From Streptomyces sp. 846.5 (GTDB lineage Bacteria > Actinomycetota > Actinomycetes > Streptomycetales > Streptomycetaceae), in contig NZ_SOBN01000001.1 in the NCBI RefSeq assembly GCF_004365705.1, positions 4,760,001 to 4,824,000 of the forward strand: a stretch of DNA of 64,000 nt, in the 5' to 3' direction. Positions 1 to 64,000 of this stretch are shown here, in pieces. Position 1 is the stretch's first letter, and every line of letters begins with the position of its first letter. The notes under the pieces are model-generated. The model ran no database searches. It was not told where the DNA came from and saw nothing but the letters and a program-made list of their open reading frames with translations. The translations under genes were made by a program, and so were the position numbers.

Positions 1-644
1 GCGAGCATGCCGGGGTCGGCGGCAACAGCGGGGACACCTCGGGCTACGGCCGGCTGGTCCGGCCGATCGTGCTGCCCGGGGCTTCGCCCCGGCCGTACGG
101 GCACGGCTGGTTCGACGAGTGCGCCGACGAGCTGGAGGGCGCGCTGGAGGAGCAGGGCCTGGACGTGGGCGCGGTGATCGACAAGACGGTCGTGGACCGG
201 GGCGAGATCACCTTCCATGTCGAGCGGGAGTTCCTGCCGCAGGTGATGAAGACCCTGCGGGACGACCCGGCCCTGCGCTTCGAGCTGTGCACCGGTGTCA
301 GCGGGGTGCACTACCCCGGCGACCGTGGGCGCGAGCTGCACGCGGTCTACCACCTGCGCTCGATCACCCACAACCGGCTGATCCGGGTGGAGACCTCGGC
401 GCCGGACGACGACCCGGTGATCCCCTCCACCGTCGCCGTCTATCCCACCAACGACTGGCACGAGCGGGAGACGTACGACTTCTTCGGCATCGTCTTCGAG
501 GGCCATCCGGCGCTCACCCGGATCATGATGCCGGACGACTGGCTGGGCCACCCGCAGCGCAAGGACTATCCGCTCGGCGGCATCCCCGTCGAGTACAAGG
601 GCGCGCAGATCCCGGCTCCCGACCAGCGGAGGTCGTACAACTGA
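1..644 (+). CDS. nuoC: NADH-quinone oxidoreductase subunit C (5' end outside window)
   Basis: This peripheral-arm subunit of complex I helps form the quinone-reducing module with NuoB and NuoD. The frame is open from base 3, so the start lies before the window. The 30-kDa-subunit signature around [10 protein letters not shown]...[14 protein letters not shown] and the closing KDYPLGG are present. The stop TGA overlaps the nuoD ATG (TGATG), which indicates translational coupling. nuoA and nuoB are expected just upstream, outside the window. The GTG at 69 is an internal codon, not the start. Confidence 0.96.
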
Positions 645-1987
645 TGGAGAGTCAGACTCAACAGCAGCCGGAGGCCCCGGGGCGGGAGACGACCGAAGGG
701 CGCGTCTACACCGTCACCGGCGGGGACTGGGACGAGATCGTCACGGCGGCGGCCAAGGCCGACGACGAGCGGATCATCGTCAACATGGGTCCGCAGCACC
801 CCTCCACCCACGGGGTGCTGCGGCTGATCCTGGAGATCGACGGCGAGACCGTCACCGAGGCCAGGTGCGGGATCGGCTATCTGCACACCGGCATCGAGAA
901 GAACATGGAGTTCAGGAACTGGACCCAGGGCACGACCTTCGTGACCCGGATGGACTACCTGACACCGCTGTTCAACGAGACCGCCTACTGCCTCGCGGTG
1001 GAGCGGCTGCTCGGGATCACCGACGACATCCCGGAGCGGGCCACCGTGATCCGGGTGCTGATGATGGAGCTCAACCGGATCTCCTCGCACCTGGTCTGCC
1101 TGGCCACCGGCGGGATGGAGATCGGCTCCACCACCCTGATGATCTACGGGTTCCGCGACCGGGAGATCATCCTCGACATCTTCGAGCTGGTCACCGGGCT
1201 GCGGATGAACCACGCCTACGTCCGCCCCGGCGGCCTGGCGCAGGACCTGCCGCCCGGCGCGCTTGACCAGATCCGCGAGGGCATCAAGACCCTGCGCGGC
1301 CGGATGCACGAGTACGACAAGCTGGCCACCAACAACCCGGTGTTCAAGGCCCGGCTGGTGGACGTCGGCTATCTGGACCTGGCCGGCTGCATGGCGCTGG
1401 GGGCCACCGGTCCCATCCTGCGCTCCACCGGACTGCCGCACGACCTGCGCAAGTCCCAGCCCTACTGCGGCTACGAGCAGTACGACTTCGACGTGCCGAC
1501 CGCCGACACCTGCGACTCCTACGGCCGGTTCCTGATCCGGCTCGCGGAGATGGAGCAGTCGCTGCGGATCGTCGAGCAGTGCCTGGACCGGCTGCGCGGC
1601 GGACCGGGGCGGGTCATGGTCGAGGACAAGAAGATCGCCTGGCCGGCCCAGCTGTCGCTGGGACCGGACGGCATGGGCAACTCGCTGGACCACATCCGCA
1701 CCATCATGGGCGAGTCGATGGAAGCCCTGATCCACCACTTCAAGCTGGTCACCGAGGGCTTCCACGTCCCGGCCGGACAGGCGTACGTGGCGGTGGAGTC
1801 GCCCAAGGGCGAGCTGGGCGTGCACGTCGTCAGCGACGGCGGCACCAGGCCCTACCGGGTGCACTTCCGCGACCCCTCCTTCACCAACCTTCAGTCGATG
1901 GCAGCGATGTGCGAGGGCGGGCAGGTCGCGGACGTCATCGTCGCCGTGGCCGGGATCGACCCCGTGATGGGAGGCGTGGACCGGTGA
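644..1987 (+). CDS. nuoD: NADH-quinone oxidoreductase subunit D (49 kDa)
   Basis: NuoD is the 49-kDa subunit of complex I. It is related to [NiFe]-hydrogenase large subunits and forms the quinone-binding cavity with NuoB. The 447-residue product carries [15 protein letters not shown] near the N-terminus and ends in PVMGGVDR, as the family does. The ATG at 644 is chosen because GGAGG lies at 628-632 and the codon overlaps the nuoC stop. The open frame continues far upstream, but that part is a shadow of nuoC. The nuoD stop overlaps the GTG of nuoE by 4 bp. Confidence 0.97.
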
Positions 1988-2838
1988 CCACCACTGAGAA
2001 CGAGGCGGGGTCCGGGCCAGGGCCGTCCGGGCCGACGCTGCTCGGGCTGCCCGAGCTGCCGGCCCCGGCCTTCCCGGCCGAGGTACGGGCGAAGCTGGAC
2101 CCGGACGCGGCCGAGCTGATCTCCCGCTACCCGGACAGCCGCTCGGCGCTGCTGCCGCTGCTGCACCTGGTGCAGTCCGCCGAGGGCTTCGTCAGCCGCA
2201 CCGGGATCCGGTACTGCGCCGAGCAGCTGGGGCTGACCACGGCCGAGGTCACCGCGGTGGCGACCTTCTACACCATGTACCGGCGGCGCCCGGCCGGCGA
2301 GTACCACGTGGGCGTGTGCACCAACACGCTGTGCGCGGTCCTCGGCGGCGACGAGATCTTCGCCGAGCTGCAGCAGCACCTGGGCATCGGCAACAACGAG
2401 ACGACCGGGGACGGCACGGTCTCGCTGGAGCACATCGAGTGCAACGCCGCCTGCGACTACGCGCCGGTGGTGATGGTCAACTGGGAGTTCTTCGACAACC
2501 AGACGCCGGAGAGCGCCAAGGAGCTGGTCGACCGGCTGCGGTCGGGCGACGGCGCCGAGGTGCGGCCGACCCGCGGTGCGCGGCTGTGCAGCTTCAAGGA
2601 GACCTCCCGCGTCCTGGCCGGCTTCCCCGACGCCCGCGAGGGCGCGGTGGACGAGTCCGGCGCCGGCGGCGCCCCGACCATGGCCGGCCTGCGGCTGGCC
2701 CGTGGCGAGACCCTGCCGGGCACCGCCGCCGCCACCCGGGTGGTCGCCCCGCGGCACGAGGACCCTCCGCACGACACCGCTGCCGACGCCGCCCCCGCGG
2801 ACGCCGACCCCCGCGACGAGGAAGGACCTCAGGAGTGA
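1984..2838 (+). CDS. nuoE: NADH-quinone oxidoreductase subunit E (24 kDa)
   Basis: NuoE holds the [2Fe-2S] cluster N1a of the NADH dehydrogenase module and works with NuoF. The ligand pattern is visible: VCTNTLC followed by [12 protein letters not shown]. The 284-residue product has a low-complexity Pro/Ala/Asp tail of about 60 residues after the thioredoxin-like core, a frequent actinobacterial extension. The GTG start overlaps the nuoD stop (GTGA), and the stop overlaps the nuoF GTG in the same way. Confidence 0.96.
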
Positions 2839-4211
2839 CCGCCGAGCACCCGGAGAAGCTGCTCTCCCCGGTCCTGTCCGACAGCTGGGACGACGACCGC
2901 CCCTGGACGCTGGACACCTACCGGCGGCACGACGGCTACAAGGGCCTGCACGAGGCCCTGCGGATGGACCCCGACGCGGTGATCGCGCTGGTCAAGGACG
3001 CCGGACTGCGGGGGAGGGGCGGCGCCGGGTTCCCGACCGGGATGAAGTGGCAGTTCATCCCGCAGGGCGACGGCAAGCCGCACTACCTGGTGGTCAACGC
3101 GGACGAGTCCGAGCCGGGCACCTGCAAGGACATCCCGCTGCTGTTCGCCAACCCGCACGCGCTGATCGAAGGCATGATCATCGCGAGCTATGCGATCCGC
3201 TGCAGCCACGCCTTCATCTACCTGCGCGGCGAGACCGTGCCGGTGCTGCGGCGGCTGCATGCGGCGGTCGCCGAGGCGTACGCGGCCGGATACCTCGGCA
3301 AGGACGTGCTGGGCTCCGGCTTCGACCTCGACATCACCGTGCACGCCGGGGCCGGCGCCTACATCTGCGGCGAGGAGACGGCGCTGCTGGACTCCCTGGA
3401 GGGCCGACGCGGCCAGCCCCGGCTGCGGCCGCCGTTCCCGGCCATCGCCGGGCTCTACGCCTGCCCGACCGTGGTCAACAACGTCGAGTCGATCGCCTCG
3501 GTGCCCAGCATCCTGCACCGGGGCAAGGAGTGGTTCCGCTCGATGGGCAGCGAGAAGTCGCCCGGCTTCACGCTCTACTCGCTCTCCGGCCATGTCACCA
3601 ACCCGGGGCAGTACGAGGCCCCGCTCGGCATCACGCTCCGTCAGCTCCTGGACATCACCGGGGGAGTGAGGGAGGGTCACCGGCTGAAGTTCTGGACCCC
3701 GGGCGGCTCCTCCACCCCGATGTTCACCGAGGAGCACCTCGACGTCTCCCTCGACTACGAGGGCGTCGCCGCGGCCGGGTCGATGCTCGGCACCAAGGCG
3801 CTGCAGATCTTCGACGAGACCACCTGCGTGGTCCGCGCGGTCACCCGCTGGACCGAGTTCTACGCCCATGAGTCCTGCGGCAAGTGCACCCCCTGCCGCG
3901 AGGGGACGTACTGGCTGGTCCAGCTGCTGCGCCGGATCGAGGCCGGCAAGGGCGTCGAGGGCGACCTGGAGAAGCTGAACGACATCGCCGACAACATCAA
4001 CGGCAAGTCCTTCTGCGCCCTCGGCGACGGCGCCGCCAGTCCGATCTTCTCCTCGCTGCAGTACTTCCGCGAGGAGTACGAGCAGCACCTCCGCGAGGGC
4101 CGCTGCCCGTTCGACCCGGCCGCCTCCACGGTCTGGGCCGACGACGCCCGCGGCCGGCGCGGCTACGTACCCACCCATCAGTCCGCCCAGGAGAAGGGGG
4201 TGCTCGCATGA
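2835..4211 (+). CDS. nuoF: NADH-quinone oxidoreductase subunit F (51 kDa)
   Basis: NuoF binds NADH and FMN and is where electrons enter complex I. Visible motifs are [13 protein letters not shown] (NADH/FMN site), [14 protein letters not shown], and the [4Fe-4S] N3 ligands in [12 protein letters not shown] with the fourth Cys in [12 protein letters not shown]. The product is 458 residues, normal for the family. The GTG start at 2835 lies in an AGGAGTGA overlap with the nuoE stop. Confidence 0.97.
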
Positions 4212-6691
4212 CGACCGTGGCCAACACCCCTGGGACTCCGGCGGCTCCACCACCCGAGGAGCTTCTGGCCGTCACCATCGACGGCATCCAGATGCACGTG
4301 CCCAAGGGCACCCTCATCATCCGCGCCGCCGAGATGATCGGCGTGCAGGTCCCGCGCTTCTGCGACCACCCGCTGCTGGACCCGGTCGGGGCCTGCCGCC
4401 AGTGCATCGTCGAGGTCGAGGGCCAGCGCAAGCCGGTCGCCTCCTGCACCATGACGGTGACCGACGGCATGGTCGTCAGCACCCAGGTCACCTCGCCGGT
4501 CGCCGAGAAGGCGCAGCACGGCGTGATGGAGCTGCTGCTGATCAACCACCCGCTGGACTGCCCGGTCTGCGACAAGGGCGGCGAGTGCCCGCTGCAGAAC
4601 CAGGCGCTGTCGCACGGCCAGTCCGACAGCCGCTTCGAGGGCGTCAAGCGCACCTATGAGAAGCCGATCCCGATCAGCACCCAGGTGCTGCTGGACCGCG
4701 AGCGCTGCGTGCTGTGCGCGCGCTGCACCCGGTTCAGCGAGCAGATCGCCGGTGACCCCTTCATCGACCTGCTGGAGCGCGGGGCGCTGGAGCAGGTCGG
4801 CATCGGGGAGGGCGACGACTTCCGCTCGTACTTCTCCGGCAACACCATCCAGATCTGCCCGGTGGGCGCGCTGACCTCGGCCGCCTACCGGTTCCGCTCG
4901 CGCCCCTTCGACCTGGTCTCCTCGCCCAGCGTGTGCGAGCACTGCTCCTCCGGCTGCGCGATCCGCACCGACCACCGGCGCGGCAAGGTGATGCGCCGGC
5001 TGGCCGGGGACGACCCGGCGGTGAACGAGGAGTGGTCCTGCGACAAGGGCCGCTTCGGCTTCCGCTACGGGCAGTCGCGGGAGCGGCTGACCACCCCGCT
5101 GGTGCGGGGTGCGGGCGGCGAGCTGGAGCCGGCCAGTTGGCCGGAGGCACTGCGGGCGGCCGCGGCCGGGCTGGTACGGGGCCGTACCGGGGTGCTGGTC
5201 GGCGGCAGGTCCACCATCGAGGACGCCTACGCCTACGCCAAGTTCGCGCGGGCGGTGCTGGGCACCAACGACGTCGACTTCCGGTCCCGGATCCACACTG
5301 CGGAGGAGGCCGACTTCCTGGCCGCCGTGGTCGCCGGCCGCGGCATCGACGTGGACGGCAGCGGGGTGAGCTACCAGCAGCTGGAGGCCGCTCCGGCGGC
5401 GCTGATGGTCGGCTTCGAGCCGGAGGAGGAGTCGCCGATCGTCTTCCTGCGGCTGCGCAAGGCCGCCAGGACCAAGGGGCTCAAGGTCTTCAGCGTGGCC
5501 GCCTACGCCACCCGCGGGCTCAGCAAGCTGGGCGGCGCGCTGCTCCCGGCCGCGCCCGGCACCGAGGCCGAGTGGCTGGAGGCGCTGGCCGAGGGCGACC
5601 CCCTGGACGGCGACGCCGGCCGCGCCGCCGAACTGCTGCGGCAGCCCGGCGCGGTGCTGCTGGTCGGCGAGCGGCTGGCGGGGACGCCGGGCGCGCTGAG
5701 CGCGGCGGTCCGGCTGGCCCGGGCCTCGGGCGCACGGCTGGCCTGGATCCCGCGCCGCGCGGGTGAGCGCGGCGCGGTCGAGGCCGGCGCACTGCCGGGC
5801 CTGCTGCCCGGCGGACGTCCCGGCACCGACCCTGACGCCCGCCGGCAGATCGCCGCGGCCTGGGGCCTGGACGGACTGCCCGAGCGCTTCGGCCGCGACA
5901 CCGCCGGCATCCTCACCGCCGCCGCCAACGGCGAACTGGACGCCCTGGTCGTCGGCGGGGTCGAGACCACTGACCTGCCCGATCCGGCCTCCGCCGAGGA
6001 GGCCCTGTCCAGGGCCGGCTTCGTGGTCAGCCTGGAGCTGCGGCCCTCCGCCGTCACCGAGCACGCCGACGTGGTGTTCCCGGTCGCGGCGGTCGCCGAG
6101 AAGGCCGGGGCGTTCATGGACTGGGAGGGCCGGATCAGGTTCTTCGAACCGGCTCTGAAGGCCGATCAGATGACCACCCGTCATCTCTCCTCGGACCTCC
6201 GGGTCCTGCACATGATCGCCGATGCGATGGGCGACAGCCTCCGGCTCCCGGACATCACCGCGGCCCGCCGCGAGCTGGACGGGCTCGGCGCCTGGCACGG
6301 CGACCGGGTCGACGCACCGACCGAACTCGCCCGTCCGCTGCCCCGTCCGAGCGCCGGCGAGGCCGTGCTCGGCGGCTGGCGGCTGCTGCTGGACAACGGC
6401 GCGCTCCAGGAGGGCGACACCGCCCTCGCCGGAACCCGCCACCCCGCCGTCGCCCGGCTCTCGCCCGCCACCGCGGCCGAGGTCGGCATCGCCGACGGCG
6501 CCCCGCTCAGCGTCACCGGACCGGCCGGCAGCCTCACCCTGCCGCTGCTGATCACTCCCGAACTGCCCGACCGGGTGGTCTGGATCCCGCTCAACTCCAC
6601 CCCCGGTGGCTCCTTCCGCACCCTCGGAGCGACCCCCGGCCGGGTGGTCGGGCTCGCGCAGGCCCCTGCCGTCACGGAGGCGAACCGATGA
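4208..6691 (+). CDS. nuoG: NADH-quinone oxidoreductase subunit G (iron-sulfur)
   Basis: NuoG carries the electron wire from NuoF towards NuoI. The N-terminus is a ferredoxin-like domain with [2Fe-2S] ligands from about residue 52 (RFCDHPLL...GACRQC). It is followed by the His/Cys cluster [17 protein letters not shown] and the 4Fe-4S ligands RCVLCARC...QICPVGAL. A further CEHCSSGC...C motif should hold the extra N7 cluster found in some bacteria. The rest is a molybdopterin-oxidoreductase-like domain. Length is 827 residues. The ATG overlaps the nuoF stop. Confidence 0.96.
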
Positions 6692-8040
6692 GCACGCCCG
6701 CACTCCACCTCGCGGCCAGTCAGCTGGCCGCCGAGGACCTCAGCGTCTTCGGGGTCGACCCCTGGTGGCTGGTCGTCATCAAGGCCGTGTTCTGCTTCGC
6801 CTTCCTGGTCGTCACCGTGCTCATCGCCATCGTGTGGGAGCGCAAGGTCGTCGCCTGGATGCAGCTGCGGATCGGCCCCAACCGGCACGGCCCCTGGGGC
6901 ATGCTGCAGAGCCTCGCCGACGGCGTGAAGCTGGCCCTCAAGGAGGACCTGGTCGTCACCGCCTCCGACAAGGTGGTCTTCATCCTCGCCCCGGTGATCT
7001 CCGCCATCCCGGCCTTCCTGGCCGTCGCGGTGATCCCGTTCGGCCCGGCCGACCACGAGATCAGCATCTTCGGCACCAGGACCACGATGCAGCTGACCGA
7101 CCTCCCGGTGGCGATGCTCTACATCCTCGCCGCGGCCTCCGTCGGGATCTACGGCATCGTGCTGGCCGGCTGGGCCTCGGGCTCGACCTACCCGCTGCTC
7201 GGCGGGGTGCGTTCGGCGGCCCAGATGGTGTCCTACGAGATCGCGATGGGCCTGTCCTTCGCGGCGGTGTTCATCTACTCGGGCTCGATGTCCACCTCGG
7301 CCATCGTCGACGCGCAGACCCACACCTGGTTCGTCTGCCTGCTGCCGGTCAGCTTCGTCATCTACGTCATCTCGATGGTCGGCGAGACCAACCGGGCCCC
7401 CTTCGACCTCCCCGAGGCCGAGGGCGAGCTGGTGGGCGGCTTCAACACCGAGTACTCCTCGCTGAAGTTCGCGATGTTCATGCTGGCCGAGTACATCAAC
7501 ATGGTCACCGTCTCCGCCGTAGCCTCCATCCTGTTCCTGGGCGGCTGGCGGGCCCCCTGGCCGATCAGCAGCTTCTGGGCCGGGGCCAACCACGGCTGGT
7601 GGCCGCTGCTGTGGATGATCGTCAAGATCCAGCTGCTGCTGTTCTTCTTCATCTGGCTCCGCGGCACCCTGCCCCGGCTGCGCTACGACCAGTTCATGAA
7701 GCTGGGGTGGAAGGTCCTCATCCCGGTGTCGCTGGTCTGGCTGGTCATGGTGGCCACCTTCCGGGCGCTGCGGAACAAGGGCTACAGCTTCGGCACCGAC
7801 GTGCTGTACGTGGGCGGGGCCGTGGTGGTCCTGCTGCTGCTCTCCATCGTCTGGGACATGCTCCGCAAGCGGGAGGAGCCTGCGGCGGCGGCAGCAGGAG
7901 AGCAGCCCGCGTTCGACCCGATGGCGGGCGGCTTCCCGGTACCGCCGCTGCCGGGTCAGCAGCTTCCCCCCGTACCGCGCCGCAGGTCGCGGACGCCCGA
8001 ATCCGTAGCAGCACTGAAGGGAGCGGACGAGGATGCCTGA
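6688..8040 (+). CDS. nuoH: NADH-quinone oxidoreductase subunit H
   Basis: This integral membrane subunit connects the peripheral and membrane arms and lines the quinone channel. The 450-residue sequence has about eight hydrophobic segments and the family signature [28 protein letters not shown] Pro/Ala-rich cytoplasmic tail of about 50 residues follows the last helix. The ATG overlaps the nuoG stop by 4 bp, with GGAGG just upstream. Confidence 0.97.
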
Positions 8041-8614
8041 GAACATTCTGGGCCCCGCAGCCGGCTTCGGCGTGACCTTCTCGGCCATGTTCAAGAAGCG
8101 GCTCACCGAGCAGTACCCGGAGTACAAGAAGCCCACCGCGCCGCGCTTCCACGGCCGCCACCAGCTCAACCGGCACCCGGACGGGCTGGAGAAGTGCATC
8201 GGCTGCGAGCTGTGCGCCTGGGCCTGCCCGGCGGACGCGATCTACGTCGAGGGCGCGGACAACACCGAGGAGGAGCGCTACTCCCCGGGTGAGCGCTACG
8301 GACGCGTCTACCAGATCAACTACGCCCGCTGCATCCTCTGCGGACTGTGCATCGAGGCCTGCCCGACCCGGGCGCTGACGATGACCAACGAGTACGAGCT
8401 GGCGGACAGCAGCCGCGAGTCGCTGATCTTCACCAAGGAGCAGCTGCTGGTCGGCCTCACCGAGGGCATGGTCGACTCACCGCACTCGATCTTCCCCGGG
8501 ACCGACGAGGGCGACTACTACCGCGGGCTGGTCACCGAGGCCGCCCCCGGGACGGTCCGTCAGGTCGCCGTCAGCAAGGGCGAACAGCCCACGGAGGAAG
8601 GTGCGTCGGCGTGA
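8033..8614 (+). CDS. nuoI: NADH-quinone oxidoreductase subunit I
   Basis: NuoI carries the two [4Fe-4S] clusters N6a and N6b that pass electrons to NuoB. Both ferredoxin motifs are intact: [12 protein letters not shown] and [12 protein letters not shown]. The product is 193 residues. Its ATG lies inside the last codons of nuoH (8-bp overlap), and its stop overlaps the nuoJ GTG. Confidence 0.97.
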
Positions 8615-9510
8615 TCGACCTCGCCACCCCCCTCACCGGGGCCGCGTCCACCGGGGAGGCCGTCCAGTTCTGGGTCCTCGCGGTGATCGCGGTCGCCGGG
8701 GCGCTGGGCATGGTGCTCTGCCGCAAAGCGGTGCACTCGGCGCTCTGCCTCGCCGCGACGATGATCTCGCTGGCCGTCTGCTACATGGCCGAGGGCGCGG
8801 TCTTCCTGGGCGTCGTCCAGATCGTCGTCTACACCGGCGCGATCATGATGCTGTTCCTCTTCGTGGTGATGCTGGTCGGCGTCAGCGCCGAGGACACCGT
8901 GAAGGACGCGCTCAAGGGCCAGCGGATCGCGGCCGTCGTCGCCGGGCTCGGCTTCGGCGTGCTGCTGATCGCCGGTATCGCCAACGCCAAGCTGCGGACC
9001 TTCACCGGGGTCGGCGCCGCCAACGCCAAGGCCGGCGGCAACGTCCAGGGCCTGGCCGCGCTGATCTTCACCAAGTACGTCTGGGCCTTCGAGGTCACCG
9101 GCGCGCTGCTGATCACCGCCGCCATCGGCGCGATGGTGCTGACGCACCGTGAGCACACCGAGGAGAAGCAGTCGCAGCGCGACCTGGCCGAGCGCCGGGT
9201 CCGGCTGGGCACCCAGGTCACCCCGCTGCCGGCCCCCGGCGTCTACGCCCGCCACAACGCGGTGGACGTCCCGGGCCTGCTGCCGGACGGCACGCCGTCC
9301 GAGCTCACCGTCAACCCGACGCTGCGGGCCCGCGGCCAGATGCGCGACGTCAGCGGCGACCTGCTGGACCGGATGGGCGAGCTGGAGGCGAGCACCGCAG
9401 GGTGGCTCGGCCGCCGGACGCCCAAGCCCCGGCACAGCACCGAGCTGGCGAAGGCACCGGCTGCGGCACCGGCACCGGCCGCGACCCCGGATGTGGAGGA
9501 GAACGAATGA
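8611..9510 (+). CDS. nuoJ: NADH-quinone oxidoreductase subunit J
   Basis: This membrane-arm subunit of complex I has about five hydrophobic segments in its first 170 residues, including the conserved stretch [21 protein letters not shown]. The 299-residue product is longer than the E. coli protein because of a soluble, Pro/Ala-rich C-terminal extension. The GTG at 8611 overlaps the nuoI stop. The frame is open further upstream, but only as a shadow of nuoI. Confidence 0.95.
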
Positions 9511-9806
9511 ACCCCGTCAACTACCTCTACCTGGCGGCGCTGCTGTTCACCATCGGCGCCACCGGCGTCCTGGTCCGGCGCAACGCGATCGTGCTCTTCA
9601 TGTGCGTCGAGCTGATGCTGAACGCCTCCAACCTGGCCCTGGTCACCTTCTCCCGGCTGCACGGCAACCTGGACGGGCAGATCATCGCCTTCTTCACCAT
9701 GGTGGTCGCCGCGGCCGAGGTCGTCGTCGGTCTCGCGATCATCGTGAGTGTCTTCCGCACCCGTCACTCGGCCTCGGTCGACGACACCAACCTCATGAAG
9801 CTGTAG
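9507..9806 (+). CDS. nuoK: NADH-quinone oxidoreductase subunit K
   Basis: NuoK is a small, three-helix, MrpC-like antiporter-type subunit. The 99 residues contain the conserved helix [17 protein letters not shown] with its buried Glu and a second acidic site in [13 protein letters not shown]. The ATG at 9507 overlaps the nuoJ stop (ATGA). An upstream in-frame ATG at 9402 lies inside nuoJ and is not used. Confidence 0.96.
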
Positions 9807-9825
9807 CGGCGGAGGCTGACAGACC

Positions 9826-11721
9826 GTGGACAATCTCATCCCCGTACTGGTTGGGCTGCCCCTGGCCGGAGCCGCCGTGCTCCTGCTGGGCGGTCGCCGC
9901 CTGGACCGCTTCGGCCACTGGCTGGGCGTCCTGGCCTCCACCGCCTCCTTCGGCGTGGGGCTCGCCCTCTTCTTCGACATGCTGAGCCGCTCGACCGCGC
10001 AGCGCCCGGCCTTCGACCACCTCTTCACCTGGGTGCCGGTCGAGGGGTTCCAGGCCCAGGTCGGTTTCCAACTCGACCAGCTCTCGGTCGTGTTCGTGCT
10101 GCTGATCACCGGCGTCGGCTCGCTGATCCATCTCTACTCGGTCGGCTACATGGCGCACGACGAGCGCCGCCGCCGCTTCTTCGGCTATCTCAACCTCTTC
10201 CTGGCGGCCATGCTGCTGCTGGTCCTCGCCGACAACTACCTGCTGCTGTACGTCGGCTGGGAGGGCGTGGGCCTGGCCTCGTACCTGCTGATCGGCTTCT
10301 GGCAGCACAAGCCCAGCGCGGCCACCGCCGCCAAGAAGGCGTTCCTGGTCAACCGCGTGGGCGACATCGGCCTCTCGGTCGCCATCATGCTGATGTTCAG
10401 CACCTTCGGGACCTTCGCCTTCGGCCCGGTCTTCGGCGCAGCCCACACCGCCTCGCAGGGGACGCTGACCGGCATCGGACTGATGCTGCTGCTCGCCGCC
10501 TGCGGCAAGTCGGCGCAGGTGCCGCTGCAGTCCTGGCTCGGCGACGCGATGGAGGGCCCGACCCCGGTCTCGGCCCTGATCCACGCCGCCACCATGGTCA
10601 CCGCCGGCGTCTACCTGATCACCCGCTCCAGCGCCATCTTCAACCTCGCCCCGACCGCGCAGCTGGCGACGGTGTGCGTGGGAGCGGTGACGCTGCTGTT
10701 CGGTGCCATCGTCGGTTGCGCCAAGGACGACATCAAGAAGGCCCTGGCCGGGTCGACGATGTCGCAGATCGGCTACATGGTGATGGCGGCCGGGCTCGGC
10801 CCGATCGGCTATGTCTTCGCGATCATGCACCTGGTCACCCACGGCTTCTTCAAGGCCGGGCTGTTCCTCGGCGCCGGCTCGGTGATGCACGGCATGAACG
10901 ACGAGGTCGACATGCGCAAGTACGGCGGACTGCGCAGCTACATGCCGCTGACCTTCGTCACCTTCGGCCTCGGCTACCTCGCCATCATCGGATTCCCGGG
11001 CCTGTCCGGTTACTTCTCCAAGGACAAGATCATCGAGGCGGCCTTCGCCCACGGCGGCGGCGAGGGCTGGATCCTCGGCTGCGCCGCCCTGGTCGGCGCC
11101 GCGGTCACCGCGTTCTACATGACCCGGGTGATGCTGATGACCTTCTTCGGCCAGAAGCGCTGGGTCCCGGACGCGGAGGGCCACGAGCCGCATCCGCACG
11201 AGTCCCCGAAGACCATGGGCATCCCCATGGTGGTGCTGGCCTTCGGCTCGGTCTTCGCCGGTGGCCTGTTCGCCTGGAACAGCTCCTTCGTGAAGTGGCT
11301 GACCCCGGTCACCGGCCACGACGAGGGCCACTCCCCGCTGAGCAGCCTGACCGTCTCCGGCGTCACCTTCGCGGTGATCGCCCTCGGCGTCCTGGTCTCC
11401 TGGCTGATGTACGGACGGCAGCCGGTCCCGGCCACCGCCCCGGTCGGCTCGCTGCTCACCCGCGCGGCCCGCCGCGACCTGCTGCAGGACGACTTCAACC
11501 ATGTCGTGCTGGTCGGCGGCGGCACGCACCTCACCCGCTTCCTGGTCTACCTCGACGCCAAGGGCTTCGACGGCGTGGTCAACGGCATCGCCGCCGCCGT
11601 CGGCGGCACCTCGGGCCGGATGCGAAAGCTGCAGAACGGCTACGTCCGCTCCTACGCGCTGTCGATGTTCGGCGGTGCGCTGGTGCTGGTCGCCACCACT
11701 CTCCTGATGAGGGCCGTATGA
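9826..11721 (+). CDS. nuoL: NADH-quinone oxidoreductase subunit L
   Basis: NuoL is the distal Mrp-antiporter-like proton channel of complex I. It has 631 residues and many transmembrane segments. Recognisable family motifs are [18 protein letters not shown], the [32 protein letters not shown] region, and ITHGFFKA-like residues ([13 protein letters not shown]). The GTG start has GGAGG about 12 nt upstream, and 19 bp separate it from nuoK, the largest gap in the operon here. Confidence 0.97.
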
Positions 11722-13370
11722 GTTCCTTTCCTCTCCTCACGGTCGCCGCCGCGCTCCCGGCGGTCGGCGCGGTCCTCACCGCCGCGCTGCCCGCCGCGAC
11801 CTCGGCCAAGCGACGGGACGTCAACAAGGGTCTGCCGCTGGGGATCTCGCTCCTCACGCTGGTGCTGGCGGCCGTGGTCGCGATCCGCTTCAAGCCCGGC
11901 GGCGCCCGCTACCAGATGACCGAGTACCACTCCTGGATCTCGGACTTCGGCATCGGCTACAGCGTCGGCGTGGACGGCATCGCGGTCGTCCTGATCCTCC
12001 TGACCGCGGTCCTGGTTCCGGTCGTCATGCTCGCCTCCTGGCACGACGCCGACCCGCTCGCCAATGACGCCGGCACCTTCGAGCGCAACCGCCGCACCCA
12101 GGGCTTCTTCGCCCTGATCCTGGCGGTCGAGGCGATGGTGGTGCTCTCCTTCGAGGCCACCGACGTCTTCCTGTTCTACGTGTTCTTTGAAGCCATGCTG
12201 ATCCCGATGTACTTCCTCATCGGCGGCTTCGGCGACCGCACCGTCGGCGAGGACGCCCGCCAGCGCTCCTACGCCGCCGTCAAGTTCCTGCTCTACAACC
12301 TGCTCGGCGGCCTGATCATGCTGGTCGCCGTGATCGGGCTGTACGTCATCACCGCCAAGCAGGGCGTCGGCACCGACGGCCGCGGCACCTTCGACCTCAG
12401 CACCATCACCCAGGCGCTGGCCTCCGGGAAGCTGCACTTCTCCCCGGTCGCCGAGAACGCGCTGTTCCTGGGCTTCATGTTCGCCTTCGCGGTGAAGGCC
12501 CCGCTGTGGCCGCTGCACACCTGGCTGCCCAACGCCATGGGCGAGGCCACTCCCGGCGTCGCCGTGCTGATCACCGCGGTGGTCGACAAGGTCGGCACCT
12601 ACGCGATGCTGCGCTTCTGCCTGCAGCTCTTCCCGGACGCGTCCAAGACCTTCGGGCCGGCGATCCTGGTGCTCTCGCTGATCGGGATCATCTACGGGGC
12701 GCTGCTGGCGGTGGGGCAGAAGGACATCAAGCGCCTGATCGCCTACGCCTCGATCTCGCACTTCGGCTTCATCATCATGGGCATCTTCGCGATGACCAGC
12801 CAGGGCCAGTCCGGGGCGACCCTCTACATGGTCAACCACGGCATCTCCACCGCCGCCCTGCTGCTGGTCGCGGGCTTCCTGATGTCCCGTCGGGGCAGCA
12901 GGCTGATCGCCGACTACGGCGGCGTCCAGAAGGTCGCCCCGGTGCTCGCCGGGACGTTCATGATCGGCGGACTGGCCACCCTCTCGCTGCCCGGGCTGGC
13001 GCCCTTCGTCAGTGAGTTCCTGGTCCTGGTCGGCACCTTCACCCGGTACCCGGCCATCGGGATCATCGCCACTCTCGGCATCGTCCTGGCCGCGCTCTAC
13101 GTGCTGGTGCTCTACCAGCGCACCATGACCGGCCCGGTCAAGCCCGAGGTCGCCGGCTTCCGCGATCTGCACGCCCGCGAGCTGGTCGTGGTCACCCCGC
13201 TGATCGCGCTGCTGCTGGTCCTCGGCGTCTACCCCAGGCCGATCGCCGACATCGTCAACCCGGCGGTGCGGGACACCATGTCGGACGTCCACCGCACCGA
13301 CCCCGCGCCCGCGCACCCGATCACGGCTGCCCAGGTGGCAGCCGCCAACAGCCAGGGAGGTGGCCAGTGA
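11718..13370 (+). CDS. nuoM: NADH-quinone oxidoreductase subunit M
   Basis: NuoM is the second antiporter-like proton-pumping subunit, a polytopic membrane protein of 550 residues. The key Glu region [34 protein letters not shown] and [16 protein letters not shown] are all conserved. The ATG overlaps the nuoL stop (ATGA). The long upstream open frame belongs to nuoL's shadow. Confidence 0.97.
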
Positions 13371-15022
13371 GCGCGCCCATCGCCGTCCACAGCCTGTGGA
13401 CAGTGGCCGCGTCGTCCACGACGCAGACCATCCCGACGCCGCACATCGAGTACGGCCAGCTGTCGCCGATGCTGGTGGTCTTCGGCGCGGCGGCGCTCGG
13501 CATCCTCGCCGAGGCGTTCCTGCCCCGCCGCAACCGCTACTGGGCCCAGGTCGGCATCGCCCTGGCCGGGCTGATCGGCGCCTTCGTCGCCATCGTGGTG
13601 CTGGCCGCCAAGGGCTACGCCGGCGCCAACGCGCACCTGGCCGCGATGGGCGCGGTCGCCGTCGACGGACCGTCACTGTTCCTGCAGGGCACCATCGCCC
13701 TGGTCGCCATCGTCGCGGTGCTGGGCTTCGCCGAACGCCACCTGGAGCCCCGGAGCTCCACCGGGGCCCCGGTCGACGCCTTCGCGCCGCAGGCGGCGAC
13801 CGTCCCCGGCAGCGACGCGGAGAAGTCCGCCGCCCGCTCCGGCTTCGCCACCACCGAGGTCTTCCCGCTCACCATGTTCGCCGTCGGCGGGATGCTGCTC
13901 TTCCCGGCCGCCAGCGACCTGCTGACCATGTTCGTGGCGCTGGAGGTCTTCTCCCTCCCGCTGTACCTGCTCTGCGCCCTGGCCCGGCGCCGGCGGCTAC
14001 TGTCGCAGGAGGCTGCGGTCAAGTACTTCCTGCTCGGCGCCTTCTCCTCGGCCTTCTTCCTGTTCGGCCTGGCGCTGATCTACGGCTACGCGGGCACCGT
14101 CTCGCTCGGCGGCATCGCCGCCGTCGTCTCCGGGACGGCCACGCCGACCCCGGCGCTGGCCAACACCACCGCCAATGACGCGCTGCTGCTGATCGGTCTG
14201 GCCATGCTGGGCGTCGGCCTGCTGTTCAAGGTCGGTGCGGTCCCCTTCCACGCCTGGACCCCGGACGTCTACCAGGGCGCCCCCACCCCGGTCACCGGCT
14301 TCATGGCCGCCGCCACCAAGGTCGCCGCCTTCGGCGCGCTGCTGCGGCTGCTCTACGCGGCCTTCCCCGGGGTCACCTGGGACTGGCGTCCGGTGCTGTG
14401 GGGTGTGGCGATCCTCACCATGGCGGTCGGCGCGATCATCGCGGTCACCCAGACCGATGTGAAGCGGCTGCTCGCCTACTCGTCCATCGCCCACGCGGGG
14501 TTCATCCTCACCGGCGTGATCGCCATGAACAAGGCGGGCGTGTCCGCGGTGCTGTTCTACCTGGGCGCGTACTCCTTCGTGACCCTCGGCGCCTTCGCCG
14601 TGGTCACCCTGGTCCGCGACGCCGGCGGCGAGGCCACCCACCTCTCCCGCTGGGCCGGTCTCGGCCGCCGCTCGCCACTGGTGGCGGCCACCTTCGCGCT
14701 CTTTCTGCTCGCCTTCGCCGGCATCCCGCTGACCAGCGGCTTCGCCGGGAAGTTCGCCGTCTTCCAGGCGGCGGCGAGCAGCGGGGCGACCCCGCTGGTG
14801 ATCGTCGGTGTGCTGTCCTCGGCGGTCGCCGCGTTCTTCTACATCCGGGTGATCGTGCTGATGTTCTTCTCCGACCCCAGGCCGGACGGGCCCACGGTCG
14901 CCGTCCCCAGCGCCTTCACGGCGACCGCGATCGCCCTCGGCGTCCTGGTCACCCTCGGGCTGGGGATCCTGCCCCAGTACTTCCTCCATCTGGCCGACCA
15001 GGCCTCTGTCTTCGTCCGCTGA
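13367..15022 (+). CDS. nuoN: NADH-quinone oxidoreductase subunit N
   Basis: NuoN is the third antiporter-like subunit and the last gene of the nuo operon. The 551-residue membrane protein shows MFVALEVFSLPLYLLCAL, KVGAVPFHAWTPDVYQGAPTPV and VKRLLAYSSIAHAGFI. The GTG start overlaps the nuoM stop. A strong palindrome 53 bp after the stop probably ends the transcript. Confidence 0.97.
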   Translation: MSAPIAVHSLWTVAASSTTQTIPTPHIEYGQLSPMLVVFGAAALGILAEAFLPRRNRYWAQVGIALAGLIGAFVAIVVLAAKGYAGANAHLAAMGAVAVDGPSLFLQGTIALVAIVAVLGFAERHLEPRSSTGAPVDAFAPQAATVPGSDAEKSAARSGFATTEVFPLTMFAVGGMLLFPAASDLLTMFVALEVFSLPLYLLCALARRRRLLSQEAAVKYFLLGAFSSAFFLFGLALIYGYAGTVSLGGIAAVVSGTATPTPALANTTANDALLLIGLAMLGVGLLFKVGAVPFHAWTPDVYQGAPTPVTGFMAAATKVAAFGALLRLLYAAFPGVTWDWRPVLWGVAILTMAVGAIIAVTQTDVKRLLAYSSIAHAGFILTGVIAMNKAGVSAVLFYLGAYSFVTLGAFAVVTLVRDAGGEATHLSRWAGLGRRSPLVAATFALFLLAFAGIPLTSGFAGKFAVFQAAASSGATPLVIVGVLSSAVAAFFYIRVIVLMFFSDPRPDGPTVAVPSAFTATAIALGVLVTLGLGILPQYFLHLADQASVFVR

Positions 15023-15074
15023 CATCGACGACGCGCCTTCCGGCCGGGCCCTTCGCACCCTGCGGAGGAGCCCG

Positions 15075-15094
15075 GCCCGGGCACGTGCCCGGGC
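15075..15094 (+). terminator. Hairpin downstream of nuoN
   Basis: GCCCGGGC-ACGT-GCCCGGGC is a perfect 20-bp palindrome 53 bp after the nuoN stop. It can fold into a very stable GC stem with a 4-nt loop and is the likely end of the nuo transcript. There is no long T-run, as is common in streptomycetes. Confidence 0.7.
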
Positions 15095-15239
15095 TCTCGC
15101 TCGTTGATCGGAGCGGCGGCCAGGCACAGAGATCCTCTTCGGACCGGATACGCTGCACACCATGGGCGCGGCGGGCTCGGTGGAGACGTCGTGTGACGAG
15201 AATCGACATATGGACCGACCAGCGACAGGAGAGTTCCCG

Positions 15240-16265
15240 GTGACCGTCGTGGGGCCCTTCGGGCTGAGCGTGCATAACCAGGCACTGGAAGCAGACGTCC
15301 AGATCGGACTTGCCGCCGTCGAGCAGGCGCTCGCCGAGGCCACCAAGAGTGACGTGCCGTTCATCACAGTCACCGCCCAGCACCTCAAGGAGGCCGGCGG
15401 CAAGCGCCTCCGTCCGCTGCTGGTGCTGCTGGCCGCGCAGTTCGGCGACCCCAACGCACCCGGCGTGGTCCCCTCCGCCGTCGTGGTGGAGCTGACCCAC
15501 CTGGCCACCCTCTACCACGACGACGTCATGGACGAGGCCGTCATGCGGCGCGGCACCCCCAGCGCCAACGCCCGCTGGGACAACTCGGTCGCCATCCTCA
15601 CCGGCGACTTCCTGTTCTCCCGCGCCTCCAAGATCCTCGCCGACCTCGGCCCGCAGGCGGTCCGGGTCCAGGCCGACGCGTTCGAGCGACTGGTCACCGG
15701 CCAGATCCTGGAGACGGCCGGGCCCCGCCCGGAGGACGACCCGGTCCAGCACTACCTGGACGTCATCTCCGGCAAGACCGGCTCGCTGATCGCCGTCTCC
15801 GGCCACCTGGGCGCGCTGATGGCCGGCGCGGACGAGTCGGTGGTGAACGTGGTCACCCAGTACGGCGAGCGCATCGGCACCGCGTTCCAGATCGCCGACG
15901 ACGTGCTGGACATCAGCAGCGATAGCCACGAGTCCGGGAAGACCCCCGGCACGGACCTGCGCGAGGGCGTTCCCACCCTGCCCGAACTGCTGCTGCGCGC
16001 GGCGGCGCCGGACCCCTCGGTCCCCGGCGACGTGCGGCTGCGCGAGCTGCTGGACGCGGGCTTCCCCGCGGACGACCCGGCGGCGGACGAGCGCCACGCG
16101 GAGGCCCTCACCCTCTTCCGCGCCCACCCCGCGCTCGCTCGGGCCCGCGAGGACACGCTCCGTTACTCGGAGGAGGCCCGCGGGCTGCTGGCGCCGCTGC
16201 CCGATTGCCCTGCGAAGTCGGCCCTGGAGGGGCTCTGCGATGTTGTCGCGCTGCGTACGATGTGA
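15240..16265 (+). CDS. Long-chain polyprenyl diphosphate synthase
   Basis: This is a trans-isoprenyl diphosphate synthase that condenses isopentenyl diphosphate with an allylic primer. In this setting the product is probably the menaquinone side-chain precursor, so the gene may supply the quinone that complex I reduces. The first Asp-rich motif is DDVMD at residues 94-98, the second DDVLD at 220-224, and GGKRLRP precedes the first. The GTG at 15240 with AGGAG upstream gives 341 residues and the family's usual N-terminus (TVVGPFGLS). An ATG at 15162 is in frame but lacks a good ribosome site. Chain length cannot be read from sequence alone. Confidence 0.9.
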   Translation: MTVVGPFGLSVHNQALEADVQIGLAAVEQALAEATKSDVPFITVTAQHLKEAGGKRLRPLLVLLAAQFGDPNAPGVVPSAVVVELTHLATLYHDDVMDEAVMRRGTPSANARWDNSVAILTGDFLFSRASKILADLGPQAVRVQADAFERLVTGQILETAGPRPEDDPVQHYLDVISGKTGSLIAVSGHLGALMAGADESVVNVVTQYGERIGTAFQIADDVLDISSDSHESGKTPGTDLREGVPTLPELLLRAAAPDPSVPGDVRLRELLDAGFPADDPAADERHAEALTLFRAHPALARAREDTLRYSEEARGLLAPLPDCPAKSALEGLCDVVALRTM

Positions 16266-16323
16266 GCGGTCGGGTGCGGGTGGTGCCTGGCTGGGGTTCG
16301 CGCACGCAGTCAATCAAGCAGAG

Positions 16324-16379
16324 CCCCGCGCCCCTAAGTAGTGCAACTGGCCCGCTTGCAATCAGCTAGGGGCGCGGGG
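16324..16379. terminator. Inverted repeat, Streptomyces-type GGGGCGCGGGG element
   Basis: CCCCGCGCCCCT (16324-16335) and AGGGGCGCGGGG (16368-16379) are perfect 12-bp arms around a 32-nt spacer, 58 bp after the polyprenyl synthase stop. The right arm continues as GGAACTGCGCG. The same 19-bp core GGGGCGCGGGGAACTGCGC recurs twice, in opposite orientations, near 30.7 kb. It probably acts as a terminator. The rest of the 16266-16452 gap shows no gene. Confidence 0.6.
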
Positions 16380-16452
16380 AACTGCGCGAACATCAGCCCG
16401 GCACACGCCGCACCCGCCCGACAGACCTGAGCCCAAAACGGGGGAGTGCGCT

Positions 16453-17115
16453 GTGCTGCGTGTGGTGATCGCTGAGGATTCGGTGTTGTTGCGGGAGGGC
16501 CTGACAAGGCTCCTCGTGGATCGGGGGCTCGATGTCGTCGGTGGGGTGGGCGACGGGGAGGAACTGCTCGCGCTGATCGACAGCCTCGCCGCGGACGGCG
16601 CCCTGCCGGACGTCGTGGTCGCCGACGTGCGGATGCCGCCGAGCCATACCGACGAGGGCGTCAAGGCCTGCGTGGAGCTGCGCAAGCGGCACCCCAAGGT
16701 GGGCACGCTGGTGCTGTCGCAGTACGTCGAGGAGCGGTACGCCTCGGAGCTGCTGGCCGGATCCACCCGCGGGGTGGGCTATCTGCTCAAGGACCGGGTG
16801 GCGGACGTCCGCGAGTTCACCGAGGCGGTGGTGCGCGTCGCCGAGGGCGGGACCGCGCTGGATCCGGAGGTGGTCGCGCAGCTCCTCGGCCGCAGCCGCA
16901 GGCACGACGTGCTGGACGCGCTGACCCCGCGTGAGCGCGAAGTGCTGGGGCTGATGGCGGAGGGACGGACCAACAGCGCCATCGCCAAGCAGCTGGTGGT
17001 GTCGGACGGCGCGGTGGAGAAGCACGTCAGCAACATCTTCATGAAGCTCGGTCTGACCCAGAGTTCGGACGACCACCGAAGGGTGCTCGCGGTGCTCACC
17101 CATCTCAGTTCCTAA
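16453..17115 (+). CDS. NarL/LuxR-type response regulator (orphan)
   Basis: This is a two-component response regulator with a receiver domain in residues 1-120 (acidic pair E8-D9, phosphoacceptor Asp58 in VVADVRMPP, Lys in YLLKDRV) and a LuxR-type helix-turn-helix from about residue 150 (LTPREREVLGLMAEGRTNSAIAKQL). It should bind DNA as a dimer when phosphorylated. No histidine kinase gene lies next to it, so its partner is elsewhere or it is an orphan. It starts with GTG at 16453 after a GGGGAG sequence. Its targets are unknown; korAB directly downstream are candidates. Confidence 0.9.
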   Translation: MLRVVIAEDSVLLREGLTRLLVDRGLDVVGGVGDGEELLALIDSLAADGALPDVVVADVRMPPSHTDEGVKACVELRKRHPKVGTLVLSQYVEERYASELLAGSTRGVGYLLKDRVADVREFTEAVVRVAEGGTALDPEVVAQLLGRSRRHDVLDALTPREREVLGLMAEGRTNSAIAKQLVVSDGAVEKHVSNIFMKLGLTQSSDDHRRVLAVLTHLSS

Positions 17116-17142
17116 ACCTCCGACCGGTATCTCCTGCGACAC

Positions 17143-17161
17143 ATCTGACTGATAGTCAGAT
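17143..17161. promoter_or_regulatory. Palindrome upstream of korA (candidate operator)
   Basis: ATCTGACT-GAT-AGTCAGAT is a perfect 8-3-8 palindrome in the 166-bp gap between the response regulator and korA. Its core CTGAC-N5-GTCAG resembles the two CTGACG-N3-CGTCAG sites at 34.0 kb. It is probably a dimeric-repressor site near the korAB promoter. Which protein binds is unknown. Confidence 0.5.
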
Positions 17162-17281
17162 AACCTAGTGGCAAGGTCAGAGGCCATGTTGTCGGCTTGC
17201 CGCACAGCGGTCGGCGACCGGCATAGGATGCCGAGCAGGGCACCGGTTCTACGGTGCCGGGCGTCTAGGGAGGCCAGTCCG

Positions 17282-20262
<2,981 letters not shown>

Positions 20263-20286
20263 GGACCCTGCGATCAGCGCGACGAC

Positions 20287-20313
20287 GATCCCCCCGACCC
20301 CGTCGGGGGGATC
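20287..20313 (+). terminator. Terminator after korB
   Basis: GATCCCCCCG and CGGGGGGATC form a perfect 10-bp stem with a 7-nt loop, 24 bp past the korB stop. It separates korAB from the APC permease gene. The remaining leader to 20442 contains no clear gene. Confidence 0.85.
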
Positions 20314-20442
20314 GCGCGTTAGAGAGTCGCTAAGATCCGCGACGATTCCTTAACGGTGGGTACTTATGCCCTGTTTGTCCGTTTGCCCAGGGGTAAGCAT
20401 GGCAGCGGACACCAGCAGTACTCTCCGATCGGAACCCCGCCC

Positions 20443-22491
20443 ATGGACAGTCGCACCAGTGTGAGCAGCGCCGCACCCGCACCCGCGGACGGGCCGCCGC
20501 CCGTGACGGTGCTCCCGCCGGTACTGCCGGAGAGCCTCGGCTACCGGGTGAAGAAACGATTGCTCGGGCAGCCCCTGGTCACCGAGCAGCTGAGCCACGA
20601 GAAGCTGTCCAACCCGGTCGCCCTCGGCGTCCTCGCCTCGGACTGCATATCGTCCTCGGCGTACGGCTCCGAGGCCATGCTCACCATCCTGATCCCGGTG
20701 ATCGGCGTCGCCGCCTTCACCCTGCTGCTGCCGGTGACGCTGGCGATCCTCTGCGTGCTGACCCTGCTCACGCTCTCCTACCGCGACGTGGTCATGGCCT
20801 ACACCCGGGCCGGCGGCTCCTACGTGGTGGCCCGGGAGAACTTCGGCCCCAACGTCGCCCAGATCGCGGCCGTGGCGCTGCTGATCGACTACATCGTCAC
20901 GGTGGCCGTGCAGACCGCCGCCGGCACCACCGCGCTGCTGTCGCTGGTGCACCTGCTCGGCGGGGACGCCTACAACTGGGTCGACAACTACCAGTTGCTG
21001 ATCTCGGTCTGCATCGTGCTGCTGCTCTGCTGGGGCAATCTGCGCGGCATCCGGGAGGCGGGCAAGGCGTTCGCGCTGCCGGCCTACCTCTTCATGGCCG
21101 GGATGGCGCTGCTGTTCGTGGTGGCCGGCATCCGGCTGCTCTCCGGAGACCTGCCCAAGGCGGACGTGCACGCGAGCGGGGCGCTCAGTCTCGGCCTGAA
21201 CGGCAACCACAGCAGCCTGCTGATGGGCGCCTCGGTCTTCCTGGTGCTCAAGGCCTTCGCCAACGGAGGCACCTCGCTGACCGGCCTGGAGGCCATCTCC
21301 AACGGCGTCAGCGCGTTCCGCAACCCGCAGGGGCCCAACGCCCGCAAGACGCTGGTGATGATGTCGCTCACGCTGGGCATCCTGGTCCTCGGCGTCTCCG
21401 GCCTGGCCTACCTCACCCACTCCATCCCGTTCGGCAGCGGCAACCCCAGCGTGCTGTCCCAGGAGGCCGACCTGGTCTTCGGCAGCTCATGGATCGGCCA
21501 GGCAGCCCTGGTCTTCCTGCAGCTGGCGACCGCGCTGATCCTCTACACCGGCGCCAACACCTCCTTCAACGGCTTCCCCTTCCTGGCCAGCTTCGTCGCC
21601 GAGGACTCCTTCCTGCCCCGCCAGCTCACCCGCCGCGGCCACCGGCTGGCGTTCTCGTCCGGCATCCTGACCCTCACCGGCGTCTCGCTGGCGCTGCTGA
21701 TCGGCACCGACGCCAAGCTGGACAAGCTGCTGGGCCTGTACGCGATCGGCGTCTTCACCGGGTTCTTCATGGCCGGCACCGGTCTGGTGAAGCACCACTG
21801 GACCCGTCGCGAGCGGGGCCGCACCGCCAAGCTGATCGTCAACGCGCTGGCCGCGGCCGCGTCCATCTCCATCGTCGCGATCTTCGCGATCACCAAGTTC
21901 ACCGAGGGCGCCTGGATGGTGGTCGTGCTCTTCCCGATCGGCGTGTTCTCGCTGATCCGGGTGAACCGGCGCTACCGCGAGGAGGCCGAGGCCCTGGCCA
22001 CCGCCCCCGCCGACACCACCGCCCCGCGCTACCGCCGCCAGCTGATGTACATCCTGGTGGACCGGGTCGACCTGGCCGCGCTCAAGGCCATCGCCTACGC
22101 CCGCTCGCTGCGCCCGCAGGAGATCCGGGCCATCCACTTCATGATCGACAGCCGGGAGGCGGAGAAGCTGGCCGCTCAGTGGGCCGACGCCGAGGTCGGC
22201 GACCTGCCGCTGGAGATCGTGCAGTGCCCGGACCGCCGGATCACCCGGGCCCTGCTGGAACTGATCACCCGCAACACGGCCGACCGGAAGAGCCAGATCA
22301 CCCTGCTCATCCCGGAGCGCAACTACTCCCCGATCCTCGGCCGACTGCTGCATCGCCGCACCGCCGACCACATCGCCCGCGCGGTCGGCAAGCTGCCCAA
22401 CGTGGTGGCGACCATCGTCCCCTTCGACGTCGTCCTGCCGGAGCACCCGAGCCGGGCCGACACGGAGGTCGACAGCACCATCGCCGTCTAA
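20443..22491 (+). CDS. APC-superfamily permease
   Basis: This is a cytoplasmic-membrane transporter of the amino acid/polyamine/organocation superfamily. The 682 residues begin with a Pro/Ala-rich cytoplasmic stretch, then about 12 hydrophobic helices (VALGVLASDCISSSAYGSEAM is the first, with the typical unwound Gly/Ser-rich pattern), then a soluble C-terminal domain of about 170 residues. ATG 20443 is preferred over GTG 20356 because it is followed directly by the conserved soluble lead-in. The substrate cannot be told from sequence; amino acids or K+ are possible. Confidence 0.85.
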   Translation: MDSRTSVSSAAPAPADGPPPVTVLPPVLPESLGYRVKKRLLGQPLVTEQLSHEKLSNPVALGVLASDCISSSAYGSEAMLTILIPVIGVAAFTLLLPVTLAILCVLTLLTLSYRDVVMAYTRAGGSYVVARENFGPNVAQIAAVALLIDYIVTVAVQTAAGTTALLSLVHLLGGDAYNWVDNYQLLISVCIVLLLCWGNLRGIREAGKAFALPAYLFMAGMALLFVVAGIRLLSGDLPKADVHASGALSLGLNGNHSSLLMGASVFLVLKAFANGGTSLTGLEAISNGVSAFRNPQGPNARKTLVMMSLTLGILVLGVSGLAYLTHSIPFGSGNPSVLSQEADLVFGSSWIGQAALVFLQLATALILYTGANTSFNGFPFLASFVAEDSFLPRQLTRRGHRLAFSSGILTLTGVSLALLIGTDAKLDKLLGLYAIGVFTGFFMAGTGLVKHHWTRRERGRTAKLIVNALAAAASISIVAIFAITKFTEGAWMVVVLFPIGVFSLIRVNRRYREEAEALATAPADTTAPRYRRQLMYILVDRVDLAALKAIAYARSLRPQEIRAIHFMIDSREAEKLAAQWADAEVGDLPLEIVQCPDRRITRALLELITRNTADRKSQITLLIPERNYSPILGRLLHRRTADHIARAVGKLPNVVATIVPFDVVLPEHPSRADTEVDSTIAV

Positions 22492-22564
22492 CGGACATGA
22501 CAGCCCGTCCCTCCGCCCTCTACCTTCCTGAGAAGGGACGAGCGGTCGGAAGGGGCGGGTCGGT

Positions 22565-23533
22565 ATGGGCGAACAGCGGCGCGGGTTCTGGTTCGGGGTG
22601 GTGGCCTACGGGCTGTGGGGGCTGTTCCCGCTCTACTGGCCGCTGCTGAAGCCCAGCGGAGCGCTGGAGATCCTCGCCAACCGGATGGTGTGGTCGCTGG
22701 TGGCGGTGGTCGGGATCCTGCTGTTCCAACGGCACTGGGGCTGGATAGGCCCGCTGCTGCGGCAGCCGCGGCGGCTGCTGATGATCGGTTCGGCGGCCGC
22801 GCTGGTGTCGGTGAACTGGGGCGTCTACATCTGGGCCGTCAACAGCGACCATGTCGTCGAGACCTCGCTCGGGTACTTCATCAACCCGCTGGTCACCATC
22901 GCCTTCGGGGTGCTGCTGCTCAAGGAGCGGCTGCGCCCGGTGCAGTGGGTCGCGGTCGGCACCGGCGGGCTCGCCGTGGTCGTGCTGACGGTCGGGTACG
23001 GGCGGCTGCCCTGGATCGCCCTGGTGCTGGCGTTCAGCTTCGGCAGCTACGGGCTGATCAAGAAGAAGGTCGGGCTCGGCGGCCTGGAGAGCCTGGCCGG
23101 TGAGACGGCGTTCCAGTTCCTGCCCGCGCTCGGCTTCCTGGTCTACCTCGCGGTCAGCGGCAGCGGCACCCTGGGCCGGACCGTGCCCGGCTCCTACGGC
23201 TGGGGCCACAGCGCCCTGCTGGTCCTCTGCGGGCTGGTCACCGCGCTGCCGCTGCTGGCGTTCGGCGCTGCGGCGGTACGGGTCCCGCTGACCACGCTGG
23301 GACTGCTGCAGTACCTGGCCCCGGTGTTCCAGTTCGCGATCGGCATCACCGTCTTCCACGAGCGGATGCCGCCGGCCCGCTGGGCCGGCTTCGCCCTGGT
23401 CTGGGTCGCCCTCGCGCTGCTCACCGCGGACGCGCTGCGCGACCGCCGGGGGACGGACACGCCGGCCGCCGACACCCCGCTGGGGCCGGTAGCCACGGGT
23501 GTGGCGGAGCCCTCCCTTGAGACGCACGGGTGA
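22565..23533 (+). CDS. rarD: EamA-family transporter, RarD type
   Basis: This is a drug/metabolite-transporter-superfamily membrane protein of 322 residues with about ten hydrophobic segments. The N-terminus GFWFGVVAYGLWGLFPLYWPLLKP and the NWGVYIWAVNSDHVVETSLGYFINPL stretch are characteristic of RarD (chloramphenicol-sensitive phenotype protein). Its physiological substrate is not established. It lies 73 bp after the APC permease and may share its transcript. Confidence 0.9.
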   Translation: MGEQRRGFWFGVVAYGLWGLFPLYWPLLKPSGALEILANRMVWSLVAVVGILLFQRHWGWIGPLLRQPRRLLMIGSAAALVSVNWGVYIWAVNSDHVVETSLGYFINPLVTIAFGVLLLKERLRPVQWVAVGTGGLAVVVLTVGYGRLPWIALVLAFSFGSYGLIKKKVGLGGLESLAGETAFQFLPALGFLVYLAVSGSGTLGRTVPGSYGWGHSALLVLCGLVTALPLLAFGAAAVRVPLTTLGLLQYLAPVFQFAIGITVFHERMPPARWAGFALVWVALALLTADALRDRRGTDTPAADTPLGPVATGVAEPSLETHG

Positions 23534-23649
23534 TCTGAGGCACATGGGTAATTCCGAACTCCTGGCAAGGCTCGGCACAGATCGGGACGGAACGCTCGTT
23601 CCTACGGTCGCGGGGGCGACCGGTGCCGCCTGCCGTTCGAAGGAGTTCC

Positions 23650-25023
23650 GTGGTCAGCAGCGCACTCCGCACGGCGGAGAAGCAGCACCTACCGGCCGCA
23701 GTCGCGCCGGTGGAAAGACCGTCGGCAGCCTGGTACCGGATGGACCGCTGGCCGCCGCGGCTGCTCGCGCCGGTCGGCTTCTGGTTCTGCACCCGGCTGA
23801 TCTTCGTGGCGATGACCGTCGCCAACAGGTTCGGCCGGGACTTCGAGACCTACCGGCTCTACCCGGTGTGGGCGGCGGAGCTGGCCAAGGGGCACTTCCC
23901 GGTCCACGACGTGATGTGGCAGTACCCGCCGGTGGCCGGGCTGATCTTCCTCGTCCCCAAGGCACTGCCCTTCCTCGGCTACGCCGATGCCTTCACCCTG
24001 CTGATCGTGGTCTGCGACGCGCTGGTGACGGGCCTGCTGCTGGCCTCGTCGCGCCGTCCCGGACGGAGCACCCACGGGGCCTGGCTGTGGGTGCTGGGGC
24101 TGCCGCTGATGCTGCAGGTCCCCTATGTGCGCTTCGACGTCGTGGTCACGGCGCTGGCGGTGGCCTCGGTGCTGGCGGTGAACCGCGCGCCGGTCACCAG
24201 CGGGGTGCTGGCCGGGCTGGGCGTCCTGGTCAAGGCCTGGCCGGTGATCGCGCTCGTCGGCGCGCCCAGGGGGCGGACCGCCCGCCGCTCCTGGCTCTCC
24301 GCGGTGGCCACCGTGGGGGCGGCGCTGGCGGCCACGGCCTCCGTCTTCAGCGGCGCGCTGGGCTTCCTCGGCGCGCAGGGCGCCCGGGGCATCGAGGTGG
24401 AGTCCGTGCCGGGGAGCCTGCTGCTGCTGGCCGAGCACTTCGGCTACGGCGGACACGCCCGCTACAGGTACGGGTCGATGCAGTTCAGCGGCGCCTATAC
24501 GCACACCCTGGCCGAGCTGGCGATCGGATGCACCGTCATCGGCTTCGGCTGGCTGCTGTGGTGGCGGATGCGGACCCGGGTGTGGCGGCCGGCCACGGCG
24601 GCCGACGCGATGATGACGGCGATCCTGATCTTCGTGACGACCAGCAGGGTGATCAGCCCCCAGTACCTGATCTGGCTGCTCGGCGCGGGAGCGGCCTGCC
24701 TGGCCTTCCAGGGCACCTCGCAGCGTCCGGTCGCGTACGCGATGCTCCCGCTGACGGCGCTGACCACGGTCGTCTACCCGATGGCGTGGACCCCGCTGCT
24801 GAAGCTGGAGATCGCTCCGCTGTCGGTGCTGCTGCTCCGCAACGCGGCCCTGGTGGCCCTCACCCTCTGGTCGGCGGCCCGGCTCTGGCGCTCCTCCGCG
24901 CCCCGTTACGGAGGCGGAGGAGCGCTGGGCTGGGACGGACCGACCGGCCGTCAGACCTGGTACTTGGCCGCTGCCGCGACCAGGGCGTTCTGCAGCGTCT
25001 GCACGCTGTTGTCCTTGAGGTAG
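23650..25023 (+). CDS. GT87-like membrane glycosyltransferase
   Basis: The 457-residue polytopic membrane protein resembles family 87 (DUF2029) polyprenol-phosphate-sugar transferases, which use a lipid-linked mannose on the outer face of the membrane. It has about ten hydrophobic segments and an extracytoplasmic acidic motif after the first helix (GRDFETYRLYPVWAAELAKG) followed by WQYPPVAG. GTG 23650 is chosen because AAGGAG lies at 23640-23645. The last 73 bp overlap the convergent sugar-binding-protein gene, so the C-terminal about 24 residues are atypical and may be read-through of a lost stop. The acceptor is unknown. Confidence 0.75.
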   Translation: MVSSALRTAEKQHLPAAVAPVERPSAAWYRMDRWPPRLLAPVGFWFCTRLIFVAMTVANRFGRDFETYRLYPVWAAELAKGHFPVHDVMWQYPPVAGLIFLVPKALPFLGYADAFTLLIVVCDALVTGLLLASSRRPGRSTHGAWLWVLGLPLMLQVPYVRFDVVVTALAVASVLAVNRAPVTSGVLAGLGVLVKAWPVIALVGAPRGRTARRSWLSAVATVGAALAATASVFSGALGFLGAQGARGIEVESVPGSLLLLAEHFGYGGHARYRYGSMQFSGAYTHTLAELAIGCTVIGFGWLLWWRMRTRVWRPATAADAMMTAILIFVTTSRVISPQYLIWLLGAGAACLAFQGTSQRPVAYAMLPLTALTTVVYPMAWTPLLKLEIAPLSVLLLRNAALVALTLWSAARLWRSSAPRYGGGGALGWDGPTGRQTWYLAAAATRAFCSVCTLLSLR

Positions 25024-26267
25024 CCGATCACCGCGTCGTCGATGGCCGTGTTCCACGCGGCGGAGGCGACCGCGCCGTGGGTGAGCGAGCCTGCGATGGT
25101 GTCCTTCTGCCACTCCCCCAGCGACCACTGCAGGTAGGGGTCGAACAGGTCGCGCTCGTCCGCGCTGACCGTCGACCGGGGCGGGATCGCCCCCTTGACG
25201 GAGGTGAAGTCGTCCTGCCCGGTCTGGCTGCCGCAGGTGGTCAGCCAGGCGATCGAGGCCTCCCGGTCCTTGGCGCCGACCGGCAGGGTGAAGCAGTCCG
25301 CGGCGAAGAGGAAGGTCCCCTGGGTGCCGGGGACCGGTGCCCAGGTGTAGTCGATGCCGCCGGTGAGCTTGAGCGTCACCTCGAAGTTGGCCTCGGTCCA
25401 GTCGCCCATGATCTGGTACGCGGCCGCGCCGCTGCCGACCAGTGAGCTGACCTGGTCCCAGCTGGCGTACTGGCTGCTGGTGCCGGGGGCGTAGCCCATG
25501 ATCTCGTGGAAGGTGCCGAGCGCGCTGCTGACCTTGGCCGAGTTCCAGTTGCCGCCCTTCTTCCACAGGGCGCCCCAGTCGTCGGCCTTGAGGGTGCTGA
25601 GCAGCACCGTCTCCATGATGTGCTTGACCTGCCAGTCCTGGCCCGGGTCCCGGGAGACGGCCAGCGGGATCTTCCCGTGGGCCTTGACCTTGGCCAGGTT
25701 GCCGATGAACTCGGTCATGTTCTTGGGGTCGGTGCTGATGCCGAGGCTCTTGCAGAGCGCGATGTTGGACCAGAGCACGTTGATGTGGTGGATGTCCACC
25801 GGCACCGAGTAGTACTTGCCGTCCCGCTGGATCAGCTTCAGCACCTGCTGGTTGAACTGCTTGTCCCAGCCCTGCTGCTGGTACAGGAAGGTGAGGTCCT
25901 CCACCTGCCCGGCCGTGATGTAGTCGCCGACCATCGCGCCGGCCTGGGCCTGGAAGGTGTCCGGGGGGTTCTTGGCGGCCAGCCGCTTGGCCAGCTCCGC
26001 CTTGGCGTTGGCGCCGGCGCCGCCGGTGACGGCGCGGTTCTGGAAGTTGACGTGCGGGTTGTTCTGGGAGAACACCGCCACGAGGGCACTGAGCGCATCC
26101 TTCTCACCACCCGCGGTCCACCACGAGAACACTTCGAGTTCGGTGGGTGCGCCGTTGGCGCCTGCGGTGGTCTTGGTGCCCGAGCTGCATGCGGAGAGCA
26201 GCCCGGTGCCTGCGGCTGCTCCTGCGACTCCAGAGGCGGCAAGGAAGGTGCGGCGGCTCATGGCCAT
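24951..26267 (-). CDS. Extracellular sugar-binding lipoprotein of an ABC transporter
   Basis: This family 1 solute-binding protein should capture a carbohydrate outside the membrane. The start MAMSRRTFLAASG is a twin-arginine signal, and LLSAC at about residue 26 is a lipobox, so it is probably a Tat-exported lipoprotein. The 438-residue body (FSWWTAGGEKDALSALVAVFSQNNP...) fits glucose/mannose-type binding proteins. No permease or ATPase gene is adjacent, so it is an orphan here and must use components encoded elsewhere. Its end overlaps the convergent GT87 gene by 73 bp. Confidence 0.88.
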   Translation of the reverse strand: MAMSRRTFLAASGVAGAAAGTGLLSACSSGTKTTAGANGAPTELEVFSWWTAGGEKDALSALVAVFSQNNPHVNFQNRAVTGGAGANAKAELAKRLAAKNPPDTFQAQAGAMVGDYITAGQVEDLTFLYQQQGWDKQFNQQVLKLIQRDGKYYSVPVDIHHINVLWSNIALCKSLGISTDPKNMTEFIGNLAKVKAHGKIPLAVSRDPGQDWQVKHIMETVLLSTLKADDWGALWKKGGNWNSAKVSSALGTFHEIMGYAPGTSSQYASWDQVSSLVGSGAAAYQIMGDWTEANFEVTLKLTGGIDYTWAPVPGTQGTFLFAADCFTLPVGAKDREASIAWLTTCGSQTGQDDFTSVKGAIPPRSTVSADERDLFDPYLQWSLGEWQKDTIAGSLTHGAVASAAWNTAIDDAVIGYLKDNSVQTLQNALVAAAAKYQV

Positions 26268-26406
26268 GTGTGGATGACTCCTGTCGTGCCCGTGACCGTG
26301 CCGTGCCGCCGTTGCACAAGGGCGCCACAGGTTCCCCGTGCCGCCGCTCGGTCAGGAACTGAGGGAGGGGGATCCACACGACCCGGCACAGATTACCTTC
26401 ACACGT

Positions 26407-26429
26407 TCAGATGAATAGGCATCATCTGA
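26407..26429. promoter_or_regulatory. Inverted repeat upstream of sugar-binding protein
   Basis: TCAGATG (26407-26413) and CATCTGA (26423-26429) form perfect 7-bp arms with a 9-bp spacer, about 140 bp upstream of the sugar-binding-protein start. It is a candidate operator for a sugar-responsive repressor. The 369-bp gap 26268-26636 holds this site, the terminator of the next gene and no supportable ORF. Confidence 0.4.
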
Positions 26430-26546
26430 CAGTCCGGCAAGGCCGTGCGTCAAGTCAGGAATCGCTCGGCGAGACGGATTCCGGGCACATTTCGGATACA
26501 TTCGACTGCGAAAATGACACCACTGCGGGTGGTGCGCCAGTGGAGT

Positions 26547-26574
26547 GAGGGGCGCCCGACTTGGGGCGCCCCTC
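26547..26574 (-). terminator. Terminator after LolA-like gene
   Basis: GAGGGGCGCC (26547-26556) and GGCGCCCCTC (26565-26574) form a perfect 10-bp stem with an 8-nt loop. It lies 63 bp past the stop of the leftward LolA-like gene and ahead of the sugar-binding-protein promoter. Confidence 0.8.
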
Positions 26575-26636
26575 CTGATTCCCCTGTGTAGCAAAGGGGT
26601 TCCGTTGTGCTACCGGGCTGGTGCCCGGCGATTCCG

Positions 26637-27902
26637 CTACTTCGCGGCCTGCTCCAGCAGGGCGGGGGTGACCGCGCCGGCGTAGACCGTGCCCTTGTCG
26701 GTGACCAGGACATTGATGAGCTTGGTGGAGATCAGCGTGCCGCCGGGAACCTGCTTCCCGAAGGACTTGATCGCGCTCAACTGCCCGGCCGTACCGGACT
26801 TGCCGCTCGCAGCGGCGCTGCTGGTGGCAGCGTCGAACCGGTAGATCGTGCTCCAACCGGTGCCGATCGTATTGACGCTGTGATCGTTCGCGCCACCGTT
26901 CGCCGTGACGACCTTCGAGTCCTTCGCTCCGCCCTTTTCGGTAACCGCGCCGTGACCGGCCGCAGCCGCACCGCCGCTGCTCTGCTGCTGGACCACCTTG
27001 GTCCCGCTCGGCGGGGTGAAGTCGAAGGTGCTCGCCGCCGGAGTGGCGAACGACACAGTGCTGAATCCGATCTTGAGGATCGGGTCGCTGCCGTCCGCCG
27101 GGTTCACCTGCACCTGGAGCGGCAGCCCGTTGGCGGCGTCCACCGAGATCAGGACGTCGCCGATGGTTGAGCCCGAGCCCTTCGGCTTCACGCTGAGCAC
27201 GTACACCGACTGGTCGGCGACCACGGAGGGACTGGCCATCGACACCGTGGTGGAGGAACCGAGCGCGGCCAGCGCCTGGGTGGCCGCCTGCTGCGGGTCG
27301 GTCAGTCCCCTGTCCTGGGTGGCGGCGGCGCCGGCCTGCAGGCCGGTGACGTGCGTCGCGGACTTCCCCTGCGCGTCGTAGGCCCAGGCCGAACTGCCGT
27401 TGTGGACCAGGGTGAAGGCCGTGCCCGAGTCGCTGGAGGAGACCAGCTGCCGGTCCTTGCCGTCCGCGGCCACCTGGAAGGTGTGCGTTCCACCCGAGAC
27501 CAGCGCGACCAGCTGCTTCTCCGCCAGCTGGGCCTGCGAGGCCTGGCCGGTGCTGCCGCCCGAACCCGCCACGGCGGACGGGATCGCCGCGGCGATCTGC
27601 GAGGGGATGCCCAGGTCCACCGTCGCCTGGACGTTGCCGGAGAATGCCTGCGTCTTGCTCGCCAGCACCTTGGCCAGCAGCTGCTGCGCGGTGATCGACG
27701 GCGGGTCCTGGCTAGCGGCGAGCGCCGGTACGGCAGCCACCCCCGCTACCGCGACCACCGCGATCGCGGCCGGGACCAGCACCCTGCGCCGGCCCTTGCC
27801 GCGCGGTGCCCCGTCACCGGCGGTCGCCGCGCCGGGCAGGTCCTGTCCCGCTCCGGGCGCGGGGATGCGCACGGGGCCGTTCTCGTTCTCGTCGTTCGTC
27901 AT
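26637..27902 (-). CDS. LolA-like membrane-anchored exported protein
   Basis: The 421-residue protein has an N-terminal cytoplasmic segment, one transmembrane helix at about residues 40-62 ([22 protein letters not shown]) and an extracytoplasmic domain. The pattern [31 protein letters not shown] and [18 protein letters not shown] is that of LolA/DUF2092-type folds. In Gram-positives these may bind lipids or lipoproteins at the membrane. The ATG at 27902 is chosen for its GGAGGG site; an ATG 36 bp further upstream has no ribosome site. The middle contains Ser/Ala/Gly-rich linkers. Exact role unknown. Confidence 0.75.
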
Positions 27903-28040
27903 GGTGCCGTTTCCCTCCGTCTGCGCGGCCGGCCGCACCGCTCCCCTCGACGGCCCGTGCCCTTGCTACCCATTAGACGCCTACCCGGTTCCCGGCGGAT
28001 CGCTCGCGCGGGGGAACTCGGGTCCGCCTGGCGGAGCAGC

Positions 28041-28065
28041 CGACCCTGAGACCGTCTCAGGGTCG
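28041..28065. promoter_or_regulatory. Perfect 25-bp palindrome upstream of cofGH
   Basis: CGACCCTGAGAC-C-GTCTCAGGGTCG is a perfect 12-1-12 palindrome ending 31 bp before the cofGH start codon, at or near the expected -35 position. It is a good repressor/operator candidate. As it also folds into a strong hairpin, a terminator role is possible, but no rightward gene precedes it. Confidence 0.6.
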
Positions 28066-28082
28066 CCGTCACCTTTCCCGGT

Positions 28083-28088
28083 TAAGGT
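28083..28088 (+). promoter_or_regulatory. Candidate -10 element giving a leaderless cofGH mRNA
   Basis: TAAGGT fits the actinobacterial TANNNT -10 hexamer and lies 7 bp before the ATG at 28096. Transcription would begin at or next to the start codon. No Shine-Dalgarno sequence is present between it and the ATG, consistent with a leaderless transcript. Confidence 0.55.
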
Positions 28089-28095
28089 TCACAGC

Positions 28096-30681
28096 ATGAA
28101 GGATCAGGGAGCCCAGCAGGCAACGCCGACCGCCAACGCCATGCGCCGCGCGCTGCACCGCGCCCGCGAGGGCGTGGCGCTCGACCTGGGGGAGGCCGCC
28201 GTCCTGCTCCAGGCGCGCGGGGACGACCTGCGGGACCTGTGCGGCACGGCCGCCCGGATCCGCGACGCGGGCCTGGCGGCGGCGGGGCGGCCCGGGGTGG
28301 TCACCTACTCGAAGAAGGTGTTCATCCCGCTCACCCGGCTCTGCCGGGACCGTTGCCACTACTGCACCTTCGTCACCGTCCCCGGCAAGCTCCGCGCCGA
28401 GGGGCACGGCCTCTACCTCTCGCCGGACGAGGTCCTCGACATCGCCCGCGAGGGCGCGGCCCTGGGCTGCAAGGAGGCGCTGTTCACCCTCGGCGACCGC
28501 CCCGAGGACCGCTGGCCCGAGGCCCGCGAGTGGCTCGACGCCCACGGCTACGACGACACCCTCGCCTACGTCCGGGCCATGTCGATCCGGGTGCTGGAGG
28601 AGACCGGGCTGCTGCCGCACCTCAACCCGGGGGTGCTGAGCTGGACCGACTTCCAGCGGCTGAAGCCGGTCGCGCCGTCCATGGGGATGATGCTGGAGAC
28701 CACCGCGACCCGGCTCTGGTCCGAGCCCGGCGGCCCGCACTTCGGCTCGCCGGACAAGGAGCCCGCCGTCCGGCTGCGGGTGCTGGAGGACGCCGGCCGC
28801 TCCAACGTCCCCTTCACCAGCGGGGTGCTGATCGGCATCGGCGAGACGTACGAGGAGCGGGCCGACGCGCTGTTCGCGCTGCGGCGGATCTCCCGGCAGT
28901 ACCACGGGCTGCAGGAGGTCATCGTCCAGAACTTCCGGGCCAAGCCCGACACCGCGATGCGCGCCATGCCCGACGCCGAGCTGGAGGAGCTGGCCGCGAC
29001 CATCGCCGTGGCCCGGGTCATCCTCGGCCCCTCCGCCCGGATCCAGGCCCCGCCGAACCTGGTCGATTCTGAGTACGCGTTGATCATCGGCGCCGGCATC
29101 GACGACTGGGGCGGCGTCTCGCCGCTGACGCCGGATCACGTCAACCCCGAGCGCCCCTGGCCGCACATCGAGGACCTGGCCGCGCGCACCGCCGAGTCCG
29201 GTTTCGAGCTGCGCGAGCGGCTCACCGTCTACCCGGAGTACGTGAAGCACGGCGAGCCGTGGCTGGATCCGCGCGTACTGCCCCATGTACGGGCCCTGGC
29301 GGACCCGGAGACGGGCTTGGCGCGCCCGGAGGCCCTCCCGGTCGGCCTGCCCTGGCAGGAGCCGGACGAGGCCTTCAGGCCGTCCGGCCGGACCGACCTC
29401 CACGCGAGCATCGACACCGAGGGCCGCTCCGGCGACCGCCGCGCCGACTTCGACGAGGTCTACGGCGACTGGGAGGCCCTGCGGGAGCAGGCCGTCGAGC
29501 ACTCCGTCCCGTCCCGGATCGACGGCGACGTGCGGGAGGCGCTGCGGACCGCCGCGGACGACCCCACCCGGCTGACGGACGATCAGGCGCTGGCCCTGTT
29601 CCACGCCGACGGGCCGGCCCTGGACGCGCTCTGCGGCATCGCCGACGACGTGCGGCGATCGGCCGTCGGGGACACCGTGACCTACTGCGTCACCAGGAAC
29701 ATCAACTTCACCAATGTCTGCTACACCGGCTGCCGCTTCTGCGCCTTCGCGCAGCGCCGCACCGACGCGGACGCCTACACCCTCTCCCTGGAGCAGGTCG
29801 CCGACCGGGCGGAGCAGGCCTGGGAGGTCGGCGCCACCGAGGTCTGCATGCAGGGGGGTATCCACCCCGACCTGCCCGGCACCGCGTACTTCGACATCGC
29901 GAGGGCGGTGAAGGCCCGGGTCCCCGGCATCCATGTGCACGCCTTCTCGCCGATGGAGGTCGTCAACGGCGCGACCCGCACCGGACTGTCCATCAGGGAG
30001 TGGCTGCAGCAGGCCAAGGAGGCCGGACTGGACTCCATTCCGGGGACGGCGGCGGAGATCCTGGACGACGAGGTCCGCTGGATCCTCACCAAGGGGAAGC
30101 TGCCGGCGGCGACCTGGGTGGAGGTCGTCTCCACCGCGCACGAGCTGGGGCTGCGCAGCTCGTCCACGATGATGTACGGGCATGTGGACCAGCCCCGGCA
30201 CTGGCTCGGCCACCTGCGGCTGCTGGGGCAGATCCAGGAACGCACCGGGGGTTTCACCGAGTTCGTGACGCTGCCGTTCATCCACACCAACGCGCCGGTC
30301 TACCTGGCCGGGATCGCCCGCCCCGGGCCCACCCTGCGGGACAACCGCGCGGTCACGGCGATGGCGCGGCTGCTGCTGCACGAGCGCATCCCCAACATCC
30401 AGACCAGCTGGGTGAAGCTGGGGTCCGAGGGCGCGGCGGAGATGCTGCGCTCCGGCGCGAACGACCTCGGCGGGACGCTGATGGAGGAGACCATCTCCCG
30501 GATGGCCGGATCGGCCTACGGCAGCTACGAGTCCATCCGGGGTCTGGAGGCCATCGCCGCAGCAGCGGGACGGCCTGCGGCCCAGCGCACCACCACCTAC
30601 GGCGAAGTCCCCGCAGAGCGGCGAGCGGCGGCGCTGGCGTCCGATGGGCACCTTCCACAGCTGCTCCCACTCGCGGATTGA
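28096..30681 (+). CDS. fbiC: Bifunctional FO synthase (CofG-CofH fusion, FbiC)
   Basis: It makes 7,8-didemethyl-8-hydroxy-5-deazariboflavin, the F420 chromophore, from a ribityl-uracil precursor and tyrosine. It holds two radical-SAM domains. The N-terminal CofG half has the CX3CX2C motif at Cys83, Cys87 and Cys90 (CRDRCHYC). The C-terminal CofH half has it at Cys542, Cys546 and Cys549 (CYTGCRFC). At 861 residues it matches actinobacterial FbiC. The ATG at 28096 has no ribosome site but a fitting -10 box 7 bp upstream. The open frame extends back to 27400 only as antisense to the LolA-like gene. Confidence 0.96.
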
Positions 30682-30686
30682 CAACA

Positions 30687-30758
30687 AGGGGCGCGGGGAA
30701 CTGCGCTGCCAACCATGCACCTTCGTAGGGGGCTGGTCGCGCAGTTCCCCGCGCCCCT
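30687..30758. terminator. Bidirectional terminator between fbiC and the MFS gene
   Basis: AGGGGCGCGGGGAACTGCGC (30687-30706) and its exact reverse complement (30739-30758) form a 20-bp perfect stem with a 32-nt loop between two convergent genes. The same sequence element occurs at 16368 as a single arm. T/A residues flank both sides (CCCCTAAAAG), so it can terminate in both directions. Confidence 0.85.
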
Positions 30759-30767
30759 AAAAGCTAC

Positions 30768-32153
30768 TCAGGCGGCGTCGCGGAGGCGCAGTTCTATCTG
30801 CTCAAGGCTCTGCTGCTTGGTCTCCTTGACCAGTAGCCAGGTCAGGACAAAGAGCAGTGCGTTGATCCCGGCGAAGACATACATCGACTTGCCCAGCCCC
30901 AGATGGTTGTGGTCGGACATGATCGGGAAGACCGCCGAGATGATCCCGGTCGCGGCCCACAGCACCACCGCGCCGACGCCCATGCCGATGCTCCGCACCT
31001 TCAGTGGGAAGACCTCGGACATCATCACCCAGACCACCGCGCCCCAGCCCAGCTCGTACCCGGCCAGGTACAGCACCAGCAGGATCACCGCGAGCGTGCC
31101 CAGCGTGTTCTTGTCGTGGACGTTGAGGATGACCCAGCCGGTCAGGCCGAGCGTGATCACCATCACCACATTGCCGATCAGCAGCAGCGGCTTCCGCCCC
31201 CAGCGGTCGACCACGAACACCACCCACGCGGTGAACGCCAGCTTGGTGACCCCCAGGATGATCGCCGACAGCAGCGCGGTGTTCGCGGTGAAGCCCAGCG
31301 AGACCAGCATGGTCGGGAAGTAGGCGTTGATCGCGTTCACCCCGCTGAACTGCTGGCCGACGGCGAGCAGCAGCGCGACGAACAGCATCGGCCGGACCCA
31401 CCCGGCCCCCAGGTCGCGGATCCGTCCGCTCTGCTGGCTGTCCAGCGCGATGACCTCGCGGATGGACGCGACCTCCGCGTCGATGTCGTCGCCCTCGCGG
31501 CCGTGGGTGCTGGCCAGCACCGCGCGGGCCTCGTCCTCCTTGCCGGTGTTGAGCAGCCAGCGCGGGGTCTCCGGGAGCAGGGTCAGGCCGACGATCAGGA
31601 TGACCGCGGGCACGATCGCCCCGGCGAACATCCAGCGCCACAGGTGGTGCGGCTGCAGCCAGTAGCTGACCAGGAAGGCGATCAGGATGCCGCTGACGAT
31701 GAAGATCTGGTTGAGCGCGCCCATCGCGCCGCGGATCCGGGCCGGGGCCAGCTCGGAGATGTAGGTCGGCACGGTCGCGGAGGAGAGGCCGATGCCGACG
31801 CCGAGCAAGGTGCGGAAGCCGACCAGGGAGTCGAAGGTGGGCGCCAGCGAGCAGGCGACGGTCCCGAGGATGACGACCGCGCCGGCGGCCATGATGGTGC
31901 GGCGGCGGCCGGCCCGGTTGCTCAGCCGTCCGGCCAGCCCGGCCCCGATCATCGCGCCGACCGAGAGGCTCGCGGTGAGCACGCCCTTCTCGAAGCCGGT
32001 CAGGCTCCAGACCTTGTTGATCACGACCAGGATGCCGGAGATGATCCCGAGGTCGTAGCCGAAGAGGATGCCGCCGAGGGCACCGAAGAAGTAGAGCGTC
32101 GCCGGGTTGATCCTGCGCAGTGCGGACGGCGGTGCGGTTGCGGTCTGGGTCAT
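30768..32153 (-). CDS. MFS sugar porter
   Basis: This major-facilitator protein of the sugar-porter family has 461 residues and 12 hydrophobic segments. It carries GGILFGYDLGIISG in the first helix, the RAGRRR loop 2-3 motif, PETPRWLL at the end of helix 6 (PESPRWL-type), QQFSGVNAINAYFP in helix 7 and DRWGRKPLLL. It probably takes up a hexose or pentose by proton symport. ATG 32153 begins just before the conserved lead-in. The substrate cannot be set from sequence. Confidence 0.9.
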   Translation of the reverse strand: MTQTATAPPSALRRINPATLYFFGALGGILFGYDLGIISGILVVINKVWSLTGFEKGVLTASLSVGAMIGAGLAGRLSNRAGRRRTIMAAGAVVILGTVACSLAPTFDSLVGFRTLLGVGIGLSSATVPTYISELAPARIRGAMGALNQIFIVSGILIAFLVSYWLQPHHLWRWMFAGAIVPAVILIVGLTLLPETPRWLLNTGKEDEARAVLASTHGREGDDIDAEVASIREVIALDSQQSGRIRDLGAGWVRPMLFVALLLAVGQQFSGVNAINAYFPTMLVSLGFTANTALLSAIILGVTKLAFTAWVVFVVDRWGRKPLLLIGNVVMVITLGLTGWVILNVHDKNTLGTLAVILLVLYLAGYELGWGAVVWVMMSEVFPLKVRSIGMGVGAVVLWAATGIISAVFPIMSDHNHLGLGKSMYVFAGINALLFVLTWLLVKETKQQSLEQIELRLRDAA

Positions 32154-32501
32154 GGCAGGTCGCCTTGTCTCGTTTACTCACCTGGATGGTCGTCAGCGCG
32201 CTTCGCAGGACCGACCGGTAGGTAAAGGAGCTTTCCTTGCTTGACTCCGCTTCCGGATTGAAGCGCGCTCCTGACACCTGGTCAAGGGCGTGCGTTCACA
32301 TCCGGGATCGGTGACCCAGGCGGGATGTCAGGTATCGGGAGGAGAGTCCTGAATTAGGAGTTCATATCCCTGAACTATGATCTGCAGGTGGAACGATTTT
32401 ACCTTCCCTTGACTGTCATGGTGATTGCTTGAAACGACGGCCGCTCCGCACGATGAACCCACGCTTCGTCAGGACCGACCGGACCGTCACCCGAGGAGGA
32501 G
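32154..32501. other. 348-bp intergenic region, promoter side of the MFS gene
   Basis: No coding sequence is supportable here. It must hold the leftward MFS promoter and the end of the PPOX gene transcript. A short inverted repeat AGTTCA-TATCCC-TGAACT lies at 32359-32376 in locally AT-richer DNA and may be a regulator site. No strong terminator is seen. Confidence 0.4.
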
Positions 32502-33161
32502 TCACTCGTAGCGGTACTTCAGGGAATCGGCCTCGGTCTGCTCGATGTCCGCGATCGTCAGCCCCGGCAGCCGGAGCTGAGCCAGCGTCACCTCCGCCGA
32601 GGAGGGCTGGGCGTCCTTGGGCAGCCACTGCTCCGGCCGCCAGGCCGAGGACCGCAGCAGCGACTTGGGGCAGTGCGGGTAGACCTCCTCGATCCCCACC
32701 ACCAGCGCGCTGACCGGCGGCTTCCCCACGGCGGTCAGCTGCCGCAGCAGGTCCGGACGGGTCGAGACGCAGGCGCGGCCGTTGACCCGCAGGGTGGTGG
32801 GGCGGCCCGGGATCAGGAACAGCAGTCCGGCGCGGCCGGTGGCGACCACGTTGTGCAGGGTGTCCAGGCGCTTGTTGCCGGTCGCGTCCGGGATCGCCAC
32901 CGTCCGGGAGTCCAGCACGGAGACGAACCCGGCCGGACCGCCGCGCGGCGAGACGTCGCAGTTGCCCTCGGGGTCCGCGCTGGCGACCAGGACCAGCGAG
33001 GAGCAGCCGATCAGTGCGGCCGTCTGCGGCGTCAGCACGTCCATCTGCTTGCGGACGGCGGCCTCGCCGGGCTGCTCGTAGAGCTCGCGCAACTGCTCCG
33101 GGTCGGTGATGGCGTCGGCCCGCAGGGCCTCGAAGGTGCCGGTTCCGGCAGTGGTCGTCAT
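32502..33161 (-). CDS. PPOX-type FMN-binding flavoprotein
   Basis: This is a pyridoxamine-5'-phosphate-oxidase-like split beta-barrel protein of 219 residues. The FMN-binding pattern VLVASADPEGNCDVSPRGGPAGFVSVLDSRTVAIPDATGNKRLDTLHNVV fits the family in which the ring-stacking loop reads DVSPRG. Such actinobacterial proteins are usually oxidoreductases or heme/flavin-binding proteins of unknown substrate. The stop is 28 bp from the next leftward gene's end, so it may share a transcript with the SDR. Confidence 0.82.
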   Translation of the reverse strand: MTTTAGTGTFEALRADAITDPEQLRELYEQPGEAAVRKQMDVLTPQTAALIGCSSLVLVASADPEGNCDVSPRGGPAGFVSVLDSRTVAIPDATGNKRLDTLHNVVATGRAGLLFLIPGRPTTLRVNGRACVSTRPDLLRQLTAVGKPPVSALVVGIEEVYPHCPKSLLRSSAWRPEQWLPKDAQPSSAEVTLAQLRLPGLTIADIEQTEADSLKYRYE

Positions 33162-33188
33162 GGCATCGACCCTAACGAGCCGGGGTGT

Positions 33189-33983
33189 TCAGCGCATGAT
33201 CTCCCCGGCGTTGACCAGCAGCGACTGTCCGGTGATCGCCCTGGCCCGGTCGGAGGCGAAGAACAGGGCGGCCTCGGCGACATCGCCGTCGGTGGCGAGC
33301 TCGGGCAGCGCCATCCGCTCGGCCAGCCGGCCCCTGACCTGCTCCTCCGGAACCTCCTCGGTCCCGGCCGTCCACTGCACGTACATCTCCACCGCCGGGC
33401 CCCACATCCAGCCGGGCAGCACCGTGTTGACCCTGATCCGGTCCGGGCCCAGCTCGCGCGCCATCGAGTACATCGCCGAGGTCAGCGCCCCCTTGGAGGC
33501 CGCGTAGGCGGCCTGCCGGACCTGGCTGGGCGCGGCTATCGCGGACTGCGTCCCGATGATCACGACCGAGCCGCCGCGCTCCTTCAGGGCGGGCAGGCAG
33601 GCCCGGGTGAGCTGGAGCGTTCCGATCAGGTTGACGTCCAGCACCCGCCGCCAGGAGGCGAAGTCGGCGTCGGCGAGGCCGCCGAAGTAGCTGTCCAGTG
33701 CGGCGACATGGACGACCGCGTCGATCCGGCCGTAGCGCTCGACGGCCAGCGCGGCGAGGGCGGTGCAGGCCTCGTCCTCGGCGATGTCGGTCGACCGCCA
33801 GGCGACCCGCCCGGTGCCCGGGTGCGCGGCCTCGACCTCGGCCGCGACCTTGGCGAGGTTCTCCTCGGTCCGGGCCCCGAGCACCACATGGGCGCCCTCC
33901 CGCGCGGCCCGTACGGCCACCTGCTGGCCAAGGCCCGGGCCCACCCCGGAGACGACGACGGTACGACCTTCGAGCAGCGACAT
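33189..33983 (-). CDS. SDR-family oxidoreductase
   Basis: This is an NAD(P)-dependent short-chain dehydrogenase/reductase of 264 residues with a modified nucleotide-binding motif GVGPGLGQ at residues 13-20 (usual TGxxxGxG). The active-site Ser lies in IIGTQSAIA, with the YAASKGAL Tyr-Lys pair. ATG 33983 is chosen for the GGAGGG site and family length. It is divergent from the gene at 34111, and the two share a control region with two identical-core operators. The substrate is unknown. The GTQS in place of the usual SSxS is a mild variation. Confidence 0.85.
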   Translation of the reverse strand: MSLLEGRTVVVSGVGPGLGQQVAVRAAREGAHVVLGARTEENLAKVAAEVEAAHPGTGRVAWRSTDIAEDEACTALAALAVERYGRIDAVVHVAALDSYFGGLADADFASWRRVLDVNLIGTLQLTRACLPALKERGGSVVIIGTQSAIAAPSQVRQAAYAASKGALTSAMYSMARELGPDRIRVNTVLPGWMWGPAVEMYVQWTAGTEEVPEEQVRGRLAERMALPELATDGDVAEAALFFASDRARAITGQSLLVNAGEIMR

Positions 33984-34001
33984 GACCCGGCCCTCCGAGA
34001 G

Positions 34002-34022
34002 AAACTGACGGTTCGTCAGTTT
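34002..34022. promoter_or_regulatory. Operator 1 of the SDR / EthD-like divergon
   Basis: AAACTGACG-GTT-CGTCAGTTT is a perfect 9-3-9 palindrome 19 bp upstream of the SDR start codon. This CTGACG-N3-CGTCAG layout is typical of TetR-family sites. No TetR gene is adjacent, so the regulator is encoded elsewhere. Confidence 0.75.
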
Positions 34023-34090
34023 AGGGCGGGCGTCCCGCGAAGACCAGAGCCGAGTGGACTTCGCGCACGGATCTGGGAAGTCCACGGGAA

Positions 34091-34105
34091 CTGACGTACC
34101 GTCAG
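34091..34105. promoter_or_regulatory. Operator 2 of the SDR / EthD-like divergon
   Basis: CTGACG-TAC-CGTCAG repeats the 6-3-6 core of operator 1, ending 5 bp before the ATG at 34111. Bound repressor here would block transcription or a short-leader mRNA start of the rightward gene. The two copies indicate shared control of both genes. Confidence 0.75.
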
Positions 34106-34110
34106 GCGCT

Positions 34111-34947
34111 ATGACTGACGACCTTTCGCAGTACGCCGAGCTGGCCTCGCGCGGGCCGTACGGAGTGGCGATCGGCTCCGCGCTGATCACCATGGTGGAG
34201 CCGCACCCGGGTCACGAGTACGGCTACAACCGCTGGTACGAGGACGACCACTTCTACGCGGGCGCGATGGCCATGCCGTGGATGTTCGCCGGGCGGCGCT
34301 GGGTGGCCACACGCGATCTGCAACTGCTGCGCTACCCCGAGAAGTCGGCCGTGGCCGAGCCGGTGACCGCGGGGTGCTACCTCTCGGTGTACTGGATCAC
34401 CGAGGGCCGGCACGACGAGCACATGCGCTGGACCATCGGCATCAACAGGCGGCTGAACCGGGACGGCCGGGTCTACCGGGACCGCACCCATGTCTTCACC
34501 TCGTTCCAGCAGCACGCCGGCGTCGCCTACCGGGACGGCGCGGCCGGCCCGCGCGACATCCACGCACTTGACCAGCCGTACCAGGGGCTGGTGCTGGAGG
34601 TGGTCGACTGCGAGAGCGCCGAGCAGCGGGACCAGCTGCTGGACTGGCTGCTCGAACGCGGCCTGCCGGGCCGGCTCAAGACCGGGGGACCGGCGGCGAT
34701 GTGCGTGGTCTTCCGCCCGCTGCCGCTGCCGGTCGACAAGATGTCCTACGTCAAGCCGGTGGACGGCACCGACACCAGGCTCACCCTGCTCTGGTTCCTC
34801 CAGGAGGACCCGCGCACCTGCTGGGACGCGTTCACCGGCCTGGACGCGGACGTCGCCGCGGCGGTGCCGGGCGCGCGGGTGGAGCTGGTCGCCCCGTTCG
34901 TGCCGACCCTCCCCGGGACCGACCTCTACGTGGACCAGCTGCGCTGA
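34111..34947 (+). CDS. EthD-like dimeric alpha/beta-barrel protein of unknown function
   Basis: The 278-residue soluble protein has an N-terminal stretch EYGYNRWYEDDHFYAGAMAMPWMFAGRRWVATR that matches the pattern of EthD/DUF4286-like ferredoxin-fold domains (YNRWYDEEH...). A second, more diverged half begins around residue 150. Such domains form dimeric barrels that bind small hydrophobic molecules, often in polyketide or aromatic-compound metabolism. ATG 34111 follows operator 2 directly. It is co-regulated with the divergent SDR, suggesting a shared substrate. No enzymatic residues are recognised. Confidence 0.6.
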   Translation: MTDDLSQYAELASRGPYGVAIGSALITMVEPHPGHEYGYNRWYEDDHFYAGAMAMPWMFAGRRWVATRDLQLLRYPEKSAVAEPVTAGCYLSVYWITEGRHDEHMRWTIGINRRLNRDGRVYRDRTHVFTSFQQHAGVAYRDGAAGPRDIHALDQPYQGLVLEVVDCESAEQRDQLLDWLLERGLPGRLKTGGPAAMCVVFRPLPLPVDKMSYVKPVDGTDTRLTLLWFLQEDPRTCWDAFTGLDADVAAAVPGARVELVAPFVPTLPGTDLYVDQLR

Positions 34948-34970
34948 AAGGTATGTGCTGAAGCGAGGAA

Positions 34971-35004
34971 GCGGGACCACGCAGTCGCTGCTGCGAGGTC
35001 CCGC
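34971..35004. terminator. Hairpin between convergent genes
   Basis: GCGGGACC (34971-34978) and GGTCCCGC (34997-35004) form a perfect 8-bp stem with an 18-nt loop, between the rightward gene ending at 34947 and the leftward DUF397 gene ending at 35054. It is a plausible bidirectional terminator. Confidence 0.6.
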
Positions 35005-35053
35005 CGATCGGCTGCCCTGATCCCCTGTACTCCCGGACTGTGGGAGCGGGGCC

Positions 35054-35254
35054 TTACCGGTTCTGCTCGAACGTGCCGTCGTTGACACCCGCGATGAACG
35101 CGGTCCAGGCGTCCGGCGTGAAGCTGAGCGCCGGGCCGTCCGGGTCCTTCGAGTCGCGGACCGCGACCGCGGCGGGCGGCTTGGCCACCTCGACGCAGTT
35201 GCCGTTCCCCGAGTAGCTGGACTTCTTCCAGTTGAGGCCGTTGTCGTTGGTCAT
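35054..35254 (-). CDS. DUF397 domain protein
   Basis: This is a 66-residue protein of the DUF397 family, recognised from NWKKSSYSGNGNCVEVA, VAVRDSKDPDGPALSFTPDAW and FIAGVNDGTF. ATG 35254 with AGGAAAG upstream fits the family start; an in-frame ATG at 35299 does not. In streptomycetes DUF397 genes typically sit beside Xre-type DUF5753 regulators and are thought to act as paired small partners. The regulator gene follows 250 bp upstream on the same strand. Confidence 0.9.
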   Translation of the reverse strand: MTNDNGLNWKKSSYSGNGNCVEVAKPPAAVAVRDSKDPDGPALSFTPDAWTAFIAGVNDGTFEQNR

Positions 35255-35504
35255 GGCTTTCCTGCTCCAGACTCCGCACTCGATCCGGTCCATCAGCATG
35301 GGTACTGGATGGGTGCTCTGATGCTGTGTGGGTTCCTGTTGCCTTCGTGCTGAGGCTCACTCTGCCCCTGTGCCCGTCCGGGGAGCAAAGGCGGCCCCGG
35401 AAGTTCCCCTACCTGGATGCAATTGCCCAGGAGGCAAGGATCAGGTAAGTCCTCGTGCTGTAGCATGCCCGGCCGCGCCGGGCCCGAAGCCCGCGGGCAG
35501 CGGT

Positions 35505-36365
35505 TCAGCGCTCAAAGGTCTGGGCCACTTGTTCGACCAGCTCCCGGGTCAGGTCCGGGTTCAGTGCCTGGGCGCGCAGATGCTCGTACATCATCGAGTA
35601 GAGCCGTACGTCCGAGGGCTTCTCCAGGTACAGGTCGCTGGTGACGCCCTCCAGGTAGACCACGCTGGCGTCGAGCGCGTCCTGGAAGTCGAGGATGGAG
35701 AAGGTGCCGCTCATCCCGGGGTGGGCGCCGACGCTGTAGGGGAGCACCTGCACATTGATGTGCGGCTGCTGGCTGATCTCGACCAGGTGGGCGAGCTGCC
35801 GCCGCATCACCTCGGGGCTGCCCACCTCGCGGTGCAGGGCCGCCTCGTCGACGACGGCCCACAGCCGCATCGGGTCCTCCCGGTCCTTGATCAGGTCCTG
35901 GCGGAGCATCCGGATGTCGGTGCGCTTGTCGTTCTGCTCCGGAGTCGCCTCCGGCTGGATCCCGGTGACCACGGCGTGCGCGTACTCCCGGGTCTGCAGC
36001 AGGCCGGGGACGAAGAGCGACTCGTAGTTGCGCACCGAGATCGCCTCGGCCTCAAGACCGATGTAGACGCTGTAGGGGACGTCGCCGAAGGCGTGCCACC
36101 AGCCGCGCTGCCGGGACTCCCGGGCCATCGTCATCAGGCCGTCTATCAGCGACTCGTCGCCGACCCCGTACACCTCGCAGAGGTCGCGGACATCGCGCTG
36201 GCTGATGCTTCGTCGGCCGTTCTCCAGTCGGCTGATCTTCGACTGGGAGACCAGCAGCTGCTGGGCCACCTCCTCGGCGGTCAGGCCCTTCTGCTCACGG
36301 AGCCTGCGCAGTTCGGCGCCGAGACGACGGCGGCGGACGGTGGGGTTGATGCTGGCGGACGACAC
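35505..36365 (-). CDS. Xre-family regulator with DUF5753 domain
   Basis: This 286-residue transcriptional regulator has an N-terminal Cro/C1-type helix-turn-helix at residues 12-66 (LGAELRRLREQKGLTAEEVAQQLLVSQSKISRLENG). The C-terminal domain has the DUF5753 pattern (NYESLFVPGLLQTREYAHAVV, LWAVVDEAALHREVG, VQVLPYSVGAHPGMSG). The GTG at 36365 has GGAGG 7 nt upstream and is preferred to earlier ATGs. The palindrome GGAATGCATTCC at 36396-36407 lies just upstream. It pairs with the DUF397 gene downstream. Confidence 0.88.
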   Translation of the reverse strand: MSSASINPTVRRRRLGAELRRLREQKGLTAEEVAQQLLVSQSKISRLENGRRSISQRDVRDLCEVYGVGDESLIDGLMTMARESRQRGWWHAFGDVPYSVYIGLEAEAISVRNYESLFVPGLLQTREYAHAVVTGIQPEATPEQNDKRTDIRMLRQDLIKDREDPMRLWAVVDEAALHREVGSPEVMRRQLAHLVEISQQPHINVQVLPYSVGAHPGMSGTFSILDFQDALDASVVYLEGVTSDLYLEKPSDVRLYSMMYEHLRAQALNPDLTRELVEQVAQTFER

Positions 36366-36395
36366 GGGTCCTCCGGCTTTCGCTCGGGATTCGTT

Positions 36396-36407
36396 GGAAT
36401 GCATTCC
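36396..36407. promoter_or_regulatory. Short palindrome upstream of the Xre regulator
   Basis: GGAATGCATTCC is a perfect 12-bp palindrome 31 bp upstream of the regulator's GTG, followed by two more GTTCC units. It is a candidate autoregulatory site. Confidence 0.4.
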
Positions 36408-36525
36408 GTTCCGTTCCAGCAGCATGCCACCGCAAGGGGTCGCCGTGTGGGGCAATCGGCGCGGATCAGGGGCGCGCGACTGCTGCTGTACGCCTCCCCG
36501 TGCTGCCGTGCGTACGCTCGCGCAA

Positions 36526-36584
36526 ACGCCGACCGCCGCTCCTGGGGCGCGAGGGTGGTCGCGGCCAGGAGCGGCGGTCGGCGT
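36526..36584 (-). terminator. Strong terminator after GPP34 gene
   Basis: ACGCCGACCGCCGCTCCTGG (36526-36545) and its exact reverse complement (36565-36584) form a perfect 20-bp stem with a 19-nt loop. Reading leftward it lies 59 bp past the GPP34 stop and is followed by TTTGCG. It insulates that gene from the Xre regulator. Confidence 0.85.
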
Positions 36585-36642
36585 CATAGGGGTACTGCAC
36601 AGGTACTGCCCGGTTACTTCGCGGAAGCTGCGAAGGCCGGCC

Positions 36643-37365
36643 TCAGCGCACGGCCGCCCGCGCCATTCCGGGCAGCACCGATGGTCGGGCTGCCGTACGG
36701 CCCGGTGCGGCGACTTGCGCGCCACTCCTGCCCTGTGCGGCCGGAAGGCCGTTCTGCACGTCCATCACGGCGTGCGCGACCATTCCGCCCAGCGGGTCGT
36801 ACCGGATCAGGTCGCGAAGGCGTGACCTGGAGGAGCGGCCCTCGTTACCCGGATAGAGATGCTTCCCCAGACCCACGGCGTGGGCCAGGGCTGCCAGGGC
36901 GGCCGTCCGGGGGTCCGGTGGTACTCCGGTCCGGATCGCCGTGTCCAGGCGTTCCTTGATCGCGCTGTTCGTGCAGTCGTCGGACGCCTGATAGCGCGTC
37001 GTCGGCAGCACCCCGCACACCTGGCCCGGCACTGCACGCACCATCTCGCACCGCTCCAGGTGCGCGAGGTACGTCTGGCGCAGCCCCAGGCGGGGCCCGC
37101 CGATCCAGTGCACGGCACGCACCGCACTGCCACGACGGCGCAGCAGTTCCAGCGCGTGGTCCAGGGTCGGATCACCGGTCGGCCGTGGGTTCACCACGGC
37201 GATCCGGTCCCCGTCCGGGACTATTCTTCCGGCCATCGCCAGCTCGACGAGCTGTGCTCCGGCCAGTCCGAGGTCAAGGGTCTGCGGTTGCGCGGTGGTC
37301 CCGGTCGTCGGGTCCAGTGCGAGCAACAACAGTTCCTCGGGAATTGTTCTGCGGCTCTTGCCCAT
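36643..37365 (-). CDS. GPP34-family protein
   Basis: This 240-residue protein of the GPP34 (GOLPH3/Vps74-like) family is recognised from TIPEELLLLALDPTTG, LGLAGAQLVELAMAGRI, the loop LRRRGSAVRAVHWIGGPRLGLRQTYLAHLER and the C-terminal ALAALAHAVGLGKHLYPG. In eukaryotes these bind phosphoinositides. In actinobacteria they are abundant and of unknown role. ATG 37365 has GGGGAGG upstream. It is divergent from the carboxypeptidase gene. Confidence 0.88.
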   Translation of the reverse strand: MGKSRRTIPEELLLLALDPTTGTTAQPQTLDLGLAGAQLVELAMAGRIVPDGDRIAVVNPRPTGDPTLDHALELLRRRGSAVRAVHWIGGPRLGLRQTYLAHLERCEMVRAVPGQVCGVLPTTRYQASDDCTNSAIKERLDTAIRTGVPPDPRTAALAALAHAVGLGKHLYPGNEGRSSRSRLRDLIRYDPLGGMVAHAVMDVQNGLPAAQGRSGAQVAAPGRTAARPSVLPGMARAAVR

Positions 37366-37622
37366 CCAAGCCTCCCCGCGTGGATGAAGACAGAGTGACG
37401 CCTCTCACACCCTGCTGTCGAGAGTGCCTCGAGAGTGACACGACAACGTGATCTCGGGAACCGTCGGCATCGGCCCCACGTCTGCCAGTGGAGTGGCTGG
37501 TATCGCAAAGGAATCGCCGGTCGGAGGCGCCGCGGGCCAGCGTTGTCGTGGTTGTGAAAGAAACTTGGGGTGGGACGTCCCGGCATGGGCGTCCTTCCGG
37601 GCGTGCGAGGAGGCTGGGTTAC

Positions 37623-39776
37623 GTGGGCGAGTCCCCCGACAGGGTGGAGCGGAACGGCGAAGCGGGCGAGGACCGGGCGGCGAAGCCCGAGCCGTGGTTC
37701 AGTCGCACCGGCACGTCCCGAACGTCCCAGCCCGTCATGGAGGCCGCCGGCCCCTTGCCGGGGGAGCGGGATGCCCCGGCGGAGCCGGCGGGCAAGGCCA
37801 CGGACCCGCGCACCGACGCGCTAGCCGCGGAGGCGGCTGGGGACACTGACGCGGACACGGAAGCCGAGGGCACAGACACGGGGACCGGGACCGGAGCCGA
37901 TTCGACAGGCGCCGACCCCGCCGGCCCGGATGCTGACGAGACCGCCGAGGCAGGCGCTGCAGCAGGCACTGGCGGGGCCACCGCCGCAGATCCGGATGCA
38001 GGAACCGGTCCAGGTGCCGATGCAGGTACCACTGCGGCTGCCGGCGAGGGCACTGGCGGGGGCACGGAGGCAGGAACCAGCACGGGCACCGCCGCCGGTG
38101 CGGGCGCTGACGCCGGTGCGGGCGCTGACGCCCCTGCCGAGCCGGCTGACGACCAGGTCCGGGGACTGCGCCTAGACTCGCCGACCACGGCGCTCCGCGC
38201 GCCGAAGGTGGACGAGCCCACCCGGGCCCTGCGCCAGGTCACGATCCCGCAGGGCCCCCGGGAGCACACCGAGGTTCCCCCCGTCGATGCCCCGGAAGCA
38301 TGGGCCCACGAGCAGCAGACCCGCGAGCTGCAGACCCTTGACCGGCAGACCCACGACCAGCTGACCCGCGAGGAGCCCGTCCCCGGGCCGTCCTCGTCCG
38401 GTCTCGGACAGTTCGGCTGGGGCTACCGCGAGGAGCCGTCCGCCCCGTCCCAGCCGTACGGCCGCCCGCTCAGCCCCAGCCCGGAGACCACCGCCGAGGC
38501 CATGGACGTGCTGGCCGCCCTCAGCCGCAAGCCGGCCGGCCCGCTGCGCCGCGCGCTGAAGCGGATCACCATCTGGGGCGGCCTGCTCTGCTTCCTGCTG
38601 GCGATCCTCGCCATCGTCCAGGTGCTGCGCCCGCTGCCGACGCCGACGCTGAAGATGACCGCGGACTCCGCCTACGCCTTCACCGGCTCCGCGCCCGCCC
38701 TCGCCTGGCCGGCCAGCGGGCAGGCGACGGCCGAGGTCTCCGGCCTCGGCACGCTGGGCCACTCGGGCTCGGACGACCCGGTGGCGATCGCCAGCGTGAC
38801 CAAGGTGATGACCGCGCACCTGGTCCTCAAGGACCACCCGCTGAAGAACGGCGAGCAGGGCCCGACGATCACCGTCGACCAGCAGGCGGTGGACGACTAC
38901 AACACCGGCGTCAAGGACCAGGAGTCCGTCGTCAAGGTCACCGTCGGTGAGCAGATCAGCGAGTACCAGGCGCTGCAGATGCTGCTGATCCCGTCCGCGA
39001 ACAACATCGCCCGACTGCTCGGCCGCTGGGACGCCGGCACCGACGCCGCCTTCGTCACCAAGATGCAGGCCGAGGCCACCGCGCTGTCCATGTCCAAGAG
39101 CACCTACACGGACCCCAGCGGGCTCCAGGGCACCACCAGGAGCACAGCGAACGACCAGCTCAAGCTGGCCGAGGTGGTCATGCAGGACGCGGTGTTCCGG
39201 GAGATCGTCAGTACCCCTTCGTTCACCCCGCCGGGCGGCACGCTGGTCTACAACAACAACAGCAACCTCGGCAAGAACGGCGTGATCGGCGTCAAGACCG
39301 GTACCAGCAGCGCCGCCCTGGGCTGCCTGATGTGGGCCGCGCAGACCAAGGTCGGCGGCACCACGCAGACCATCGTCGGGGTGGTGCTGAGCCAGCCGGC
39401 TACCGGCGGTGACGGCGGCGGCTGGCTTCCCAACGTGCTGAAGAACAGCCAGAAGGTCGTCGTCAGCGCAGAGCAGGCACTCACGTCGCACACCGTGGCC
39501 AAGAAGGGCGACATCGTCGGCTACGTGGACGACGGCCTCGGCGGGAAGACCCCGGTGACGGTGTCCAAGGACGTCACCGTCGCCGGCTGGGGCGGCCTGT
39601 CCGTGAACATCTCGCTGACGCCGGTCAGCGGCGGCCTGCCGCACAAGGCTGCGGCGGGGACCGTGGTCGGCAGCCTGGTCGTCGGCACCGGGGCCACGGC
39701 GCAGACGGTCCCGGTCGTGCTGCAGTCCGAACTGAAGCAGCCCACCGCGGCGACCAAGCTCACCCGGCTGGGCTGA
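37623..39776 (+). CDS. D-alanyl-D-alanine carboxypeptidase with long low-complexity N-terminus
   Basis: This penicillin-binding-protein-type DD-carboxypeptidase trims peptidoglycan pentapeptides. Catalytic motifs are SVTK at Ser391-Lys394, SAN at Ser458-Asn460 and KTG at 558-560. The first about 300 residues are cytoplasmic and disordered, with an extreme Ala/Thr/Gly/Asp-rich stretch around residues 60-170. One transmembrane helix follows at about 310-340, placing the catalytic domain outside. GTG 37623 with GAGGAGG at 37607-37613 is preferred to the ATG at 37488. At 717 residues it is much longer than DacA/DacC-type enzymes because of the cytoplasmic tail. Confidence 0.9.
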   Translation: MGESPDRVERNGEAGEDRAAKPEPWFSRTGTSRTSQPVMEAAGPLPGERDAPAEPAGKATDPRTDALAAEAAGDTDADTEAEGTDTGTGTGADSTGADPAGPDADETAEAGAAAGTGGATAADPDAGTGPGADAGTTAAAGEGTGGGTEAGTSTGTAAGAGADAGAGADAPAEPADDQVRGLRLDSPTTALRAPKVDEPTRALRQVTIPQGPREHTEVPPVDAPEAWAHEQQTRELQTLDRQTHDQLTREEPVPGPSSSGLGQFGWGYREEPSAPSQPYGRPLSPSPETTAEAMDVLAALSRKPAGPLRRALKRITIWGGLLCFLLAILAIVQVLRPLPTPTLKMTADSAYAFTGSAPALAWPASGQATAEVSGLGTLGHSGSDDPVAIASVTKVMTAHLVLKDHPLKNGEQGPTITVDQQAVDDYNTGVKDQESVVKVTVGEQISEYQALQMLLIPSANNIARLLGRWDAGTDAAFVTKMQAEATALSMSKSTYTDPSGLQGTTRSTANDQLKLAEVVMQDAVFREIVSTPSFTPPGGTLVYNNNSNLGKNGVIGVKTGTSSAALGCLMWAAQTKVGGTTQTIVGVVLSQPATGGDGGGWLPNVLKNSQKVVVSAEQALTSHTVAKKGDIVGYVDDGLGGKTPVTVSKDVTVAGWGGLSVNISLTPVSGGLPHKAAAGTVVGSLVVGTGATAQTVPVVLQSELKQPTAATKLTRLG

Positions 39777-39786
39777 GCCCAGGCGT

Positions 39787-39824
39787 GGCGCGCCGCCGGT
39801 TCACATATGGACCGGCGGCGCGCC
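39787..39824. terminator. Bidirectional terminator between carboxypeptidase and MFS exporter genes
   Basis: GGCGCGCCGCCGGT (39787-39800) and ACCGGCGGCGCGCC (39811-39824) form a perfect 14-bp stem with a 10-nt loop. The right arm lies within the last codons of the leftward MFS gene. It serves both convergent genes. Confidence 0.8.
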
Positions 39825-41312
39825 GCCGCCACCTTCCTCCGTGGGGTGGATGACCGGCTTCCCGGCGGGGTAGATCAGCCCGCAGAGCACCATGCCGAAC
39901 AGGTAGAACCCGGCCGACCACCAGTAGGCGGTGGAGTAGCTGTGCAACTGCGCCTGCGCCTGGTTGGCCGAGGTCGCCTGCTTGCCGACCAGGTAGGCGG
40001 TGGCGGCGCTGGTGGCCAGGGTGTTGAGCAGCGACGTCCCGATCGAGCCGCCGACCTGCTGGCTGGTGTTGACGGTGGCGGAGGCGACGCCGGCGTCATG
40101 GGCGGCGACCCCGGCGGTGCCCAGGGACATGGCCGGGGCGAAGATCAGCCCCATCCCGGTCCCCATCACCAGCAGCGGCGGCAGGACGTCGGCGGCGTAG
40201 CTGCTGTGCAGGTCCAGCCTGGTCAGCCAGACCATCCCGGCGGCGCCCAGGAGCATGCCGACCGGCACGATCGGTCGGGCGCCGAGCCGGGGCAGCAGCG
40301 CGTTGGTGGCGGTGACCGAGGCAAAAATGATCATGGCGACCATCGGCAGGAAGGCCACGCCGGTCAGCACCGGCGAGTACTTCAGCGACTGCTGCAGGTA
40401 GTAGGTCAGGAAGAGGAACACGCCGAATATCCCGGCGCCGGCGATGAACATCGCCAGGAACGAGGCGCCGCGGTTGCGGTCCAGCACCACCCGCAGCGGC
40501 AGCACCGGGTGCCGGGTGCGGGTCTGCCACCAGGCGAAGGCGATCAGCAGCACGACGCCGGCGACCAGGAAGCCCCAGGTGCTGACGGCGCTCCAGGAGT
40601 GCGACTCGGCGTTGGAGAAGCCGTAGACCAGGCCGAACAGGCCGAGCGAGACCAGCACGGTGCCGGGGATGTCCAGCTTCGGCGGGTCCTCGGGCGCTCC
40701 GGCGTGCAGCAGCCGCACCGCGCCCGCGAAGGCGATGGCGGCCAGGATCAGGTTGACGAACAGGCACCAGCGCCAGTTCAGGTACTCGGTGAGCAGCCCG
40801 CCCAGCAGCAGGCCGACGGCGCCGCCGGTGCCGGCGATGGCGCCGTAGATGCCGAAGGCCTTGCCGCGTTCGCTGGGGTCGCTGAAGGTCGTGGTGAGCA
40901 AGGACAGCGCGGCGGGGGCCAGCAGCGCCCCGAAGGCGCCCTGCAGGGCGCGGGCGATGACCAGGACCTCGAAGCTGGGGGCGGCCCCGCCCAGGGCCGA
41001 GGCGACCGAGAAGCCGACCAGGCCGATGAGGAAGATCCGCTTTCGCCCGACCAGGTCGGCGACGCGGCCGCCGAGCAGCAGCAGGCTGCCGAAGGCCAGG
41101 GCGTAGGCGGTGACCACCCACTGGCGGTTGCCGTTGCTGAAGCCCAGGTCCCGCTGCGCGGAGGGCAGTGCGATGTTCACGATCGTCGCGTCGAGGACCA
41201 CCATCAGCTGGGCCAGGCCGATGACGGCCAGCACCCACCAGCGATGGTTCCCGGCTGCGGAACGAGTGAGGTCGGTTGCACCCCGGCTTGTGGTCGTGGT
41301 CGGACGGGTCAT
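39801..41312 (-). CDS. DHA2-family MFS multidrug exporter
   Basis: This is a 14-helix drug:H+ antiporter of the EmrB/QacA type with 503 residues. Visible features are WWVLAVIGLAQLMVVLDATIVNIALPSAQRDLGFSNGNRQWVVTAYALAFGSLLLLGGRVADLVGRKR (first helix, motif D1 and motif A) and the motif C-like GTGGAVGLLLGG. It probably exports hydrophobic toxic compounds. A TGTAC-type inverted repeat in its promoter region suggests repressor control, but no regulator gene is adjacent on that side. Confidence 0.9.
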   Translation of the reverse strand: MTRPTTTTSRGATDLTRSAAGNHRWWVLAVIGLAQLMVVLDATIVNIALPSAQRDLGFSNGNRQWVVTAYALAFGSLLLLGGRVADLVGRKRIFLIGLVGFSVASALGGAAPSFEVLVIARALQGAFGALLAPAALSLLTTTFSDPSERGKAFGIYGAIAGTGGAVGLLLGGLLTEYLNWRWCLFVNLILAAIAFAGAVRLLHAGAPEDPPKLDIPGTVLVSLGLFGLVYGFSNAESHSWSAVSTWGFLVAGVVLLIAFAWWQTRTRHPVLPLRVVLDRNRGASFLAMFIAGAGIFGVFLFLTYYLQQSLKYSPVLTGVAFLPMVAMIIFASVTATNALLPRLGARPIVPVGMLLGAAGMVWLTRLDLHSSYAADVLPPLLVMGTGMGLIFAPAMSLGTAGVAAHDAGVASATVNTSQQVGGSIGTSLLNTLATSAATAYLVGKQATSANQAQAQLHSYSTAYWWSAGFYLFGMVLCGLIYPAGKPVIHPTEEGGGGAPPVHM

Positions 41313-41344
41313 GGCGCCGCTCCCAAGGAAAATTCACAGCAAAA

Positions 41345-41362
41345 ATGTACAAAGGTGTACAT
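41345..41362. promoter_or_regulatory. Operator candidate upstream of MFS exporter
   Basis: ATGTAC-AAAGGT-GTACAT is a 6-6-6 inverted repeat 33 bp upstream of the exporter start, in an A-rich stretch likely to contain the promoter. It resembles sites of TetR/MarR-type repressors of efflux genes. Confidence 0.55.
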
Positions 41363-41452
41363 AGGACCCTAAGCCGGTTGGTCCATTGCTGCATCACCCG
41401 CGAGTGACGGGCGGCGATCCTGGGAGCGACGCGTGCGACCGCGTGCGACCGG

Positions 41453-42916
41453 TCAGAACGGGTAGTGCGCGTGCTTGGCGGCCAGCGTGACCCACCGGGT
41501 GGTGGTGAAGGCGTCGAGGCCCCAGTGGCCGCCGAACCGGCCGTAGCCGCTGGCCTTGGTCCCGCCGAAGGGGGACTGGGGCTCGTCGGCCACCGACTGG
41601 TCGTTGATGTGCACGATCCCGGTCTCGATGCGTTCGGCCACCGCGAGGCCGTGGGTGCCGTTCTCGGTGATGATGCCGCAGGTGAGCCCGTGGTCGGTGT
41701 CATTGGCCAGGGCGACGGCCTGGTCGTCGTCGCTGAAGACGGTCAGCACGCAGACCGGGCCGAAGGCCTCCCGGCTGTGGATGTCGGCGTCCTCGGTGAC
41801 GCCGGTGAGGACGGTGGCCGGATGCAGCGCGCCCTGCGGCTCGCCCCCGCCGGTCAGCACCGTGGCGCCCTTGGCGACGGCGTCCGAGACCAGGGCCGCG
41901 ACCCGGCGGGCCGAACCGACGCTGACCAGCGGGCCGATGACGGTGCCGGGGTCGGTCGGGTCGCCCGAGGGCAGGGCGGCGACCTTGGCGGTGAACTTGG
42001 CGGTGAACTCCTCGGCGAGGCTCTCGTGCACCAGCACCCGGTCGCCGGACATGCAGATCTGGCCGGAGTGCATGAACACCCCGAACACGGCGGCGTCCAC
42101 CGCGTAGTCCACGTCCGCGTCGTCCAGGACGATGATGGCGTTCTTGCCGCCGAGTTCGAGGACGGCCGGCTTGATGTGCCGGGCGGCGTGGGTGCCGATG
42201 ATGCGTCCGACGCCGGTGGAGCCGGTGAAGTTGACGGCCCGTACGCGGGGGTCGGCGATCAGCGCCTCGGCGATCTCCGCGGCGTCCTGACGGGCGTTGG
42301 TGATCACGTTCAGCACCCCGTCGGGCAGCCCGGCCTCGCGCAGGATGTCGGCCAGGAACAGCGCGCAGGCGATCGGCGCGTCCTCGCTGGCCTTGACCAC
42401 GACCGTGTTGCCGACCGCGATCGGGGCGGCGACGGCGCGGATGCCCAGGATCAGCGGGGCGTTCCAGGGCGCGAAGGCGGCCACCACCCCGAGCGGCCGG
42501 CGTATCGCCAGGCCCAGCACGCCGTCCTCCTGGGCGTTCAGGACCTCGCCGCGCGGTGCGGTGGTCCCGGCGGCGGCCTCGCGCAGGATGTTCGCGGCCA
42601 GGGCCACGTTGAAGTAGCCCCACGGCGTGATCCCGCCGGTCTCGCCGGCCATCAGCTCGGCCGCCTCCTTGCCCCTGCCGTCGAGCAGGTCCGCGGCGGC
42701 CAGCAGGACGGTGCGCCGGGCGAACGGGCTGCTCGCAGCCCAGGAGGGGAACGCGGCATGGGCCGCTTCCACGGCGCGGGCGACGTCCTCGACCCCGGCG
42801 GCGGCGACGGTGGCGTAGACCTCGCCGGTGTAGGGGTTGAGGTCCTCGGTGGTACGGCCGGAGAGCGCGGGGACGTCCTGGCCGTTGATCAGCAGGTCAC
42901 GGTGGAGGGTCGTCAT
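41453..42916 (-). CDS. Aldehyde dehydrogenase (aromatic-aldehyde type)
   Basis: This NAD(P)-dependent aldehyde dehydrogenase has 487 residues with general base Glu254 (LELGGKN) and nucleophile Cys288 (GQICMSGDR). The nucleotide-binding FTGSTGVGR and the C-terminal PFGGTKASGYGRFGG are intact. The GQICMS context and overall pattern resemble salicylaldehyde/vanillin/benzaldehyde dehydrogenases more than betaine-aldehyde types. It lies 109 bp downstream of a P450 gene on the same strand, suggesting that the P450 product or a related aromatic aldehyde is oxidised to an acid. Confidence 0.87.
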   Translation of the reverse strand: MTTLHRDLLINGQDVPALSGRTTEDLNPYTGEVYATVAAAGVEDVARAVEAAHAAFPSWAASSPFARRTVLLAAADLLDGRGKEAAELMAGETGGITPWGYFNVALAANILREAAAGTTAPRGEVLNAQEDGVLGLAIRRPLGVVAAFAPWNAPLILGIRAVAAPIAVGNTVVVKASEDAPIACALFLADILREAGLPDGVLNVITNARQDAAEIAEALIADPRVRAVNFTGSTGVGRIIGTHAARHIKPAVLELGGKNAIIVLDDADVDYAVDAAVFGVFMHSGQICMSGDRVLVHESLAEEFTAKFTAKVAALPSGDPTDPGTVIGPLVSVGSARRVAALVSDAVAKGATVLTGGGEPQGALHPATVLTGVTEDADIHSREAFGPVCVLTVFSDDDQAVALANDTDHGLTCGIITENGTHGLAVAERIETGIVHINDQSVADEPQSPFGGTKASGYGRFGGHWGLDAFTTTRWVTLAAKHAHYPF

Positions 42917-43024
42917 GGTGGGTGCCTTCCTTCTCTCGCCGCCACCACAGCCGCTCCTGCCACGGCACCGGTGGCTTGATGCTGGAGAGCCTAGTTGCCG
43001 TACGGGAGTTCGGACCCCGACCGG

Positions 43025-44227
43025 TCAGCCCGGCGCTGAGGGTGCTGTCCAGAGCGCGTGCAGGGTCGGAGGCTTGCGGAAGACCAGCCCGCGCGGGGCG
43101 CTCGGGCGCTCCGGGTCCAGGCGCAGACCGGGGAGGCCGTCGAGCAGGGTGCGCAGCGCGATCCGGGTCTCCAGGCGTGCCAGGTGCGCGCCGATACAGT
43201 AGTGCGGGCCGTGGGCGAAGGCCAGCTGCAGGCGGGAGTTGGCCCGGTGGACGTCGAAGGCGTTCGGTTCGGCGAAGACCGCCGGGTCGCGGTTGGCCCC
43301 GGCGAGGGAGACGGTGACCAGGTCGCCCTTGCTGATCTCGGCCGGGCCCAGCCGGGTGTCGCGGGTGGCGTAGCGGTCGACGACGGCTGCGCCCGGCTCC
43401 AGCCGAAGCGACTCCTCGATGGCGTTGTCGAGCAGGGTGTCGTCGGCGCCGTCGTCGGCGCGTACCAGGGCGAGTTGGCGCGGGTCGTCGAGCAGGTGCA
43501 GCAGCGCGTTGGCGATCATCGCCTCGGTGGTCTCGATGCCGCCGAACAGCAACACCGCCGCGTTGGAGGTCAGCTCCGGCAGCCCCAGCCGTCCGGCCGC
43601 GGTGACGAGGAGCGAGCGGTCGCCGCCGCCCGCGCCTGCGTGGACGGTGGCCGCGACGGCCTTGCGCAGTTCCGCATAGGCGGTGGCTCCGGCAGGCCCG
43701 GCCGGACGGCCCTCGGTGATCTCGTTGACGGCGTGGACGATGCCGTCGTACCAGGCGAGGACGGTCGGGCTGTCGGCCCCGTCGAGCCCGAGGATGTCGG
43801 TCATCACCACGGCGGCCAGCGGCCCGGCGAAGGCACGGCGCAGCTCGGCCGTCCCGTCCGGGCTCAACCGGTCCACCAGCAGCGTCGCCTGGCGCTGGAT
43901 CCGCTCGGCGAACCCCGCGTGCAGCTCGCGCAGCCGGAAGGGCGCGGTGAAGGGATCGCGGTGGGCGGCGTGCTCGGGCCCGTCGAGCGAGAGCATGCTC
44001 GGCCCCACCACCTGCGCCGTGGAGAACCGCGGGTCGTCCACCGTGTAGGTCCGGGCGTCGCGCATCACCGCGACCGCCAGATCGCGACGGGTCACCAGCC
44101 AGCCACCGAGCGCCGGGAGCCACGACACCGGCTCCCCGGCCCGCAACCGCGCCAGCACCGGATGCGGATCCTCGCCGAGCTCCGCCAGCGTCACAGTCGC
44201 TCCGAGCGGAAAACTCCCAGTGATCAT
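43025..44227 (-). CDS. Cytochrome P450
   Basis: This soluble bacterial class I P450 has 400 residues. The heme-ligand motif is FAHGPHYCIGAHLAR with Cys344, the I-helix motif is LFGGIETTEA (here Gly-Gly-Ile-Glu-Thr-Thr), and the K-helix ExxR is EESLR. The C-helix HRDPF is also present. Gene order P450-aldehyde dehydrogenase, divergent from a TetR regulator, suggests an inducible catabolic or detoxifying pair. Ferredoxin and reductase partners are not nearby. Confidence 0.9.
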   Translation of the reverse strand: MITGSFPLGATVTLAELGEDPHPVLARLRAGEPVSWLPALGGWLVTRRDLAVAVMRDARTYTVDDPRFSTAQVVGPSMLSLDGPEHAAHRDPFTAPFRLRELHAGFAERIQRQATLLVDRLSPDGTAELRRAFAGPLAAVVMTDILGLDGADSPTVLAWYDGIVHAVNEITEGRPAGPAGATAYAELRKAVAATVHAGAGGGDRSLLVTAAGRLGLPELTSNAAVLLFGGIETTEAMIANALLHLLDDPRQLALVRADDGADDTLLDNAIEESLRLEPGAAVVDRYATRDTRLGPAEISKGDLVTVSLAGANRDPAVFAEPNAFDVHRANSRLQLAFAHGPHYCIGAHLARLETRIALRTLLDGLPGLRLDPERPSAPRGLVFRKPPTLHALWTAPSAPG

Positions 44228-44531
44228 CGCCCGAGGCTATCCGCGGTGCCCGCCGACTGTCGATCCCCGAACTGGCTCGGCCCACCCCCATGATCAATGA
44301 TGACCACGACGAGCGCGAGGGGGCGGAAACGCCGATCCGGCGCGAGAGCGCCGCGACGGCGATGATGGCCATGACGCCGGCTACGGCGATGAGGGACAGT
44401 TCCAGGGCAGCCCCACTATCCGAACGGCCATGGGTCCATCCACCTCAGCCACGCGGGACTCACCGGCACTCCACCCGAGCGGCCGCATGCGGGAACTTGT
44501 TCGCTACGAACGTATTCGATAGTTTTGTGCC
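44228..44531. promoter_or_regulatory. Divergent control region of P450 and TetR genes
   Basis: The 304-bp gap contains no supportable gene. Next to the TetR start, GTTCG-CTA-CGAAC (44499-44511) is a perfect inverted repeat, overlapping CGAA-CGTA-TTCG (44507-44518). Their position 14-33 bp before the TetR ATG fits an autoregulatory operator that may also govern the P450 operon. Confidence 0.55.
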
Positions 44532-45215
44532 ATGCGTGCACGCCGTGAGCCGATCAGCCGCCGGGAGCGTCCCGCCAAGCCGGCGTTGACCCGTGCGGGA
44601 ATCGTCGCGACCGGGGTGCGTGTGATGCGCGCGGAGGGACTGGGCCGGGTCACGATGCGCCGCCTGGCCACGGAACTGGATACCGGGCCCGCCTCGCTGT
44701 ACGTGTACTTGGACAGCGTCAGCGAGCTTCACGCGGCCATCCTTGAGGAGATGCTGGGCGAGGTCGATCTCGGTCCGGTCACGGCCGCAGGGGGCTGGCG
44801 CGAGCGGATCGACGGCATCCTGGGCTCGTACAGCCGAGTGCTCGACGAGAACCCGGGGTTGGCCCGCTCGGCGCTCGTAGCGCGCCCGGCCGGCCCCAAC
44901 TACCTGAGCCTCCTGGAGGCGCTGCTGACCCTGCTCGACGAGGGCGGGGTCCCGGACGCACAGGCGGCCTGGGGCGTGGACCTGCTGTTGCAGAACGCCA
45001 CCGCGAGCGCGGTCGAGCATCCTGGCCCTGAAGCTGCGCCCGGCTCGGAAGAGTGGAACGCGCTTGCCGCAGCGCTGGAGGAAGCGTCGCCGACCAGGAC
45101 GCCGCGCGTTGCCGCGCTCGGGCTGCAACTGCTGTCGGGCTCCCCGCAGGAGCGCCGCAAGTGGGCCATCCGGACGCTGCTCGACGGCACCATGCACACG
45201 CCCCTGCCGGAGTAG
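44532..45215 (+). CDS. TetR-family transcriptional regulator
   Basis: The 227-residue repressor-type regulator has an N-terminal helix-turn-helix at about residues 20-65 (LTRAGIVATGVRVMRAEGLGRVTMRRLATELDTGPASLYVYLDSVSELHAAIL). The ligand-binding C-terminal domain resembles TetR_C types. It lies divergently next to the P450/aldehyde-dehydrogenase pair, with an operator-like repeat just ahead of its ATG. It most likely represses that operon and itself until an aromatic or hydrophobic inducer binds. Confidence 0.9.
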   Translation: MRARREPISRRERPAKPALTRAGIVATGVRVMRAEGLGRVTMRRLATELDTGPASLYVYLDSVSELHAAILEEMLGEVDLGPVTAAGGWRERIDGILGSYSRVLDENPGLARSALVARPAGPNYLSLLEALLTLLDEGGVPDAQAAWGVDLLLQNATASAVEHPGPEAAPGSEEWNALAAALEEASPTRTPRVAALGLQLLSGSPQERRKWAIRTLLDGTMHTPLPE

Positions 45216-45727
45216 GTGCGCGCGTCCCACCAGGGCTGTACACAGGGAGCGCTGTCGCCGCGGCTGTGGCGGACGGGTCGGCCCCGCCGCACCTGTACCT
45301 CAACGGCATACACCGGACATGGGCGCTGATGGCCGACGCGGCATACGGGACATCCGATGGCGTCCGGGTCGACCGCCGAGCGAGCAGCCGCCGAGTTCGG
45401 ACGGCTGGTCCTGCGTCGGCGGCCATTGCCTCCGAGATCCACCGACCTGAACGCCAACGGCGTGCACTCATCGTTGCGTTCATGCCGGTTCGACTCGGGT
45501 CCGGGTGCTGCTGCGCGGTATCGCCGAGCTGTCGCCGCCGGGCCGCGGTGCCGGGTCGAGAGACATCCCCGGCGCATGTGCGACATCCCGTGAGTTCCCC
45601 TGAGCCCCGGAGGGAGTCCGGCCTGCTGGCCAGGGGATCTCTGTGGTCTTCGGCTGCAAGTGGACCGGTGAAGAATCTTCAGGATTAATGAAGTAGTCTC
45701 AGCTTTCACGATGGTTCCACGTTCTGG
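45216..45727. other. 512-bp non-coding boundary before the recombinase operon
   Basis: No convincing coding sequence is present; the short open frames here have unusual composition. It marks the passage from chromosomal genes to the mobile region, so the left end of the recombinase-bearing element is probably within it. The stretch 45665-45720 is AT-richer. A hairpin spans 45698-45738. No duplicated target site was recognised. Confidence 0.5.
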
Positions 45728-45738
45728 GTGAAGCTGAG
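45698..45738 (+). promoter_or_regulatory. Hairpin covering the start of the first recombinase gene
   Basis: CTCAGCTTTCAC (45698-45709) and GTGAAGCTGAG (45728-45738) pair along 11 bp with one bulged T. The right arm contains the GTG start codon, so the fold would hide the translation start, or the repeat may be a recombinase-binding site at the element end. Confidence 0.4.
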
Positions 45739-46825
45739 GGGGCTCGGGTTGGGGCTGGCTGCTGTACGGGATCTGCGCGAGCTCCGGGTGCCGGCGTCTG
45801 CGGAGGAGTTGGAAGCCTTCGAGACCGACGTGCTCGCGGGGTTCGTGCTGGCGCGGGCGTCGGCTGGGCTGACGGACGGCACCATCCGGGGCGATGTCGG
45901 GCACCTGGACCAGATGCGGACGTGGTTCGGCCGCCCGCTGTGGGACATGGAGCCGACCGACGCGGACGCCTACTTCGGGCGGGTGCTGCGGGGCTCGCCC
46001 AGCGGCACCCGACTGGCCCGCTCGCAGGCCCTGAGCACGTACTTCATGTTCCTGGAGCTGCGGCACAAGGTCGAGATCCACCAGCTGACTGGGCGCGTGG
46101 TCGAGTGCCCGATCGACGAGATGAACCGTCCGCGCGGTTCGAAGGACGCCCAGCTGCGGATCCCGCCGTCTGGCGCGGAGGTCGGGCAGCTGTTCGCTGG
46201 CTGGGGTGGTGAGTTGGCGACCTGCCGCAAGTTCGCCCCGACCGCCCGGAACTACACCGCCTCGAAGCTGATGTCGCAGGTCGGGCTGCGGGTGAACGAG
46301 GCGTGCAGGCTCGACCTGGACGACATCAAGTGGGATCTGGGCCGGTTCGGCAAGCTCCACGTTCGCTACGGCAAGGGCAGCCGGGGGTCGGGGCCGCGCG
46401 AGCGGATGGTTCCGCTGATCAACGGTGCCGACCGGACCCTGCGGTGGTTCATCGAGGACGTGTGGGGCCAGTTCGACGACGACCACTTGCGCCCCGGCGC
46501 CCCGCTGTTCCCCTCCGAGCGCAGGAACGCCGACGGCTCCTCTCGCCGGGTCGGCGACGACGCCCTCCGCGACGGCCTGAAAGCCGCAACGAAGGCTCAT
46601 CTCCCTTTCTGGGGCGACAAGTTGACGCCGCACGTTCTCCGGCACTTCTGCGCGTCGGAGCTCTATCACGGCGGCCTGGACCTGGTGGCAATTCAGGCGG
46701 TTCTAGGACATTCCTGGATCGCCACGACCATGCGCTACGTGCATGTCCAGCAGACCCGGGTCGAGGATGCCTGGGTTGCCGGGCAGCACCGGGCCGCGAA
46801 GCGACTGGAGGGACTCCTGGTATGA
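45728..46825 (+). CDS. Tyrosine recombinase (Tn554 TnpA-like integrase)
   Basis: This is a site-specific tyrosine recombinase of 365 residues. It has an N-terminal SAM-like DNA-binding domain and a C-terminal catalytic domain with Arg in VGLRVNEACRLDL, the HxxR motif in LTPHVLRHFCAS, and GHSWIATTMRYVHV supplying the last His/Trp region and nucleophile Tyr. All catalytic residues appear intact. It begins a run of overlapping genes (small HTH protein, second recombinase) like the tnpA-B-C set of Tn554-type transposons, though with the small gene in the middle. The GTG start lies in a hairpin. Confidence 0.88.
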   Translation: MKLRGLGLGLAAVRDLRELRVPASAEELEAFETDVLAGFVLARASAGLTDGTIRGDVGHLDQMRTWFGRPLWDMEPTDADAYFGRVLRGSPSGTRLARSQALSTYFMFLELRHKVEIHQLTGRVVECPIDEMNRPRGSKDAQLRIPPSGAEVGQLFAGWGGELATCRKFAPTARNYTASKLMSQVGLRVNEACRLDLDDIKWDLGRFGKLHVRYGKGSRGSGPRERMVPLINGADRTLRWFIEDVWGQFDDDHLRPGAPLFPSERRNADGSSRRVGDDALRDGLKAATKAHLPFWGDKLTPHVLRHFCASELYHGGLDLVAIQAVLGHSWIATTMRYVHVQQTRVEDAWVAGQHRAAKRLEGLLV

Positions 46826-47145
46826 AGTGGAACCTGCGGCTGACCGCCGCGAGCAAGGGCATCTGGAAGGCGTCCGAGCTGCAGCGGAGCCTGGCCGAGC
46901 ACGGCCTGGTGATCTCGGCGGGCAAGATGTCCGGGCTGTGGTCCGGGCAGCCGGGCTCCCTCAAGCTGGAGGACCTGGACGTGATCTGCGTCGTCCTCGG
47001 CTGCGAGATCGGCGACCTGCTGATCCCCGAGCCCGGCAACGTCGTCCGCCCCGGACAGCAGGAGACCGGCCGCGCAGCCGTCGGCGCCTCCGCGCCGACA
47101 GTGGTGCCCAAGCGTCGGGACGGCCGCTCGCTGCCGCCGCAGTGA
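46822..47145 (+). CDS. Small Xre-like helix-turn-helix protein
   Basis: The 107-residue protein has a Cro/C1-type fold (GIWKASELQRSLAEHGLVISAGKMSGLWSGQPGSLKLEDLDVICVVLGCEIGDLLIPEP) with a basic, disordered tail. It overlaps both neighbours by 4 bp (ATGA and GTGA), so it is translated with the two recombinases. By position it may be a regulator or accessory DNA-binding factor of transposition, the place TnpC has in Tn554, without obvious sequence likeness. Confidence 0.82.
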   Translation: MKWNLRLTAASKGIWKASELQRSLAEHGLVISAGKMSGLWSGQPGSLKLEDLDVICVVLGCEIGDLLIPEPGNVVRPGQQETGRAAVGASAPTVVPKRRDGRSLPPQ

Positions 47146-48683
47146 GCCGGTATCCGAAGGGGTACCGCAAGCCCACCGATTCCTGCAACAGCTGCCTGGC
47201 CTGGGGCGACTTCCACGGACGGCTCTGCCCGACCTGCTACATGTTCGGCCGCAGCCACGAGGCCGCCGACTGCTCAGGATGCGGCCGCAACCAGCCGCTG
47301 AAGTGGCGCTACTGCCGGCTCTGCTGGCGCCAGGCCAGCCTCAGCACGACCGTCGGCACCGGTCGAGACGGCGCCGACGCAGACGTGCGGGATCGTCTCG
47401 CCGCCGTCCGGCACCACCAACTCTTCTTCGTCGCGCGGCCCTTCCACCGGGGAACAGCCCCGACCGCGCCGCCAAGCGGCCGTCCACGGGGAGCCCCGCG
47501 CAAGCCTCCGCCGACACCGTGCCGGCGGCCGGACACGGCATCGATCCAGCTACCGCTGTTCGGACAGGTCCCAAGGGACTTCGGCCGGCTCGACCCGGCC
47601 ACCGCCGCCCTCGCCAGCCCATGGTTCGCCTGGGCGAAGTACCTGGCCCACGAGCTCGCCGAGGCCCACGGCTGGTCGCGCAACATCCGCTTCGGCGTCA
47701 ACCGCGGCCTGGCCGTCGTGCTCACGGGCTATGTCGCGGGCGACGCCATCAAGCACAGTGAGATATTCGCCCCGCTCAGGGCCCTGGACCTGCGGGTCGG
47801 ACACACCGTCACAGTGCTGAAGGAGATGGGGGTCTTCCTCGACGACCGTGAGCCCTCCTTCGAGCGCTGGCTCGTCGAGCGCCTGCAGGGACTCGCCCCC
47901 GGGATCCGAGCGGAGGCCGAGCGCTGGACCCGGGTCCTGCGTGAGGGCGGTCCCCGCAGCATTCCCCGGCAGCAGAGCACGGTCTGGCTCTACCTCAACC
48001 GGGTCCGTCCCGCGCTGTTGGAATGGTCGCAGCGCTACGACTACCTGCGGGAGGTGACTCGCGACGACGTCGTCGCCCACGTGAAGACGCTGCACGGTCA
48101 CCACCGCCGCGAGCGTCTCGTGGCCTTGAGGTCGCTGTTCGCCTGGGCGAAGCGGTCGGGCCTGGTCTTCCGCAACCCGACCAGCCGGATCAAGGTCGGC
48201 CAGTACGAGTACGGCGTGCTCCAACCGCTCGACTCCGGGCAGGTCGACCGAGCTGTCGCCGCCGTCCGCACACCGGCCGAGCGCCTCATCTTCGTCCTCG
48301 CCGCAGTGCACGCCGCCCGGGTCGCCCAGATCGCCACCCTGACCCTCAACGACGTGGACCTCGGCAACCGCCGGCTGAGCATCGCGGGACGCGTCCGCCC
48401 CCTCGACGAGCTGACCCTTCACCTGCTGCTGAGCTGGCTGGAACACCGCCGGACGCTGTGGCCGAACACCGCGAACCTCCACCTGCTGGTCAACAGCAAG
48501 ACCGCGATGGGCACCGGCCGCGTCAGCAACTTCTGGATCGGCACGAGCATGCGGGGACAGGACGCGACCCTGGAGAGGCTCCGCGTCGACCGGCAGCTCG
48601 AAGAAGCGCTCGTCCAGGGCCCTGACCCACTCCACCTCGCCGAGGTCTTCGGTCTCGATGAGAAGACCGCCATGCGCTACTGA
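47142..48683 (+). pseudogene. Second tyrosine-recombinase-like protein with zinc-finger N-terminus, C-terminus cut off by insertion
   Basis: The 513-residue remaining product begins with Cys-rich zinc-ribbon-like motifs (CNSCLAWGDFHGRLCPTC, CSGCGRNQPLKWRYCRLCW), then a SAM-like core domain and a recombinase-like catalytic region (HAARVAQIATLTLNDVDLGNRRLSI). The classical HxxR box is not evident, so activity may differ. The frame stops at TAC TGA (48681-48683), where an IS630/IS110 nest is inserted at TA. Splicing 48679 to 51500 restores 30 further codons (YADSARALLEQ...) ending at 51591-51593, for an original length of 543 residues. Confidence 0.85.
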
Positions 48684-48792
48684 CGCGAAAATCACGGTCA
48701 GCCCGGCAGACGGAAGGTGCGGCGGTGCCTTGTTGACATGCTTCGGGAACCGGTGGCGGCCGGCCTGCGCAAATGGTGCACTGTGGGCGTTG

Positions 48793-50040
48793 TCAGGCGG
48801 CGGTGTCGGGCTCGATGGGGCTGAAGGTGACGGCGAGCCCGAGGGCCTCTGCCTGGGCGGTGATGCGGGCCTTGGCGCGTTCGGGCTCGCGGCGGGTGTA
48901 GTAGTCGCCGCCGAGTTCGAGGTAGGGCACGCCCTGGGTGAGCATGTGCCACATCGCCGTGGCCATGGAGTGCTCGGTGGCGACCAGGGCTCTCATCGGG
49001 CCTCGGCGGGTGGCTATGCGGTGATAGCGGGCGCTGAGGAACGTGCCGCGGGAGCGGGAGACGGACAGCGCTGCGATGCCGAGGGCGCCCTTGAGGTAGG
49101 TGTTGCCATGTCTGGTCCTGGCGGGTTTGGTCTTCGGCCCTGACTGGTTGGAGCCGGGGGCGAGTCCGGCCCAGGACGCGAAGCATGCGGCGCTGGGGAA
49201 GCAGTCGATGACCGCACCGGCCTCGGCGACCATCACCTGCGCGGTCTTCTCGCCGATACCGGGCATGGTCAGCAGGAGGTCGATCAGGGGGCGAAAGGGC
49301 TCCATCACCACCTCGATCCGTGCCTCCAGTTCGGCGATGGCCGCATCGAAGCCGTCGATTACTTGCAGGTGCAGGCGGGTCAGGAAGGCGTGGTGGCTGG
49401 TGAAGCGGCCGGTCAGGGCCTCGCGCAGCTCGGGGATCTTCGAGCGCATGCGGCCCTTGGCCAGCTCGGCCATCGCCTCGGGGCCGGCCGTGCCCGCACA
49501 CAGGGCCCCGAGCATGAGCCGACCGGAGACGCCGAGGATGTCGGTGGCCACCACGGACAGTTTGACGCCCGCGTCCTCCAGGAGCTTCTCCAGCCGCTGG
49601 TGCTCCTTGGAGCGGTCGTTGGTCAGCTTGGAGCGCAGGCGGGTCAGGTCGCGCAGTTCACGCACGGGTGGCGGCGGCACCAGTGAGCCGCGCAGCAGCC
49701 CGTGGGCTGCGAGTTGAGCCAGCCACTGGGCGTCGTTCACGTCGCTCTTGCGGCCGGGCAGGTTCTTCGCGTGGGCCGCGTTGACCAACTGCACTGGCAG
49801 TGCGTCCTCCAGAAGGTAGTAGAACTGCTTCCAGTAGTCGCCGGTCGCCTCCATGACGACCAGCGTCACGTTCTTGTCCAGGAGGAACTCACGCAGTTCG
49901 AGGACCTGGCCGGTCATCGACCCCCAGGTGGTCACCTCCCTGGCGAAGGTCCCCTTGCGCGCGCCGGGGACCCGGACGCACACCTTGGCGTCCTTCTTGC
50001 TGACGTCCAGCGCGGCGACGCGCTCGTGGACGACGTCCAT
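48793..50040 (-). CDS. IS110-family DEDD transposase
   Basis: This RNA-guided recombinase has 415 residues. The RuvC-like N-terminal domain has the DEDD acids in VAALDVSKKDAK, VVMEATGDYWK and the pair in GRKSDVNDAQWL. A central coiled coil follows, then the transposase_20 (IS116/IS110/IS902) domain LTMPGIGEKTAQVMVAEAGAV...FASWAGLAPGSNQSG. ATG 50040 with GGAGG upstream is preferred; the frame is open to 50112 without a ribosome site. The gene appears intact. Confidence 0.93.
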   Translation of the reverse strand: MDVVHERVAALDVSKKDAKVCVRVPGARKGTFAREVTTWGSMTGQVLELREFLLDKNVTLVVMEATGDYWKQFYYLLEDALPVQLVNAAHAKNLPGRKSDVNDAQWLAQLAAHGLLRGSLVPPPPVRELRDLTRLRSKLTNDRSKEHQRLEKLLEDAGVKLSVVATDILGVSGRLMLGALCAGTAGPEAMAELAKGRMRSKIPELREALTGRFTSHHAFLTRLHLQVIDGFDAAIAELEARIEVVMEPFRPLIDLLLTMPGIGEKTAQVMVAEAGAVIDCFPSAACFASWAGLAPGSNQSGPKTKPARTRHGNTYLKGALGIAALSVSRSRGTFLSARYHRIATRRGPMRALVATEHSMATAMWHMLTQGVPYLELGGDYYTRREPERAKARITAQAEALGLAVTFSPIEPDTAA

Positions 50041-50329
50041 CTCCCACCCCTCCGGGGTTGCCTCGGCAGTCGGTCGGACACCGCTCCGGGGAGGGCTGGG
50101 GTCAGCATGCAATCTGACGCTCGTGCTCGTGGCAACAATCCACGGTTCCCGTGGCCGCCCTCCGCCACCAGACTCAGGTGCGGGCTCACAGGCACCAGAG
50201 TAGATCCGGAGTCATCCGGAACGGACGACAACCATGCTGCCGTTCCCCGTGCGTGGCAGGGGCACAAACGCCGACGACGCCCCCGATTTTCCCGTCCCAC
50301 CGCGAGGCCCGAAGGGCCGCTGAATGACT
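50041..50329 (-). ncRNA. Candidate bridge-RNA region of the IS110 element
   Basis: IS110-group elements encode a bridge RNA in the non-coding leader upstream of the transposase. Here 50160-50164 (CTCCG) pairs with 50207-50211 (CGGAG), and GGTGC (50177-50181) pairs with GCACC (50192-50196). This leaves an internal loop. One side contains ACTCAGGT (50172-50179), identical to the insertion target at 50327-50334. The other contains AGTAG (50199-50203), the complement of CTACT at 48677-48681. These fit the two target guides. The order of guides relative to transposase direction needs checking against known bridge RNAs. Confidence 0.5.
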
Positions 50330-51497
50330 CAGGTTGAATCCGTAGCGTCGTGATCGAGGATCATGGCGGGTGCAGGATCAGGCCGGTGTCGGCAAGGCAA
50401 CCAGTGATCGCGTCAGGCCGGTACTGGATCCGCTTGAGTCGGGAGCGGACGAGCGCTTCGAGGTCGTCGATGCCGGCGAGCAGAAAGTTGACGATGCTCC
50501 GCTTGAGCCAGGACCAGACCCACTCGACGGCATTCAACTCGGGTGCATACCTGGGCAGGTAGAACACCTTCAGCCACTTCCGCCGCGCGGCCCAGGCGGT
50601 GAACTCCGGCGTCTTGTGGGTGGAGACGTTGTCCCACACCAGCACGACCGGAGCGCGCAGCTGATGATGCAGCGCGGTCAGGAAGGCACGGTACTCATCC
50701 AGCGTGAAGCTCTTGGTCTCCTTCCTGCGGCCGTGCCAGGTGTGCAGCCGGTAGGCGAAGCGCGGCCGGTTGTCACCGGGCCGATAGCAGGCCGCACCGA
50801 GCGCGTTGACCCGCCCACGCTTGCGTACATGCACTCTGACCTGCGGGCGGGCCCCGCGCCGTGCCCAGGTCCGGCCTCGCGGCGGGCTCAGCCCCTGCCC
50901 CGACTCGTCGGCGAAGCAGATGTAGGCGCCGAGCTCGCCGGCAGACTTTCCACGGCCGGCCAGGTCTCCTCCCGCCAGCGTGCGATCTCCTCCTCGTCTC
51001 GTGCCGCCGAGCGGCGCACCGGGACCTGCCAGGAGTAACCGTGCCGGTCAAGCAGCTTGCCCACCCCGGTCAGGGTGTAGCTGACATGGCAGGTCCGGCC
51101 GATCAGGTCAGCGACCCGCGCCAGCGTCCAGCGCTGATCGTCCTCGAAACCGCACACCCCGGGCCCGGCGTCCAGCAGCGCAGCCACCTTCTCCCACTGC
51201 CGCCCGCTCAGCCGCTCCCGCGCCACGGGCCCCGCCGAGCACAGCGCCTGCGCCCCGCCCTGCTTCCACGCCGCCCGCCAACGCTCCACCGAGCGCCGCG
51301 TGACCCGCAGATCCCGCGCGATCTGCGCACTCGACTCGCCCACCACGAACCGCTCGGCGACCTCCAGCCGCAACCGTTCCCGACGGGCCTGCTCCTCGGG
51401 CGTGTACCCGCCCGCTGCCGCATACCTCATGATCCAGCCATAGCGCGAGGATCATGAACCGTCACCACCCAAGGCGACGCTGCGGGTTCAATCTGAG
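50328..51497 (-). mobile_element. IS630-family element (right part; left tip at 48680-48681)
   Basis: The terminal inverted repeats are CTCAGGTTGAATCCGTAGCG... (50328-50350) and the complement of 51475-51497, 20 matches in 23. The target TA is duplicated at 48678-48679 and 51498-51499. The IS110 element separates the first two bases of the IS630 left end from the rest. Without it the IS630 is 1170 bp, normal for the family. Confidence 0.85.
50361..51430 (-). CDS. IS630-family transposase in two frames (possible -1 frameshift)
   Basis: The first frame (51430 to 50888) gives a helix-turn-helix region (AERFVVGESSAQIARDLRVTRRSVERW). The DDE domain continues in the -1 frame: FADESGQG, VLVWDNVSTH and NAVEWVWSWLKR supply the three acids. 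Changing frame at GGAAAG near 50945-50950 joins VEKSAGELGAYICFADE smoothly. This may be programmed frameshifting, known in this family, or a single-base deletion. If spliced, the product is about 356 residues, normal for IS630. Confidence 0.85.
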
Positions 51498-51499
51498 TA

Positions 51500-51593
51500 T
51501 GCCGACTCCGCACGAGCTCTGCTGGAGCAGGCCGCTGAACAGCTACTTCAAGGAAACCCGCTCGACCGGGACGTGCAGCGAAGGCAATCATGA
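51500..51593 (+). pseudogene. Detached C-terminal end of the second recombinase
   Basis: Bases 51500-51593 encode the last codons of the interrupted gene at 47142. After removal of 48680-51499 the junction codon TAT reads Tyr and continues ADSARALLEQAAEQLLQGN to a TGA at 51591-51593. The downstream gene's GTG follows 4 bp later, showing these four genes once formed one operon. Confidence 0.85.
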
Positions 51594-51597
51594 GCGA

Positions 51598-52107
51598 GTG
51601 AAGTCGCCCGAAGCAGCAGCAACCGCCCTCCAGGACCAGGCCGCCCTCTGGAGCATGGGAGAGATCCGTGCGATCGACGTCGTCGACGCCGCCTGCGATG
51701 CTCTCGTCGCCGGCCTCGACACCCCCGGCCTTCGAGTCCTCGCCGCCTGCACACGCGCCGAGGCGGATTACGACGTCCACGAGCTGCTGCCCCCGGCACT
51801 CGACGAACTCGGCCTGGTTTTCCATCCGATCGCCAGCGACGCGGGCCAAGAGGCCGCCGCCCGAGCACTCGCACGCCGCATGCTCGCCGGCGACCTGACA
51901 CTTCGGGAATTCACTTTCCGGATCCACCAGCGCTACGGACACCAGTTGCCCCTGACCGAACGGCTCGCAGAACTCGATGACGAGTACGACACCCTCGAAT
52001 ACGGCAACCGAACCGTGGATCAGGTGGATACCGAGGTCACAGCCGAAGCCCGCCGCCTCGCAGCCCACCCCCACGTTCCCGCCGAACCCACGGACACACT
52101 CAGCTGA
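51598..52107 (+). CDS. Conserved hypothetical protein of the recombinase operon
   Basis: This acidic, soluble, all-helical-looking protein has 169 residues from GTG 51598, or 150 from the ATG at 51655. No known domain is recognised. The stretch GEIRAIDVVDAACDALVAGLDTPGLRVLAACTRAEADYDVHELLPPALDELGL and the ending YDTLEYGNRTVDQVDTEVTAEARRL have the look of a conserved actinobacterial family of unknown role. It starts 4 bp after the original stop of the second recombinase, so it was its operon partner. The nested IS now probably cut it off from its promoter. Confidence 0.65.
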   Translation: MKSPEAAATALQDQAALWSMGEIRAIDVVDAACDALVAGLDTPGLRVLAACTRAEADYDVHELLPPALDELGLVFHPIASDAGQEAAARALARRMLAGDLTLREFTFRIHQRYGHQLPLTERLAELDDEYDTLEYGNRTVDQVDTEVTAEARRLAAHPHVPAEPTDTLS

Positions 52108-52174
52108 CGCATACGGCACGACCCCCGGGTTCCCGCTGAGCAGGCTTCAGTTTTCATGAACCCACGGGCCTCTA

Positions 52175-52224
52175 CGGGCGTGAGTAGTTCCGGTACAGGA
52201 AGTAGCGCCGAGAAAGATCATGGT
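52175..52224 (+). repeat. Left terminal inverted repeat of the Tn3-family transposon
   Basis: The sequence begins CGGGCGTGAGTAGTTCCGGT and ends GAAAGATCATGGT. It is identical over 50 bp to the reverse complement of 62123-62172. The tnpA start lies 88 bp inside. Confidence 0.95.
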
Positions 52225-52311
52225 GGGCGTGCTTACCACGGGGCAGCGCTGGCTTGATGCAGTTCTGACAACCTGGCCCGGTCGGTGGAGTGCTGGCGCT
52301 ACGGTCCGCGC

Positions 52312-55300
52312 GTGCCGGTGGAGTTTCTGAGTGATGAGCAGGCGGGGTCCTACGGGACGTTCACGCAGGTTCCGACGCGCCCTGAGCTGGAGCGCTTCTT
52401 CTTCCTGGACGACGATGACCGCGAGCTGATCGCGTTGCGCCGGACGGACGGTCACCGTCTGGGCATGGCGGTGCAGATCTGCACGGTTCGGTACATCGGG
52501 ATGTTCCTGGCGGACGATCCGCTGGCGGTGCCCTGGGAGGTGGTCACCTACCTGGCGGGGCAGCTGGGGATCGAGGACTCCTCCTGCCTGAAGGGCTATC
52601 CCGAGCGGCGGATGACGCCCTATCAGCACGCCCAGCAGATCCGGGAGCGGTTCGGGTACCGCGACTACCTGGACCGGGAGTGGTCGCGGCGCTTTCGGAC
52701 CTTCTTGTACGGCCGGGCGTGGACGCATGCGGAGGGGCCGGTGGCGCTGTTCAACCACGCGGTGACGTGGTTGCGGCGCAACCGGGTGCTGCTGCCGGGG
52801 GTGAGCGTGCTGGCGCGGCAGGTCTCCGAGGCTCGCCAGGCGGCGGACCGGCGGTTGTACGAGGCGGTGGCGCAGGCCACTGGGAAGGCGGCTCCCACCC
52901 TGGGGCCTGGGCTTCGCCAACTCCTGGTGGTGCCCGAGGGCAAGCGGGTCTCGGAGTTGGAGCGGCTGCGGATGCCGCCGACGAAGTCGACGGGCACCGC
53001 GATGATGCGGGCGATGGAGCGCGTCGAGGAGATCTCCGCGTTCCGGCTGGGGCGGGTGAACCTGTCGCGGGTGCCGGTGAATCGGCTGAACACCCTGGCC
53101 CGGTACGGGCAGCTGAGCAAGGCCCAGACGATCGAGCGGGCGCCGGAGCCGCGGCAGACGGCGTTGTTGACCGCCGTGGTGCGCAATCTGGAGGCGCAGG
53201 CGGTCGATGACGCGCTGGACCTGTTCTCGGTGCTGATGGCGAACCGGCTGATCAGCACGGCCAAGCGGGCCTCGGACCGGGAGCGGCTGTCGACGCTGCC
53301 GGCGCTGGAGAAGGCGGCGCAGACGCTGGCGAGGGCGTCGAAGATCCTGGTGGAGGAGCTGGACCGGGTCGAGACCCGGGAGGCGGACCTGGATGTGGCC
53401 GCGTTGTGGGCGGCGGTGGAGGAGGCGGTGTCCCGCGAGGCGGTCTCCAGCGCGGTGGCAATGGTCGAGGCGCTGGTGCCGGAGGACGACGGGTCGGCCG
53501 AGTCGGCGATGCGCGAGAAGCTGGGCCAGCGCTACAACACGGTTCGCCCGTTCCTGTCCCTGCTGGGTGAGTCGAACGCGCTAGGGGCGGCCCAGGGCGG
53601 CAAGCGGGTGCTGAAGGCGGTGCGCAAGCTGCCGGCGCTCTCGCGGCGCCGGGTCAAGGAGCGCCCGCTGCTGCCGAAGGAGATCGACGCGGAGCTGGTG
53701 CCGAAGATCTGGCGGCGGGCGGTGTTCAGCAACGCCGACCTGCCCAAGGGCGCGGCGGACCGCGACGCCTACGTGGTGTGCGTGCTGGAGCTGCTGTTCA
53801 AGGCCCTGGCGCGCCGGGACGTGTTCGCCTCGCCCTCGCAGCGGTGGGCGGACCCGCGGGCGCGGCTGCTGGACGGGGCCCGGTGGGAGGCGATGCGCGC
53901 GGACGTGCTGGCGGGGCTGAGCCTGCAGGTGCCGGTGGGCGAGCACCTGCTCTCGCTGCGGGTGGCGCTGGATGCGGCCTGGCGGCAGATGGCGGACCGG
54001 ATGGCCGAGGCCGGCGAAGACGCGAAGGTCGAGGTCGTGGTCCCCGAGGGCGGGGGCCGGGCGAAGTTGTCGGTGGACAAGCTCGGCTCCATCGGCGAGC
54101 CGGAGTCGCTGAAGGTGCTGAAGGAGAGGGTGGAGGCGATGCTGCCGCGCATCGACCTGCCGGATCTGTTGTTCGAGGTTCACGCCTGGACCGGGTTCCT
54201 GGACGCCTTCCGGCACGTCTCCGGGCGGGCCGCGCGGATGGAGGGGCTGGAGAGGAGCCTGGTGGCGCTGCTGGTCGCGGAGAGCTGCAACATCGGCCTG
54301 ACCCCGGTCATCGACGCGGGCGAGAAGGCGCTGACCCGCTCGCGGCTCTCGCACGTGGACCAGAACTACCTGCGGGCCGACACCCTGGCCGCCGCGAACG
54401 GGCTGCTGATCGCGGCCCAGGGCCGGATCGAGCTGGCGCAGAGGTGGGGCGGCGGACTGCTGGCCTCGGTCGACGGGCTGCGGTTCGTGGTGCCGGTCAA
54501 GAGCATCAACACCGGCCCTTCGCCCAAATATTACGGATACAAGAGGGGCCTGACCTGGCTCAACGCGGTAAATGACCAGGTCGCCGGGATCGGCGCGATG
54601 GTCGTGCGCGGCACCCCGCGCGACAGCCTGTTCACCCTGGACACGCTGCTGAACCTGGACGGCGGGGTCCGACCGGAGATGATCGCGACCGACAACGCCT
54701 CGTACTCCGACATCGCGTTTGGCCTGTACAAGATGCTGGGCTTCCGGTTCGCGCCGCGCTTCCGGGACCTGGCCGACCAGCGGTTCTGGCGCGCTGACGC
54801 CCCGCCTGCACCGGCCGGCGCGGAGCTGGCCGGGGACTACGGGCCGCTGGAGAAGATCGCGGTCAACAAGGTCAACCTCCAGAAGGTCGAGACCTGGTGG
54901 CCGGACATGCTGCGGGTGGCCGGGTCACTGATCACCAACCAGCTCCGTGCCTACGACCTGCTGCGGATGTTCGGCCGCGAGGGGCACCCGACCCGCTGGG
55001 CCAGGCGTTTGCCGAGTACGGCCGCATGGACAAGACCATGCACCTGCTGGCGTTGGTCGACCCGGTCGACGACACCTACCGCCGGCTGATGAACCGCCAG
55101 CTCACGGTCCAGGAGTCCCGGCACCGCCTCGCACGGGCAATCTGCCACGGCGGGCGCGGGCAGATCCGGCAGGCCTACCGCGAGGGCCAGGAGGACCAGC
55201 TCGCCGCGCTCGGCCTGGTGCTCAACGCCGTGGTGCTGTGGAACACCAGGTATCTGGACGCCGCGGTGACCGCGCTGCGGGCGGCCGGCGACATCGAGGT

Positions 55301-55466
55301 CAACGACGAGGACGTGGCCCGGCTGTCCCCGCTGAAGAACCGCCACATCAACTTCATGGGCCGCTACCAGTTCAACTTCGCCGCTACCTCGCCCCAGCAG
55401 GGGCTGCGTGCGCTACGCGATCCCGACGCGTCGGGTCTGGACGAGGACGGCGAAGGCGAGGAGTGA
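52312..55466 (+). pseudogene. tnpA: Tn3-family transposase TnpA, one-base frameshift
   Basis: This replicative transposase would be 1,051 residues if intact. N-terminal VEFLSDEQAGSYGTF and ELERFFFLDDDDRELI are family starts. The first two catalytic acids are in LASVDGLRF and IATDNASYSDIAF. At about 54993 one C is missing (GACCCGCTGG, where CCG ACC CCG CTG GGC is expected). The frame breaks after GREGHPT and the rest (GQAFAEYGRMDKT...) continues in another frame to 55466. The third catalytic Glu (GQEDQLAALGLVLNAVVLWNT) lies in that last part, so the uncorrected product would be inactive. GTG 52312 is the likeliest start. Confidence 0.9.
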
Positions 55467-55547
55467 GAGCTCCGGCTACTACCCTTCAGCAGCCCGACGT
55501 ACTCAGCGCTACACGTCACCTGGCCCTAGCTTTCCGAAGAACAGGGC

Positions 55548-56315
55548 CTACTGGGCGGTGTAGCCGCCGTCGACGGGCAGAGCGATCCCGGTGACGTAGC
55601 TGGCGCCGTCGCTGCATAGCCACAGGACGGCCTGGGCGATCTCCTCGGCGGTGCCGAGGCGATCGATGGCCTGGCCGGCTTCGGCCTGGTCGCGGTCAAG
55701 TTCGCCGCCCTCGACCATGGCGTCGACCATTGGGGTGGCGATGGTGCCGGGGCAGACGGCGTTGATCCGCACGCCCCGGGAGCCGTATTCGAGGGCTGCG
55801 CTCTTGGTCATGCCGATCACGCCGTGCTTGGAGGCGTGGTAGGCGGCGCGGCCGGGGTTGCCGACCAGGCCGCCGAGGCTGGAGCAGTTGACGATGGCGC
55901 CGCTTCCCTGGTCGCGCATGTGGCGCAGTTCGTGCTTCATGCTCGCCCAGATACCGCGCAGGTTGACGGCCTGGACGCGGTCGAACTGCTCGGCGCTCTC
56001 ATCGGCGGCGTCGGTGGGCGGTGGCATGATGCCAGCGTTGTTGTAGGCCATGTCGAGCCGCCCGAAGGTCTCCACGGTGCGGTCGACCGCGGCGGCGACC
56101 TGGTCCTCGTCGGTGACGTCGCAGACCAGGGCGAGGGCCCGGTGGCCGGCGTCGGTGAGCTCCTTCGCCGCCTTGTTGACGGCGCTCTCGTCGATGTCGG
56201 CGAGGCCGACGGCGACGCCCGAGGCGGCGAAGGCACGGGCGGCGGCCAGGCCCATGCCGGAGGAGGCGCCGGTGACAAAGGCGACCTGGCCGGTGAAGTC
56301 GTAGGTGGGGTTCAC
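55548..56315 (-). CDS. SDR-family oxidoreductase (transposon cargo)
   Basis: This classical short-chain dehydrogenase/reductase has 255 residues. The NAD(P) motif is TGASSGMG at 15-22, NNAG is intact, catalytic Ser is in VNCSSLGG and YHASK supplies the Tyr-Lys pair. The C-terminus YVTGIALPVDGGYTAQ is complete. The acidic residue after the second strand (LADIDE) suggests NAD(H) preference. GTG 56315 has AGGAG at a good distance. It is the last gene of a leftward operon: alcohol dehydrogenase, cupin, SDR, SDR. Confidence 0.9.
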   Translation of the reverse strand: MNPTYDFTGQVAFVTGASSGMGLAAARAFAASGVAVGLADIDESAVNKAAKELTDAGHRALALVCDVTDEDQVAAAVDRTVETFGRLDMAYNNAGIMPPPTDAADESAEQFDRVQAVNLRGIWASMKHELRHMRDQGSGAIVNCSSLGGLVGNPGRAAYHASKHGVIGMTKSAALEYGSRGVRINAVCPGTIATPMVDAMVEGGELDRDQAEAGQAIDRLGTAEEIAQAVLWLCSDGASYVTGIALPVDGGYTAQ

Positions 56316-56364
56316 GTCGGTCTTCTCCTGTCGAGAGGCGGGACGGGATGCGGCGCGGACTGCC

Positions 56365-57234
56365 TCAGTCCCGGAGGGCTCGGGTGCCGCCTCGTCGTCC
56401 CACGTGCGGGCCGCGGTACGGGGTCAGCCGGCTCATCGCCCCGGCGAGCCGGTTGTCAGGTGGTCTGGCCGCCGTCGACGACGAGCGAGGCGCCGGTGTG
56501 GTGAACGCCGCGTCCGCGGAGCACAGCCACAGGACGGCGGAGGCGATCTCCTCGGGCTTGCCAAGGCGCCCGACGGGTTCCTCGGCGATAAGTCCGTCGC
56601 GACCACCGGGGCGGGTGTCGCCGAAGCGGCGGATCATCTCAGTGTCGATGATGCCGGGGCACACCGCGTTGATGCAGATGCCGTCGGCAGCGTGGTCCAG
56701 GGCGGCGGACCGGGTGAAGCCGATGATGCCGTGCTTGGCGGCGGCATAGGCAGCCTGCCCCTTGAAGCCCTTGAAGCCCTTGACGCCGGCGCCGGAGGAG
56801 ACGTTGACGATGGCGCCGCCGCCGTCCTGCTGGAGCATCTGCCGGATCTGGGCGCGGGTGCACAGGAACACGCCGGTGAGGCTGACGCCCAGGATGCGGT
56901 CCCAGTCGTCCTTGGCGGTGTCGGCGGCCGGCTGGACGGGCTGCTCGACGCCAGCGTTGTTGAAGGCGGCGTCCAGGCGCCCGAAACGCTCCACGGTGCG
57001 GTCGACCGCGGCCTGGACGTCGCCCTCGCTGGTGACGTCAGCGGGGAGCACGAGTGCTTGGCCCCCGCTGTCGGTGATCAGTTGTGCGGTCTGCTGCAGG
57101 CCGTCCTCGGACAGGTCGACGAGAGCGACCTGTGCTCCGGCTCTGGCGAAGGCGAGCGCGGTGGCACGGCCGAGGCCGGAGGCCGCTCCGGTGACGAACG
57201 CGGCCTTGCCGTGGAAGTCGTAGGTGACGGTCAC
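56365..57234 (-). CDS. SDR-family oxidoreductase with frameshifted C-terminus (transposon cargo)
   Basis: This is a second SDR, similar to the first in layout. It carries TGAASGLG near the N-terminus, NNAG, VNVSSGAG and YAAAKHGIIG. About 240 residues follow the family. After DAAFTT the frame departs: an extra dinucleotide (GTGTG at 56496-56500, complementary strand AC) shifts it. The family ending TTGASLVVDGGQTT with a stop at 56456-56458 lies in another frame. The present product carries about 45 foreign residues to 56365. The core and active site remain, but the dimer-forming C-terminus is altered. GTG 57234 is the start. Confidence 0.82.
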   Translation of the reverse strand: MTVTYDFHGKAAFVTGAASGLGRATALAFARAGAQVALVDLSEDGLQQTAQLITDSGGQALVLPADVTSEGDVQAAVDRTVERFGRLDAAFNNAGVEQPVQPAADTAKDDWDRILGVSLTGVFLCTRAQIRQMLQQDGGGAIVNVSSGAGVKGFKGFKGQAAYAAAKHGIIGFTRSAALDHAADGICINAVCPGIIDTEMIRRFGDTRPGGRDGLIAEEPVGRLGKPEEIASAVLWLCSADAAFTTPAPRSSSTAARPPDNRLAGAMSRLTPYRGPHVGRRGGTRALRD

Positions 57235-57279
57235 GTCGGTTCTTCTCGCTTCCTGATGTGGGGCCGTCGGGGGTGGGGT

Positions 57280-57687
57280 TCAGTCGGCCGGGGTGGCGGT
57301 GTACTCCTGGTCGGTCACGGGGGTGAGCCAGTGGACGACGTCGTGGTCGGCGTCGCCTTCGTTGATGGCCAGGTGGACCATCAGCCGGTCGGGTGCGGCG
57401 CCGTGCCAGTGCTCCTCCTCGGCCTCGAACAGGACGCGGTCGCCTGGCCGGATGACCTCGACCGGTCCGCCTCGGCGCTGGCACAGGCCGACGCCTTCGG
57501 TGACGAAGACGGTCTGGCCAAGTGGGTGGCGGTGCCAGTGGGTGCGCGCACCGGGCATGAAGTGCACCAGGTTGGCGGTGACGCGGGAGGGGGCGGGGGC
57601 TGCGGCGACGGCGTCGATGTAGACGTCGCCGGTGAACCAGTCGGCGGGGCCCTTGCGGGTCTCGATCGAGCTGCGGGTGATCTGCAC
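57280..57687 (-). CDS. Cupin-domain protein (transposon cargo)
   Basis: This small 135-residue beta-barrel protein has both cupin motifs. GARTHWHRHPLGQTVFVTEG has the two metal-binding His residues and Glu/Gln, and HWHGA lies in the second motif. It resembles the carboxymuconolactone-decarboxylase-associated cupins found beside SDR and alcohol-dehydrogenase genes. It probably binds a metal and may be a small isomerase or dioxygenase-like enzyme. It starts with GTG 57687, 29 bp after the dehydrogenase stop. Confidence 0.85.
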   Translation of the reverse strand: MQITRSSIETRKGPADWFTGDVYIDAVAAAPAPSRVTANLVHFMPGARTHWHRHPLGQTVFVTEGVGLCQRRGGPVEVIRPGDRVLFEAEEEHWHGAAPDRLMVHLAINEGDADHDVVHWLTPVTDQEYTATPAD

Positions 57688-57716
57688 GATTGCTCCTTGC
57701 GCGGGTGGTCGAAGGG

Positions 57717-58670
57717 TCAGGGCTTGAGGAGGGTCTTGATGGCGCGGCGCTCGTCCATCGCGCGGTAGCCCTCGGCGACCTGCTCAAGAGGCAGAGTGAG
57801 GTCGAAGACCTTGCCCGGGTCGATGGCACCGGCAAGGACGCGGTCGATGAGGTCGGGCAGGTAGCGGCGTACCGGAGCCGGACCGCCGCGCAGGCCCACG
57901 TGGGAGAAGAACAGCTCCTGCCCGTCGAGGGCGACGTCGTGCGGGACGCCGACGAACCCGACGTTGCCGCCGGGGCGGGCGCAGTGCAGGGCCTGCCGCA
58001 TGGCCTGGGCGGTGCCGACGCATTCCAGGACGCTGTCGGCGCCGATCCCCCCGGTCAGTTCCTTGATCCGGGCCGCGCCCTCCTCGCCGCGTTCGGTGAC
58101 GATGTCGGTGGCCCCGAACTGGCGGGCGAGCTTCTGCCGCGATGCGTGGCGGCTCATGGCGATGATCCGCTCGGCGCCCATCTCCTTGGCGGCGATCACC
58201 GCGCACAAGCCAACCGCGCCGTCACCGACGACCACGGCGGTGGAGCCCGGCTTGACCTCGGCCGCATCCGCGGCCCACCAGCCGGTGCCCATCACGTCGG
58301 AGACGGCCAGCAGGCTCGGCCACCACTCCTCACCCGGCACCTCGTCGGTGGCGACCAGGGTGCCCTGGGCGTTGGGGATGCGCACGTACTCGGCCTGGCA
58401 GGTGGACATGAACTCGCGGTGCAGACAGTTCGACTGGAAGCCGTTGCGGCAGTTGGGGCAGGTATTGTCCGAGGTGGCGAAGGAGCCGACAACGAATTGA
58501 CCCGGCCTGACCGAGGTGACGGCGCTGCCGACCTCCTCGACGAAGCCGACGTACTCGTGGCCCATCGGATGCGGATCGCCGGTCGGCTCCGCGCCACGGT
58601 AGGGCCACAGGTCCGAGCCGCACACACAGGTCACAGCCGTGCGGATGATCACATCGGTGGCGCCGCGCAT
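57717..58670 (-). CDS. Zinc-dependent alcohol dehydrogenase, short N-terminus (transposon cargo)
   Basis: This medium-chain dehydrogenase has catalytic-zinc ligands in VTCVCGSDLWPYRG and GHEYVGFVEEVG, structural-zinc cysteines in TSDNTCPNCRNGFQSNCLHR, and the nucleotide-binding GDGAVGLCAVI. At ATG 58670, preceded by AAGGAA, it has 317 residues. Close relatives usually carry about 25 further N-terminal residues before the GxTD-VVRV strand, which are missing here. The upstream frame to 58835 shows no likeness to them. It is the first gene of the leftward cargo operon. Confidence 0.82.
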   Translation of the reverse strand: MRGATDVIIRTAVTCVCGSDLWPYRGAEPTGDPHPMGHEYVGFVEEVGSAVTSVRPGQFVVGSFATSDNTCPNCRNGFQSNCLHREFMSTCQAEYVRIPNAQGTLVATDEVPGEEWWPSLLAVSDVMGTGWWAADAAEVKPGSTAVVVGDGAVGLCAVIAAKEMGAERIIAMSRHASRQKLARQFGATDIVTERGEEGAARIKELTGGIGADSVLECVGTAQAMRQALHCARPGGNVGFVGVPHDVALDGQELFFSHVGLRGGPAPVRRYLPDLIDRVLAGAIDPGKVFDLTLPLEQVAEGYRAMDERRAIKTLLKP

Positions 58671-58879
58671 GAGGAGTTCCTTACGTGCCAAGGCGTCCGC
58701 TACACGCCAGCGCGTGTACCGGGCACCGCCGAATACGGTCGCGGACCCGGTGCAGGGGACGAAACCGCCGCCCACGGGCCCAGGGCAAGCCGGAGGCCCA
58801 GGCTGGACGGAATGGACCGGAGCACATACCGACATTCGTCACCTGACCCCGACCGGTGCGGGGCCGCCGGGGTTCCCTC
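58671..58879 (-). promoter_or_regulatory. Leader region of the cargo operon
   Basis: About 210 bp separate the alcohol dehydrogenase start from the hairpin ending the hydrolase transcript. It must hold the promoter of the four-gene operon. An open frame runs through it (to 58835), but its Pro/Gly-rich translation is not protein-like. CCCCG-ACCGGTG-CGGGG near 58848 is a minor inverted repeat. The 21-bp palindrome found before the regulator gene is not repeated here. Confidence 0.4.
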
Positions 58880-58900
58880 CCTGGGAGACTCTTTCCCAGG
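58880..58900 (-). terminator. Hairpin after the hydrolase gene
   Basis: CCTGGGA (58880-58886) and TCCCAGG (58894-58900) form a perfect 7-bp stem with a 7-nt loop, 9 bp past the leftward hydrolase stop. It likely separates the hydrolase transcript from the four-gene operon. Confidence 0.55.
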
Positions 58901-58909
58901 ATGGAACCG

Positions 58910-59866
58910 CTACGTGAGATGCGTGGAGAAGAATGTCTCCAGCTTGTCGAACGGGATCAGGTCGGTCCGGTCGTAGAGGTCGATGTGCCGCGCCCCCGGC
59001 ACTACCACCAGTTCCTTGGGCCCCGTCGCCTGCTCGTGGACGGTGTCGCTGAAGTAGCGGGAGTGGGCGTGCTCGCCGGTGATGAGCAGGATCGGCCTCG
59101 GTGCGATGTCCGGGAGGTGGCGGAGCTGCCCGAAGTTCATGTGGGAGGCAGTGCTGGTGACGGTGAAAGCGCCGATGGACCGCGGGTGGTGGCCGCGGGA
59201 GGTGGGCACGTAGTACTCGAAGAACTCGCTGGTGATCGGGTCGAGACCGTCGGGCACCTCACTGGGGAAGGTGGGCGTCAGTGCGGGTTCGCCCGCGTCG
59301 ACGTCCTTCCAGCGCTGCGCCGCGATCTCGTCGAGCGCTTTGCGGCGCTCGTCGTCGCTCGTGGTGTCCTGCCACCCGTTGCGCGCGACACGGCTGATGT
59401 CGTACATGGCCGCTGTCGCGACGGCCTTGATCCGTGTGTCGACCTGCGCGGCGCTCAGCGCGAATCCGCCGCTGCCACAGACCCCGATGACGCCGATCCT
59501 GTCGCGGTCGACATAGGGCAGCGAGCCCAGGAAGTCGACACCCGCGCTGAAGTCCTCGGCGAACAACTCCGGGGAGGCGACGTGGCGAGGCTCGCCTCCG
59601 CTCTCGCCGTTGTACGACGGGTCGAAGCCGACGGCGACGAACCCGCGCCTGGCCATCTCCTGGCCGTACACCCCGGGAGCCTGCTCCTTCACCCCGCCGT
59701 AGGGCGGGCCGATGACGATTGCCGGGTGCCCGACCGACTCGTCGAGATCGACGCTGCGGTACAGATCCGCGGCGATCTCGACGCCGTAGCGGTTCCTGTA
59801 GCGGACGGAGGTCCGTGTGACCTCGTCGGAGAGCACGAACGTGTAACCGTCGTCCTGTAGAGGCAT
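58910..59866 (-). CDS. Alpha/beta hydrolase, YcjY/dienelactone-hydrolase-like (transposon cargo)
   Basis: The hydrolase has 318 residues. The oxyanion region is GPPYGGVKEQAPGVYGQEMARRGFVAVGFDPSYNGESGG, the nucleophile elbow is GVCGSGGFAL with the central Ser, and late Asp/His candidates lie in LLITGEHAHSRYF and PGARHIDLYDR. This layout matches YcjY-like hydrolases found as single partners of Xre-MmyB regulators. ATG 59866 is chosen because AAGGAG sits 8 nt upstream; ATG 59872 is too close to it. The gene is divergent from the regulator. Confidence 0.87.
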   Translation of the reverse strand: MPLQDDGYTFVLSDEVTRTSVRYRNRYGVEIAADLYRSVDLDESVGHPAIVIGPPYGGVKEQAPGVYGQEMARRGFVAVGFDPSYNGESGGEPRHVASPELFAEDFSAGVDFLGSLPYVDRDRIGVIGVCGSGGFALSAAQVDTRIKAVATAAMYDISRVARNGWQDTTSDDERRKALDEIAAQRWKDVDAGEPALTPTFPSEVPDGLDPITSEFFEYYVPTSRGHHPRSIGAFTVTSTASHMNFGQLRHLPDIAPRPILLITGEHAHSRYFSDTVHEQATGPKELVVVPGARHIDLYDRTDLIPFDKLETFFSTHLT

Positions 59867-60009
59867 GCTCATCGCTCCTTGCATCAAAGACTCTTGCGAG
59901 TCGGTACGACTGGGCAGGTGCGCACCCCCGACCCGTCGTGCAGACGGACCGGAAGCACCACCTCCACCAGGTAACCCGCTCGTGGCACGGTTAGCGAGAC
60001 ACCACCAAA

Positions 60010-60030
60010 GGATGTACTGCCAGTACATCC
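60010..60030. promoter_or_regulatory. Perfect 21-bp palindromic operator between hydrolase and regulator
   Basis: GGATGTACTG-C-CAGTACATCC is a perfect 10-1-10 palindrome, 33 bp before the regulator's GTG and 143 bp before the hydrolase ATG. It is the obvious binding site of the divergently encoded MmyB-type regulator, probably controlling both promoters. Confidence 0.8.
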
Positions 60031-60063
60031 CTATGGCCGCGCACGCCACGTACCGTCGAAGGC

Positions 60064-60960
60064 GTGGACAACCAAGCAGAAGTCCGTGAGTTCCTCACCT
60101 CACGGCGCGCGAAGATCACCCCCGACCAGGCGGGCCTGCCCTGCGGCAGCCGTCGGCGCGTGCCCGGCCTGCGCCGCAGCGAGGTCGCCGCGCTGGCCGA
60201 TATGAGCGTGGAGTACTACGCCAAGCTGGAGCGCGGCAACCTCGCCGGCGCCTCCCCGGCCGTCCTGGAAGCCCTCGCCCGCACCCTCCAACTGGACGAC
60301 GCCGAACGCGCCCACCTGCTGAATCTGGCCCACGCCGCCGACGGCTCCGACGCCCTCACCCGCCGGCGTACCAAGGACCAGTGGAAACCGCACCGCAGCC
60401 TGCAGTGGACCCTGGACGCCATCACCGCGGGACCCGCGTTCGTGTGCAACGCGCGCATGGACCTCCTGGCCACCAACCAGCTCGCCCGCGGCTTCTACGC
60501 CGACGTCCACGCCACACCCGCAAACCAGGCGAACCTCGCCCGGTTCAACTTCCTGGATCCTGCCTCGCGCCGCTTCTACCCCGACTGGGACCAGGCCGCC
60601 GACATCGCCGTCGCCATCCTGCGCACCGCAGCCGGCCGCAACCCCCACGACAAGGACCTCCACGACCTCGTCGGGGAACTGTCCACCCGCAGCGACGACT
60701 TCCGCACACGCTGGGGCACCCACAACGTCCGCCACCACGGCACCGGCACCAAACGCTTCCACCACCACACCGTCGGCGACCTCACCCTCGCCTACGAAGG
60801 CCTGGACTTGGCCGCCGAACCCGGACTCACCCTCACCATCTACACCGCCGAACCCGGCTCCCCCTCCGAAGAAGCACTACGCCTGCTCGCCTCCTGGACC
60901 GCCACGCCCCAGACCCCGCACCACACGCCAGCAACCCCTGAGCCCGGACAGACGATATGA
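60064..60960 (+). CDS. Xre-family regulator with MmyB ligand-binding domain (transposon cargo)
   Basis: This 298-residue transcriptional regulator has an N-terminal helix-turn-helix (FLTSRRAKITPDQAGLP, RRVPGLRRSEVAALADMSVEYYAKLERGN). The MmyB-like ligand-binding domain follows from about residue 110 (PAFVCNARMDLLATNQLARGFYADV, NLARFNFLDPASRRFYPDW, FHHHTVGDLTLAYEGLDL, YTAEPGSPSEEALRLLASW). Such regulators are commonly paired with neighbouring SDR or hydrolase genes in actinobacteria, and a fatty acid or similar lipid is the supposed ligand. It starts with GTG 60064. Confidence 0.92.
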   Translation: MDNQAEVREFLTSRRAKITPDQAGLPCGSRRRVPGLRRSEVAALADMSVEYYAKLERGNLAGASPAVLEALARTLQLDDAERAHLLNLAHAADGSDALTRRRTKDQWKPHRSLQWTLDAITAGPAFVCNARMDLLATNQLARGFYADVHATPANQANLARFNFLDPASRRFYPDWDQAADIAVAILRTAAGRNPHDKDLHDLVGELSTRSDDFRTRWGTHNVRHHGTGTKRFHHHTVGDLTLAYEGLDLAAEPGLTLTIYTAEPGSPSEEALRLLASWTATPQTPHHTPATPEPGQTI

Positions 60961-61208
60961 ACCCACGGGGGTGCAAAAGCACACAGCGGACCGACGTGCC
61001 TTCCGAAAATCCATCGAGCGCCTCAGCGAAGTGATCATCCGCCGCAACTGTCGTCAAACGATCATTTGACGACAGGAAGCCGACGGGCTCAATGAACCCC
61101 TGCAATCCTGGGGCTCATGGCGGCCCGAATCCAATCAGATCCGATGGTGATTGCTGACAGGGTTTGACGACAGATAGGGTCCAATCCTCCGTCAGGAAGG
61201 GGCCTTCG
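60961..61208 (+). other. res-like resolution site region upstream of the resolvase
   Basis: CTGTCGTCAAA (61048-61058) and TTTGACGACAG (61065-61075) form a perfect inverted repeat with spacer CGATCA. A further direct copy of TTTGACGACAG lies at 61163-61173. The 28-bp dyad is the right size for a crossover subsite of a serine resolvase, and the third copy marks an accessory half-site 36 bp from the resolvase GTG. These repeats may also autoregulate the gene. No gene is supportable in this 248-bp stretch. Confidence 0.7.
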
Positions 61209-62123
61209 GTGGCAAACCTGGTCTACAAGCGGGTCTCGACCGACCAGCAGTCGACCGCCCGGCAGAACCTCGTGCTGGAGGAGGCTGGCGTCCAGGACCC
61301 GGTCGTCTTCGAGGAGGCCCCGGGCACCTCCAGCCGACTCCACCCCCTCCAGCGGCCCAAGTTCCGCGAACTGCTCACCTACGCCCGGCCCGGCGACACC
61401 GTGCATATCTCCGAGATGTTCCGCCTCGTACGCGGCACCGGGCACATCCTCGACGTACTCGACGTCCTGCACCGCGACCGCCTCGCCCTGCGCATCCACG
61501 ACGGCGCGTTCTCCGCGATGGACCTCACCGCCCGCCACCCGCGCACCGGCGAGCTGCTGTCCACCGTGAAGTTCATGGTGCAGACCCTCGCCGCCGCCGG
61601 CGAACTCCAGCGCGACCTCCAACGAGAACTGACCTACGACGGCCTGCGGGCCGCCGAAGCCAAGGGCCGCAAGGGTGGGCGCCGCCCCGCCCTGGCCACC
61701 GAGAGGACCCACACCGTCCGCACCGAGTACCTGGAAGGCCGCTCCATCGCCGCCCTGGCCCGCGACCACGGGGTGAGCCGCGGCGCGATCCGCACGGCCG
61801 TCGCCGACCTCATGCCCGACCACACCGCCACCGAGAAGGACGCCCCCGCCCCGGAGTTGCCGGTCACCCTCGACATGCCGGGCAAGGTCGCCGACTTCCT
61901 CCTCGCCGCCGAGCTGGAGCCGGCCGAGCGCGCCGCACTCGACCTGGGCGTGGCCGTACGGCGCGGCCAGGGCTACACCCTGCGCGTCAGCGCCGCCCCC
62001 GCCATGCACCGCCAGCTCCTCGCACACTGCCAGCCGCTCGACGACAGCCAGGGCGTCCCAGCGGTCCCGGCCCAGCGCAAGGCCCGCCGCGAGTACGAGA
62101 ACCGGATCAGCGCCATCACCTGA
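61209..62123 (+). CDS. tnpR: Serine resolvase/recombinase of the Tn3-family transposon
   Basis: This site-specific serine recombinase resolves transposition cointegrates. Catalytic Ser lies in YKRVSTDQQSTARQ, followed by RPKFRELLTYARPGDTVHISEMFRLVRG, the long E-helix and a C-terminal helix-turn-helix (GRSIAALARDHGVSRGAIRTAV). At 304 residues it exceeds the usual about 190 because of a C-terminal extension of about 110 residues. GTG 61209 has AGGAAGGGG just upstream. Its stop falls in the right inverted repeat. Confidence 0.9.
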   Translation: MANLVYKRVSTDQQSTARQNLVLEEAGVQDPVVFEEAPGTSSRLHPLQRPKFRELLTYARPGDTVHISEMFRLVRGTGHILDVLDVLHRDRLALRIHDGAFSAMDLTARHPRTGELLSTVKFMVQTLAAAGELQRDLQRELTYDGLRAAEAKGRKGGRRPALATERTHTVRTEYLEGRSIAALARDHGVSRGAIRTAVADLMPDHTATEKDAPAPELPVTLDMPGKVADFLLAAELEPAERAALDLGVAVRRGQGYTLRVSAAPAMHRQLLAHCQPLDDSQGVPAVPAQRKARREYENRISAIT

Positions 62124-62172
62124 CCATGATCTTTCTCGGCGCTACTTCCTGTACCGGAACTACTCACGCCCG
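62123..62172 (-). repeat. Right terminal inverted repeat of the Tn3-family transposon
   Basis: It is the exact reverse complement of 52175-52224 over 50 bp. It overlaps the last base of the resolvase stop and abuts an IS110 transposase remnant. Confidence 0.95.
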
Positions 62173-62471
62173 GAGCCGCACTGGGCGAGGCCGCCGCCTC
62201 AGCCTCGCGCACCGACACCTTCCTCGGTGCCCGCTACCGGCGCCTGGTCAAACGACGGGGCCACAACCGCGCCCTGGTCGCGGTCGCCCGCTCCATCCTG
62301 ATGATCGTCTGGCACCTGATCAACGACCCCGACGCCGTCTACCAGGACCTCGGCCCCGACTGGCACCACCGCCTGGGCGACCCAGTCCGCAAAACCCGCG
62401 ACCTCGTCCGACAACTCGAAAAACTCGGCCACCAGGTCACCCTCGCCCCTACCGCCGAACCCGCTACCTGA
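62172..62471 (+). pseudogene. C-terminal remnant of an IS110-family transposase
   Basis: Read from 62172, the frame gives GEAAASASRTDTFLGARYRR, then RRGHNRALVAVARSILMIVWHLI and RKTRDLVRQLEKLGHQVTL, ending at TGA 62469-62471. This is the usual end of an IS116/IS110-type transposase, about 99 residues. Everything before it is missing; the Tn3-family repeat begins exactly where it breaks. It is a different lineage from the intact IS110 transposase at 48793. Confidence 0.85.
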
Positions 62472-62595
62472 ACACCCGCCACACCCCCGTCCGACCGGCT
62501 CCGCCGACCGGACGCCACCGCGCGCCCACAGAACGTCTGGGTTTCCATTTAGCCCTCGCAAGCATCCGACCAATGCCCGAAGTGTCGGAATTCTC

Positions 62596-63150
62596 ATGCT
62601 CACCACGAACGTCGCCGTCATCACCAAAACGAACGTCGCGCAACAGATGGTTGCCGACTTCCGGGAGCGGTACGCATCCAGTGACCCGTGTGACATCGCC
62701 ACCGAGTACGTGCAGCTCCTGCCGTGCCGGGTGATGATGCGATTGCTCGGCGTCGAGGGCATATCCGCCAACACTCTCACGACGTGGAGCGACGCTGCCC
62801 TGGAGCTGTTCTACGGCTGGCCGTCGGCCGAGCAGCAGACCCGTCTCGGGGAGCTGGTCGGGGACTTCTACCGGTGGCTGGCGGACCAGGTGGCTTGGGA
62901 CGCGCCTGCGGACGGTCTGATCGGCTTCCTCCGTGGACACAGGCTGTCCAGCGGTGAGCCGCTCGATTCCTCGACCGCCGTTGCCGTATGCTTCCTTGTC
63001 TTCATCGCCGGGCAGTCCACCACGGGCCAGCTGATCTCCACGGCACTGCTCCGCGCGTTGGCCGCACCCCGGGTGTGGGCGCGGGCCGCCACCGAGGACG
63101 GCTTCGCGGAGGCTTGGGTGGAGGAGATCCTCCGTCGTGAACCCGTGGTT
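62596..63150 (+). pseudogene. Cytochrome P450 internal fragment
   Basis: The frame encodes about 180 residues of a P450. VAQQMVADFRERYASSDPCDIATEYVQLLPCRVMMRLLGV is the region before the I-helix, FIAGQSTTGQLIS is the I-helix with its Ala-Gly-x-x-Thr-Thr, and VEEILRREPVV is the K-helix ExxR. About 100 N-terminal residues and about 150 C-terminal ones, including the heme Cys, are absent, so it cannot be functional. The frame happens to stay open to 63852, but that part has no P450 likeness. Confidence 0.8.
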
Positions 63151-63162
63151 ATGAACGGCTTG

Positions 63163-63196
63163 TCTGGCCCCAGCGGAACGTTCAACTGGGGCCAGA
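63163..63196. repeat. Inverted repeat at the end of the P450 fragment
   Basis: TCTGGCCCCAG (63163-63173) and CTGGGGCCAGA (63186-63196) are perfect 11-bp arms. The TCTGGCCCC core resembles the TCTGGTCCC core of the repeats that follow and may be the first pair of that array. Confidence 0.6.
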
Positions 63197-63274
63197 AGAC
63201 TCGTTCAAAGCCAGGTGAGGGTCGCACGCGGTGGCGATTGATCGGTCGCAGCGAACCCAGTCGCAGCCTGGCTG

Positions 63275-63623
63275 TCTCAACGAACCAAGTCGCCGCAGGT
63301 CAATGGGGCGACGGCTGTGGGGACGCGCCGAGGATGACCGTCTCGCGGAAGGTAGTCGCCATGGTCAGGAGATCGCTGACGACTGAGTTCGTTGAGACCA
63401 GTCAGCGATCCGCAGCTGTCCTGGCTCTGTCGATCTGGTCCCCGTCTCGGATGATCTGGTCCCGCCGGACCAGGTCGATTGAGATGCCCTGGCCGGGAGC
63501 GGGGCGCACGCGGCGCATTCGCGGCTCCGGGACCAGATCGTCTGAGATTCACGAGCTGACGCCGTCTCAAACGTTCTGGTCGCCGCAGGTCACAGCCCTG
63601 GCCTCGGACCAGATCACTTGCGA
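63275..63623. repeat. Array of ~20-bp repeats in both orientations, transposon-end-like
   Basis: Copies of the pattern TCTCAnnCGAnCTGGTCSCS occur at 63275-63294, 63341-63360, 63445-63464 and 63565-63584 on the + strand, and at 63378-63397, 63465-63484 and 63528-63547 on the - strand. Weaker copies are at 63426-63444 (+) and 63604-63623 (-). Examples are TCTCAACGAACCAAGTCGCC and TCTCAAACGTTCTGGTCGCC. Multiple divergent transposase-binding sites of this size mark the ends of Tn7-, Mu- and Tn5053-like elements. No transposase is in the window. The stretch has no gene. Confidence 0.65.
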
Positions 63624-63824
63624 CGGGACAGCAGCGGGGGGACCCGGCTGCTGTGCCATCCAGTGGTCGGTGATCTCGCGCTGGAGCGGTCGACGCTCGC
63701 CTGTGCCGACGACCCGGAGCAGCAGCTCGTCGTCTGGACAGCCAATCCCGGGAGCCCGTCCCATGACGCACTGCGGCCCCTCGCGTCCCACCCCGCCACC
63801 CGCGCTGCTGCCGCAGCGGGGTGA
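63618..63824 (+). pseudogene. C-terminal fragment of an Xre-MmyB regulator
   Basis: CHPVVGDLALERSTLACADDPEQQLVVWTANPGSPSHDALRPLASHP matches the last part of the MmyB ligand-binding domain, as in the intact regulator at 60064. The preceding domains are missing; the repeat array adjoins it directly. It is non-functional. Confidence 0.75.
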
Positions 63825-64000
63825 TCAGCTCGGGCTGCCGCTGAGCGCGTGAGCCGGATCGGCGGCCCACGAGGCCAGCAGGCGCAGGACATCGTGCGTC
63901 GGGCTGCTCGGCTCCGCTGTCCAGACGATGATCTGCAGGTCGGGGTCGGCGGCCCAGGTGACGGCGTTCCAGTCCAGATGAAGGTCCCCGACGACCGGGT
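63825..64000 (-). CDS. Xre-MmyB regulator, C-terminal part (5' end outside window)
   Basis: Read leftward from the window edge, the frame gives PVVGDLHLDWNAVTWAADPD, then LQIIVWTAEPSSPTHDVLRLLASWAADP, and a stop at 63825-63827. It is again the end of an MmyB-like ligand-binding domain. The gene continues beyond the window, so whether it is intact cannot be judged. It faces the fragment at 63618 tail to tail, the two stops being adjacent. Confidence 0.75.
   Translation of the reverse strand, partial: PVVGDLHLDWNAVTWAADPDLQIIVWTAEPSSPTHDVLRLLASWAADPAHALSGSPS

Follow-up and report, generated by a model that had tools for sequence, protein, structure and literature searches.

Transposon boundaries and functions

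We analyzed a 64,000-nt stretch of Streptomyces sp. 846.5 DNA (the window; all coordinates are positions within it) and assigned gene families by Pfam and NCBIfam matches. Two 50-bp inverted repeats (52175..52224, + strand; 62123..62172, − strand) were identical at 50 of 50 positions and lay exactly where the initial annotation had placed them. A 30-mer from the repeat matched twice in the window, while 100 shuffles gave a mean of 0.00 matches. The repeats bound a Tn3-family tnpA, a cargo of six genes, a res region, and the gene for a serine resolvase. The tnpA gene (52285..55466, +), which encodes a Tn3 DDE transposase with DUF4158, breaks frame near 54,990, leaving two overlapping frames (52285-55089 and 54897-55466); matches to PF01526 and NF033527, spread over both frames, confirmed that it is a Tn3-type transposase. 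The resolvase gene tnpR (61209..62123, +; PF00239) reaches just into the right repeat: the final base of its stop codon doubles as the first of the repeat. Upstream of tnpR is a res-like region (61048..61182) that is common to related transposons, with homology to these elements starting at its outer palindrome, beside the cargo.

Together, the repeats and the transposase and resolvase matches bear out the annotated ~10-kb Tn3-family transposon, and the region shared with relatives makes the assignment of a res site to its resolvase probable. The annotation noted that the repeats exceed the usual 38 bp, but ~50 bp is ordinary among relatives of this transposon; a further 19 related elements had 44-50 identities over the 50-bp repeat.

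The sequences flanking the transposon were CTCTA on the left and GAGCC on the right, and thus the 5-bp target duplication, present in 9 of 18 related elements with a readable right flank, is absent around the window element. Since a target duplication can be lost after insertion, we still file the element in the Tn3 family on its other features. The left flank is not plain host DNA but a second mobile element, a tyrosine-recombinase integrative element (IE). Since the IE ends 2 bp outside the left repeat, this neighbor is probably not the original target of the transposon. The right flank (62175..62527, +) is a remnant that has an 82% relative at another place in this genome; it looks IS110-like by eye but had no Pfam match, and the other part of the remnant was not found at the far end of the IE. 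With these two flanks, we did not find an empty site for the transposon.

A regulated operon at the edge of res

All six annotated cargo genes were confirmed by Pfam and NCBIfam. The MmyB-type XRE regulator (60064..60960, +) contains a helix-turn-helix (PF13560) and an MLTR ligand-binding domain (MLTR_LBD; PF17765, E 1.4e-59), and had no solved-structure relative by sequence at E 0.001. It diverges from an SDR/MDR-containing operon across a symmetric site, a candidate palindromic operator (60010..60030). The five genes on the − strand encode an alpha/beta hydrolase of the PA2218/YcjY kind (58910..59866, start chosen; open frame from 60049), a zinc alcohol dehydrogenase (ADH; 57717..58670), a cupin (57280..57687), and the short-chain dehydrogenases SDR2 (56365..57234) and SDR1 (55548..56315). 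For the ADH, homologue matches led us to place the start at 58670; the open frame itself starts at 58835, with ~50-60 extra N-terminal residues unmatched by homologues. SDR2, at 289 residues, is matched by homologues over residues ~1-246 and diverges from them after about residue 246, where its C-terminus is out of frame. The cupin matched the (R)-mandelonitrile-lyase model NF049940 with 171.7 bits (cut-off 140), and its nearest solved structures are 4bif, 4uxa, and 8oz8.

The exact operator pattern was present in 33 of 297 genomes, while the reversed-pattern control gave 0. A regulator match was nearby in 28 of the 30 listed operator loci, which include the window and genome G066, and in 25 of the 30 the site lay 31-35 bp upstream. 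Self-regulation is therefore supported by a conserved palindrome upstream of the MmyB-type regulator, and the annotated regulator-operator-enzyme unit is, on this footprint, probably real. Related operons vary in arrangement: in G216, the hydrolase gene diverges from the regulator across the operator, while in G165, which lacks the exact operator pattern, the hydrolase gene is within the operon (L204) and the regulator is of a divergent type (44% to the window's kind in L038/L039). Other MmyB-type regulators, such as that of the SCO4944/SCO4945 pair, are likewise divergent from SDR/MDR genes and expected to have symmetric DNA targets; the passages of PMC3406030 that cover these cases describe regulator-target pairs, whereas the window has a five-gene operon, carried on a transposon, with a defined palindrome.

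The same or a similar cassette lies directly upstream of tnpR in G066, L125, L145, and L140, and the cargo adjoins the same resolvase in three genomes (the window, G066, and Streptomyces sp. 8L). Its boundary is the outer edge of res. Since the cargo stops there, and since the histories of TnpA and TnpR differ, we conclude that transposase, resolvase, and cargo modules are exchanged between transposons. As outlined in PMC7157771, exchange between transposons occurs at res site I, and toxin-antitoxin pairs abut res; the transposon in the window resembles these systems in having its cargo border at the outer res subsite and its modules exchanged, but carries a metabolic operon instead of a toxin-antitoxin pair. 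Related operons also occur without a transposon, in chromosomes and plasmids, and a second copy elsewhere in this genome has no tnpA or tnpR nearby. By these comparisons, the window cargo is a trimmed form of an operon that exists transposon-free as well. In the regulator tree, the two transposon-borne rows were separate, with G066 grouping with G280 (99/88), whose locus has no TnpR within 1.5 kb. The ADH tree, the only one to include L125 (whose regulator is in two pieces), did not force more than one cassette origin.

The initial annotation would have given up a transposon-borne cargo if the same genes were widespread at fixed sites without the repeats. The cargo does occur without repeats, but we saw no single fixed place. 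That the cargo is a resident operon, with the repeats a secondary accident, is very improbable: the transposon-free operons, including the copy in this genome, fit this idea, but both ends carry perfect repeats, the cargo abuts res, and it occupies the same position beside tnpR in G066 and Streptomyces sp. 8L. The annotated transferable unit for carbonyl chemistry fared less evenly. The regulated unit stands and carbonyl chemistry is plausible from the enzyme families, but tnpA is out of frame, and because of this the transposon is probably not self-mobile now and would be fixed unless helped in trans. An active transposon with frame breaks due to assembly errors is rather unlikely. Although a short single-base run adjoins the tnpA break, the remaining cargo genes read through, and the terminal repeats are perfect, there are two breaks within 10 kb, that in SDR2 is not obviously in a single-base run, the genome has only one full copy of the transposon, and the target duplication is missing. 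We also considered that the enzymes serve a specialized pathway, such as cyanohydrin chemistry, rather than general carbonyl detoxification. The cupin, which scores above the lyase model cut-off and has the solved relatives listed above, points this way, but the remaining operon is generic redox and lyase activity may be a side activity of such mandelonitrile-lyase-type cupins, making this role unlikely.

An integrative element beside Tn3 ends

The IE (45577..52172, +; left end TGTGCGACAT, right end CGGGCCTC) encodes a tyrosine recombinase (Phage_integrase; 45728..46825, +; PF00589, E 2.2e-22) and a large second recombinase-like protein (open frame 46743..48683, +; start unsure), for which the only Pfam matches (E 0.007 and 0.013) were under curated cut-offs. 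The second gene is cut by an insertion sequence (48681..51497; an IS110 transposase and a DDE_3 piece) with three more near-identical copies in the genome. A small IE protein follows (51454..52107, +), its open frame beginning inside the end of the IS. The IE termini are imperfect inverted motifs, CCCGYGAGTTC on the left and GAACYCRCGGG on the right. The IE is a Tn554/GInt-like tyrosine-recombinase element. Like Tn554, SEs, GInts, and RIT elements, as portrayed in sections of PMC10214605, it pairs an ordinary tyrosine recombinase with a large one and has small proteins, imperfect repeats at its termini, a ~6-bp spacer, and target specificity, which for the IE is suggested by genome association. 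It differs from them with respect to an HTH gene between the recombinases, and whereas those elements integrate at a few selected places, the IE adjoins ends of Tn3 transposons. This genome has two IE copies that are 99.97-100% identical and lie next to different Tn3-type repeats, which rules out that the Tn3 repeat is part of the IE itself.

We defined IE sites by a 42-base pattern of the right end and compared them with a catalogue of Tn3 repeats built separately from this pattern. A catalogue repeat adjoined 38 of 79 IE-end sites, compared with 0 of 234 shifted and 0 of 237 shuffled controls; the reversed catalogue matched 1 of 79. After dropping the 7 sites used for writing the pattern, 32 of 72 sites matched. 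Exact IE ends were beside a catalogue repeat at 14 of 16 sites, and the threshold was reached at 10/21, 12/23, and 2/19 sites with one, two, and three mismatches, respectively. The 41 of 79 sites below threshold were counted against end-seeking. By eye, some sub-threshold sites look Tn3-repeat-like and some do not (L240, L270, L243, L250, L239). The distance from the IE end to the repeat, measured after CGGG, was 6 bp in 24 of 40 cases and 7 bp in 9 of 40.

Of 56 sites examined, 22 had an IE left-end motif within 12 kb upstream. A Tn3 transposase profile, made from 39 long ORFs of which a few are probably wrong-frame, matched downstream of 15 of the 56 (574 kb), compared with 1 of 56 beyond the far side of the IE (243 kb). 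As the profile matched at few sites, many repeats beside IEs would be solo. Three IE copies in G010 are 100% identical across 3,729 bp and lie next to repeats of two unrelated types. A pair of these identical IEs is inverted, one at each end of a single 10.0-kb Tn3 (L359) that contains a Pfam-confirmed Tn3 transposase; L311 and L317 likewise contain one. At L314, also in G010, an 11-bp direct repeat brackets the IE and its Tn3-like partner, a repeat predicted by no simple version of the model.

Since the right end of this IE group lies repeatedly beside several unrelated Tn3 repeats, the IE appears to seek Tn3 ends and most likely integrates at them. As these repeats share almost no sequence, recognition would depend on something other than the sequence itself, for example transposase bound there or DNA nicked or branched in the course of Tn3 transposition; we favor, somewhat above even odds, such integration of this streptomycete element 2 bp outside the repeats. 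It is unlikely that the IE end is instead an insertion hot spot for Tn3 transposons. The near-constant end-to-repeat distance is expected under either order, and the left-hand flanks look unrelated in the 8 IE copies shown, which fits a hot spot. However, a hot spot would require two IEs facing each other to have been in place already, both for the inverted identical IEs at the two ends of the L359 transposon and for a similar pair in G160 (L311). Moreover, none of the four one-sided cases that have a partner repeat shows the 5-mer duplication expected across the Tn3 (CTCTA/GAGCC in the window, CTCGC/AACGC at L314, CTCGA/TCGGA at L332, and GCCGT/AACGG at L353), and few exact IE ends (2/16) lack a catalogue repeat. 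In the window, the right-flank 5-mer of the transposon was missing from the 60 bases left of the IE and from the gap between IE and repeat, so the order of events at this locus is tentative. We also asked whether the target duplication was lost because this genome's two IE copies recombined with each other, but saw no matching 5-mer in the 60 bases compared.

An overall reading and its known counterparts

The explanation that best accommodates the locus as a whole, to which we assign a probability of about 0.78, is a Tn3 element with a captured MmyB-regulated operon plus an independent IE that integrates at Tn3 ends. An actinobacterial Tn3-family replicative transposon, with 50-bp repeats, a DUF4158-type TnpA, a conserved res, and a serine resolvase, would have gained the oxidoreductase operon at the outer border of its res region. 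The regulator, judging from the footprint, would bind the palindrome between its own gene and the divergent operon and, upon sensing a small organic ligand, allow production of the hydrolase, ADH, cupin, and SDRs. Together these enzymes would most likely act on a reactive ester, lactone, or aldehyde, detoxifying or converting it. With its tnpA out of frame, the transposon is probably fixed, and the IE beside the left repeat most likely arrived by integration at a Tn3 end.

On this reading, the transposon illustrates how a self-regulated metabolic operon travels on a Tn3 chassis that exchanges its transposase, resolvase, and cargo modules at res. If true, end-seeking by the IE would be a new targeting specificity, in which a site-specific recombinase follows transposons of several kinds; it could account for the loss of target duplications in some cases and offer a way to study the intermediates of Tn3 transposition. 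We found no description of Tn3-end-seeking tyrosine-recombinase elements in the open-access literature searched. The insertion sequences IS4321 and IS5075, which are of the IS1111 type, offer a parallel. Like the IE, they are aimed at terminal repeats of Tn3-family transposons, but they enter Tn21-type repeats (PMC8269217), whereas the IE, a tyrosine-recombinase element, stays 2 bp outside the repeats, which in its case are of several sequence types.

For the transposon, a counterpart is Tn4556 of Streptomyces fradiae, also Tn3-type, with a 5-bp target duplication and, as in the window, passenger genes placed between those for transposase and resolvase; it differs in its 38-bp repeats, its methyltransferase and prenyl transferase cargo, and a resolvase described with a phage-integrase motif rather than as a serine resolvase (PMC6403206, in extract). 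Closer in sequence is an element on the S. griseoaurantiacus plasmid p-XQ-29-A (L026), with 50-bp-type repeats and TnpA and TnpR 82% and 83% identical to those of the window. This element differs in having tnpA annotated as a single gene, a CATAT duplication, and other cargo.

Structure and relatives of the transposon

The transposon at 52175-62172 is a real element of ordinary kind, carrying a well-supported regulated operon. We found its 50-bp terminal repeats to be exact, as the initial annotation had reported, and all of the genes described there (a Tn3 transposase, a resolvase and six cargo genes) are present. Between the repeats lie tnpA in two overlapping frames (52285-55089 and 54897-55466), SDR1, SDR2, a cupin, a zinc alcohol dehydrogenase (ADH), an alpha/beta hydrolase, an MmyB-type regulator and a serine resolvase. 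The tnpA frame is lost near 54,990 and the SDR2 frame near the C-terminus, while the open-frame starts of ADH and the hydrolase in our ORF list extend beyond what homologue matches support. The 5-mers flanking the repeats are unequal (CTCTA versus GAGCC). The window's own genome (G000; 9.03 Mb in 5 contigs) contains one full copy, and its second tnpA match is a 36% piece only. Searching this genome with a 34-base repeat probe, allowing ≤3 mismatches, detected the two transposon ends plus, on a 76-kb contig, a solitary right-end-like repeat of this type (G000:C5:19285-19318, L003).

Repeats of this length had been thought unusual. However, comparison with the resolvase-scan loci and L026 revealed 19 elements besides the window whose paired repeats are identical at 44-50 of 50 positions, with the repeat start possibly misplaced by our rule in L100, L116, L126 and L127. 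A 5-bp duplication was present in 9 of the 18 relatives with a readable right flank (that of L149 is unreadable, as the element stops at a contig end). Within this group, repeats of such length are therefore nothing unusual, and the duplication is often absent. In some relatives tnpA is one long gene (for example L026, where it is annotated as one CDS), and in others it is broken into pieces (for example G066, a related genome).

From one resolvase scan of genome contigs we obtained 80 loci out of 171 relatives; in 54 of the 80, a TnpA-like match lay upstream on the same strand. One res-tnpR module is common to transposons at these loci (L073-L152) whose TnpA is 23 to 82% identical to that of the window. 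The resolvases of the 54 were 78-88% identical; since loci were picked by resolvase similarity, the TnpA spread alone is informative. When TnpA was sorted into four classes, a resolvase tree of 46 rows required 16 class changes (minimum possible 3, shuffled mean 21.6). As 16 changes or fewer occurred in 0/200 shuffles, the classes show partial clustering. Starred branches require ≥4 changes for classes B and D, ≥3 for C and ≥1 for A, and L076 and L085 have nearly identical resolvases but different TnpA classes. In a 19-row alignment upstream of tnpR, where L143, L145 and L084 failed to line up, homology begins at the outer res palindrome (window 61048); all sequence past this point is cargo. 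Res site I has been described as a place of module exchange (PMC7157771). Judged by eye from translations, the cargo of other elements included a P-type ATPase-like protein with an ArsR-like regulator (L093), an FAD monooxygenase-like protein with a TetR-like regulator (L086), EamA-type transporter-like proteins (L082, L102) and beta-lactamase-like proteins (L075, L110).

An integrative element beside Tn3 ends

Our interest is mainly in the neighboring element, which appears to be end-seeking. The transposon's left flank is a Tn554/GInt-like tyrosine-recombinase integrative element (IE; 45577-52172, plus strand). Its left end, TGTGCGACAT at 45577, is common to the 8 copies compared, and its genes encode, in order, a recombinase, an HTH protein, a large recombinase-like protein and a small protein, an order similar to that in the named plasmid L373. 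An IS at 48681-51497 (IS110 transposase plus a DDE_3 fragment), with three more near-identical copies in the genome, interrupts it.

We compared sequence beyond IE right ends with a separately built catalogue of repeats from resolvase-bearing transposons (27 found; L117 was dropped as unlikely), counting 23 of 38 identities as a match. A matching repeat followed 6 of the 7 IE copies first seen. A right-end pattern written from the upstream side of these seven copies, allowing ≤3 mismatches, had sites in 55/394 family genomes, while the reversed pattern had none. We read 80 distinct ends, 79 of them, window included, long enough for comparison. Among these sites are IE right ends 2 bp outside Tn3 repeats of several sequence types, and 38/79 matched the catalogue. 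Matches were absent from windows further downstream (0/234) and from shuffles (0/237), and the reversed catalogue matched one of the 79. With the seven seed sites removed, 32/72 matched. Graded by end quality, 14/16 exact ends matched, against 10/21, 12/23 and 2/19 at one, two and three mismatches to the pattern. Between CGGG and the repeat lie six bases, NNTC followed by two free ones (60 sites, ≤2 mismatches). The left-end motif was found upstream in 22/56 sites examined, so a large share of sites may represent partial or diverged elements. We inspected 12 of the 23 named plasmid matches by eye: repeat-like sequence followed the IE end in nine and in L375, L376 was ambiguous and L377 lacked it. 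In L368, an annotated Tn3 transposase adjoins the IE end.

Which element moved to which? In the related genome G010, three IE copies 100% identical over 3,729 bp adjoin the window-type repeat once and an unrelated type twice. The latter two copies lie inverted at both ends of one 10.0-kb segment (L359) whose paired repeat ends match at 36/36 positions and which contains a Tn3 transposase (PF01526, E 1.8e-126). A similar inverted pair encloses a Tn3 transposase in G160 (L311, E 3.1e-60), and in L317 one adjoins the IE (E 1.8e-121). The two IE copies of the window's genome (99.97-100% identical) also adjoin two different repeat types. Identical IEs beside unrelated repeats, and pairs at both Tn3 ends, favor the reading that the IE moved to the Tn3 ends. 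With our transposase profile, 15/56 sites gave a match downstream (574 kb), against 1/56 on the opposite side, past the IE's far end (243 kb). Near and far 5-mers were unequal in the four one-sided cases having a partner repeat. In L314 and L332 the two free bases are identical to the final two of the far 5-mer, the outcome predicted for IE entry 2 bp outside a target-duplicated transposon; in the window and L353 they are not. Against a simple form of this model, most adjoining repeats seem solo, the expected target duplication was not found in the window, and in L314 (G010) an 11-bp direct repeat, AACGCCGCAGC, flanks the IE together with a small Tn3-like segment (L360 is this duplicated region again).

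The cargo operon on and off the transposon

The cargo had been proposed to be transposon-borne. When we sought it elsewhere, the same cassette was found beside tnpR in G066 and in Streptomyces sp. 8L (L125), but the operon also occurs without the transposon, in both plasmids and chromosomes. A plasmid search gave 108 records with some match, none covering 80% of the transposon. Transposon-borne cassettes were not recovered as a single clade in our trees. Several transposon-free operons carry an MFS transporter, a cyclophilin-like protein and a third SDR (SDR3) between SDR2 and the cupin. The window operon is without these three genes and begins with the hydrolase. The G066 cassette retains SDR3 and the cyclophilin-like gene; that of L125 retains all three, with its regulator in two pieces and no cupin match. 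The hydrolase is rare (14/297 family genomes at E 1e-60, own genome counted). The G165 operon includes it (regulator, ADH, hydrolase, SDR3, cyclophilin-like, MFS, SDR2, SDR1, cupin), with a regulator of divergent type and the exact operator absent, while in G216 hydrolase and regulator lie on opposite sides of the operator.

The cupin clears the NCBIfam (R)-mandelonitrile lyase cut-off and aligns with 4bif across the WHxHPLGQT motif, whose residues presumably bind metal. The nearest relatives of the hydrolase are PA2218 (2hdw) and YcjY; for ADH and SDR1, the tables searched held no single close assigned enzyme. We infer that the operon detoxifies or converts an ester, lactone or aldehyde.

The candidate operator (60010-60030) lies between the enzyme operon and the divergent regulator gene. 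Fifteen upstream regions, when aligned (L042 and L046 were excluded), had in common a palindrome-like sequence around GGTGTACYGNCAGTACATCC, whose symmetry was complete in some regions and incomplete in others. The exact pattern GRTGTACYGNCAGTACAYCCC occurred in 33/297 family genomes, with 0 for the reversed control. Among the 30 operator loci listed, 28 had a regulator match nearby, 25 of these at 31-35 bp; the match begins inside the regulator in L183, L192 and L193, and none was found near the operator in L171 and L194. A resolvase lay ≤1.5 kb away in two of the 30, G066 and the window. In G000, the pattern occurs in the transposon (0 mismatches), at C1:92,761 in a transposon-free cassette (1 mismatch) and at three extra sites with 3 mismatches (reversed control, 1 site). 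This cupin-ADH-regulator cassette (G000:C1:91096-93665, L029) thus has nearly the same operator, and its regulator and that of the transposon may cross-talk.

MmyB-type regulators adjoining SDR/MDR genes are an established pattern (PMC3406030, section 12). Besides the cassettes in G066 and L125, other MmyB-type regulators lie upstream of tnpR in L145 and L140. Such arrangements account for 3/80 resolvase loci, and three additional MmyB matches lie elsewhere in the flanks (L109, L118, L148). On the same backbone, L145 (Actinacidiphila paucisporea) carries, by eye, MmyB-regulated aldo/keto reductase-like and decarboxylase-like genes.
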